NCBI GenBank assembly: GCA_015493505.1
Contig: WGDA01000145.1
Location: 1 to 36,928, forward strand
Reading direction: 5' to 3'
Length of the DNA stretch: 36,928 bases
Source: Pseudomonadota bacterium
GTDB taxonomy: Bacteria > Desulfobacterota > S145-22
Part shown: positions 1 through 36,928 of the stretch, one piece after another
Layout: the number at the start of each line of letters is the position of its first letter
Numbering within the stretch: the first letter of the stretch is position 1
Program-made: the position numbers and the translations under genes
The notes under the pieces: generated by a model
The model's database searches: none
What the model saw: the letters and a program-made list of their open reading frames with translations, nothing else
What the model was told of the DNA's origin: nothing

Positions 1-35
1 ATTTATAATTATTAAATGAGAAAGGAGAATGCGTA

Positions 36-611
36 ATGGGACGATTGAAAGGAACGGAGACGGAAAAAAACATCTTGAAGGCCTTCGCCGGGGAATCCCA
101 GGCAAGAAACCGCTACACCTATTTTACCTCCCAGGCCAAAAAGGAAGGGTATGAGCAAATTGCCGCGATCTTTGAGGAGACGGCGAACCAGGAAAAGGAA
201 CATGCCAAACGGCTGTTTAAATTCCTCGAAGGTGGAGAGCTGGAGATTACGGCCGGGTTTCCCGCCGGCGTGATTGGAAGCACCCTGGACAATCTGAAGG
301 CTGCGGCGGCTGGCGAGCACTTCGAGCACACGGAGATGTATCCGGGGTTCGCTGAGGTCGCGGAAAAAGAGGGATTCAACGATATCGCGGCCGTTTTCCG
401 GGCGATTGCCGTCGCGGAAAAGCAGCATGAGAAACGTTATTTCGCCCTGGCGGAAAATATCGAGAAGAGCCGGGTTTTCAAGCGGGAGGGTAAGGTTGTC
501 TGGCGTTGCCGGAATTGCGGGTATATTTACGAGGGGGAAGAGGCTCCCAAGACGTGCCCCGCATGTGCCCATCCACAGGCGTATTTCGAACTCTTGGGCG
601 AGAACTACTGA
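36..611 (+). CDS. rbr: Rubrerythrin
   Basis: Non-haem diiron peroxidase that reduces H2O2 in the cytoplasm of anaerobes using electrons from rubredoxin or NADH-linked donors. The 191-residue length is normal for the family. Residues 1 to about 145 form the ferritin-like four-helix domain with repeated E-x-x-H metal-ligand motifs (EKEH, EKQH). The C-terminus is a rubredoxin-type FeS4 domain with Cys158, Cys161, Cys174 and Cys177. An AAGGAG ribosome site lies 9 bases before the ATG, and a TATAAT at bases 4-9 may be the -10 box of its promoter, whose -35 would fall near or beyond the window edge. It is the first gene of an oxygen-defence island on this strand. Confidence 0.96.
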
Positions 612-688
612 TTTTAATCCGGCTGCAAAAATTGGTGGTCTCGAAAAGGGTCATAAATTAATGTGGCAAAATGACGAAGCCGCCAAAA

Positions 689-717
689 TTGACGTTTCAG
701 GGATGGAGGGCTATAAT
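689..717 (+). promoter_or_regulatory. Sigma-70-like promoter for desulfoferrodoxin/ferritin
   Basis: TTGACG (689-694), a 17-base spacer and TATAAT (712-717) lie 71 bases before the desulfoferrodoxin start. This close match to the housekeeping consensus implies that the dfx-ferritin pair can be transcribed independently of rubrerythrin. Prediction from sequence only. Confidence 0.7.
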
Positions 718-788
718 TTTAATCAGCTGATTTAAGACTGTTAAAATGTTAACCAACTAAAACAAATTATCAAAAGAGGAGGTCAGAA

Positions 789-1163
789 ATGACGGAAAAA
801 CTGCAGATTTACAAGTGTGAAAAGTGTGGCAACATCGTTGAAATGGTTCATGAGGGGAAAGGCCAGCTTGTCTGCTGTGGGGAGCCCATGAAGCTGTACG
901 CCGAGAACACGACGGACGCGGCGAAAGAAAAACATGTCCCCGTGGTGGAAGCCTCAGGCGGGACCATTAAGGTCACAGTGGGGAGCGTGGATCATCCCAT
1001 GGAAGAGAAACATTACATCGAATGGATCGAGGTTATCGCTGATGGAAAGGCGTATCGCCAGTTCCTGAAACCTGGTGAGGCCCCCACGGCGACGTTTGCC
1101 CTGGACGCCGATAAGGTGACGGTCCGGGCTTATTGTAACCTCCATGGTCTCTGGAGGGCGTAA
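789..1163 (+). CDS. dfx: Desulfoferrodoxin (superoxide reductase)
   Basis: Reduces superoxide to H2O2 without making O2, in the cytoplasm, with rubredoxin as the usual electron donor. The 124 residues match the two-centre (2Fe) class. Cys10, Cys13, Cys29 and Cys30 form the desulforedoxin FeS4 centre I. His49, His69, His75, Cys116 and His119 match the Fe(His)4Cys catalytic centre II, and Lys48 is the conserved substrate-guiding lysine of the EKHVP motif. A strong GAGGAGG ribosome site precedes the ATG. Ferritin starts 3 bases after the stop, so the two are translationally linked. The H2O2 produced would feed rubrerythrin and the peroxiredoxin nearby. Confidence 0.96.
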
Positions 1164-1166
1164 GCG

Positions 1167-1682
1167 ATGTTGAGCAAAGAGATGGAAGAAGCCTTGAACA
1201 AACAGATTAACGCGGAGCTGTATTCCGCTTATCTCTATCTGGCCATGGCGGCCTACTTCGAATCGATCAATCTAAGTGGATTTGCCAACTGGATGACGAT
1301 TCAGACGCAGGAAGAGCTGACCCATGCCAAAAAATTCTATGATTTTGTCTATGAACGCGGGGGACGCGTGGTCCTTGGCGCTATCGACGCCCCGCCGAAA
1401 TCGTGGGATTCCCCGCTGGCGGCCTTTGAAGGCGCCTACGAACACGAGTGCAAGGTTTCCGCGATGATTAACGACCTGGTAAACCTTGCCCTGAAAGAGA
1501 AAGATCACGCCACGAACAATTTCCTGCAGTGGTTCGTGAGCGAGCAGGTGGAGGAGGAGGCCTCGGCCGACGCCGTGGTGCAGAAGCTCAAGCTTATTGG
1601 CGACCACGGGAACGGGATTTTCATGCTGGACCGTGAACTGGGACAGCGCGTGTTTCACGCTCCCGGAACGGCGGGTGAATAA
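1167..1682 (+). CDS. ftnA: Ferritin (bacterial non-haem type)
   Basis: Iron-storage protein of 171 residues that oxidises Fe(II) at a diiron ferroxidase site and stores it as a mineral, limiting Fenton chemistry. The sequence has the FtnA pattern: Glu17 in [16 protein letters not shown]-x-x-H (EELTHA) in helix B, and glutamates in helix D (SEQVEEEAS). It lacks the haem-ligand methionine pattern of bacterioferritin, so FtnA type is preferred. It follows desulfoferrodoxin by 3 bases and shares its promoter. Confidence 0.95.
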
Positions 1683-1692
1683 GAGGAACTGA

Positions 1693-1717
1693 CCGGGAGG
1701 GGTTCCCGCCCTCCCGG
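1693..1717 (+). terminator. GC-rich hairpin after ferritin
   Basis: Nine-base perfect stem (1693-1701 with 1709-1717) and a 7-base loop, followed by GTTTTC. The short T-run suggests a weak terminator or an mRNA-processing hairpin between ferritin and the flavodoxin gene. Confidence 0.5.
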
Positions 1718-1759
1718 GTTTTCTGAAAAACGGAACAATTTGAATTCAAGGAGATAAAA

Positions 1760-2194
1760 ATGGCGAAGGTATTGGTCGCATTTGCCACGCGAACAGGCCA
1801 GACGAAAAAGATCGCGGAGGCGATCGCGGAGGGTTTGAAAGCGGAAGGCGCTGACGTGACATTGAAGAATATTAACGAAACCAAGAAGGAAACGGACCTG
1901 GAAGGGTATGACGGATACGTCTTTGGCGCCGCTACTTATCATGGAGAAATGATGGGACCCATGAAAACCTTTCTTTTCCTCGCGGAGAAGGCCAACCTGG
2001 AAGGCAAGGTTGGAGGCGCCTTTGGCGCGTTTGGCTGGAGCGGTGAGGCGCCGGGGCGGATTTTCGACACCATGAAGAACATCTTCAACATGGAGATGGT
2101 GAGCGCCCCTCTGCGGATTAAAAAGGTTTCGGCGGGGGATGGGGCGCAAAAGGCGCGCGCCTACGCGCAGGGAATCGCCGCGAAGTTGAAATAA
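1760..2194 (+). CDS. Flavodoxin-like FMN protein (first copy)
   Basis: Short FMN-binding electron carrier of 144 residues. The phosphate-binding loop ATRTGQTKKIAE lies at residues 9-20, with further FMN loops at GAATYHGE and GAFGAFGWSGEAPG. The last loop resembles the flavodoxin domain of flavodiiron proteins (compare GSYGWG in the protein at 6504-7691). It shares a long stretch (FLFLAEKANLEGK and GGAFG) with the flavodoxin at 3085-3525, so the two look like paralogues from duplication. An AAGGAGAT ribosome site precedes the start. The partner is unknown; context suggests electron supply to peroxide- or oxygen-reducing neighbours. Confidence 0.9.
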   Translation: MAKVLVAFATRTGQTKKIAEAIAEGLKAEGADVTLKNINETKKETDLEGYDGYVFGAATYHGEMMGPMKTFLFLAEKANLEGKVGGAFGAFGWSGEAPGRIFDTMKNIFNMEMVSAPLRIKKVSAGDGAQKARAYAQGIAAKLK

Positions 2195-2301
2195 AGGGAT
2201 TTATCCTTGCAGGTCTCTCGAAAAGTCAGAATTAGAAGGCAAAGCAAGAATGTTAGGGGATTTTCACGAAGCCATCAACCTTTAAATTAAGGAGGGAGTC
2301 T

Positions 2302-3009
2302 ATGGCAGAGGAAGAAATTGTCGGATGCGGAAAGCCAACCGGCAGCGTGGTTGGTGAGCCGGAGACGGCGACAAAAAAAAGAACTCAAGAAGAATCGAAG
2401 GAGGTTCAGATGGTAGCAGTCAAGGTTGGAGCCAAGGCGCCGGATTTTGAAGCGCCCGCTTATCACAAGGGAAAATTCACGAGTGTCAAGCTTTCCGATT
2501 ATCTTGGAAAATGGGTTTTGCTCTGCTTTTACCCGGGTGATTTCACGTTCGTGTGACCTACCGAATTGTCAGCGGTCGCTGACCGGTATGGTGAGTTTCA
2601 GGAGCTGGGCGTGGAAGTCATCGCCGTGAGCGTGGACAGCATGTTTGTCCACAAGGTATGGGATGAGGAAGAGCTGGCCAAGATGGTGGATGGTGGAATC
2701 CCGTTCCCCATGGCTTCCGATGGCGCGGGAAATATCGGAAAGGTTTACGGCGTGTATGATGAAGCCGGCGGCGTGGACGTGCGTGGACGGTTCATCATCG
2801 ATCCGGACGGTGTTGTTCAGGCAATGGAGGTCCTGACTCCGCCGGTAGGCCGGAAGGTGGACGAAGCCATCAGGCAGATCAAGGCCTTCCAGTATGTCCG
2901 AGAGACCAAGGGCGCCGAGGCCATGCCTTCCGGGTGGGAGCCCGGCAAACCGACCCTCAAGGTGGGTCCGGACCTGGTCGGCAAGGTCTGGAAGGTTTGG
3001 AAGCCCTGA
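2302..3009 (+). CDS. Selenocysteine-containing peroxiredoxin (AhpC/TSA family), UGA at 2554-2556 read as Sec
   Basis: Peroxiredoxin of 235 residues reducing H2O2 and organic peroxides. The reading frame is interrupted only by TGA at 2554-2556, exactly where the family has its peroxidatic cysteine: the motif reads FTFV-U-PTE instead of FTFVCPTE, giving Sec85. A strong hairpin directly after the UGA (2559-2588) fits a bacterial SECIS. The frame continues with typical Prx sequence ([20 protein letters not shown], then FIIDPDGVV). The usual C-terminal resolving-cysteine motif (VCPAGW) reads AMPSGW, and no Cys occurs after Sec85. Only Cys9 and Cys75 remain. Two starts are possible, each with a perfect AAGGAGG: ATG 2302 (site 2289-2295) and in-frame ATG 2410 (site 2398-2404). 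The second gives a standard 199-residue Prx with Sec49; the first adds a 36-residue tail containing Cys9. A simple nonsense mutation is unlikely. Confidence 0.93.
2559..2588 (+). promoter_or_regulatory. Bacterial SECIS element in peroxiredoxin mRNA
   Basis: Hairpin starting 2 bases after the UGA. Outer stem TACCG (2559-2563) pairs with CGGTA (2584-2588). Inner stem GTCAGC (2568-2573) pairs with GCTGAC (2578-2583). The apical loop is GGTC (2574-2577), and the 5' side has a 4-base bulge AATT containing U residues. Bacterial SECIS elements need a stem-loop just downstream of UGA with G/U in the apical loop and a bulged U for SelB binding; this matches all three, with the loop 18 bases after the UGA. 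All 11 pairs are Watson-Crick. Confidence 0.85.
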
Positions 3010-3026
3010 CAGAAACAACCATACCG

Positions 3027-3047
3027 GGCGGGAGCCGGTCTCCCGCC
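3027..3047 (+). terminator. GC-rich hairpin after peroxiredoxin
   Basis: Eight-base perfect stem GGCGGGAG/CTCCCGCC with a 5-base loop, followed by TTATAAA rather than a clean T-run. Possibly a weak terminator or mRNA stabiliser between peroxiredoxin and the second flavodoxin. Confidence 0.45.
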
Positions 3048-3084
3048 TTATAAACCTAAAAATTGTAAAGGAGAGACAGGAATT

Positions 3085-3525
3085 ATGGCAAAAGTGCTTG
3101 TTGCGTATTACAGCAGAAACGGACACACGGAGGAAATGGCAAACTACATCGCGGAGGGTATCCGTATTGCCGGATGTGAAGCAGAAGTAAAACCCATTTC
3201 GGAAATTAAAAATGAGAAAGACCTGCAGGGTTACGACGCTTACCTTTTTGGGTGTCCGACCTATCATCGCGATATGACGGGGAACATGAAGTCGTTTCTT
3301 TTTCTTGCGGAAAAGGCGAATCTGGAAGGGAAACCCGGCGGGGCGTTCGGCTCTTACACCCATTCAGGGGACGCGCCGGGGATTATCTTCGAGACGATGG
3401 AATATGTCTTCAAGATGAACGTGACCAACCTGGGGTCTTTCAAACTGAAAGAGGCAACCATCGGTGATAATATCAAATCCTGCCAGGATTACGGAAAGGT
3501 TATTTGTGAGATGTGTGCCGGATAA
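3085..3525 (+). CDS. Flavodoxin-like FMN protein (second copy)
   Basis: Flavodoxin of 146 residues with phosphate loop YSRNGHTEEMAN near the N-terminus and FMN loops GCPTYHRD and GSYTHSGDAPG. It is paralogous to the protein at 1760-2194 (shared FLFLAEKANLEGK and GGAFG) but lacks the Trp of that copy's second loop (YTHSGD against FGWSGE), which may change the redox potential. A GGAGAG ribosome site precedes the ATG. It sits between the selenocysteine peroxiredoxin and the bd-type complex, so it may donate electrons to a neighbour; this is inference. Confidence 0.9.
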   Translation: MAKVLVAYYSRNGHTEEMANYIAEGIRIAGCEAEVKPISEIKNEKDLQGYDAYLFGCPTYHRDMTGNMKSFLFLAEKANLEGKPGGAFGSYTHSGDAPGIIFETMEYVFKMNVTNLGSFKLKEATIGDNIKSCQDYGKVICEMCAG

Positions 3526-3602
3526 CGGTGAACAGTGAGGGCCCTCCGGCGCGGATATCGGGCTGGGGGGATCCTTAAACCCTGAAAGGGAGGGATGAAA
3601 CT

Positions 3603-4964
3603 ATGTATCCATTGTTTGAATGGCATGGGGTCGGCAATGGGATGCTGATGGCGATTATCGCCACCTACCACATTCTGCCGTGCCACCTTGCCACAGGCGC
3701 GTTCTGGATTACCTATTTCATGGAACGGAAGGCGTATCAGGAAAATGATATGGACATGCTCGATTTCCTGAAAAAGTACAGCCTGCTCGTTCTGATTTTC
3801 TGTTTCGTGACCGGCTCCCTGACGGGCGCGGGCATCTGGTATGCCGCGACCGTTATCAGCCCAAGGGCGATTTCCGGGCTGATTCACAACTATGTGTGGG
3901 GCTGGGCAACGGAATGGGTGTTCTTCCTGATTGAAATTGTCACCATTTATACCTACTACTACACCTTTGAAAAGATTTCTCCCAAGGCCCACATGCGCAT
4001 CGGCCTGATTTACGCCATGTCCGCGTGGTTCAGCATGGTTATCATCACGGGGATCCTCGGATTCATGCTGACGCCGGGCAAATGGGTCCAGACGGGAGGC
4101 TTCTTCGACGGGTTCTTTAATCCCAGCTACTGGCCGCAGCTTTTCGTGAGAACCGCCTTCATGTTCGTCGTGGGTGGCGCTTACGCGGCGATCGTGGCAA
4201 GCTTCATGAAAAACCCCGACGTGAAGGAAAAGGCGATGAAGGTTGCCGCCAAGTGGGGACTCGGTGGCCTGGTGGTCGGCGGGGTCTTCACCATCTGGTA
4301 TTTCGCGAAGATTCCGGCCGTTTCCAGAACCATCATCTTCAACGACCTCGGGTTTACCCAGACCATGTTTAAAATCGCCATTGTGGCGGGCGTGCTCCTT
4401 TTCATCTACTTTGTCATCTGGGGGCTGAAACGCGCCCGGACCGCCAGCCCGATCACGGCGATTATCGCCATGCTGATTCTCTTTGTGGGTATCTGTGCTG
4501 GTGAGACGATGCGTGAAATGGCGCGTCGTCCCTACCTGATTCCCCATTATATGTTGAGTAACCAGATGATCGATCACGACATGAAGGCGAAAGGGGTCAC
4601 CAGCGAGGTGGCGAAGTTTGACAAAACCGGGGTTTTACCCGCCTACTATTTCGCGCCGGACAGCGTGAAAAAGATTAACGAAAGCAATTTCATGGCAGCG
4701 GGCCGGATTCTGACCAAGCTGGAATGTATCAGTTGTCACACGCTTGAGACGAGCGGATTTCTCTCCATTCCCAGGCTGATGGTTGGATTTGGCGCGAAAA
4801 CCCCTTCGGAGGTCCATGATTTTCTTGATGCGCTTGGGGATTATGACTACATGCCACCCTTTGTGGGGACGGAGACGGAAAAGCGGGCCATGGCGGCCTA
4901 TATCGCGTCCCTGGTTGATCCCAATCAGAAGATCGACCCGGCCTGGGTGGTCGCGGGTAAATAA
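3603..4964 (+). CDS. Cytochrome bd-superfamily subunit (CydA-like) with C-terminal cytochrome c motif
   Basis: Integral membrane protein of 453 residues with about nine helices and a soluble C-terminal tail. The N-terminus (YHILPCHLATG) aligns by eye with the CydA segment YHFLFVPLTLG, putting His23 at the haem b595 ligand. ATEWVFFLIEI keeps the two glutamates of the CydA AIEGLMAFFLES helix. ETMREMARRPY resembles the CydA AEYGRQPW signature. The position matching the haem b558 ligand His186 of E. coli CydA appears to be Arg183. The tail carries a haem c site, CISCH at 375-379, with Met417 (YMPP) as likely sixth ligand. It is shorter than CydA and lacks an obvious long Q-loop, so it probably belongs to the cytochrome-c-containing (OR-C-like) bd branch rather than being a standard quinol oxidase. 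The partner gene follows at 4994. Confidence 0.85.
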   Translation: MYPLFEWHGVGNGMLMAIIATYHILPCHLATGAFWITYFMERKAYQENDMDMLDFLKKYSLLVLIFCFVTGSLTGAGIWYAATVISPRAISGLIHNYVWGWATEWVFFLIEIVTIYTYYYTFEKISPKAHMRIGLIYAMSAWFSMVIITGILGFMLTPGKWVQTGGFFDGFFNPSYWPQLFVRTAFMFVVGGAYAAIVASFMKNPDVKEKAMKVAAKWGLGGLVVGGVFTIWYFAKIPAVSRTIIFNDLGFTQTMFKIAIVAGVLLFIYFVIWGLKRARTASPITAIIAMLILFVGICAGETMREMARRPYLIPHYMLSNQMIDHDMKAKGVTSEVAKFDKTGVLPAYYFAPDSVKKINESNFMAAGRILTKLECISCHTLETSGFLSIPRLMVGFGAKTPSEVHDFLDALGDYDYMPPFVGTETEKRAMAAYIASLVDPNQKIDPAWVVAGK

Positions 4965-4993
4965 TTTTCAGGCGTATTAAAGGAGGATATCCA

Positions 4994-6109
4994 ATGGAAC
5001 TTGCACATGTACTCAACGGATTGCGGGATCCGATGGGTGTGCCATTCTATCCCTGGTTTTTCCAGGTGTTGATGGTGCTGACCTTCGCCCTGCACATTAT
5101 TTTTGTCAACCTGGCCATAGGCGGGACGTTTATGGCCTTTTACGAGCACTACAAGAAGGGGGAATACAACAAGAAGCTCTCGGGATTCCTGGCGCGTTCT
5201 TCAACGGTCAACCTTTCGGCGGCCGTGGTGCTGGGTGTGGCACCCCTGCTGTTTGTCCAGGTGATCTATGACCCCTTCTGGTATGTTTCTACCGTGCTGT
5301 CCGCCTGGTGGGCGGTCGGGTTCCTCATCTTCGTGACCGTGGCGTTTTTGGCCCTTTACGCCTTCTATCTGAAGCGTAAGGGCGAGGCCATGAAGGGCTT
5401 TGGGTTTTTCGGGGTTGCCTCGTTTGTTCTCCTACTCCTGGCGGCCTTCGTGATGAACCTGATTTCCGTCCAGTTCCTGGAACCCGAGAAGTGGAAGGCC
5501 TGGTATCTGACGGGAACCATGATGAACACGAGCGGAACCACCATTTATGATTTCAGGATTTCCCGGTATCTGCACTATATCGTCGCCTCGTTTGCCATCA
5601 CAGGGGTGTTCATGATGCTCTACGGATGGTTTTTCAGCAAGCGCGAAGATATGGATAAGGATTACCTTCACTGGGTGGCCTCTTCCGGCGCGAAGCTGGC
5701 GCTCTGGTCCACGGTCGTCGCGATGATCGTCGGGGTCTGGTGGCTGCTTTCCGTCCCGTCCAAGCTGAACTTTGTGAGCAATCCCTTCCTGATTATTGGT
5801 GTGTTGCTCGGTGTGGTGTTCCTCATTGTGCTGATCCTGGCGCAAAAGGAACCGGAAAAATACGCCATGTGGTCCGCGCTTTTTGCCTTCGTGGCGGTTC
5901 TGGGTATGTCCACGGCGCGGGAAGTGCTGAGGATGGTGTATCTTGGTAAATTCAACTACTCCATCTATACCTACAAGCTGAATCTCAACCTGGGCAGCAC
6001 GGCGTTGTTCCTGCTGACCTTTATCATGGGAATCATCGTCATGGCGTATCCCCTGGCGGTTGCCTGGAAGCTTGGACGTTACGGAAAAACCAATGAGGAG
6101 GGCGCATGA
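4994..6109 (+). CDS. Second cytochrome bd-superfamily membrane subunit (CydA-prime-like)
   Basis: Polytopic membrane protein of 371 residues with about nine helices, the partner of the preceding subunit. FALHIIFVNLAIGG resembles the first-helix haem-ligand segment of CydA. RYLHYIVASFAITG resembles the CydA FVHTVASGYVTG helix, placing His194 where E. coli has the b558 ligand His186. STAREVLRM occupies the place of the GRQPW region. It therefore looks like a diverged CydA homologue rather than CydB, and may supply a haem ligand that the first subunit lacks. An AAGGAGG ribosome site lies just before the ATG. The stop overlaps the start of a 35-residue ORF. Product assignment is by alignment from memory. 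Confidence 0.78.
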   Translation: MELAHVLNGLRDPMGVPFYPWFFQVLMVLTFALHIIFVNLAIGGTFMAFYEHYKKGEYNKKLSGFLARSSTVNLSAAVVLGVAPLLFVQVIYDPFWYVSTVLSAWWAVGFLIFVTVAFLALYAFYLKRKGEAMKGFGFFGVASFVLLLLAAFVMNLISVQFLEPEKWKAWYLTGTMMNTSGTTIYDFRISRYLHYIVASFAITGVFMMLYGWFFSKREDMDKDYLHWVASSGAKLALWSTVVAMIVGVWWLLSVPSKLNFVSNPFLIIGVLLGVVFLIVLILAQKEPEKYAMWSALFAFVAVLGMSTAREVLRMVYLGKFNYSIYTYKLNLNLGSTALFLLTFIMGIIVMAYPLAVAWKLGRYGKTNEEGA

Positions 6110-6213
6110 TGGAAAAGTTTGGTAAACTGACCACAGCGTTGATGATTGCCTGGTTTATCGTGGTGGCGGGATTCGGGATTGTCCTGTCCTTCATCAACGG
6201 GGTGTTTTTCTAA
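6106..6213 (+). CDS. Small single-helix membrane protein (CydX-like in role)
   Basis: Thirty-five-residue ORF beginning ATGATGGAAAAG, its ATG overlapping the stop of the bd-like subunit by 4 bases (ATGA), with GAGGAGGG as ribosome site just upstream. After a short basic N-terminus (MMEKFGKL) one hydrophobic helix (about residues 10-31, MIAWFIVVAGFGIVLSFI) fills the rest. Size, topology and translational coupling match the CydX/YnhF-type small subunits that stabilise haems in cytochrome bd oxidases, although I see no convincing sequence match to CydX. A GC hairpin follows 16 bases after its stop, supporting it as last gene of the bd-like operon. Confidence 0.72.
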   Translation: MMEKFGKLTTALMIAWFIVVAGFGIVLSFINGVFF

Positions 6214-6229
6214 CTCACGGTCAACAGGT

Positions 6230-6263
6230 GGCGTGGCGGTCCTGTCAAAGGGACGGCCACGCC
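6230..6263 (+). terminator. Terminator-like hairpin after bd-type operon
   Basis: GGCGTGGCGGTCC (6230-6242) pairs with GGACGGCCACGCC (6251-6263) with one internal mismatch and an 8-base loop, followed by AAAAATTTCTTGATTTTT. Likely ends the bd-like transcript before rubredoxin. Confidence 0.6.
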
Positions 6264-6272
6264 AAAAATTTC

Positions 6273-6300
6273 TTGATTTTTACGGGAAATAATGTAGAAA
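6273..6300 (+). promoter_or_regulatory. Possible promoter for rubredoxin/flavodiiron pair
   Basis: TTGATT (6273-6278), a 16-base spacer and TAGAAA (6295-6300), located after the preceding hairpin and 38 bases before the rubredoxin start. The -10 match is weak (4 of 6). Confidence 0.3.
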
Positions 6301-6338
6301 AGAACAACAACTAACCAAAAAACAGAAAGGAGAAAGAA

Positions 6339-6500
6339 ATGGATAAGTATGTATGTCAGGTATGTGGGTATGTGTATGATCCCGAACAGGGGGATCCCGA
6401 GTCGGATATCCCCGCGGGGACGGCTTTTGAAAACCTTCCGGACGACTGGGTCTGCCCGGTGTGCGGCGCGGGTAAAAGCGAATTCGAAAAGGAGTCATAA
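6339..6500 (+). CDS. rd: Rubredoxin
   Basis: Small cytoplasmic FeS4 electron carrier of 53 residues. Two canonical knuckles are visible: [10 protein letters not shown] near the N-terminus and [11 protein letters not shown] near the C-terminus, with the conserved DWVCP. An AAAGGAG ribosome site precedes the ATG. The flavodiiron protein starts 3 bases after the stop, and its ribosome site AAGGAG lies inside this gene's last codons, so the pair forms the classic rubredoxin:oxygen oxidoreductase unit. Rubredoxin would also serve the rubrerythrin and superoxide reductase upstream. Confidence 0.97.
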
Positions 6501-6503
6501 GCC

Positions 6504-7691
6504 ATGGACCCCATCAGTGTCAAGCCTAATGTGTTTTACGTAGGGGCTGTTGACTGGGACAGACGTCTGTTCGACAATCTGGTTCCACTGCCGGACGGGA
6601 CGAGTTACAACGCGTTCTTGATTAAGGGAAGTGAAAAGACGGCCCTGGTGGACACGGTCGATTTTCACATGTCCGAGGTGTTGTTCGAGTACCTGAAGGA
6701 CGTGGACCGGATCGATTACGTCATCGCGCATCACGGCGAGCAGGATCACTCGGGCACGTTGCCCAAGGTACTTGAAAGGTATCCCGAAGCCAAGGTTTAT
6801 CTGACCCCAAAGGCGAAGGGAATCTTCATGGACCTGCTGCATCTTCCGGAAGAAAAGTTTGTGACGGTCCAGGACGGCGAGACCTTGTCCCTCGGGGACA
6901 AAACGATTCAGTTCATTCACGCCCCCTGGGTACACTGGCCGGAGACCATGTTTACGTACCTCCAGGAGGATAAGATCCTCTTTACGGCAGACTGCTTTGG
7001 TTCACATCTGGCGTCCAGCGAGCTGTACGTGGAGGATGAGTGTCAGGTATATGAAGCGGCGAAGCGTTATTTCGCTGAGATCATGATGCCGTTCTCCGGC
7101 GTGATCAAGCGCAACATGAAAAAGATTGAGAATCTGAATATCGAGATTATCGCGCCTGATCACGGGCCGTTCTATCCCCGCCCAGAGTTTATTCTGGACG
7201 CCTACCGGCACTGGATTTATGACGAACCAAAGAATGAGGTGGTCATTCCATACATTTCCATGCACGGCAGCACCAAGATGATGGTGGACTATCTCACCGC
7301 CGCCCTGATGGCGAGAGGCGTCACGGTCAAGCTATTTAATCTCAGTGATGGAGTTGTCGACATCGGGAAGCTGGCCATGGCGCTTGTGGATCCCGCGACC
7401 GTGGTGGTCGGGACCCCAACGTTTCTGACGGGGCCGCACCCGAACGTGGCGTATGGCACGTTTCTGATCAACGCCCTGCGTCCTAAAGTTCGGTTTTTCT
7501 CCGTCATCGGCTCGTATGGCTGGGGAACCAAGGCGGTCGACGTGATTACAGGCATGGTGCCGAACCTCAACAAAGCGGAGATTCTCGATCCGGTCCTGTG
7601 CAAAGGGCTCCCCAGGGAAGAGGATTTAAAGGCCCTCGAAGCTCTGGCGGAAACCATCTACCAGAAACACAAGGAAAACGGGTTCGTTTGA
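6504..7691 (+). CDS. fprA: Flavodiiron protein (rubredoxin:oxygen oxidoreductase, class A)
   Basis: Cytoplasmic enzyme of 395 residues reducing O2 to water (or NO to N2O) with electrons from rubredoxin. Residues 1 to about 250 form the metallo-beta-lactamase-like diiron domain with H77-x-E79-x-D81-H82 plus later ligands in IHAPWVHWPETM, LFTADCFGSH and APDHGPFY. Residues from about 250 form a flavodoxin domain beginning YISMHGSTKMM, with GSYGWG as an FMN loop. Length and order match the simple class A family with no extra C-terminal modules. It ends the oxygen-defence island and is followed by a strong terminator. Confidence 0.96.
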   Translation: MDPISVKPNVFYVGAVDWDRRLFDNLVPLPDGTSYNAFLIKGSEKTALVDTVDFHMSEVLFEYLKDVDRIDYVIAHHGEQDHSGTLPKVLERYPEAKVYLTPKAKGIFMDLLHLPEEKFVTVQDGETLSLGDKTIQFIHAPWVHWPETMFTYLQEDKILFTADCFGSHLASSELYVEDECQVYEAAKRYFAEIMMPFSGVIKRNMKKIENLNIEIIAPDHGPFYPRPEFILDAYRHWIYDEPKNEVVIPYISMHGSTKMMVDYLTAALMARGVTVKLFNLSDGVVDIGKLAMALVDPATVVVGTPTFLTGPHPNVAYGTFLINALRPKVRFFSVIGSYGWGTKAVDVITGMVPNLNKAEILDPVLCKGLPREEDLKALEALAETIYQKHKENGFV

Positions 7692-7715
7692 ACCAGGATC
7701 CAATTTTATTTATTG

Positions 7716-7752
7716 AAAAAAGGCCAGGAGATCTCCTGGCCTTTTTTTTTTT
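7716..7752. terminator. Bidirectional rho-independent terminator
   Basis: Stem GGCCAGGA (7722-7729) and TCCTGGCC (7734-7741) with a GATC loop, flanked by six A on the left and eleven T on the right. It serves both the flavodiiron gene (+) and the converging histidine ammonia-lyase gene (-). Confidence 0.93.
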
Positions 7753-7755
7753 CGC

Positions 7756-9291
7756 CTAATCCAGCTTCCCGCACGCCTCTTCCACCGTCCTGAGAAGCTT
7801 TCCGCTCTCGATGAGGCCGCGGATGGCGCGGATGTCCTCGTGATAGCGGCGGTCCGAGGTAATGGGGGGGACCACCTCCCGGATTACCTGAGTGGCGGCC
7901 TGAATACCCTTTCCGGGCTTCAGGGGCTCCAGAAAAGTGAGTCCCTGCGTGGACGCGAGAATCTCCATGGCCAGGATATGTTCCACGTTTTCAATAATTT
8001 CATGCACCTTGCGGGCCGCGATGGTGCCCATGCTCACGTGGTCTTCCTTGTCTGACGAGGTGGGGATCGAGTCCACGCTGGCGGGCGAGGCGAGAATCTT
8101 GTTTTCCGAGGCGAGGGAGGCGGCGGAGACCTGAATCATCATCAGGCCGGAATGCAGCCCCCCCTTGTCCGTCAGAAAGGGGGGTAAGTCGCTGAAAACC
8201 GGATTCAGCAGCTTCTCGATCCGGCGTTCCGAGATACCGCCCAGCTCGCTCATGGCGATCCCCATGAAATCCAGCGCGAACGCCACGGGCTCTCCGTGAA
8301 AATTGCCCCCGGATTCTACCTTGTCCTTTTCCGGAAAAACCAGCGGGTTGTCCGTGGCGGCGTTGATCTCGATGGTCAGGACATTCCGAGCGTAGCGCAG
8401 GACGTCCCGGACGGCGCCATGCACCTGGGGGATACACCGAAGGGAATAGGCGTCCTGGATTCTCGGACAATCCCTGTGAGACAGGGTGATTTCACTCCCC
8501 TCCATCAGCCGGTGAAAATTTCTGGAGACCTCCATCTGGCCCGGATGGGGGCGCACCGCCTGAATATCCGGGTCGAAGGCGGTCAGCGTGCCACGCAGGG
8601 CATCGAGCGTGGCGGCGCCGACGATGTCCGCCACTTTGACCAGCTTTTCGGCCTTCAGCAGGCCCAGGACGCCCACAGCCGTCATGGCCTGCGTCCCGTT
8701 GATCATGGCCAACCCCTCTTTCGCCTTCAGGCGAATCGGGGTGATTCCGGCCCGTTTCAGGGCCTCGTGGCCCGGCATCCGTGTTCCTTCATAAAAGGCT
8801 TCACCCTCTCCCACCAGGACCGACGCCAGGTGAGCCAGGGGGGCCAGGTCTCCGGAGGCGCCCACCGACCCCTTTTGCGGCACGACGGGGTGCACGCGGC
8901 GGTTCAACAGCTCCACGAGCTTCTCCACCAGTTCCGGGCGCACGCCCGAGTTCCCCCGCGCGAAGAAATTGGCACGCAGCACCATCATGGCCCGGACCTC
9001 TTCCTCGGAAAAAGGAGGACCCACGCCGGTGCAGTGGCTCCGAATCAGGTTTTCCTGAAGCTGCTCGATCTGGGAGGCGTCGATGACCACGTTGGACAGC
9101 GCTCCGAATCCCGTGTTAATCCCGTAGATGCGTTTCCCGTCCCGGATCGCCTTTTCCACGCACGCGCGGGAGGCGCGGATGCGTTCTTTCGCCGCTTCGT
9201 CAATCCTGACAGGAAGGCCTTCCACGGCGACTTTCCGAACCGTTTCCGGTTTCAGATTCAGCCCATCTAACATGATAATTTCATTGTCCAT
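7756..9291 (-). CDS. hutH: Histidine ammonia-lyase
   Basis: Converts L-histidine to urocanate plus ammonia, the first step of histidine catabolism. The 511 residues are normal for HutH. Ala145-Ser146-Gly147 (followed by Asp) in GSVGASGDLAPLAHL form the MIO electrophilic cofactor; YGINTGFGALSN near residue 60 provides the catalytic Tyr loop, and later NPLVF and SSDKEDHVSMG segments are conserved. ATG at 9291 is preferred because GGAG lies 7 bases upstream; a TTG six bases earlier is less likely. No hutU, hutI or hutG is visible nearby. It follows the ATPase gene by about 40 bases on the same strand. A tyrosine/phenylalanine ammonia-lyase activity is less likely. Confidence 0.93.
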   Translation of the reverse strand: MDNEIIMLDGLNLKPETVRKVAVEGLPVRIDEAAKERIRASRACVEKAIRDGKRIYGINTGFGALSNVVIDASQIEQLQENLIRSHCTGVGPPFSEEEVRAMMVLRANFFARGNSGVRPELVEKLVELLNRRVHPVVPQKGSVGASGDLAPLAHLASVLVGEGEAFYEGTRMPGHEALKRAGITPIRLKAKEGLAMINGTQAMTAVGVLGLLKAEKLVKVADIVGAATLDALRGTLTAFDPDIQAVRPHPGQMEVSRNFHRLMEGSEITLSHRDCPRIQDAYSLRCIPQVHGAVRDVLRYARNVLTIEINAATDNPLVFPEKDKVESGGNFHGEPVAFALDFMGIAMSELGGISERRIEKLLNPVFSDLPPFLTDKGGLHSGLMMIQVSAASLASENKILASPASVDSIPTSSDKEDHVSMGTIAARKVHEIIENVEHILAMEILASTQGLTFLEPLKPGKGIQAATQVIREVVPPITSDRRYHEDIRAIRGLIESGKLLRTVEEACGKLD

Positions 9292-9330
9292 ATCCAATCT
9301 CCAAAAAAACTGAATGTGTTGTCACAAGGT

Positions 9331-10059
9331 TCAAGCCGGCTGCTTGTTACCGGAATCCTGATCCAGGGACCTGAAAAAGTCCCGGTAGATCCTATAGGGT
9401 TCGCAGGACTTGAAGCTTGTTTCCCGAATCGGGATGTGGTTGAAGTCGTAGATCACAGCGCCGGGGCAGGAGAGCAGGATAGGGGAGTGGGTGGCGATGA
9501 TGAACTGCGCATGCCCCGCCTGCCCCATCTCGCGAAGGAGATTGACCAGGGAGAGCTGGCTTCTCGGGGAGAGCGCGGTTTCCGGTTCATCCATGAGGTA
9601 GAGTCCCTCCCGTTCATAACGGGAACGAAAGTAGGCCAGGATGGATTGCCCGTGGGATTGCGTCATGAGGGATTTCCCCCCGAAATACTGGAGAATGTCG
9701 GGGGTTTCATCAGCCCATTCATCGAGGAGCTGCGCAAAATCCTGAAAGTTTTCTGAGGCGAAGAAAGAGCCCGGAACCGGGTCTCCTGCCCATTCCACCT
9801 CCACGGCCCGGTACAGTTTGTCCTCATACGGGTTTTTTTCGTAACGCGTGCGGGTGACCCCATGCCAGATGTGAATTCCGCACCGGTGAGAGATGGCGCG
9901 CAGCAGGGTGGATTTTCCCGTGCCGTTCTCGCCGATGAAGAACGTGACCGGCGCCTTGAAGACGATTTCCCTGGTTTTCTGCAGGATCTCCAGGCTGAAG
10001 GGGTAGTAGCGTGTGGTCGGGAATTTATCGTGACGCAGCAAAGCCTTTTTCAGGTGCAT
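9331..10059 (-). CDS. AAA-type ATPase (AAA_21/COG3910-like)
   Basis: Stand-alone ABC-like ATPase of 242 residues. Walker A is GENGTGKST (around residues 43-51), the signature-like LSPRSQ is in the second half, Walker B with catalytic Glu is LYLMDEPET, and the switch His is ATHSPIL. It lacks the long coiled coil of SMC/RecF proteins and the Toprim domain of OLD nucleases, so it fits the small 'predicted ATPase' family of unknown role. A purine-rich ribosome site (GAGAGGGGGA) precedes the ATG. It is probably co-transcribed with hutH, although a functional link is not evident. Confidence 0.85.
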   Translation of the reverse strand: MHLKKALLRHDKFPTTRYYPFSLEILQKTREIVFKAPVTFFIGENGTGKSTLLRAISHRCGIHIWHGVTRTRYEKNPYEDKLYRAVEVEWAGDPVPGSFFASENFQDFAQLLDEWADETPDILQYFGGKSLMTQSHGQSILAYFRSRYEREGLYLMDEPETALSPRSQLSLVNLLREMGQAGHAQFIIATHSPILLSCPGAVIYDFNHIPIRETSFKSCEPYRIYRDFFRSLDQDSGNKQPA

Positions 10060-10127
10060 TCAGGTCCCCCTCTCTTTGTCTGGTGGGTTTAAGATTTAGC
10101 ATCGCGAAGGGGTAAAGTCAAAATGAA

Positions 10128-11636
10128 TCACGTTTTGGTGTCAGCCTGCATGGGTGATGGAGAACGGGATTCGTGCGCCTTCAGGTAGGCCTCCGGAGTC
10201 GCCAGGCGCCGTGCCGCGCCTATCATCGTGAAAAGGCGCCGGAGGCTTAGCCCCCTGCTGACCCAGGCCTGGAACCCTTCCCAGACGAGCTGGATCTTGG
10301 AGTAGGGGAGTTCATACAGGGAGCAGAATTCTTCATAGAATTCCTTCAGGGGCAGTCGGGTGGGGAGCACGGCATGGGCAATATCATACAGGGTATTGTC
10401 GGTTGTTGTGAGTTGTCCACGCAATTGTGAAAACAGTCGTGTACCTGGCAATGGAGTCAAAACGGAGAAGGTGGGAGACTTCAGGTTATGCCTGACGATA
10501 AAATCCTTCAACTTCTGAAAGTCAGCGTGATCGAAGGAGGGGTCTACGATGAAAGAGGCCCAAATGTCCAGTCCCAGGCCCTGGAGAAAATCGATGGCCT
10601 TTTCGTTGTTTTCGGCGCTGTTGTTTTTATTGACTCCCACCAGCGCCTCGTCATCAACCTTTTCCACCCCGATGAATACCCCTTGGAGTCCTACCTCGCG
10701 CCACGCCTCAATCACCTCCGGATGCCTGACAATTGTGTCGCTTCGGGCCTGGAAAGTGTAATGTTTGATCAGGCCCTCGCCGCGAAGAAGCCGGGCAATT
10801 TTTTGTGCCCTGTCAACACGCAGCAGAAAGTTGTCATCCACGAACAGCACAAAGGGCTCCTCGATCTGGCTCAGCTCTTCCACCACCCTTTCCGGGCTTT
10901 TGGCTCGATAGGTCATGTGGTAGAACTGCCAGACGCTGCAGAAGGAACAGTTGAAATGGCAACCCCTCGAGGTTTCCACGAGTGCCAGGGGGTGCTGAAA
11001 CCCCATGTGATAGCCATCCCGGGATCCCTTTTTCCTGACGCGTTTCGGAAAGGGAAGGGTGTCGAGCGAATCGATCAGGGAGCGGCTTCGGATTTCTCCG
11101 GGATGCATGGTTTGGGGCAGGAAGATACCGGGTATCGCTGAAAAGTCACGGCTTTTTTCCAGGGCGTCGATCAGCTCCGGAACGATCAGCTCTCCTTCAC
11201 CAACCACCACGGCATCCACGGAATTGTCCGTAAAATCGGAGGGGCACATGGAGGCATGATGGCCACCCACGAAGACGAATACTCCCGGCCGTAACTGTTT
11301 GATTTGCCGCGCCAGTTCAAGGACGGCGGGTTGGTCAATCGTGTAATTGCACCCAATGCCGCACGCGTCAGGTACTTCCCGGCTCAGAAAAGACTCCAGA
11401 GCATCTTCCAGGCGAAGGTCCACAATCGAGACATCGTGGTGGGTCAGGGCCGCCGCGACCATTTCCAGCCCCAAGGGTTCAGCCCGGATGAGGTCAGTAA
11501 ACCCGATGCCCAGGCTTTTTGGTAAGAAAAGTAACACCTTCAACGAAGGCTCCATGCGTGAGTAGGTGTTGGGTCCCTCCAGTTTTCTATACTGCTTCAG
11601 GAGATGGCTGTCAAATGGCTCTAAAAACTCGTTCAT
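10128..11636 (-). CDS. B12-binding domain radical SAM protein
   Basis: Predicted cobalamin-dependent radical SAM enzyme of 502 residues. The N-terminal half (about residues 30-180) is a B12-binding-type Rossmann domain with [14 protein letters not shown] and [15 protein letters not shown]. The radical SAM core begins at [14 protein letters not shown], a C-x3-C-x2-C cluster motif. The domain order is that of BchE/HpnP-like proteins; the substrate (methyl transfer or ring chemistry) cannot be told. The C-terminus is an uncharacterised helical tail. Start choice is uncertain: ATG 11636 lacks a well-spaced ribosome site, and ATG 11555 ([12 protein letters not shown]) would remove 27 residues. The gene is divergent from the DJ-1/PfpI gene and its first codons lie next to that gene's -35 box. 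Confidence 0.85.
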
Positions 11637-11639
11637 TCC

Positions 11640-11669
11640 TTGACAGTTGCCGGGGTCGGTTCCTATAAT
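11640..11669 (+). promoter_or_regulatory. Consensus sigma-70 promoter for DJ-1/PfpI gene
   Basis: Perfect TTGACA (11640-11645) and perfect TATAAT (11664-11669) separated by 18 bases, 24 bases before the start codon at 11694. It begins only 4 bases from the proposed start of the divergent radical SAM gene, so regulation of the two may interfere. Confidence 0.85.
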
Positions 11670-11693
11670 CAGAAAAAAAGGAGGTTCAGAGAG

Positions 11694-12281
11694 ATGGCGG
11701 CAAAAAAGATTTTGATGTTTGTTGGAGATTTCGTGGAGGATTACGAGGCGATGGTCCCTTACCAGATTCTCACCATGGTGGGGCACCAGGTGGACACGGT
11801 CTGCCCGGGAAAAAAGGCGGGAGAGACCGTCAAAACGGCTGTTCATGATTTTGAAGGGGATCAGACCTACAGCGAGAAACGGGGGCATAACTTCGCCATT
11901 ACGGCCACGTTTGAGGAGATCAACCCTGAGGAGTATGACGGGCTGGTCATCCCGGGCGGCAGGGCACCGGAATACCTTCGCCTGAACGAGCGGGTGCTTG
12001 AAATAACCCGGCATTTTGTCACGGCGAATAAGCCGATTGCTTCCATCTGCCACGGGCAGCAGATCCTGGTCGCGGCGGATGCCGTTCAAGGAAAGACGTG
12101 CACGGCATACCCGGCAGTCAAGCCCGATATCGAGCGTGCCGGGGGGCAGTGGGCGGACGTAAATGAGACATTTTCCAACGCTTATGTGGATGGAAACCTT
12201 GTCAGCGCCCCGGCATGGCCCGCGCACCCGGAGTGGATGCGGAAATTCCTGGAGCTTCTCGGGTCAAAGATCGAGCCTTGA
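11694..12281 (+). CDS. DJ-1/PfpI family protein (class I glutamine-amidotransferase-like)
   Basis: Cytoplasmic protein of 195 residues from the DJ-1/PfpI/YhbO family, whose members act as glyoxalase III, deglycase-like or protease-like stress proteins. The conserved acidic residue lies in GDFVEDYE (around residue 14), and the nucleophile elbow ICHGQQ holds the catalytic Cys followed by His. [12 protein letters not shown] is the typical loop. ATG 11694 is chosen over upstream in-frame codons because AAGGAGG precedes it and the promoter ends at 11669. It is monocistronic with its own promoter and terminator. The substrate is unknown. Confidence 0.92.
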
Positions 12282-12300
12282 TGGCACTCTAAGGGACAAC

Positions 12301-12331
12301 AGCCCCGGAACCGCTTCCGGGGCTTTTTTTT
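12301..12331 (+). terminator. Rho-independent terminator after DJ-1/PfpI gene
   Basis: AGCCCCGGAA (12301-12310) pairs with TTCCGGGGCT (12315-12324), loop CCGC, followed by an unbroken T-run to 12331. Confidence 0.93.
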
Positions 12332-12438
12332 CGTGAATTAGTATGGTGATCCGGGGCTCCACACGGGATGTCGCGACACCTTCCCGGGCCATTCCCCGTG
12401 GCGCGCGAGGAAAAGGGGGTTAGGCTCACACGGGAGAT

Positions 12439-12464
12439 TCCCCGCCGATGGCGGGAAATGACAA
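12439..12464. repeat. Short palindrome resembling dispersed GGATTCCCGC/GCGGGAATGAC repeats
   Basis: CCCGCC (12441-12446), GAT loop, GGCGGG (12450-12455), flanked by ATTC on the left and AAATGACA on the right. This arrangement is like the short palindromic intergenic repeats seen in many proteobacterial genomes. It could also act as a weak terminator for the minus-strand zinc-ribbon gene. Only one copy is in the window. Confidence 0.35.
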
Positions 12465-12486
12465 CCTGCTTTCAGGGAGAGGGTTC

Positions 12487-13794
12487 TCAGGGTGCCTTGA
12501 CGATTTCTACCTGGAAGCTTTTTGCGATTCTTCTTGGGAATTTATTCAGGTCAAACAGGAAAAGGAACGGCAGTTTCCCCTTGGGAGCCAAACGTCCGTC
12601 GGATTTTCTGTTCCGAGCTTTCAGGGTCTGGTAGGTCCTGAGCGCGTCGTGAACGGTCATCCTGGAAATTTCCTCCGGCTTTAAGACCTTGCCGGCGGTT
12701 GTTTCTCCTGTCAGAATCACCTTGCCCTTGGCGTCGAAAATTTTTATTTTCAGGAGGACAAACGGGACAGTATTTTTATCCGTGTTTTGAATCATTCCCC
12801 GGACGGCGAAGAATTTTCCGTCACGCGCCGGCTCCTGTTCATTCTTCAGGTTGAACAGGACAAGAGAGGATTTACCACGTATCTCGTTGATTTTATTAAT
12901 AATCCCCCCTGTTAGGCTGTTCGAGGTCAGGGTGCCCGACTGGTACAGGTACCATCCTCCGGCGCCTATCCCCAGGAGAATGAGGATCGCGATGAGAATG
13001 GGAAGGAGTGAAGATCGTTTCGCAGGTTCAAAAGGCTCCAGGGTTTCGTCTGCCGGGGGAACTTCCTGGTCCTCAGCGGCGGGAGCTTCATTCGTTTCCC
13101 GAGCCGGTTCTTCTTTTTCTGCCGGCTGGAAAGGTGTCTCCTCTGGAGCCGCCTCACCCTCTACGGGTTCTCTTTTTGCTTCCGTTTCTGTTTCTCTTAT
13201 CTCGGGCTCCGAAGTTGTTTCAACCCCTGCCTCTGGGGGTTCTTCAAGGGCAGTTTCCCGCATTTCAGGTTCAACTTCTTGTGGAGATGGGGCTTCTTCC
13301 TCTTCGGGCGGGGCGGGTATTTCCTCCGGAGGATTTTCCTCAAGGGTGGGAATCTCCGCGGTCGCCTCTTCAGCCTCCGGAGAACCGAACGCCATTTCCG
13401 TTTCGGCTTCAGTTTCAGCTTCCGATTTTTGTTCCAGTTCTTGTTCCGTCTCTGTCTCGTGAAAGGACGGTTCGGTTTCTTCAGGTATCGAAGGTTCCTC
13501 AGCCGGGGGGGCAGGTTCCGGGATGGCTTCCTCGGTTGCGGAAGCCTCCTCTTTATCACCAGATGCCGTGGCGGCGCCATAAACTCCAAAGTTTCCGATG
13601 GTTGCGCGCAGTTTTTCTTCCCGCTCCCGCTCGAATTTGTCTCTCAGGGCGGCGGTTTCCATGTCTTCGATGGCGTGATCCAACAGGGTAAAGACATGAC
13701 CGCAGATGGAACAATGCCCCTTTGACAAGGGGCTTTTAATTTTAGAAGAATCGATGGAAAAACGACTTTTACAAGAAGGGCATCGAACGATCAC
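12487..13794 (-). CDS. Zinc-ribbon / DUF3426 single-pass membrane protein with acidic linker
   Basis: Protein of 435 residues, function unknown. The N-terminus is an MJ0042-type zinc ribbon (MIVRCPSCKSRF, then HCSICGHVF). A basic-acidic stretch leads to a long Glu/Pro/Ala/Thr-rich low-complexity region (about residues 85-255). One transmembrane helix follows (SLLPILIAILILLGIGAGGW), then a C-terminal DUF3426 domain (IQNTDKNTVPFVLLKIKIFDAKGKVI). The architecture is known from delta- and other proteobacteria and is likely membrane-anchored with the ribbon in the cytoplasm. The start is GTG at 13794, chosen because AGGAGG lies 6 bases upstream; an upstream extension would run into the tRNA. It lies 26 bases downstream of tRNA-His on the same strand and may be read from the tRNA promoter. 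Confidence 0.85.
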   Translation of the reverse strand: MIVRCPSCKSRFSIDSSKIKSPLSKGHCSICGHVFTLLDHAIEDMETAALRDKFEREREEKLRATIGNFGVYGAATASGDKEEASATEEAIPEPAPPAEEPSIPEETEPSFHETETEQELEQKSEAETEAETEMAFGSPEAEEATAEIPTLEENPPEEIPAPPEEEEAPSPQEVEPEMRETALEEPPEAGVETTSEPEIRETETEAKREPVEGEAAPEETPFQPAEKEEPARETNEAPAAEDQEVPPADETLEPFEPAKRSSLLPILIAILILLGIGAGGWYLYQSGTLTSNSLTGGIINKINEIRGKSSLVLFNLKNEQEPARDGKFFAVRGMIQNTDKNTVPFVLLKIKIFDAKGKVILTGETTAGKVLKPEEISRMTVHDALRTYQTLKARNRKSDGRLAPKGKLPFLFLFDLNKFPRRIAKSFQVEIVKAP

Positions 13795-13820
13795 TCTTGC
13801 CTCCTGAAGAGGGTAACGCT

Positions 13821-13898
13821 TGGGGTGAGTGAAGGGACTCGAACCCTTGACCTCTGGGGCCACAACCCAGTGCTCTAACCAACTGAGCCACACCCACC
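13821..13898 (-). tRNA. tRNA-His (anticodon GTG)
   Basis: On the minus strand the acceptor arms GTGGGTG and CACTCAC pair fully (one G-U). The D-arm is GCTC...GAGC. The anticodon stem CTGGG/CCCAG encloses TTGTGGC (anticodon GTG), and the T-arm AAGGG TTCGAGT CCCTT is canonical. Discriminator C73 and a genomic G at position -1 are the identity elements of tRNA-His. The 3' CCA is encoded (13821-13823). The promoter lies immediately upstream at 13915-13941. Confidence 0.97.
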
Positions 13899-13914
13899 AT
13901 ATAAACAATACCTA

Positions 13915-13941
13915 ATTATATGAAAGGCGGCGATATGTCAA
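13915..13941 (-). promoter_or_regulatory. Promoter for tRNA-His
   Basis: On the minus strand TTGACA (13941-13936) and TATAAT (13920-13915) both match consensus, with a short 15-base spacer, about 17 bases before the mature tRNA 5' end. Confidence 0.65.
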
Positions 13942-14013
13942 GCGCTTGTTCCCCTGGAGCTACCGCCCCTCTTGAACCTGGGGTAACGACTTGTTACAGT
14001 CACCTGAATTATG

Positions 14014-14033
14014 ATGGCCTCGCAAGAGGCCAT
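14014..14033 (+). other. GNRA-capped hairpin in the leader of the cyclodeaminase gene
   Basis: ATGGCCTC (14014-14021), GCAA tetraloop, GAGGCCAT (14026-14033): a perfect 8-bp stem ending 12 bases before the GAGGAGGGA ribosome site of the gene at 14060. No T-run follows, so it is probably an mRNA-stability or translation-control structure rather than a terminator. Confidence 0.5.
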
Positions 14034-14059
14034 GGGAACTCAAGAGGAGGGAGAGTAAG

Positions 14060-14686
14060 ATGGATCTCAATCGGTTTTTCAGTGATTTGGCATCGGAAAA
14101 ACCCGTTCCAGGCGGAGGAAGTGCCTCGTGTGTCGCGGCAGCCATGGGGGTTTCCCTCGTGGAAATGGTGGCCCGGCTTTCCGTGGGGCGAGGGGAAGAG
14201 GCCTCCGACGAGAAGGCGTTCACGGGCATGGTCGAAGACCTGCCCGCGAAGAAGGCGCGCCTGTTTCAGCTTGCCGAAGAAGACGCGGCGGGTTATCGGC
14301 AGGTTATGCGTGCCTTCAGGCTTCCTAAAGATACAGAACAGGAAAAAACAAGAAGAAAAGAAGAGATACAGAAGGCCTTTGAAGGGGCTATCACGCCTCC
14401 CCTGACGCTGATGGAAATGGTGGTGGACCTCCTCAACGCGGCGGGTTTTGTGCTGGAAAGGGGAAACCGGAACGCCTTCAGCGACGCGGCGGTGGCTTAC
14501 TACCTTTTCAAGGTCGCTTTCGAAGGGGGGCGCATGAACGTGTTGATCAACCTGGGCAGCCTTCAGGATGCCTCGCGGAAGCAGTTTATTCTGACGCAAC
14601 TTTCTCGCCTCGAAAAGGCCTTTGACGAGAAAAAGAGAGAGACAGAAGAGATGATTCAGGCCTGGATCGACAAAAACCCGGCTTGA
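14060..14686 (+). CDS. Cyclodeaminase/cyclohydrolase family folate enzyme (FchA / FTCD-C-like)
   Basis: Protein of 208 residues, all-helical, matching the stand-alone FTCD C-terminal family: methenyl-tetrahydrofolate cyclohydrolase (FchA) or formimidoyl-tetrahydrofolate cyclodeaminase. The signature PVPGGGSASCVAAAMG is at residues 15-30, and the conserved ITPPLTLMEMV and RNAFSDAAVA segments are present. FchA function suits C1-folate metabolism; cyclodeaminase function would suit formiminoglutamate from histidine, with hutH 5 kb away. No formiminotransferase domain is fused. The ribosome site GAGGAGGGA precedes the ATG. It is followed by the livG cluster on the same strand. Confidence 0.88.
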   Translation: MDLNRFFSDLASEKPVPGGGSASCVAAAMGVSLVEMVARLSVGRGEEASDEKAFTGMVEDLPAKKARLFQLAEEDAAGYRQVMRAFRLPKDTEQEKTRRKEEIQKAFEGAITPPLTLMEMVVDLLNAAGFVLERGNRNAFSDAAVAYYLFKVAFEGGRMNVLINLGSLQDASRKQFILTQLSRLEKAFDEKKRETEEMIQAWIDKNPA

Positions 14687-14773
14687 CACCCGCCTTCCTT
14701 TTGAATGCCGGCGATGTCAGGGATGGCGGATTGTTAAAAGCGGGTCCCCCTGCCGGTGACATTCTCAAAGCTA

Positions 14774-14800
14774 TTGACAAGGAAGATAAATAGGTATATG
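14774..14800 (+). promoter_or_regulatory. Possible promoter for livGFHM
   Basis: Perfect TTGACA (14774-14779) with TATATG (14795-14800) at 15-base spacing, 48 bases before livG. The -35 is convincing; the -10 and spacing are marginal. Confidence 0.4.
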
Positions 14801-14847
14801 AGAGGAGAAATTTTTTTGTTGAGGCGGAGTAAACTGCGAGGGATTGA

Positions 14848-15609
14848 ATGCTTGAAGTAAAAAATGTCGAGAAACACTTCGGGGGACTCAAAGCAGTCAA
14901 TGGGTGCACGCTCAGCGTTCAGGAAGGCACCATCACGGGGCTTATCGGCCCGAATGGGGCGGGAAAGACGACACTGTTCAATATCATTACCGGGCACCTG
15001 AAACCCGACAGGGGTGAAATCACCTTTTTGGGACAACGCATCGACGGCCTCGAGCCCCATCAGATCTTTGCGAGAAAAATCTACCGGACCTTTCAGATTA
15101 CCCGGGAATTCGCCCAGATGACTGTCCTCGAAAACCTGATGATTATGCCGTACAGGCAGCTCGGCGAGAAAATCTGGAACACGTGGTTCAGGTCTTCCGC
15201 GGTCAGGCGCCAGGAGAAGGAAATTCTCGAAAAGGCGCTGGATGTTCTCGAGTTCGTGGAGCTGATCAAGCTGAAGGACGAATACGCGGGTGCCCTATCC
15301 GGCGGGCAGAAAAAGCTGCTGGAGGTGGCGAGAAGCCTGATGGCGGATCCCAAGCTGGTTCTTCTTGACGAACCCGGTGCCGGAATCAACAAAACACTCA
15401 TGAAGAAGCTGGTCACGAAGATCGAGATGCTGAAGGATGAAAAAAACATCACCTTCCTGCTGATCGAGCACGACATGAACCTGGTCATGAACCTGTGCAA
15501 TCCGGTCATCGTCATGAGTGAAGGGAGAAAACTGGCGGAAGGGCGTCCTGAAAAGATAAAAAAGAACCCTGAAGTCTTAGACGCTTATTTGGGCGGACAG
15601 TATCGATGA
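14848..15609 (+). CDS. livG: Branched-chain amino acid-type ABC transporter ATP-binding protein LivG
   Basis: Cytoplasmic ATPase of 253 residues of the HAAT family. Walker A GPNGAGKTT is near residue 35, the Q-loop region ITREFAQM follows, the ABC signature reads LSGGQKKLLEVARSL, Walker B with Glu is KLVLLDEPGAG and the H-loop is IEHDMNLVM. The extended region between Walker A and signature is characteristic of LivG. It overlaps livF by 4 bases (ATGA). The ribosome site GAGGGA is modest. The transported substrate cannot be deduced: the family handles branched-chain and other amino acids, urea, amides and aromatic or dicarboxylic acids. Confidence 0.94.
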   Translation: MLEVKNVEKHFGGLKAVNGCTLSVQEGTITGLIGPNGAGKTTLFNIITGHLKPDRGEITFLGQRIDGLEPHQIFARKIYRTFQITREFAQMTVLENLMIMPYRQLGEKIWNTWFRSSAVRRQEKEILEKALDVLEFVELIKLKDEYAGALSGGQKKLLEVARSLMADPKLVLLDEPGAGINKTLMKKLVTKIEMLKDEKNITFLLIEHDMNLVMNLCNPVIVMSEGRKLAEGRPEKIKKNPEVLDAYLGGQYR

Positions 15610-16313
15610 GCATTCTTAAAGTTGACAACGTGACGGCGGGATACACCCCGGAATCGAGCATTCTCCATGGCTTGACCCTGGAGCTGAATGAAGGGGAGAT
15701 CGTTTCCATCATTGGCCCCAATGGTGCGGGAAAGTCCACGCTTCTCAAGGCGATTTTCGGCCTGCTGAAGCCGACGGAAGGGCAGATCCTCCTGAGGGGC
15801 GAAAATATCGCGGGGATGCCCCCTTTCAAGATTGCCAAAAAGGGCCTCAGCTATGTGCCTCAGGTGGATAACATCTTCCCGTCCCTGACCATTCAGGAAA
15901 ACCTCGAGATGGGCGCCTTCATCCGTGACGACGATTACAGTGGCACCATGGAAGGGGTATTTTCCCTTTTCCCGGTTCTGAAAGAGCGCCGGAATACCCG
16001 CGCGGGGACCCTTTCCGGCGGGCAACGACAGATGGTGGCCATGGGCCGTGCCCTGATGCTGAACCCGAGCATCCTGTTGCTGGATGAGCCCTCAGCGGGG
16101 CTCGCGCCCATTTTCGTTTCTTCCATTTTTGAGAAAATTAAGGAGATTAACGCGACGGGGGTTTCCATCCTCATCGTGGAACAAAACGCCAAAGAGGCCC
16201 TGAAGATGTCGCACCGCGGGTACGTACTGGCCATGGGCCGGAACGTGATGGATGATGACAGTGACGCCCTTCTGAACAACGAAGACGTGGGAAAACTCTA
16301 CTTGGGTGGGTAA
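15606..16313 (+). CDS. livF: ABC transporter ATP-binding protein LivF
   Basis: Second HAAT ATPase, 235 residues. Walker A GPNGAGKST, signature LSGGQRQMVAMGRAL, Walker B ILLLDEPSAGLAP and H-loop VEQNAKEAL are all intact. The SYVPQVDNIFPSLTI segment is typical of LivF. It overlaps livG by 4 bases and ends 2 bases before livH, so the four genes form one operon. It would pair with LivG below the LivH-LivM channel. Confidence 0.94.
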   Translation: MSILKVDNVTAGYTPESSILHGLTLELNEGEIVSIIGPNGAGKSTLLKAIFGLLKPTEGQILLRGENIAGMPPFKIAKKGLSYVPQVDNIFPSLTIQENLEMGAFIRDDDYSGTMEGVFSLFPVLKERRNTRAGTLSGGQRQMVAMGRALMLNPSILLLDEPSAGLAPIFVSSIFEKIKEINATGVSILIVEQNAKEALKMSHRGYVLAMGRNVMDDDSDALLNNEDVGKLYLGG

Positions 16314-16315
16314 GC

Positions 16316-17224
16316 ATGATATCGTTAATCGTTTATGGAATCATTGTTGGATGTATCATAGCCCTCGGGGCCATTGGCCTGACGATGGTGTACAAAATCG
16401 TTGGCATTGCCAACTTCGCTCATGGCGACTTCATGACACTGGGCGCCTATATCGCTTTGGTGATGGTCTCCATCGTGTTGCCCTGGGTCGGGATTCCGGA
16501 TACCCGGTTTGGTCCCCTTTCATTCGGGTGGCGCATGGTCATCGCCTTTCCTGTGTCCATGCTGTTTGTCGCCTTCATCGCCATCTTTTTCGACAAGCTT
16601 CTCTACAAGAAGCTCCGCAAGAAGAAGAGTAACGCCGTCATTCTGGCCATGTCCTCCCTGGGTGTGGCCTTCATCATCCGGATGCTCATCCTGATTATCT
16701 GGGGTTCTGATTACGTCTTCTACCGTCCGGGGCTCCTGAGGCCCGCCCTGTTTCTCCCTCTGGGCATTCGGATCAGACCGGATGAGATATTCATCGTCTG
16801 CACGGCAATATTTCTTGTGGTGTTGCTCCACCTCTTTCTCAACCGTACAAAGATGGGAAAGGCCATGCGGGCGACTTCAGACAATCCGGATCTCGCCCTC
16901 GTGACCGGGATTGACACGGAACGGATTATCTCCTGGACATGGGCCATCGGCGGGGCGCTGACCGCGGCGGGCGGCATCCTGTACGGGATTGACGTGCAGT
17001 TGCATCCCGGGATGGGGTGGAACTTCCTGATTCCTATCTTTGCCGCGACCATCCTGGGAAGTATCGGAAATATCTACGGGGCCCTGATTGGAGGGTTTGT
17101 GATCGGGATCGCTCAGGAGGTTTCCACGGCCTTTCTCGAGCCCACCTATAAGCTCCCCGTCGCCTTCATGATTATGATTATCATCCTGCTGGTGCGACCA
17201 GAGGGAATCTTCGGCAAGGAGTAG
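16316..17224 (+). CDS. livH: ABC transporter permease LivH
   Basis: Inner-membrane permease of 302 residues with about eight hydrophobic helices. IVGIANFAHGDFMTLGAYIA near residue 30 is the family's N-terminal signature, and the ATILGSIGNIYGALIGG segment near the C-terminus is the ATPase-coupling EAA-like loop. It sits 2 bases after livF and 4 bases before livM. Compared with the second LivH (20787-21677) it has a longer loop after residue 55 containing PDTRFGPLSFGWR. Confidence 0.93.
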   Translation: MISLIVYGIIVGCIIALGAIGLTMVYKIVGIANFAHGDFMTLGAYIALVMVSIVLPWVGIPDTRFGPLSFGWRMVIAFPVSMLFVAFIAIFFDKLLYKKLRKKKSNAVILAMSSLGVAFIIRMLILIIWGSDYVFYRPGLLRPALFLPLGIRIRPDEIFIVCTAIFLVVLLHLFLNRTKMGKAMRATSDNPDLALVTGIDTERIISWTWAIGGALTAAGGILYGIDVQLHPGMGWNFLIPIFAATILGSIGNIYGALIGGFVIGIAQEVSTAFLEPTYKLPVAFMIMIIILLVRPEGIFGKE

Positions 17225-17228
17225 CGTT

Positions 17229-18197
17229 ATGCATATCGCTGGGTTGTCATCCTACATTGTATCCCTGATTATCATGGCCGGCATTTATGCCGTTCTGAGC
17301 CTTGGGTTGAACATCCAGTGGGGGTATACCGGGTTGTTCAATATCGGGATCGCCGGTTTTTTCTGCATCGGCGCCTATACTTCCGCCATGATTACCACCC
17401 CTATGCCGTCCGGGATCTATGCCAAATACGTACACCAGCTTTTTGGGTTGAACCTTCCATTTGTCTTTGGCCTTTTGGGTGCTGCCATAGCGGCGGGGAT
17501 CATCGCCTTTCTCATTGGCATCCCAACCCTGCGGCTCCGCGATGATTACCTGGCCATTGCGACGTTGGGGATCGCCGAGACCATTCGCCTGATCTTCAAC
17601 AACGAACAGTGGCTGGCAAACGGCCCCCGCGGCCTGATGGGGTTGCCGCAGCCACTTCACAGCCTGGTCAGTGAGCGGAACTACAACTATATCTATATCA
17701 TTATCGTGATAGTTATCATGGCCATTATCTACCTCGCCATTGAAAAAGCGATTCGCTCCCCCTGGGGGCGGGTGCTGCGGGCTATCCGCGAGGATGAGGG
17801 GTCCGCGTCCATGAGTGGCAAGGATGTGTTCAATTTCAAGATGCAGTCTTTTGTTTTCGGCTGCATGGTGATGGGCGTCGGCGGCGCGTTGTACGCCCAT
17901 TACACACGTTCCATTACACCCACCGTCTTTACCCCCCTGTATGGCACGTTCATCGTGTGGATTATGCTCATGGCCGGGGGAAGTGGCAACAACAAGGGGG
18001 CCATTCTGGGCGCTTTTGTCATCTGGGGTGTCTGGGTGGGGACAAAGTTCATGACCGATTTTCTCCCACCTTACCTGCAATCCAGGGCGCCTTATTTTCG
18101 TTTCCTGATTATCGGGATTATCCTTGAGTTTATCTTGATCTACCGTCCTCAGGGGATGATTGGAGAGGAGAAAAGCGTTTCCAAGCTCATGGAGTGA
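17229..18197 (+). CDS. livM: ABC transporter permease LivM
   Basis: Inner-membrane permease of 322 residues with multiple hydrophobic helices. GYTGLFNIGIAGFFCIGAYTSA and LRLRDDYLAIATLGIAE are family signatures, and AGGSGNNKGAILGAFVIWG is the coupling loop. It is the last gene of this operon, followed by a bidirectional terminator. No substrate-binding protein gene accompanies this set: livK is absent between 14.7 and 18.2 kb. Confidence 0.93.
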   Translation: MHIAGLSSYIVSLIIMAGIYAVLSLGLNIQWGYTGLFNIGIAGFFCIGAYTSAMITTPMPSGIYAKYVHQLFGLNLPFVFGLLGAAIAAGIIAFLIGIPTLRLRDDYLAIATLGIAETIRLIFNNEQWLANGPRGLMGLPQPLHSLVSERNYNYIYIIIVIVIMAIIYLAIEKAIRSPWGRVLRAIREDEGSASMSGKDVFNFKMQSFVFGCMVMGVGGALYAHYTRSITPTVFTPLYGTFIVWIMLMAGGSGNNKGAILGAFVIWGVWVGTKFMTDFLPPYLQSRAPYFRFLIIGIILEFILIYRPQGMIGEEKSVSKLME

Positions 18198-18280
18198 GCC
18201 TGGAGATGATGACTGCGTGTCTGGGGTGACGTGACGTTCAGTTAAACCGTTGCGTCGACGCTTGAATCATAAATAAATAA

Positions 18281-18320
18281 AAAAATGACCCCGTGAGCAA
18301 CACCCCACGGGGTCATTTTT
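18281..18320. terminator. Bidirectional terminator between the two liv operons
   Basis: AAAAATGACCCCGTG (18281-18295) pairs perfectly with CACGGGGTCATTTTT (18306-18320) around a 10-base loop, with A-rich and T-rich ends on both sides. It terminates livM (+) and the converging livF (-). Confidence 0.93.
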
Positions 18321-18336
18321 GTAACACCAAATAGTT

Positions 18337-19044
18337 TTAAATGCCCAGATAGGCGACGCGAACATCCTCGGAGTGTTTGATAGTGTCAGAGGTTCCTTCC
18401 GCCTTGATGGTTCCCTCGTGGAGGATATAGACGTATTTCGCCACCTCCAGGGTGATATCCACGTTCTGCTCGACCAGCAGTACCGTTAGCCCCATATCAC
18501 TCTGAACCTTTTGAATCGTTTCAAAGACTTCTCCCACGAGCTTGGGCGCCAGCCCCTGGCTGGGCTCATCCAGCATCAGGAACTTTGGCCGGGTCATCAG
18601 GGAACGGGCGATGGTCAGCATCTGCTGTTGTCCGCCGCTCAAGGTTCCGGCTTTTTGTCCCGGTCTTTCCTTCAGGATGGGAAACAAGGTATAAATCAGA
18701 TCCAGCGACTCTTTCATCAGCTTCGAGGCCCGCTTGGTATAGGCCCCCATCAGGATATTCTCCCGGACCGTCAGGTTTGGAAAGACATGCCTCCCTTCCG
18801 GGACGAGGGTCATGCCCATCTCGACCTTTTTATGGGAAGGTAAGGTTGTCACATCCTTGCCTTCAAAATAGATCTCACCGCCCCACGGCTTGATGGACCC
18901 AAGGGTTGACATCAGGGTGGTTGATTTCCCCGCGCCATTGGGGCCAAGCAGGGCGGTTACGTTCCCTTCTTCCGCATTCAGGCTGATTTTCCAGAGAACC
19001 TGCATGGGGCCATAGCCCGCTTCAAGATTGACAATCTTAAGCAT
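18337..19044 (-). CDS. livF: ABC transporter ATP-binding protein LivF (second system)
   Basis: HAAT ATPase of 235 residues. Walker A GPNGAGKST, signature LSGGQQQMLTIARSL, Walker B FLMLDEPSQGLAP and H-loop VEQNVDITL are visible. Its start overlaps the end of livG by 8 bases, with a GGAGGAACAG ribosome site inside the livG coding end. Last gene of the complete Liv operon. Confidence 0.94.
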   Translation of the reverse strand: MLKIVNLEAGYGPMQVLWKISLNAEEGNVTALLGPNGAGKSTTLMSTLGSIKPWGGEIYFEGKDVTTLPSHKKVEMGMTLVPEGRHVFPNLTVRENILMGAYTKRASKLMKESLDLIYTLFPILKERPGQKAGTLSGGQQQMLTIARSLMTRPKFLMLDEPSQGLAPKLVGEVFETIQKVQSDMGLTVLLVEQNVDITLEVAKYVYILHEGTIKAEGTSDTIKHSEDVRVAYLGI

Positions 19045-19789
19045 TCTGTTCCTCCAGGGCGAAACGCCCGAGATAGACGTCGATGACTTTCTGATCGTTC
19101 AGGGCTTCCTGGGTCGGGGCATCCGCTATTTTCTTGCCCTGGTTCATGACCACCACCCTTTCCGCGAAATTCACGACCGCCCGCATGATGTGTTCAACCA
19201 TGGAAACAATGGAGATTTTCTCTTCTTCGTGAATCTTATTGATGATTTCTACGATGCGGTCAATGTCCTTCGGATTCATGCCCGCCATGGCCTCGTCCAG
19301 CAGGACCAGCCGCGGCTTCATGGACAGGGCGCGCGCCACCTCCATCAGCTTTTTCTCGATGGGCGTCAGGGCGTTGGCAATCTCGTTCCGTTTCGGATAT
19401 AAACCGACCTTTTCCAGGTAATATTCGCCAATCTCCAACGCCTCATCTTCACCGATTTCACCAATCAAAGTGCCGAACAGCGCCCCGATCGCCACGTTTT
19501 CGCGGACCGTGATTTGTCCGAAGGGGCGGGGGATCTGAAAGGAACGTGCCAGGCCCAGGTGCGCCCGTTTGTATGCGGGCATGTTTGTGATGTCCAGCCC
19601 CTCAAGCAGAATACTCCCCTCATCACACGTGTAAACGCCGCTGATCAGGTTGTAGAGGGTAGTCTTGCCGCTCCCGTTTGTCCCGACAATCCCGAGGCGC
19701 TCACCCTCATTGATGACGAGGTCCACGTGGTCAACCGCCACGAGACCCCCAAATCTTTTGGTTACCCCTTTAAGCTCTAAAAGGCTCAT
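19037..19789 (-). CDS. livG: ABC transporter ATP-binding protein LivG (second system)
   Basis: HAAT ATPase of 250 residues. Walker A is GTNGSGKTT (Ser replaces the usual Ala), the signature region reads LTPIEKKLMEVARAL, which diverges from LSGGQ as is common in LivG, Walker B is LVLLDEAMAGM (Ala in place of the usual Pro after Glu), and the H-loop is VEHIMRAVV. It starts 8 bases after livM ends, with AGGAG upstream of the ATG. Confidence 0.93.
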   Translation of the reverse strand: MSLLELKGVTKRFGGLVAVDHVDLVINEGERLGIVGTNGSGKTTLYNLISGVYTCDEGSILLEGLDITNMPAYKRAHLGLARSFQIPRPFGQITVRENVAIGALFGTLIGEIGEDEALEIGEYYLEKVGLYPKRNEIANALTPIEKKLMEVARALSMKPRLVLLDEAMAGMNPKDIDRIVEIINKIHEEEKISIVSMVEHIMRAVVNFAERVVVMNQGKKIADAPTQEALNDQKVIDVYLGRFALEEQNA

Positions 19790-19797
19790 GGAAACTC

Positions 19798-20790
19798 CTA
19801 AGCAATGAATTTTTCCAGCTTTTTACCCCGAACACGCTTTTTAAGCACGCCAACAATTCCTTCCGGAAAGAGAATGATGATAATGATGATGAAGGGTGCC
19901 AGGATCAGCAGTTGAAACCCGGGCAGCAGGATTCCCAACCAGTATTTGAGGATACCGTAAATTAGTCCGCCAACCACGGGTCCCAGAAGGGTTCCCGTGC
20001 CGCCCATCATGACGATAACGATGGCGTCCACCGTGTAGGAGAGGGCGAAAACATCATCGGGGAAGACATAGGTCGTTTTAAGACACCAGGCTGTGGCACC
20101 GACCAGAGCGGCAAGGATGGAGCTGACCAGAAACGCGATATTTTTGTATTTTGTCGTATTGACACCCATCACCCGTGCCGCGTCTTCGTCTTCCCGAAGG
20201 GCGATCAACCCGTAACCGAGCCGCGTGTGAAGGAACACGATGGTGATAACGGCGGCAAGGATGGCAATCATGAAGACCAGAAAATCCGCCCAGAAGGTGG
20301 TTACGGCGTTGGCCAGATGGGGGCCGAGCGCGACTTTCAGGGGCTTTGAGATAATAATGCCCTCGGAACCTCCCCAGATCTTCGCGCCTTCGATAAAAAA
20401 TTTGACCCCCTGGTTCACACCGATGGTCGCGATGGCGAAATAGGCTCCCCGAAGCCGCAGGGCGATGGCCCCGACACCGGCCGCCAGGATTCCCGCCATG
20501 ATAGCCGCGAACAGGAAACCGGGGATCAGGATCCAGGGCCCCAGCCCCGCCATGGACGAGCTTGAAACGACGAGCGCCATGCCATAGGATCCCAGACCCA
20601 TGAAGACGACATATCCGAAATTTACATAGCCGGTGAATCCCAGGAAGACATTGAAGGCCTCGCCAACCGCCACATAGAACATGATCAGGGCGACAGGCTC
20701 CCACATTCCCTGGGCAAATTTGCCGAAGATGAACAAAACAAGGAATATGCCGATTGCAACAAAAAGTGGGTAGTATTTTCCTTTATTCAT
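19798..20790 (-). CDS. livM: ABC transporter permease LivM (second system)
   Basis: Inner-membrane permease of 330 residues. GFTGYVNFGYVVFMGLGSYG and LRLRGAYFAIATIGVNQGV are LivM signatures; MMGGTGTLLGPVVGGLIYG is the coupling loop. The C-terminus ends in a basic tail (KKRVRGKKLEKFIA). Its ATG overlaps the end of livH by 4 bases. Confidence 0.93.
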   Translation of the reverse strand: MNKGKYYPLFVAIGIFLVLFIFGKFAQGMWEPVALIMFYVAVGEAFNVFLGFTGYVNFGYVVFMGLGSYGMALVVSSSSMAGLGPWILIPGFLFAAIMAGILAAGVGAIALRLRGAYFAIATIGVNQGVKFFIEGAKIWGGSEGIIISKPLKVALGPHLANAVTTFWADFLVFMIAILAAVITIVFLHTRLGYGLIALREDEDAARVMGVNTTKYKNIAFLVSSILAALVGATAWCLKTTYVFPDDVFALSYTVDAIVIVMMGGTGTLLGPVVGGLIYGILKYWLGILLPGFQLLILAPFIIIIIILFPEGIVGVLKKRVRGKKLEKFIA

Positions 20791-21677
20791 TTTTTCCCCA
20801 ACAGACCTTCAGGTTTCAGTAACAGGAGGACCAGCAGAATGGCGAACGCCAGACACTGGGTCAGGCTGAACGGCTCCACGCCGGGGATCAGCCCCAGGAT
20901 CGCGTAGGACCCATTCTCAACCAGGCCGAAGATGAAACCGCCGAAAAAGGCGCCCCAGGGTGACGCCAGTCCCCCGAGGACGGCGATGACGAAGGCTTTG
21001 ATGGTGTAGACTTCACCCATGTATGGGTTGATCCCCACCGGCACGAACAGGGTGATGAACACGCCGCTCATCACGGTCAGGCCGATACCGATCGCGAAGC
21101 TCAGGGCGTAATACCCTTCCACGTTGATACCACACACCCGGGCACCTTCCTTATCCTCCACGACACCCCGAAGCGCGTTTCCCGCCCGCGTCTTTTTGAA
21201 CCAGAGATAGAGGGCGACAGCGATCACAATGCTTGAGAGGAGGGCATAAACCTTGGCCATCGGGATGGTGGTCACCCCCAGGTTGAGGCTTCCGACGTTC
21301 CAGCTGTATCCTCTGTAATCGGGGCCCCACACCGCCTTGGCCACTTCCGCGAGGAAGATTCCAATGGCAAATGTGGCCAGCAGGGTACTCAGTTCGGGAG
21401 CCTCCAGGAGCCATTTCATAACCACGTAATAGAAGAAGAATCCAAGGGCGATGCCCACAATCAGAGCCAGGATTGCGGAAAGCAGCGGCGGAAGGCCGAA
21501 AAGGGTAAACATCCAGTACGCGATGAAGGCACCAACCATGATGAATGCCCCATGCCCCACGTTGACAACTTTGAGCACGCCAAAGATGAGGCTCAGCCCC
21601 ATGGTCATCAGGCCGTAGACCGCGCCGAGAATGATCCCGTTGATGAGGTCTCCCGAAAACATTCTGAGAAATTCCAT
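20787..21677 (-). CDS. livH: ABC transporter permease LivH (second system)
   Basis: Inner-membrane permease of 296 residues. LKVVNVGHGAFIMVGAFIAYW is the N-terminal signature; AVLGGLASPWGAFFGGFIFG is the coupling loop. It is the first permease gene after livK, separated by 145 bases that contain a stem-loop (21789-21816), an arrangement that usually allows much more binding protein than permease. Confidence 0.93.
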   Translation of the reverse strand: MEFLRMFSGDLINGIILGAVYGLMTMGLSLIFGVLKVVNVGHGAFIMVGAFIAYWMFTLFGLPPLLSAILALIVGIALGFFFYYVVMKWLLEAPELSTLLATFAIGIFLAEVAKAVWGPDYRGYSWNVGSLNLGVTTIPMAKVYALLSSIVIAVALYLWFKKTRAGNALRGVVEDKEGARVCGINVEGYYALSFAIGIGLTVMSGVFITLFVPVGINPYMGEVYTIKAFVIAVLGGLASPWGAFFGGFIFGLVENGSYAILGLIPGVEPFSLTQCLAFAILLVLLLLKPEGLLGKK

Positions 21678-21788
21678 TCTTTTTATACCTCTTTGGGTCT
21701 CTTAAAAAATAAAATTGCTAACCATAAACTTTACAAAGGGCTATGCTGAAAAACTTCCTCCCCTTTTTATCGCTTGAGGCGGATGAAA

Positions 21789-21816
21789 ATCCCCCCAGCG
21801 CCAGGGCTGGGGGGAT
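21789..21816 (-). terminator. Stem-loop between livK and livH (partial terminator)
   Basis: ATCCCCCCAGC (21789-21799) pairs perfectly with GCTGGGGGGAT (21806-21816), loop 6 bases. On the minus strand the stem runs into ATTTTC only, so read-through to livH is expected. It lies 6 bases past the livK stop. Confidence 0.65.
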
Positions 21817-21822
21817 GTCAGG

Positions 21823-23112
21823 TTACTTGACGATGGCGAGTTTTCCAGCTTTTCTCTGCTTGATGGTCAGCATCGGATAGAAAGGTTTGCTGGTCTGAGC
21901 CGCAGGTGGCCAGACAATCTGGAGTTTTTTGCCCTGCCACTGCAGCACGACCATCTTGTGCGCGATCTGCATGCCGGTCTTCGGGTCGATTTTCCAGTCG
22001 CCGAAGAAGGTCATGAAGTGCAGTTTATTCATGACCTTGCGGACGACCTTCGGATCCAGGCTGTTGGCCGCGTCGATCGCCTTGACATAGGCGAGAAAGG
22101 CCGCGGCGGCTTCCGCGCCATGATAATCAGGTTTGACACCTTTGGACTCTTTCAGGAAATACTTCATGAATTCCTTCTGGGTGGGCCCGAAGTAGGGAAT
22201 GCCTTCCTTCTTGGCGGCCGCGGGGGAATATTTGGCTCCGATGCCCCACTGACCAGGCGCCATGTAGCTTTCGGCCATGGTTCCCAAGGCCTGGTAGAAG
22301 TTGGGCAGGGTTGGCGCGACCAGGATGGACACGAGCTTCAGATTGATTCCCATGTCATCGAGCTGTTTGGCCAGAAGCTGTCCGTCCGCGAAGTGGCCGC
22401 CGCCGATGAGAATGTCAGCCTTGGCGTTTTTCAGTTCCGTCAAAACCGGTGTCAGGTCACGGGCGGATTTGGGATAGGTCCGGTTGAAGACCACCTTGAA
22501 GCCCAGTTTTTTTGCCTTGGCCTCCGCTCCCTTGGCGACGGCACGGGCGAATTCATTGTCCTGGAACAGGAAGGCCACCCTCTTGGCGGAGGGATCAATT
22601 TTTTTAATCATTTCCAGGGGGCCCGTCTGATACTCGCTGGCGGGGGAAAGGGTCTGGACGATGAAGCTGAAGCCCTGTTCGAAGATGCGGTTACTGGCAC
22701 CACCATGAGAATTATAAAGGACGCCGTATTTTTCAACGATCGGAGCGGCGGCCAGGGTCAGGCCGGAGCTGTACGGGGCCAGCGTGAATTTGACCTTGTC
22801 CTTCGTGATCAGGCGTTCCATCAGGTTTGTCACGACCTCTTTCTTGGATTCGTCATCGTAATATTTATACGCGACGGGAATCTTCTTGCCCTTGATTTTT
22901 ACGCCGCCAAGGGTCGCGTTTACCCATTTTTCCATGGCCTTGATGCCCCAGACGCTCTGCTGGCCTTCCTTGGCAAACTTCCCGGACAAACTGATGGGGC
23001 CGCCAATCACCACTTTACCTGGCAGAGCCGCCATGGCTGAAAAGGAAAAGGGAAAAACCATGCATGCCGTGACCAACGCGATAAGAACAAGTTTCACTTT
23101 TCCACCTTTCAT
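21823..23112 (-). CDS. livK: Branched-chain amino acid-type ABC transporter substrate-binding protein (LivK-like)
   Basis: Exported binding protein of 429 residues. Residues 1-28 are a signal peptide (basic MKGGKVK, hydrophobic core, AMA cleavage site) with no lipobox, so it should be free in the periplasm. The mature protein begins with VVIGGPISLSGKFAKEG, the typical ligand-binding-1 loop of periplasmic-binding-fold type I. It is longer than E. coli LivJ/K (about 369), as is common for HAAT proteins with non-amino-acid ligands. A perfect AAGGAGGT ribosome site and its own promoter (23153-23181) support high expression. Its position downstream of the catabolic operon suggests that it may import that pathway's substrate; this is inference. 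Confidence 0.93.
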   Translation of the reverse strand: MKGGKVKLVLIALVTACMVFPFSFSAMAALPGKVVIGGPISLSGKFAKEGQQSVWGIKAMEKWVNATLGGVKIKGKKIPVAYKYYDDESKKEVVTNLMERLITKDKVKFTLAPYSSGLTLAAAPIVEKYGVLYNSHGGASNRIFEQGFSFIVQTLSPASEYQTGPLEMIKKIDPSAKRVAFLFQDNEFARAVAKGAEAKAKKLGFKVVFNRTYPKSARDLTPVLTELKNAKADILIGGGHFADGQLLAKQLDDMGINLKLVSILVAPTLPNFYQALGTMAESYMAPGQWGIGAKYSPAAAKKEGIPYFGPTQKEFMKYFLKESKGVKPDYHGAEAAAAFLAYVKAIDAANSLDPKVVRKVMNKLHFMTFFGDWKIDPKTGMQIAHKMVVLQWQGKKLQIVWPPAAQTSKPFYPMLTIKQRKAGKLAIVK

Positions 23113-23152
23113 AAAACCACCTCCTTAAATGTAAAGGGTTTAAATTTCCAGT

Positions 23153-23181
23153 TTTATACTTCCGAATAAATCATTTGTCAA
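23153..23181 (-). promoter_or_regulatory. Promoter for livKHMGF
   Basis: On the minus strand TTGACA (23181-23176), a 17-base spacer and TATAAA (23158-23153) lie 40 bases before the livK start. This is a near-perfect sigma-70 site. The rest of the 291-base gap (23182-23403) is AT-rich and I see no gene, strong terminator or repeat in it, only a weak CTGTTT/AAACAG pairing near 23380-23404. Confidence 0.8.
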
Positions 23182-23403
23182 GTTATTCTTTTAACTCATA
23201 TCCATTCTCATTCCTACCGACCGGATTGGTTGAACATATACCATGTAATATCATGATAATTAAAGAGAAGGAATGTTCTGGAAAGTGATGTGTCAAGTTG
23301 CCAACTCTTTTTTAACGAACGTTTAAACAATGACTAATGAGGGTTTCAGGGGGAGATTTGAAGTGCGTTGGCGGGAACCTGTTTCAGAGGTGTGGAAAAC
23401 AGA

Positions 23404-24291
23404 TTACAGTGCGTCCAAATCCGTAAGGATCTGTCGGACCGCTTGGCGGCCTGCTTCATCCAGGTCGTGTTGGGGTGGAAGGGGAGGGCCTACGGGGAAG
23501 CCCTGCCATTCCAGGCCGACTTTCACGCAGGCCGCGAGGGAATATTTCTGAAAGGCCAGGTTGAGGGGCCACAGCTTTTTCTGTAAGGCCAGCGCCTCTT
23601 CCCATTTCCGTTGCCGGGCCAGTTCATAGAGGGCTATCGCCTGGTCCGGGATTATACAGGCGGGGCCTGCCATCCATCCGACCCCGCCGAGCATCATCAC
23701 GAAAACCGGGACATGGGCCGTCGCGCTGAAAACCTTCAGGCGGGATCCGAGCGTGGTGATGATACTCATCAGCTTGCCGATATTCCCGGAGGCGTCTTTC
23801 AGGTACCGGATGTTGGGTTCTTGCAAGAGCTCCCGCAAGGTGTCAAGGGTGAAATCCCATTGGGAAAAGCGGGGGTTGGTGTAGAGGACCACGGGGCAGG
23901 AAACGGCCCGGGCGACCGCGCGAAAGTGGGTGACGACTTCCTGGTCGCGCACGGGGAAATAGGTGGGGAGCACGATTAAAATGCCATCCACGCCGATGCG
24001 TTCCGTCTCGACGGCTTCATAGATCGCTCCCTTCGTCGTGAGGCTGGTTACGCCCGCGATGACGGGAACACGCCCCTCCGCCGCCTCGACCACGGTTTCT
24101 ATGACCGCCTTTTTGGTCGGCCAGTCCAGGTACGCGCCTTCCCCGGTGCTCCCGAGGGGCGTCAGGCCATGCACCCCCCGCGCGATGAGATGGCGCGTCA
24201 GAGTGCGTAAAACCTCTTTGTTGAGATGTCCCCCCGCATCGAGAGGCGTAACGAGATATGGAATAATGCCGTGAAATTCCTGCTTGTTCAC
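23404..24291 (-). CDS. DapA-family class I aldolase/lyase
   Basis: Schiff-base (beta/alpha)8 enzyme of 295 residues from the dihydrodipicolinate synthase/N-acetylneuraminate lyase family. GSTGEG (around residue 48) binds the pyruvate carboxylate, Tyr in VLYTNP and the Schiff-base Lys in YLKDASGN are present. The DapA-specific YNVPxRT loop reads YTNPRFSQ, so it is unlikely to be the lysine-pathway enzyme. A 2-oxo-acid aldolase such as 4-hydroxy-2-oxoglutarate aldolase is possible. Last gene of the ten-gene operon, one base after the iron-sulfur subunit gene. A link to pyruvate or glyoxylate released by the CitE-like lyase is inference. Confidence 0.85.
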   Translation of the reverse strand: MNKQEFHGIIPYLVTPLDAGGHLNKEVLRTLTRHLIARGVHGLTPLGSTGEGAYLDWPTKKAVIETVVEAAEGRVPVIAGVTSLTTKGAIYEAVETERIGVDGILIVLPTYFPVRDQEVVTHFRAVARAVSCPVVLYTNPRFSQWDFTLDTLRELLQEPNIRYLKDASGNIGKLMSIITTLGSRLKVFSATAHVPVFVMMLGGVGWMAGPACIIPDQAIALYELARQRKWEEALALQKKLWPLNLAFQKYSLAACVKVGLEWQGFPVGPPLPPQHDLDEAGRQAVRQILTDLDAL

Positions 24292-24292
24292 T

Positions 24293-25069
24293 TCAGCCTC
24301 GCCTGGGGGGGTCCTTTCGGTTTTGCCGGGCGGACCGTTTTTTTTCTTCCGGTTTTGAGGCGTAGGCGCACGCCTTTGCCAGGGCGATAAAGTGGGCCAC
24401 GTCGATTTCCTTGGGACATACGAAGGAACACGCCTGGGAGGTGTGGCACCGGGGCAGTCCGTCTTCCCCGTAAAGGATGGCGGCCCTTTCGTGAAAATCC
24501 GTTTCCCGGGGGTCGAACAGGCGGACCGTCGCGGCCAAGATCGCGTTTGGCCCCAGAAATCCCCGGTGACTGCTGATACAGGCCTCCGCGCAACAAAAGC
24601 AGTTGATACACCGGGTCGCCTCCACGTATTGTTCCATCAGCCGCGGGGAAATCCTCTGTTCCCCTCCTTCCGGAGGCGGGGCGGCCGGTTCGATGATATA
24701 AGGTTTCGCCCGATTGACCCGTTCATAGGCCCGGGAGAGGTCCACGATGAGGTCGCGCAGGACGGGGGCGATATGGAGAGGCTGCAGGGTAAACGTATGC
24801 GTGCCGAATTGTGAGATGGCGTTTTGCACCAACAGCTCGCACAGCAGGAGGGGCTTGCCATTCACGAGCACGCTGCAACTGCCGCACTGGGCGTGTTCAC
24901 AGGAGGACATCCACGCCAGGCCGGGGTCCTGTTCCTGATTGATCTTCCTGAGGACATCCGTGAACCTCAGGACGCCGCCGACCTTGACATGATAGGTCTG
25001 TACCCAGGATTTTTTGCGATCCGGGTCGTACCGGTGAATCTTCAGGGTGATGGCGTGTAACGCTTCCAT
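24293..25069 (-). CDS. sdhB: Succinate dehydrogenase/fumarate reductase-type iron-sulfur subunit
   Basis: Electron-transfer subunit of 258 residues. The N-terminal plant-ferredoxin domain carries CEHAQCGSCSVLVNGKPLLLC for the [2Fe-2S] cluster. The C-terminal domain has CINCFCCAEAC and CHTSQACSFVCPKEID for the [4Fe-4S] and [3Fe-4S] clusters. It passes electrons from the flavoprotein to the membrane subunit. The C-terminal 20 residues are strongly basic (EEKKRSARQNRK). Its ATG overlaps the last base of the flavoprotein gene. The order C-A-B is that of Sdh/Frd operons. Whether succinate is the true substrate of this copy is uncertain. Confidence 0.92.
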   Translation of the reverse strand: MEALHAITLKIHRYDPDRKKSWVQTYHVKVGGVLRFTDVLRKINQEQDPGLAWMSSCEHAQCGSCSVLVNGKPLLLCELLVQNAISQFGTHTFTLQPLHIAPVLRDLIVDLSRAYERVNRAKPYIIEPAAPPPEGGEQRISPRLMEQYVEATRCINCFCCAEACISSHRGFLGPNAILAATVRLFDPRETDFHERAAILYGEDGLPRCHTSQACSFVCPKEIDVAHFIALAKACAYASKPEEKKRSARQNRKDPPRRG

Positions 25070-26877
25070 CAGTATTTCCTCGCGATAAAGTCAAAATATT
25101 TGGCATCCGGCCCCTGTTCCTTGAACAGGCTCATGTCGATGGGGCGTTTGCCGAACTCGACGCGCCCGTACTCCCGCATGGTGGCGAGGGTGTGGTAGTT
25201 GAAGTCGTCACGTCTCTCCGGATAGTCCTCACGGGTGTGGGCCCCCCGCGACTCCTTTCTGGCGCGGGCGCCCTGGGCGATGATCATGGCTACCATGAGG
25301 AGGTTGTCCAGCTCCCAGCGGTCGATCAGTTCCTGATTCATGACGAGAGAGGAGTGGGTCAGAGAGACGTGGCGGGACCGCTCATGAAATTCCATCAGGT
25401 GTTCAATGGCGTCGCTGAGATCTTTTTCATTCCGGAAGACGCCGACTTTCTCTGTCATCACATCCCGCATCGCCGTGCGGATATCCCAGAGGTTTTCCTT
25501 CCCCTTTGCCTCGAGATAGCCGGAAAACCGGGCGAAGGTCTTTTCCCCCGCGTCTCTCGGGGCCTTTTCGGGGAGGTCGATCTCCTTGATGGCATCCGCG
25601 GCGCGGGCGCCCACGACCTTGCCCATGGTGAACAGCTCCACGAGGGAGTTGGTGCCCAGCCGATTGAAGCCATGAAAACTGGCAGAGGCGGCCTCTCCCA
25701 CGGCATAAAGGCCTGGGATGATCTCGGTGGCGTTCTTTTGCGCTTCACCGAATTCGTCGGTGGGGATGCCCCCCATCTGATAGTGGACCGTCGGCCGGAC
25801 GGGGCACAATTCTTTTTTGGGATTGATTCCCGTGAACCTCGTGAAAAAGCTGGTGACCTCCGGGAGTTTGACATCGTGCACGTAGTCGGACAGGTGCCGG
25901 ATATCGAGCCAGACATGAGGCAGGTTGAAATGGGGATTGATCACGCCTCTCCCTTCACGGATTTCGGTTTCAATCGCCCGCGAAACCACGTCCCGGGGCG
26001 CGAGATCCTTTGCCTTTGGGGCGTACCGCTCCATGAAGGGCTCCAGGTCTTTGTTCAGGAGGATACCTCCTTCTCCCCTCAGGGCCTCACTCGCCAGGAT
26101 GCCCGGCCCCACGATTCCGGTGGGATGGAACTGCACGGCTTCCAGGTCCATAACCGGCAATCCCTCCTGCAACACGAGAGCCAGCCCGTCGCCCGTGTTC
26201 TGCCGGCAGTTCGTGGTAATCTTGTAAACCTGCCCGAAGCCTCCCGTGCTGATGATGGTCACCTTGGCGAGGACGGCCGTGAATTTCCCCTGGGGTTCCT
26301 CCAGGAGGACGGCACCGATACACCGGTTCCCCGCTATTATCAGTTCGGTCGCGATGCTCTGGTTGATGAAGGTGACGTTTCTCTTCAGGCTTTCCCCCCA
26401 GACGGTATCCATGATCCCCTTGCCCGTGCGGTCCGCCTCGAAGACCGCCCTGAACGCGTGGGGTCCCTTCCCGAAATTCAACGTGTGCCCGCCAAAGGTC
26501 CGCCGGCTCAGGCGGCCCTCTTCGTTGCGCGTGAAATGAAGGCCGTGCGCGTCCAGCCACAAGGTCTGTTCCCAGGCGGTTTCGACGATTTTTTTAATGA
26601 CATTCTGATCCGCGCTGCAGTCCGAGCCTTTCCAGGTATCGAACATGTGAAAAACGGGCTTGTCGTATGGATCCTCTGGGTTGACGGCGGCAAATCCCCC
26701 CTGGGCGGTGGTTGTATGGGACTTTTGAGGGCTGGAAACCTTTGTGACGGCGATGACGGAGGCGTCCGGAATCCTTGACAGGATTTCAACCGCGGTCCGC
26801 AGTCCGGCACCCCCCGCGCCGATGATGAGGGCGTCGCATCGCCTAATGACATCAATTCGCAGCTTTTTACTCATCAT
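25069..26877 (-). CDS. sdhA: Succinate dehydrogenase/fumarate reductase-like flavoprotein subunit
   Basis: FAD enzyme of 602 residues catalysing dicarboxylate oxidation or reduction. Visible: dinucleotide-binding GAGGAGLRTA, covalent-FAD His in SHTTTAQGG, active-site His in HPTGIVGPG, catalytic Arg in RDVVSRAI, substrate His in HYQMGGIPTDE and carboxylate Arg in HGFNRLGTNSL. Two differences from the usual enzyme stand out: TEGxRGEGG reads SEALRGEGG, and HGANRLGGNSL reads HGFNRLGTNSL. These flank the substrate pocket, so a substituted succinate is possible. It starts 8 bases after the membrane subunit gene. A housekeeping Sdh/Frd role cannot be excluded. Confidence 0.92.
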   Translation of the reverse strand: MMSKKLRIDVIRRCDALIIGAGGAGLRTAVEILSRIPDASVIAVTKVSSPQKSHTTTAQGGFAAVNPEDPYDKPVFHMFDTWKGSDCSADQNVIKKIVETAWEQTLWLDAHGLHFTRNEEGRLSRRTFGGHTLNFGKGPHAFRAVFEADRTGKGIMDTVWGESLKRNVTFINQSIATELIIAGNRCIGAVLLEEPQGKFTAVLAKVTIISTGGFGQVYKITTNCRQNTGDGLALVLQEGLPVMDLEAVQFHPTGIVGPGILASEALRGEGGILLNKDLEPFMERYAPKAKDLAPRDVVSRAIETEIREGRGVINPHFNLPHVWLDIRHLSDYVHDVKLPEVTSFFTRFTGINPKKELCPVRPTVHYQMGGIPTDEFGEAQKNATEIIPGLYAVGEAASASFHGFNRLGTNSLVELFTMGKVVGARAADAIKEIDLPEKAPRDAGEKTFARFSGYLEAKGKENLWDIRTAMRDVMTEKVGVFRNEKDLSDAIEHLMEFHERSRHVSLTHSSLVMNQELIDRWELDNLLMVAMIIAQGARARKESRGAHTREDYPERRDDFNYHTLATMREYGRVEFGKRPIDMSLFKEQGPDAKYFDFIARKY

Positions 26878-26885
26878 TTCCTCCG

Positions 26886-27731
26886 TTACGCGAGGTGAAA
26901 GGAAATTTTCAGGCCGATATATCCAAGAAAAATGGCAAGGAGAACGAGAATCAGCGCGAGGCCGCCCCGGAGGACGCGGTTCCTGGTGAAGTCCCCAAGG
27001 AAGGCGTATATCCCGTAGGCGGCGTGGTAGAGGACGAAAATCACGAGTACGGCATCCAGCAGCATGGCGGGAAGATGCCGCATCCGGCTGGCAATGAGGG
27101 AAACCTGGTGGCCGACGGCGTAACCCGTGTGCATGTACAACAGGTGGGCGGGAATCATGACGAAGAGAAAGGCGGCGGTGACCCTCTGCAGCTTCCAGAG
27201 GGGTGCGTTGGGGGTGTTCCAGATCTTCAGGAAGGCAAACACGCAGAAGATCGCGCTCATGGTGAAGACGGTCAGCCAGTAGAAGAGGGGGGAAACGGTT
27301 ACCCCGTCACCGGTCTCCAGAAAGAAGGCCATGAGAAACAGGTAGGCGCACCCGAAAATCAGTCCCCAGTGAAACATCTGACGGTCATCCCTCCAGCCGA
27401 AGCTTTCGTAGAGGATGAGCCTCGCCCCGTTCAGGGTGTGCAGAATCAGGGGAATTGCCAACAACCACGCGAAAAACCGGAAGATGATATGGTCATGGGT
27501 CACCCAAAGGGCCGTGAATCGGGTGGGTTCGGAAAGGAATGAAAGAATGTACAGATGAAACAGGAGGTAGGCAATCAGGATGAGCCCGGAGATACGATGG
27601 GCCCACGCCAGCACGAACCGCCACCCCCGTGTCCGCGCGTAACCGGAGATGACCGGAAGGGTTGGCGGAAAATTCAGGCCGCGACGGCCGGTGGCCCGTG
27701 GGACAGGGCGTTCAGAGTGTTCTGATGTCAT
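26886..27731 (-). CDS. sdhC: Cytochrome b-type membrane anchor, SdhC-SdhD-like fusion
   Basis: Membrane protein of 281 residues with about seven predicted helices. The first half looks like SdhC: AHRISGLILIAYLLFHLYIL, then LHTLNGARLILYE (compare the HLxNGxRH motif). The second half looks like SdhD: WKLQRVTAAFLFVMIPAHLLYMH, then LYHAAYGIYAFLGDF (compare QRxTA and the H-x-x-x-G-x-x-x-x-x-x-DY motif). Several His in these helices can ligate haem b. It anchors the SdhAB module and exchanges electrons with quinone. Its ATG overlaps the end of the regulator gene by 4 bases. The alternative is a B-type (diheme, single-subunit) anchor, but those usually have five helices and about 200-260 residues. 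Confidence 0.82.
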   Translation of the reverse strand: MTSEHSERPVPRATGRRGLNFPPTLPVISGYARTRGWRFVLAWAHRISGLILIAYLLFHLYILSFLSEPTRFTALWVTHDHIIFRFFAWLLAIPLILHTLNGARLILYESFGWRDDRQMFHWGLIFGCAYLFLMAFFLETGDGVTVSPLFYWLTVFTMSAIFCVFAFLKIWNTPNAPLWKLQRVTAAFLFVMIPAHLLYMHTGYAVGHQVSLIASRMRHLPAMLLDAVLVIFVLYHAAYGIYAFLGDFTRNRVLRGGLALILVLLAIFLGYIGLKISFHLA

Positions 27732-28465
27732 GGATGATTTCCCCCTTCGAGTTTTTCCATGGCGGACAGGAAAGGCTTCAGGGCCCGCTCGATGTGCTCC
27801 CGCACAACCCGTTCAATCTCTTCCGGGTTGGTGGAGCGGTCTTTGAAAAGCGTCACGATTCGACGGTGAATCGACAGGGAATACTCGAAATCTTCCTTGT
27901 AATACTGGCAGGTGTATCGGTGCCAGAGGGTGTGCATCCGCAAGGTGCGGAGGAGTGAGATCAGGATCTCGTTTTCCGACGCCGTGATGAAAATCTCATG
28001 AAAATAGTTATGGTGTTTGGCGTATTCTATGAAATCCCCCTTGCGGGCGGCCCGCTCCATCAGGGAATAGGCCTCCGGCAGCTCATCGATATCCGAGGCG
28101 GACAGGCGGGCGTGGGCAAACCTGGCGGCCAGGCCCTCCAGAACGGCGCGGACGGGGAAATTTTCCTCGATATCCTTCCGGGTGATTTTCCGGACAAAGG
28201 TTCCCCGTCTCGGCAGGATTTCCACCAGCCCTTCCTTTTCCAGCATCCGAAAGGCCTCTCTCAGGGGGGTCCTACTGACCCCGAATTCGCTTCTCAGCCC
28301 CTCTTCCAGGAGCTGTTCTCCCCCCTTGAGCGTGCCGGTCAGGATCTGTGCTCTCAAGTGCCGGGCGATCTGATCCGCCAGGCCAACGGGTTTGAACGCC
28401 TCGCCGGCTTCCTGGTCATTCCCGTAAAACAGGGGCGGGGCCGCCGGATTGGACGGTCTGTTCAT
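27728..28465 (-). CDS. GntR-family transcriptional regulator (FadR/FCD subfamily)
   Basis: DNA-binding regulator of 245 residues. A winged helix-turn-helix spans about residues 28-95 (LRAQILTGTLKGGEQL, then FGVSRTPLREAFRMLEKEGLVE and RRGTFVR). The helical FCD effector domain follows, with three metal-binding-type His (FHEIF, SIHRRI, REHIERA). FCD regulators commonly bind organic acids. The gene lies inside the operon it probably controls, overlapping neighbours by 4 bases on both sides. The perfect palindrome 33110-33133 at the operon promoter is the obvious candidate operator. Confidence 0.93.
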   Translation of the reverse strand: MNRPSNPAAPPLFYGNDQEAGEAFKPVGLADQIARHLRAQILTGTLKGGEQLLEEGLRSEFGVSRTPLREAFRMLEKEGLVEILPRRGTFVRKITRKDIEENFPVRAVLEGLAARFAHARLSASDIDELPEAYSLMERAARKGDFIEYAKHHNYFHEIFITASENEILISLLRTLRMHTLWHRYTCQYYKEDFEYSLSIHRRIVTLFKDRSTNPEEIERVVREHIERALKPFLSAMEKLEGGNHP

Positions 28466-29838
28466 CGCCCTGGTCTCCTCTCCGCGATTGCCTGAAAAAC
28501 GGAGGCGACATCATTAATTTTTTCCAGGTTCATGGCAATGTCGATGATATGGTTCTGTGTGTCGTCCGCGAGAACGCCGCCGCTGAGTTTCTTGAATTTC
28601 GTGATCAGTTCCGCTTCGGAAAGCGGATTTTCCGGATCACCCTTCGGGAAGTCACAGGATCCTTCGGCCCACTGGCCATTTTTCAACGTGATCCGGGTTC
28701 GGGAGGGCCATTTTTGTGGGTAGGCACGGGTCAGTTCGGAATCCTCCCGGATGCGGATACGGGGGAGAAGGCGCTGAATATCCGGATGGGACAGCCTCTC
28801 CTCCGTAAAGTCCTCGAGGTCCGCGTGCCCGAAGGCCACGGCCGTCGCGATGCAAAAGGGCAGGTTGAATTTGGCAAGATAAGGGGTCCGGGCCTCCACG
28901 TCTCCCAGCAGGTCGAGGGCCTCCTGGTAGATAGCCACCTCAATGGACTGAATATCCTGCACCCCTGCCGGGAGTCTCTTTCGTGCCACCAGGGCCGATT
29001 CGATGGCGGAGTGGGTGTGGCCGCACGAGGCATAAAATTTGAGAGAATTCCCCGCGGCGTGGAAGGTTTCACCCAGGCCGGCCGTGAGAATCTCCGGGTC
29101 GGGGGCTCGGGAGGTGGCGCGAAGGAAACCCTTTTCCCCTTCGAAAATGGTGCGCGCGCCGGTAAAGCCTTTCTGCGCGAGAAGCGCCGCCAGAAGGCCA
29201 TTCATGGAAGCCTTCCCGGGGTGGAGCTGTTTGCTCATGGCCCCATCCGTCAGGAATTCCCAGAGGCCGGCGCTTTGGGTTCCTGCCGATCCGAGGGCCC
29301 AGGTGAAGGGGGCCGGCCCCAGACCCATGACCTTCGCAGCGCCCGCGGCCGCGCCAAAGGTTCCGCAAGTCCCGGTCGTGTGCCAGAATTCGTAATGGCT
29401 TTTGCCGGCGGCGAGGGCCGCTCTGATCCCGACCTCGTATCCCGTCAGGATTCCGAGGATCAATGTCCGCCCGGAGGCGTGTTCCTTCTCTGAGGCGGAA
29501 AGAACCGCGGGAAGGATTGACGCGGCCGGATGCAGGATAGAGGGCCTGTGCAGGTCATCCATCTCGACCATGTGGGACGCGGCGCCGTTGACTAGGGCGG
29601 CGATGAGGGGGTAATGCCCGGTCATGGCGGGAAAAATCGTGGCGCCGCCACCGGGCATCTCTTCAGCGAGGGATACCATCATGCGAACAGGGGGGTGCTG
29701 GGACCCGGCAAAGGCGGATCCCAGCCAGTCGAGGAAAAAGGCCTTGAGGCGCGTGATCAGCGAAACCGGAAGGTCCTCGTACGCGAGGGGGCTGAAGTAT
29801 CGTGCCAGGGTTTCGGCGGCGGAAGGACGGGGAACCAT
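28462..29838 (-). CDS. MmgE/PrpD family protein
   Basis: Enzyme of 458 residues from the family containing 2-methylcitrate dehydratase, cis-aconitate decarboxylase and iminodisuccinate epimerase. The N-terminal helical domain carries MDDLHRPSILHPAA, WHTTGTCGTFGAAAGAA and KQLHPGKASMNGLLAA, the segments that hold catalytic Asp/His/Lys in this family; FYASCGHTHSAIES corresponds to the K-x-Y-x-x-C-x-x-x-H region. No cofactor motif is expected. The exact reaction is not determinable; hydration/dehydration of a small di- or tricarboxylate fits the CoA ligase and lyase beside it. It starts 3 bases after the ferredoxin gene and overlaps gntR by 4. Confidence 0.9.
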   Translation of the reverse strand: MVPRPSAAETLARYFSPLAYEDLPVSLITRLKAFFLDWLGSAFAGSQHPPVRMMVSLAEEMPGGGATIFPAMTGHYPLIAALVNGAASHMVEMDDLHRPSILHPAASILPAVLSASEKEHASGRTLILGILTGYEVGIRAALAAGKSHYEFWHTTGTCGTFGAAAGAAKVMGLGPAPFTWALGSAGTQSAGLWEFLTDGAMSKQLHPGKASMNGLLAALLAQKGFTGARTIFEGEKGFLRATSRAPDPEILTAGLGETFHAAGNSLKFYASCGHTHSAIESALVARKRLPAGVQDIQSIEVAIYQEALDLLGDVEARTPYLAKFNLPFCIATAVAFGHADLEDFTEERLSHPDIQRLLPRIRIREDSELTRAYPQKWPSRTRITLKNGQWAEGSCDFPKGDPENPLSEAELITKFKKLSGGVLADDTQNHIIDIAMNLEKINDVASVFQAIAERRPGR

Positions 29839-29841
29839 CTG

Positions 29842-30060
29842 TCAATCCTCATAAAGTTTGTGGATTTGAATGGCCCGCGGGCCACAGTTTTGAAGGCAGA
29901 GCTCGCACAGGGTACACTCGTCTTCATTGGTTTCTGAAATTCCCGGGAGGGGGCTGCCGGGCTCGAAGATGTTGACCGGGCAGACCGTGACGCATTTCCC
30001 GCATTCCTCCGTCCCGGCGCAGAGATTGGGGTCGATTTCGATTTGAATAAATTCACTCAT
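29842..30060 (-). CDS. Small 2[4Fe-4S] ferredoxin
   Basis: Ferredoxin of 72 residues. The first cluster motif is widened: Cys14-x5-Cys20-x2-Cys23-x3-Cys27-Pro, instead of the usual C-x2-C-x2-C-x3-CP. The second is standard C-x2-C-x2-C-x3-C (CTLCELCLQNCGP). It overlaps the CitE-like gene by 4 bases and is followed by the PrpD-like gene, so it belongs to the catabolic operon, but no ferredoxin-dependent enzyme of the pathway is obvious from the neighbours. Confidence 0.9.
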   Translation of the reverse strand: MSEFIQIEIDPNLCAGTEECGKCVTVCPVNIFEPGSPLPGISETNEDECTLCELCLQNCGPRAIQIHKLYED

Positions 30061-30986
30061 GACACGTTTCCGTCCTGATGCGTTGAATCATGGTTGTCGG
30101 GCTTCATGAGGCCGATTTTTTCGGCCAGGGAAAGCAGCCGTTTCGCGCGGGTGACCACAGGGAGGTCGATAAAGAGGCCGTCCAGTTGGGCCGCGCCCGC
30201 GCCGCCCGATGTGATGATTTCAAAGGCGTCCACGATTTTCCTCGCCTTTGCGACTTCCTGGCTTGAGGGAGAAAAGATTCTGTTGCACGGTTCTATCTGC
30301 CGCGGATGCACGACAAGTTTTCCCTGAAATCCCAACCCCCTTGCCCGCGCGGCGTCACGGGTCAGGGCCTCTTCGTCGAAAAGGTCGATCATGAAAGGGG
30401 TATCGATGGGGGGAGCCAGGCCGGCGGCCCTGCACGCAATGGCAATCCGTGAACGCGGGTACAGGAGTTCAGCGCCCTCCCGGGTCATTTCGATTCCCAG
30501 GTCCAGGGTATAGTCCGCGGCGCCAAAGGCGGCCGTGTAACACCTGTCCGGCGTTGTGTGGATGGAGAGGATTTCATCGGCACACTGGACCGACGCCGCT
30601 GACTCGATGAGGGGAAGGACCAGAAAGTGCCCTTCCGGCAGCCCTTTTCCCCTTTCCACTTCAAGCAGAACCTGGTTGAACTGCTCCAGGTCCGCCCCCT
30701 TTTCAACCTTGGGAAGCATAAACCCTCTCACCTCCCTAAGGGCTGTTTCCATAATGTCTCCCTGAAAAAAGGGGGAGGGGAGGGGGTTGACGCGAATGAT
30801 AACCGTTCGGTCTTCAAAAAGGGGGGCTTTTTGCCGAATCGTTGCCCTAGCTTTCGCCTTTTCGGGGGGAGGGACCGAATCCTCCAGATCGATGATAATG
30901 GCGTCCGCCTCGGATCGCAGGGCCTTTTCCACGCGGTCAGGGCGGTTGGCCGGGACGAAAAGGGCGGTTCGTATCCAGAGTGCCAC
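30057..30986 (-). CDS. HpcH/HpaI aldolase / CitE-like acyl-CoA lyase
   Basis: TIM-barrel enzyme of 309 residues of the citrate lyase beta / malyl-CoA lyase / citramalyl-CoA lyase group. RTALFVPANRPDRVEKAL opens the barrel, DAIIIDLEDSVPP carries the conserved Asp-Glu-Asp, LPLIESA contains the Mg-binding Glu, and FGAADYTLDLG the second Mg-binding Asp. VHPRQIEPCNRIFSPS is the CoA-contact region. Stand-alone members cleave malyl-, citramalyl- or beta-methylmalyl-CoA. With CoA ligase subunits directly upstream, cleavage of a hydroxy-dicarboxylyl-CoA is the best guess. Confidence 0.9.
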   Translation of the reverse strand: MALWIRTALFVPANRPDRVEKALRSEADAIIIDLEDSVPPPEKAKARATIRQKAPLFEDRTVIIRVNPLPSPFFQGDIMETALREVRGFMLPKVEKGADLEQFNQVLLEVERGKGLPEGHFLVLPLIESAASVQCADEILSIHTTPDRCYTAAFGAADYTLDLGIEMTREGAELLYPRSRIAIACRAAGLAPPIDTPFMIDLFDEEALTRDAARARGLGFQGKLVVHPRQIEPCNRIFSPSSQEVAKARKIVDAFEIITSGGAGAAQLDGLFIDLPVVTRAKRLLSLAEKIGLMKPDNHDSTHQDGNVS

Positions 30987-30995
30987 GGGTGCCTC

Positions 30996-31889
30996 CTACA
31001 GTATCCCTTTCAGGATAGTCACGATGTCATCCAGGCGCTCGGCCACATGGATCCCCGCCTCCCTGAAGCGGGCAATCTTGCCGGAGGTGGTTCCCTTGTT
31101 TCCTTCCACGATGGTCGCGGCGTGCCCGAACCGGATGCCCGGCATCTTGTCGACGAAGCGACCGGCGACAAACGCGACGATGGGGGTTTGAATGCCACGG
31201 GTGGCGACCATCTCGGCGAGTGTCTCCTCTATCACGCCTCCCGGCTCGCAAAAGAGCACGACCGCCTCGGTGCCGGGGTCTTCCTCGAATAACGGAATGA
31301 GATCGAGAAAATTTAACCCGACCACGGGGTCACCCCCCACACTGATACAGGTGCTTTGCCCGATGCCGTTCAGGGTCAGGAGATTGGCGATTTCCGTGGT
31401 CATTCCGCCGCTTCGGGACGCGATGGCGACGGTCCCGGGGGTGTAGGCGCTTTTGACATTCGCGACGGGCCCGCCTGCCATGCCGATCTTGACGACATGG
31501 GGATTGATCATGCCGAGGGTGTTGGGGCCGATGACGCGGGCGTCTTTCTCTCTGGCAAATTCCAGGATTTCCAGGGTGTCCCGGCGCGGCACGCGTTCCG
31601 CCACGAGGACCAGTAGCCGAATCCCGTGGCTCAGGGCCTCAATGGCCGCGTCCCGAACCCTGGTGGGAGGCACTGAAATAACGCTGGCATCCGCGCCGTG
31701 TTTTGTTACGGCCTCAAGTACCGTGTCGTAAACGGGAACGCCATAAACGCTCTGGCCTCCCTTACCCGGGGTCACCCCGGCGACCACCTTCGATCCATAA
31801 TCTATCATGTCGCGCGTAAACGCTACGGCCTCCCTGCCGGTAATTCCCTGGACAATGATTTTCGTGTTCGCGTCGGCTAAAATGGCCAT
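30996..31889 (-). CDS. Succinyl-CoA synthetase alpha-like subunit (possible malate/citramalate-CoA ligase)
   Basis: CoA-binding, phospho-His subunit of 297 residues of the SucD/MtkB family. ADANTKIIVQGITGREAVAF is the CoA-binding Rossmann start; GYP-like and IGPNTLGMINP segments follow; FGHAATIVEGNKGTTSGK contains the active-site His (compare MGHAGAIIAGGKGT in E. coli SucD). The start at 31889 is chosen because it begins the conserved fold and comes 10 bases after the beta-subunit stop; longer readings run through the beta-subunit gene. Family members activate succinate, malate, itaconate or citramalate; the CitE-like lyase next door favours a hydroxy-acid. Confidence 0.9.
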   Translation of the reverse strand: MAILADANTKIIVQGITGREAVAFTRDMIDYGSKVVAGVTPGKGGQSVYGVPVYDTVLEAVTKHGADASVISVPPTRVRDAAIEALSHGIRLLVLVAERVPRRDTLEILEFAREKDARVIGPNTLGMINPHVVKIGMAGGPVANVKSAYTPGTVAIASRSGGMTTEIANLLTLNGIGQSTCISVGGDPVVGLNFLDLIPLFEEDPGTEAVVLFCEPGGVIEETLAEMVATRGIQTPIVAFVAGRFVDKMPGIRFGHAATIVEGNKGTTSGKIARFREAGIHVAERLDDIVTILKGIL

Positions 31890-31899
31890 AAGGCTGCCC

Positions 31900-33090
31900 T
31901 CACAGATTTCCCCGTGTTTTTTCGACGGCAATCCGCGCCGCCTCGTCGATTGATACGGTTCTGTCACAATATTCCACACCGTATTTCCTGAGAATCTTGA
32001 AACCTTCCTCCTCCCAGGCGCCCGGAATTCTGAAGACGGCCAGGGTCTCGGAGGGAACTCTTCCCGATTCCAGAATACCCTTGATGACGCCACGGGCCAT
32101 GAGGTCCACCCGGGTATTGCTGACGATATTCATGATCACGGCGAGTTTCTCCACCCCCGGTTTTGAAAGGATTAGCTTGGTCAGTTCCTTGGTTTTCAGG
32201 ACGGAAGGATTGCCGCCAATCTCACAGTAGTTGGCGGGCCGCCCCTCATGCCGCAGCACGGCGTCAAACGCGGTCAGGGACGCGCCACCGCCCCCGATGA
32301 TAAGCCCCAGGTCCCCATCGAAAGCGATAAGCCTGCCCGCGACTCCGCGCTGATCAAGCCGGTCAATCTCCGCCGCCTTTTTTTCAAAATCCCCCTTTTC
32401 GGAGTGCCCCTTTTGCTGTTTCGACTTTTGGGACAGGCTGGCAAGAGTGGCATGCCTGAAGAGGGCGTCATCGTCCAGTTCCATGTGGCAATCCAGGGCG
32501 ATGACCTTTCCGTCCGCCGTCTGTGCCAGCGGGTTGATTTCGGCAATCGTGGCATCGTATCGCGTGAAAATAGCGGTTAGACGGGAAAGGGTGGCAGAGA
32601 GCCTGAGCAGAAGCCTTCCGCGTATCCCGCACTGGGAAATCATCTCCCGCGCCCTAAATTCCGGCAAGCCGGTTGAGGCCGGGAAGTGTCTTTTGAGGAC
32701 CGCGTTCGGGTTTTTTTTCGATGTTTCTTCGACTTCTATCCCGCCTTCCGTGGAAAAGATGGCGATGGGTTTCTTGGCCACCGTGTCAACCGTGATCCCC
32801 AGATAGAATTCCCGCGTGGTTTCCACGCGTTCCTCGATTAGCACGCTCTCAACGGGATGCCCGCGGACCTCACTGCTTAGCAGGCGCTGAAGGTGTGCCT
32901 CCGCTTCCTGTCGTGTCTGGACCTCGACGACCCCTCCCGCCTTCTGCCGGCCCCCGATGGGAACCTGCGCCTTTAAAACGGCTGGAAGCGGGAAAGAGGC
33001 ATGGCTCAAGTCAGAGACGAGAACGCTTGAAGGAATGGGAATGCCATTTTTAACCAGGATCTCCTTGGACTTATATTCAAGCAGCCGCAT
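31900..33090 (-). CDS. Succinyl-CoA synthetase beta-like subunit (ATP-grasp)
   Basis: ATP-grasp CoA ligase subunit of 396 residues, SucC/MtkA family. MRLLEYKSKEILVKNGIPIP is the canonical N-terminus, VPIGGRQKAGGV the nucleotide-binding loop, STEGGIEVEE and AEINPLAQTADG conserved; LIIGGGGASLTAFD and YCEIGGNPS are CoA-side loops. A charged insertion (SKQQKGHSEKGDFEKK) precedes the LIAFDGDLG segment and is absent from E. coli SucC. ATG 33090 is chosen because GGAAGGG lies 6 bases upstream; ATG 33093 immediately before it is equally in frame. First gene of the ten-gene operon. Confidence 0.9.
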   Translation of the reverse strand: MRLLEYKSKEILVKNGIPIPSSVLVSDLSHASFPLPAVLKAQVPIGGRQKAGGVVEVQTRQEAEAHLQRLLSSEVRGHPVESVLIEERVETTREFYLGITVDTVAKKPIAIFSTEGGIEVEETSKKNPNAVLKRHFPASTGLPEFRAREMISQCGIRGRLLLRLSATLSRLTAIFTRYDATIAEINPLAQTADGKVIALDCHMELDDDALFRHATLASLSQKSKQQKGHSEKGDFEKKAAEIDRLDQRGVAGRLIAFDGDLGLIIGGGGASLTAFDAVLRHEGRPANYCEIGGNPSVLKTKELTKLILSKPGVEKLAVIMNIVSNTRVDLMARGVIKGILESGRVPSETLAVFRIPGAWEEEGFKILRKYGVEYCDRTVSIDEAARIAVEKTRGNL

Positions 33091-33109
33091 CATGTTCCCT
33101 TCCATGTAA

Positions 33110-33133
33110 TTGTATATTGTCGACAATATACAA
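33110..33133. promoter_or_regulatory. Perfect 24-bp palindromic operator, probable GntR/FCD binding site
   Basis: TTGTATATTGTC (33110-33121) and GACAATATACAA (33122-33133) are exact reverse complements. The centre reads ATTGTCGACAAT, similar in style to TTGTATACAA-like sites of FCD-type GntR regulators. It covers the -10 box of the operon promoter, so repression is expected when bound. The matching regulator is probably the gene at 27728-28465 inside the same operon. Confidence 0.8.
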
Positions 33134-33151
33134 ACCAATCAAGTTTGTCAA
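33123..33151 (-). promoter_or_regulatory. Promoter of the catabolic operon
   Basis: On the minus strand TTGACA (33151-33146), 17-base spacer, TATTGT (33128-33123). The -35 is perfect and the -10 matches 4 of 6; transcription would start inside or at the edge of the palindrome, about 20-25 bases before the first start codon. Confidence 0.65.
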
Positions 33152-33270
33152 GGGGAAAAGCCCAACCCCGCGTCTCAGGCCACCATGGGTGCCTATGCCT
33201 TGACATCCATCCCCCCGGAGTGATAGGCAGGGGCGGAAAAGGAAATCGAAGGGAACGGGACAAGAAAAAT

Positions 33271-34635
33271 ATGCATCCACTGTACGGGGATCTGAAAGAG
33301 ATATTCACGGCGGCCATTCGCGCCGTTGACCCTTACCGGGCGGTTAAAACGGCGATGACATTCGACGGAGCGACGCTCACAATCAGGAAAGGGGTCTTTC
33401 AGGCCCTCTATCCAGGTAAATATCAAGCCCTTACACACGATTTCTCAAAGGGAGCACTCTTTGTCGTAGGCGCCGGAAAGGCGGCGTCAAAAATGGCCCT
33501 CGCCACGGAAGAAATCTTTGGAGAGACCATAACGGAAGGGGTTATCGTCACCAAATACGGGTACACTGCCCCATTGAAGAAGATCCGCCAGATTGAGGCG
33601 GGACACCCGGTGCCGGATCAGCAGGGACTTGAAGGCGCGAAAGAGATCGAAACCCTGCTGCGGGAATCCGGCCCCGACGATCTCGTGCTGGTCCTGATTT
33701 CCGGAGGTGGATCCGCCCTGCTTGTCTCGCCCGCTGAAGGGCTTTCTCTGGAAGACAAACAGAAGGTCACCAGCCTTCTCCTCTCTTCCGGGGCCACCAT
33801 CCAGGAAATGAACGCGGTCAGAAAACACCTGTCCAGAATCAAGGGGGGACGCCTGGCAAAGATGGCCGCACCCGCCCGCGTGGTCACCCTGATCCTTTCA
33901 GACGTCATCGGCGACGACCTTTCTTCCATCGCCTCCGGGCCGACCGCCCCGGATGACACCTCTTATCAAGACGCCCTGGATATTCTTTCCTCTTACGATC
34001 TGACAGATCAGGTGCCGCCGGACGTCCTGACGCACCTTCGGAAAGGAGCTGAGGGACAGCTTGAAGAAACACCGGCCAGCCAGGATCCCCTGTTCGACAA
34101 AGTCTTCTACCGCTTTATCGGTTCGAACCAGATCGCCCTGGACGCCGCCGCGGGCAAGGCAAGGGAGTTGGGATATCAGCCCCTGATCCTCACCCATGGC
34201 GCCTGCGGGGAGGCGCGCGAGATTGCCAAATATTTCGCGGCAATTGCCAAGCAACTGGTTTCCTCTGAACAGCCCATCACGCCACCCGCCTGTATCCTCT
34301 CGGGGGGAGAGCCGACGGTGACGTTAAGGGGAAACGGAAAGGGAGGCAGAAACCAGGAATTCGCCCTCGCGGCCGGGTTTGAGATCGAGAGGATCGAGGA
34401 CCTGGTCATCGCCAGCGTGGGAACGGACGGCACGGATGGCCCCACGGATGCCGCGGGTGGTTTCACGGATGGGAACATGATGGCCCTGGCACGAAAGAAC
34501 CACCTCGACGCGCGGAAACACCTCACGCAAAACAATGCCTATCCCTTCCTCGAACGCCTGGGTTACCTGATTAAAACGGGTCCAACAGGAACCAACGTGA
34601 TGGATATTCAGATCATTCTCTGCAAAAAATCATAA
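33271..34635 (+). CDS. Glycerate 2-kinase (MOFRL / DUF4147 family)
   Basis: Kinase of 454 residues that phosphorylates D-glycerate to 2-phosphoglycerate with ATP. FVVGAGKAASKMALATEEIFG (around residue 65), EAGHPVPDQQGLEGA, LISGGGSALLVSPAEGL, VRKHLSRIKGGRLA, then the C-terminal MOFRL-type LSGGEPTVTLRGNGKGGRNQEFAL and SVGTDGTDGPTDAAGG are all present. ATG 33271 (MHPLYGDLKEI) is preferred over earlier in-frame codons because the conserved fold starts there and GGGAACGGGA precedes it. It is divergent from the catabolic operon, 180 bases away. Its product fits assimilation of glyoxylate-derived glycerate, which would suit a malyl-CoA-type cleavage; this is inference. Confidence 0.92.
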   Translation: MHPLYGDLKEIFTAAIRAVDPYRAVKTAMTFDGATLTIRKGVFQALYPGKYQALTHDFSKGALFVVGAGKAASKMALATEEIFGETITEGVIVTKYGYTAPLKKIRQIEAGHPVPDQQGLEGAKEIETLLRESGPDDLVLVLISGGGSALLVSPAEGLSLEDKQKVTSLLLSSGATIQEMNAVRKHLSRIKGGRLAKMAAPARVVTLILSDVIGDDLSSIASGPTAPDDTSYQDALDILSSYDLTDQVPPDVLTHLRKGAEGQLEETPASQDPLFDKVFYRFIGSNQIALDAAAGKARELGYQPLILTHGACGEAREIAKYFAAIAKQLVSSEQPITPPACILSGGEPTVTLRGNGKGGRNQEFALAAGFEIERIEDLVIASVGTDGTDGPTDAAGGFTDGNMMALARKNHLDARKHLTQNNAYPFLERLGYLIKTGPTGTNVMDIQIILCKKS

Positions 34636-34675
34636 ACCACGTCTGATGTAACAAGCTTACGGGAGAAAATACTTC

Positions 34676-35044
34676 ATGTATGAAATAAAAATAGTCCGTT
34701 TCTTCTCAGCGGCGCATTTTCTGAAGGATTACAACGGAAAATGCGAGGCGCTTCACGGGCATAACTGGAAGGTGGAGGTGATGGTGCGCCGGGAAGACCT
34801 CGGTGAAGGCAACATGGCCTTCGACTTTTCCAGGCTGAAACGACTCACCGACGAGGTCCTGGACACCCTGGACCACAAAAACCTGAACGCGCTTCCCGCT
34901 TTTCAGGACCAGAACCCCTCATCGGAAACCATCGCCCGGTACATTTTTCACGCCTTGGAAGAACGCCTCGAAGGGGAGCCCGTTACCGTTTATCGCGTCA
35001 ACGCGTGGGAATCACGGGACTCCTGCGCGGGGTACATGAAATGA
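34676..35044 (+). CDS. queD: 6-pyruvoyl-tetrahydropterin synthase family protein (QueD / PTPS-I/III type)
   Basis: Zn-dependent pterin enzyme of 122 residues acting on dihydroneopterin triphosphate. Zn ligands are His14 (AAHFL), His27 and His29 (HGH). The catalytic motif is Cys23-Glu24-x-x-HGH, which combines the QueD-type C-x3-HGH with the PTPS-III-type E-x2-HGH. In COG0720 this combined motif has been linked to proteins able to make both the 7-deazaguanine precursor 6-carboxytetrahydropterin and 6-hydroxymethyldihydropterin for folate. Its stop overlaps the start of FolE2, which makes its substrate. A GGGAG ribosome site lies upstream. Confidence 0.92.
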   Translation: MYEIKIVRFFSAAHFLKDYNGKCEALHGHNWKVEVMVRREDLGEGNMAFDFSRLKRLTDEVLDTLDHKNLNALPAFQDQNPSSETIARYIFHALEERLEGEPVTVYRVNAWESRDSCAGYMK

Positions 35045-35871
35045 ACCGGACTCCATCCGAGGGAAACATCCTCCAGAAAGGGTTGGTGGACATCCAGAAC
35101 CTTCCGGATGACAGGAATATTCGCATCAAGAAGGTCGGCGTCAAGAACATTCGTTACCCCATTACCGTAAGAGACAAGAAAAACGGCATCCAGCATACGG
35201 TCGCGAGCGTGAACATGTACGTGGACCTCCCCCAGCACTTCAAGGGAACGCACATGAGCCGCTTCGTGGAAATCCTGAATACCTACCGGGGGGATATCGC
35301 GATCAGGAACTTCTCCAGAATCCTTGACGACATGAAGAAAACCCTGGACGCCAAGAGCGCCCACCTGGAGATTGAGTTCCCCTACTTCATCGAAAAGGAA
35401 GCCCCCGTTACCCATTCCAGGGGACTGATGGAATACATCTGCCGCTTCTGCGGCTCCAGCAACGAGGTCGAGGATTTCTACGTGGGAATCGTCGTTCCCG
35501 TAACCACCCTCTGCCCCTGTTCCCGGGAGATTTCCGATCGGGGGGCCCACAACCAGCGCAGCATCGTGACCGTCAACCTTCGATTCAGGAAATTCTTCTG
35601 GATCGAGGATGTGATCGACCTCGTGGAAAAATCGGCCAGTTGTGACGTTTACTCCATCCTGAAGCGCCCGGATGAGAAATTCGTTACGGAAAAGGCCTAT
35701 GACAACCCCATGTTCGTGGAAGACATTGTGCGGGAAATCGCTTCAAAGCTTGAACGGGATGACAACATCACCTGGTTCACGGTAGAGGCGGAAAACTTCG
35801 AGAGCATCCATAACCACAGCGCCTACGCCTTTGTGGAGAAGTCAGACAGCCGTTTCAACAAATCCCTTTAA
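35041..35871 (+). CDS. folE2: GTP cyclohydrolase FolE2 (GCYH-IB)
   Basis: Converts GTP to 7,8-dihydroneopterin triphosphate, the first step of folate and queuosine synthesis. The 276 residues are close to the usual family length (250-300). The metal-binding region VVPVTTLCPCSREISDRGAHNQRS contains the conserved Cys and His, and the C-terminal ENFESIHNHSAYA carries the further Glu/His motif. The start at 35041 overlaps the queD stop (ATGA), giving translational coupling. FolE2 works with metals other than zinc and is common where zinc is limiting; no Zur site is evident here. Its last 30 bases overlap the end of the converging helicase gene. Confidence 0.94.
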   Translation: MNRTPSEGNILQKGLVDIQNLPDDRNIRIKKVGVKNIRYPITVRDKKNGIQHTVASVNMYVDLPQHFKGTHMSRFVEILNTYRGDIAIRNFSRILDDMKKTLDAKSAHLEIEFPYFIEKEAPVTHSRGLMEYICRFCGSSNEVEDFYVGIVVPVTTLCPCSREISDRGAHNQRSIVTVNLRFRKFFWIEDVIDLVEKSASCDVYSILKRPDEKFVTEKAYDNPMFVEDIVREIASKLERDDNITWFTVEAENFESIHNHSAYAFVEKSDSRFNKSL

Positions 35872-36928
35872 CTCTTCGAGAGAATGCAGGATCCTGGCGG
35901 GGGGGAGGCTCTTCAGGAAGAGCTTTCCGTAGGAACGCTTATATATCCGGCTGTCCAGGATGGCGAGAATCCCCCGGTCCTGCTTGTGGCGCATCAGGCG
36001 GCCCAACCCCTGCTTGAGAGAGATGACGGCGCGGGGGATCTGGTAGTGAAAGAAGGGGTTTTCTCCCCGCTCTTCCATCGCCTTCATGCGGGCCATTTCC
36101 AGCGGGTCATCCGGGGCAAAGAACGGGAGTTTGTCGATAATCACCGCTGTCAGGGAGCTCCCCGGCACGTCCACCCCTTCCCAGAAGCTCGCCGTGGCGA
36201 AAAGCACGCTCTGCTCATCCGATTTAAAGGCCTTCAAAAGCTCGGACCTTGGTTGATCTCCCTGGAGAAAAACAGACATGGGCAGCGTCTTCCGTATCCG
36301 CTCATAGACCCGCCGCATCTGCCTGTAACTGGTAAAGAGCGCCAGGGTCCGACCCCCATTCAGAATAATGATATCCCGCACCAGGCCAGGCAATGCCGCG
36401 TCATACTCCTTCGTGCCGGGTATCGGCATGGATTTTGGGATGAATATCCGAACACGGGTTTCATAATCAAAGGGAGACGGAAGGGCCAGGGTACGCGCCG
36501 AATCGGTGGCGCCCAGCCGATCCTGAATAAAGGAAAAACTGCCCGCCGCGGAGAGCGTGGCGGAGGTAAAGATGGTAAAACGAACCTGCGAAAAAAGGGC
36601 GTTCCGCATTATCTCGCCCACCTCGATTGGAGAGGCGTGAAGGACCGCCCCTTTTTTCCTTTTTTCTCCCCAGTAGACGAAATCCGGGTCCGGAGGTCCC
36701 AGAAAAATCTCGAGGTGGTCCTTGATCTCCGCCAGCCTTTTGAGGAAGGCCTCTCCCTCCTCTGAAGGCTCTTTTACCTGCCGTTCCCGGACCTTCAGGA
36801 GGAGATGTCCCAGGTCTTCCCGGATCTGTTCTCCGGTTTCGCGGCACTCCCCGTCAAGCTGTTCAGGTTTCAGGGGAAACCGCTCCGTCTCGGGATTCAG
36901 GAAGGAGAAAAACCGCGCCGCCCGCCGC
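35842..36928 (-). CDS. dinG: DinG-type ATP-dependent helicase, C-terminal part (5' end beyond window)
   Basis: The reading frame stays open to the right edge, so the visible 361 codons are the C-terminal part of a longer (typically 650-900 residue) XPD/DinG superfamily-2 helicase. FTIFTSATLS is helicase motif III-like; ALFTSYRQMRRVYERI, LFATASFWEGVDVPG (motif V) and QGLGRLMRHKQDRGILAILD (motif VI, with the Arg finger) are typical of DinG. PFDYETRVRIFIP is also diagnostic. The Walker A region and any Fe-S cysteines lie outside the window. Its 3' end overlaps FolE2 by 30 bases on the opposite strand with no terminator between them. Confidence 0.92.
   Translation of the reverse strand, partial: RRAARFFSFLNPETERFPLKPEQLDGECRETGEQIREDLGHLLLKVRERQVKEPSEEGEAFLKRLAEIKDHLEIFLGPPDPDFVYWGEKRKKGAVLHASPIEVGEIMRNALFSQVRFTIFTSATLSAAGSFSFIQDRLGATDSARTLALPSPFDYETRVRIFIPKSMPIPGTKEYDAALPGLVRDIIILNGGRTLALFTSYRQMRRVYERIRKTLPMSVFLQGDQPRSELLKAFKSDEQSVLFATASFWEGVDVPGSSLTAVIIDKLPFFAPDDPLEMARMKAMEERGENPFFHYQIPRAVISLKQGLGRLMRHKQDRGILAILDSRIYKRSYGKLFLKSLPPARILHSLEELKGFVETAV

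Follow-up and report, generated by a model that had tools for sequence, protein, structure and literature searches.

The DNA analysed here, referred to as the window, is a stretch of 36,928 nucleotides in which a minus-strand operon led by an mtkA-like gene faces a plus strand carrying glycerate 2-kinase (gck), QueD-like and FolE2-like genes. The divergent gap that separates mtkA and gck is 177 bp long and contains a perfect, gapless palindrome. The relevant features are listed below.

33271..34635, plus strand: glycerate 2-kinase gene gck (DUF4147/MOFRL), judged to lie outside the regulon
33200..33227, plus strand: gck upstream element TTGACAT...GTGATAG, beyond the palindrome, common to the gck orthologues of genomes G002-G005
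33146..33151, minus strand: -35 box TTGACA; 15 of 18 relatives have a TTGACA-like box 17-21 nt before their core
33123..33128, minus strand: -10 box TATTGT, a promoter match that overlaps the predicted operator core, inside the palindrome
33110..33133, no strand: 24-bp palindrome TTGTATATTGTCGACAATATACAA, found in full at this one place in the genome
33116..33127, no strand: predicted operator core ATTGTCGACAAT, 12 bp, TTGT-CG-ACAA, identified by a footprint in 18 orthologous clusters and by identity to the PrpR motif
31900..33093, minus strand: mtkA-like gene, succinate/malate-CoA ligase beta subunit (ATP-grasp), first gene of the operon
30996..31889, minus strand: mtkB-like gene, succinate/malate-CoA ligase alpha subunit
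30057..30986, minus strand: CitE/malyl-CoA lyase-type C-C lyase (HpcH/HpaI)
28462..29838, minus strand: MmgE/PrpD-family (de)hydratase, overlapping the start of the regulator gene by 4 nt
27728..28465, minus strand: GntR/FCD regulator (fcd), the predicted operator binder, with Pfam GntR and FCD domains and the near structures PmiR (7xp0/7xp1) and VanR
26886..27731, minus strand: SdhC-like membrane cytochrome b subunit
25069..26877, minus strand: SdhA/FrdA-like flavoprotein
24293..25069, minus strand: SdhB/FrdB-like iron-sulfur subunit
23404..24291, minus strand: DHDPS-superfamily aldolase/dehydratase (dapA-like), kept in the cluster in locus L081 and in G002
18337..23112, minus strand: LivKHMGF-type ABC transporter, with the same gene order in L081

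Within the operon, the mmgE/fcd, fcd/sdhC and sdhA/sdhB pairs overlap or abut, as in one transcript, and the widest spaces between genes measure 218 bp (before mmgE) and 291 bp (before livK). No second operator site was found in either of these gaps; the 218-bp gap could hold a second promoter. The Liv transporter is probably part of the mtkA-cluster unit or of an adjacent one. Two Liv-type branched-chain ABC transporter sets (14848-18197 and 18337-23112) are arranged tail to tail in a span of 9 kb, and one of the two comes after the regulated operon. The operon enzymes do not reach the curated cut-offs set for malate-CoA ligase and RipC, and because these families fall below substrate-specific cut-offs the substrate stays inferred; a plausible one is a substituted succinate or a C5-C6 di- or tricarboxylate, which would be oxidised, hydrated, CoA-activated and cleaved.

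The preliminary description of this DNA had reported a 24-bp palindrome of two exact reverse-complement 12-base arms, overlapping the TATTGT of a TTGACA promoter, in front of an operon that encodes a GntR/FCD regulator. The sequence at 33110-33133 is exactly so, with two 12-nt arms that are 100% complementary and a spacer of 0 nt. Gapless palindromes with 12-bp arms are expected about 0.0016 times per window (~0.002), and arms of at least 12 bp arose in one of 150 first-order Markov shuffles. In length, TTGTATATTGTCGACAATATACAA ranks second among the gapless palindromes of the window. The longest, AAAAAAGGCCAGGAGATCTCCTGGCCTTTTTT (7716-7747; 16-nt arms), has an ODP-family flavoprotein-like gene on one side and a convergent gene for an aromatic amino acid lyase on the other, and looks like a bidirectional intrinsic terminator. 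The promoter is likewise present, being the best match of the region: on the minus strand (33151-33123), TTGACA (33151-33146) is followed after a 17-nt spacer by TATTGT (33128-33123). The -10 box thus falls under the palindrome, as does the probable transcription start of the mtkA operon, whose first coding sequence starts at 33093 after a leader of ~20 nt with the ribosome-binding site GGAAGGG.

The regulator is likewise encoded in the operon, as its fifth gene (27728-28465), and its product matches PF00392 (73 bits) and PF07729 (69 bits), both over the cut-off (Pfam). Its best PDB sequence match is 7xp0, and a fold search with its AlphaFold model (mean pLDDT 80.5) matched PmiR, VanR and TM0439. 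The entries 7xp0 and 7xp1 are named PmiR, and we take PmiR and PrpR both to be PA0797. In the fold search the regulator was 27-28% identical to PmiR, the nearest solved sequence, but the value is comparable to that for other FCD proteins. Four histidines of the FCD domain (H152, H156, H200, H224) are invariant across 19 orthologues, and related FCD proteins usually carry Asp where this regulator has the first of them (H152). It is possible, from this pattern, that the four form an all-His metal site.

The DNA code of this protein can be compared with that of the FadR subfamily, for which the consensus is TKGT/ACMA with a spacing of 2 or 3 nt (PMC4494728). The core TTGT-CG-ACAA, with its 2-nt spacing, is an AT-rich palindrome of this type, in which GT and AC stand 2-3 nt apart. 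Position 28 of the helix-turn-helix domain is mostly Arg in the subfamily and prefers G, giving TGGT (PMC4494728). The regulator has E at position 28, P at 40, and R replacing G at 59, and under the published correlations a residue other than Arg at 28 together with Pro at 40 would favour TTGT rather than TGGT (PMC4494728). All 18 relatives examined keep the contact residues R38, P40, R42, E43 and P58, and almost all keep R59. The genome also encodes a paralogue that carries Arg at position 28, and upstream of that paralogue's gene stands TGGTATTACCA.

Relatives were collected by scanning GTDB genomes with a profile of the regulator, which yielded 80 loci; the best 21 of these, at 45-72% identity, come nearly all from MAGs named Deltaproteobacteria, Thermodesulfobacteriota or sulfate-reducer groups. 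The preliminary description had proposed phylogenetic footprinting of the palindrome, with its absence in front of orthologous operons as a refuting outcome; this analysis instead found the core kept upstream of the first cluster gene in 18 further clusters (the same-genus genome G002 and 17 loci). It is exact in eight (L060, L081, L091-L094, L097, L099), has one mismatch in six (L082, L084, L086-L089), and has two in four (L080, L083, L090, L095), these last being chosen as the best site near the gene. Some of the relatives are possibly non-independent (L092/L093, L091/L097, L087/L089). The single apparent exception is L085, where the upstream DNA is complete and no good core site was found; in L079, L096 and L098 the relevant upstream DNA or the cluster is absent. 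The position of the core tracks the start of the cluster, whichever gene leads it (mtkA, mmgE, fcd or sdhC). Shuffles of the 324 kb of orthologue DNA gave 0 exact and 0.7 one-mismatch matches, and a control set of 1.07 Mb, drawn from the surroundings of 59 more distantly related FCD genes, gave 0 exact and three one-mismatch matches, all at one locus. The FCD gene is the sole regulator seen in all the clusters that carry the core; its presence in each of them is partly by construction, since the FCD protein was the search query.

Two further observations concern the distribution of the site and the operon. TTGACAATTGTCGACAATCG stands right at the start of a less related FCD gene (L053 3787; 33% identity), and the same core may thus serve a wider group of FCD regulators. 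The other genomes of the genus and family that were examined (G001, G003-G005) have neither an mtkA orthologue (best matches 32-34%) nor a close FCD orthologue, which points to a patchy distribution of the operon.

Conservation around the core also bears on how much of the palindrome is used. A box with at least five of six matches to TTGACA precedes the core by 17-21 nt in 15 of the 18 relatives, against a background of 3.8%, so the operator would typically overlap the -10/+1 region. Relatives agree with TTGTAT in the outer left arm at 3.8 of six positions (background 1.7) and with the outer right arm at 2.1 of six (background 1.6), a value that 2% of resamples reach. One could suppose that the full 24 bp is the operator, bound cooperatively by two overlapping dimers, one on the core and one on the outer TTGT/ACAA half-sites, since FadR-type sites are statistically enriched in additional half-sites at 7-12 nt from their centre (PMC4494728), the range in which these outer boxes fall, and since the left arm is conserved. 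This is rather unlikely: the conservation of the left arm is explained by its coincidence with the -10 region, the right arm scarcely exceeds its background, and no relative retains palindromic outer arms. Even in G002, whose mtkA is 72% identical and is preceded by ATTGTCGACAATAT, the outer arms are non-palindromic. The entire 24 bp is rejected as a conserved unit, and on the simplest reading the left arm represents the -10 region and the symmetry of the right arm is confined to this genome. Extra half-sites may still make some contribution, boxes at this distance being a published feature of GntR sites (PMC4494728). As judged from the sequence comparison, the functional unit is the central 12 bp of TTGTATATTGTCGACAATATACAA, and the 24-bp perfection is peculiar to this genome.

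The preliminary description had also looked to further copies in the genome, whose genes might disclose the substrate. Besides the one full 24-bp copy, the only other exact match to TATTGTNNACAATA is ATATATTGTACACAATATCGG (C135:2777), which lies between uppS and a lipoprotein-like gene, beside a tRNA-like stretch; its centre is unlike the core and it is probably a chance match. One-mismatch core matches on contigs C103, C169, C124 and C139 were rejected as operators, all lying within coding sequence (those on C153, C168 and C171 were left out), as was an exact core match within coding sequence on C229 of G002. The near-matches examined were thus coding or chance-like; a single operator was found in this genome, and co-regulated genes do not reveal the substrate. 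The regulator is probably a local, single-operon switch.

Control of gck by the same site had been proposed as well, such that one FCD dimer at the palindrome would serve both the mtkA operon and gck. The location in the divergent gap would suit such an arrangement, and in FadR-type divergons a lone site usually controls the genes in both directions (PMC4494728). However, no operator (at most three mismatches, 400 bp upstream) was found at the gck orthologues of G002-G005, which instead have their own TTGACAT...GTGATA/GATAGT-type element upstream of the start codon; the copy in the window lies ~70 bp before gck and ~70 bp beyond the palindrome. The -10 part of this element, which five genomes of the family share, is far from consensus, so that it could be either an unusual promoter or a site for another factor. 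Furthermore, G002 retains the operator though its divergent gene is not gck, which is located elsewhere, and gck adjoins the cluster in none of the loci L079-L099. Nor is the palindrome centred, as the sites of published single-site divergons are (PMC4494728): 28 bp separate its midpoint from mtkA, and 149 bp from gck. Orthologues that lack the operator, an element of their own and an off-centre site together make shared control very unlikely.

Even if the core serves the mtkA operon, the FCD protein could act there as an activator or dual regulator, or another transcription factor of the genome could use the site; the genome encodes six FCD proteins, and the function assigned to this one derives from its sequence. 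Such an arrangement is most improbable. The -10/+1 position is typical of repression, ATTGTCGACAAT was not found within two mismatches at the loci of the five remaining FCD genes, hardly any copies of the motif occur near more distantly related FCD genes, and this FCD gene is the only regulator common to all the clusters. Palindromes are able to form hairpins, but a non-protein site (a hairpin in the transcript, a terminator, or a palindrome that arose by chance in AT-rich promoter DNA) is scarcely conceivable, and a hairpin or terminator is rejected, since transcripts from the operon promoter would start inside the palindrome and include just one arm, there is no loop or T-tract, the terminator scan does not pick the palindrome, a chance origin has an expectation of ~0.002 per window, and the conserved core of the footprint contradicts it.

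What is very probable, in our judgement, is that ATTGTCGACAAT serves as the operator for the GntR/FCD protein that the operon encodes (27728-28465), and that this protein would keep the operon, its own gene included, repressed until released by a carboxylic-acid intermediate. This reading draws on the sequence, the promoter overlap, the conservation, the genomic uniqueness, the operon geometry and the match to a published FCD-repressor motif. A single promoter would drive mtkAB-citE-mmgE-fcd-sdhCAB(-dapA-liv); an FCD dimer on the core would mask its start site and the greater part of its -10 box, and so keep RNA polymerase from opening it. As fcd lies within the operon, the protein would limit its own synthesis. 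The autoregulation suggested in the preliminary description fits this geometry, the regulator being cotranscribed downstream of its predicted operator, and fcd stands first behind the core in four relatives (L080, L082, L086, L099). A carboxylic acid of the pathway, either substrate or intermediate, would then bind the FCD domain, the dimer would leave and the operon would be induced. We infer binding by the FCD protein, repression and an effector from these features, repression rather than activation from the position of the site, and substrate-induced derepression by analogy at the level of the family. The enzyme set hints that the likeliest effector class might be a succinate-like C5/C6 di- or tricarboxylate, such as methylsuccinate, mesaconate or citramalate.

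The closest known counterpart is PrpR of Pseudomonas aeruginosa, a GntR/FCD repressor of the propionate (prp) operon that binds upstream of itself by EMSA (PMC9765439). The 12-bp core agrees in every letter with the motif published for PrpR, which lies upstream of the prp operon (PMC9765439). In both systems a GntR/FCD protein is cotranscribed with a PrpD-family gene, and PmiR is among the closest solved structures; the regulator here is, however, just 27-28% identical, and its operon lacks the methylcitrate-cycle genes prpB and prpC and has instead mtkAB, a CitE-type lyase, mmgE/prpD-like, sdhCAB and dapA-like genes. Autoregulated catabolic operons of the FadR subfamily share the TKGT/ACMA site with 2-nt spacing (GntR, HpxS, HypR, MdcY, PrpR, UxuR; PMC4494728), whereas here the regulator gene lies mid-operon and the exact core and gene set are, within the scope of the search, specific to this Desulfobacterota lineage. 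Itaconate/methylsuccinate and serine-cycle gene sets are similar in leading from CoA activation to a C-C lyase, as in the citramalyl-CoA and malyl-CoA pathways (general background; PMC12290011); they differ in that the operon here adds to these steps a membrane SDH/FRD-like complex and an enzyme of the MmgE/PrpD type. A literature search found no paper on this exact gene set.

The regulatory mechanism itself is ordinary, being a standard bacterial switch. What the analysis provides is a specific predicted operator-regulator pair for an uncharacterised carboxylic-acid operon of uncultured Deltaproteobacteria, and the operator can be used to delimit this operon in other genomes. Tentatively, and with less confidence than in the operator, it might mark an undescribed Desulfobacterota regulon in which the SDH/FRD-like complex would oxidise a substituted succinate, an MmgE/PrpD-type enzyme would hydrate it, an MtkAB-type ligase would add CoA and a CitE-type lyase would split it, under an FCD repressor that shares the PrpR DNA code. 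Independently of that reading, the operator has the exact DNA code of the gamma-proteobacterial propionate repressor, which here recurs with a different enzyme set.
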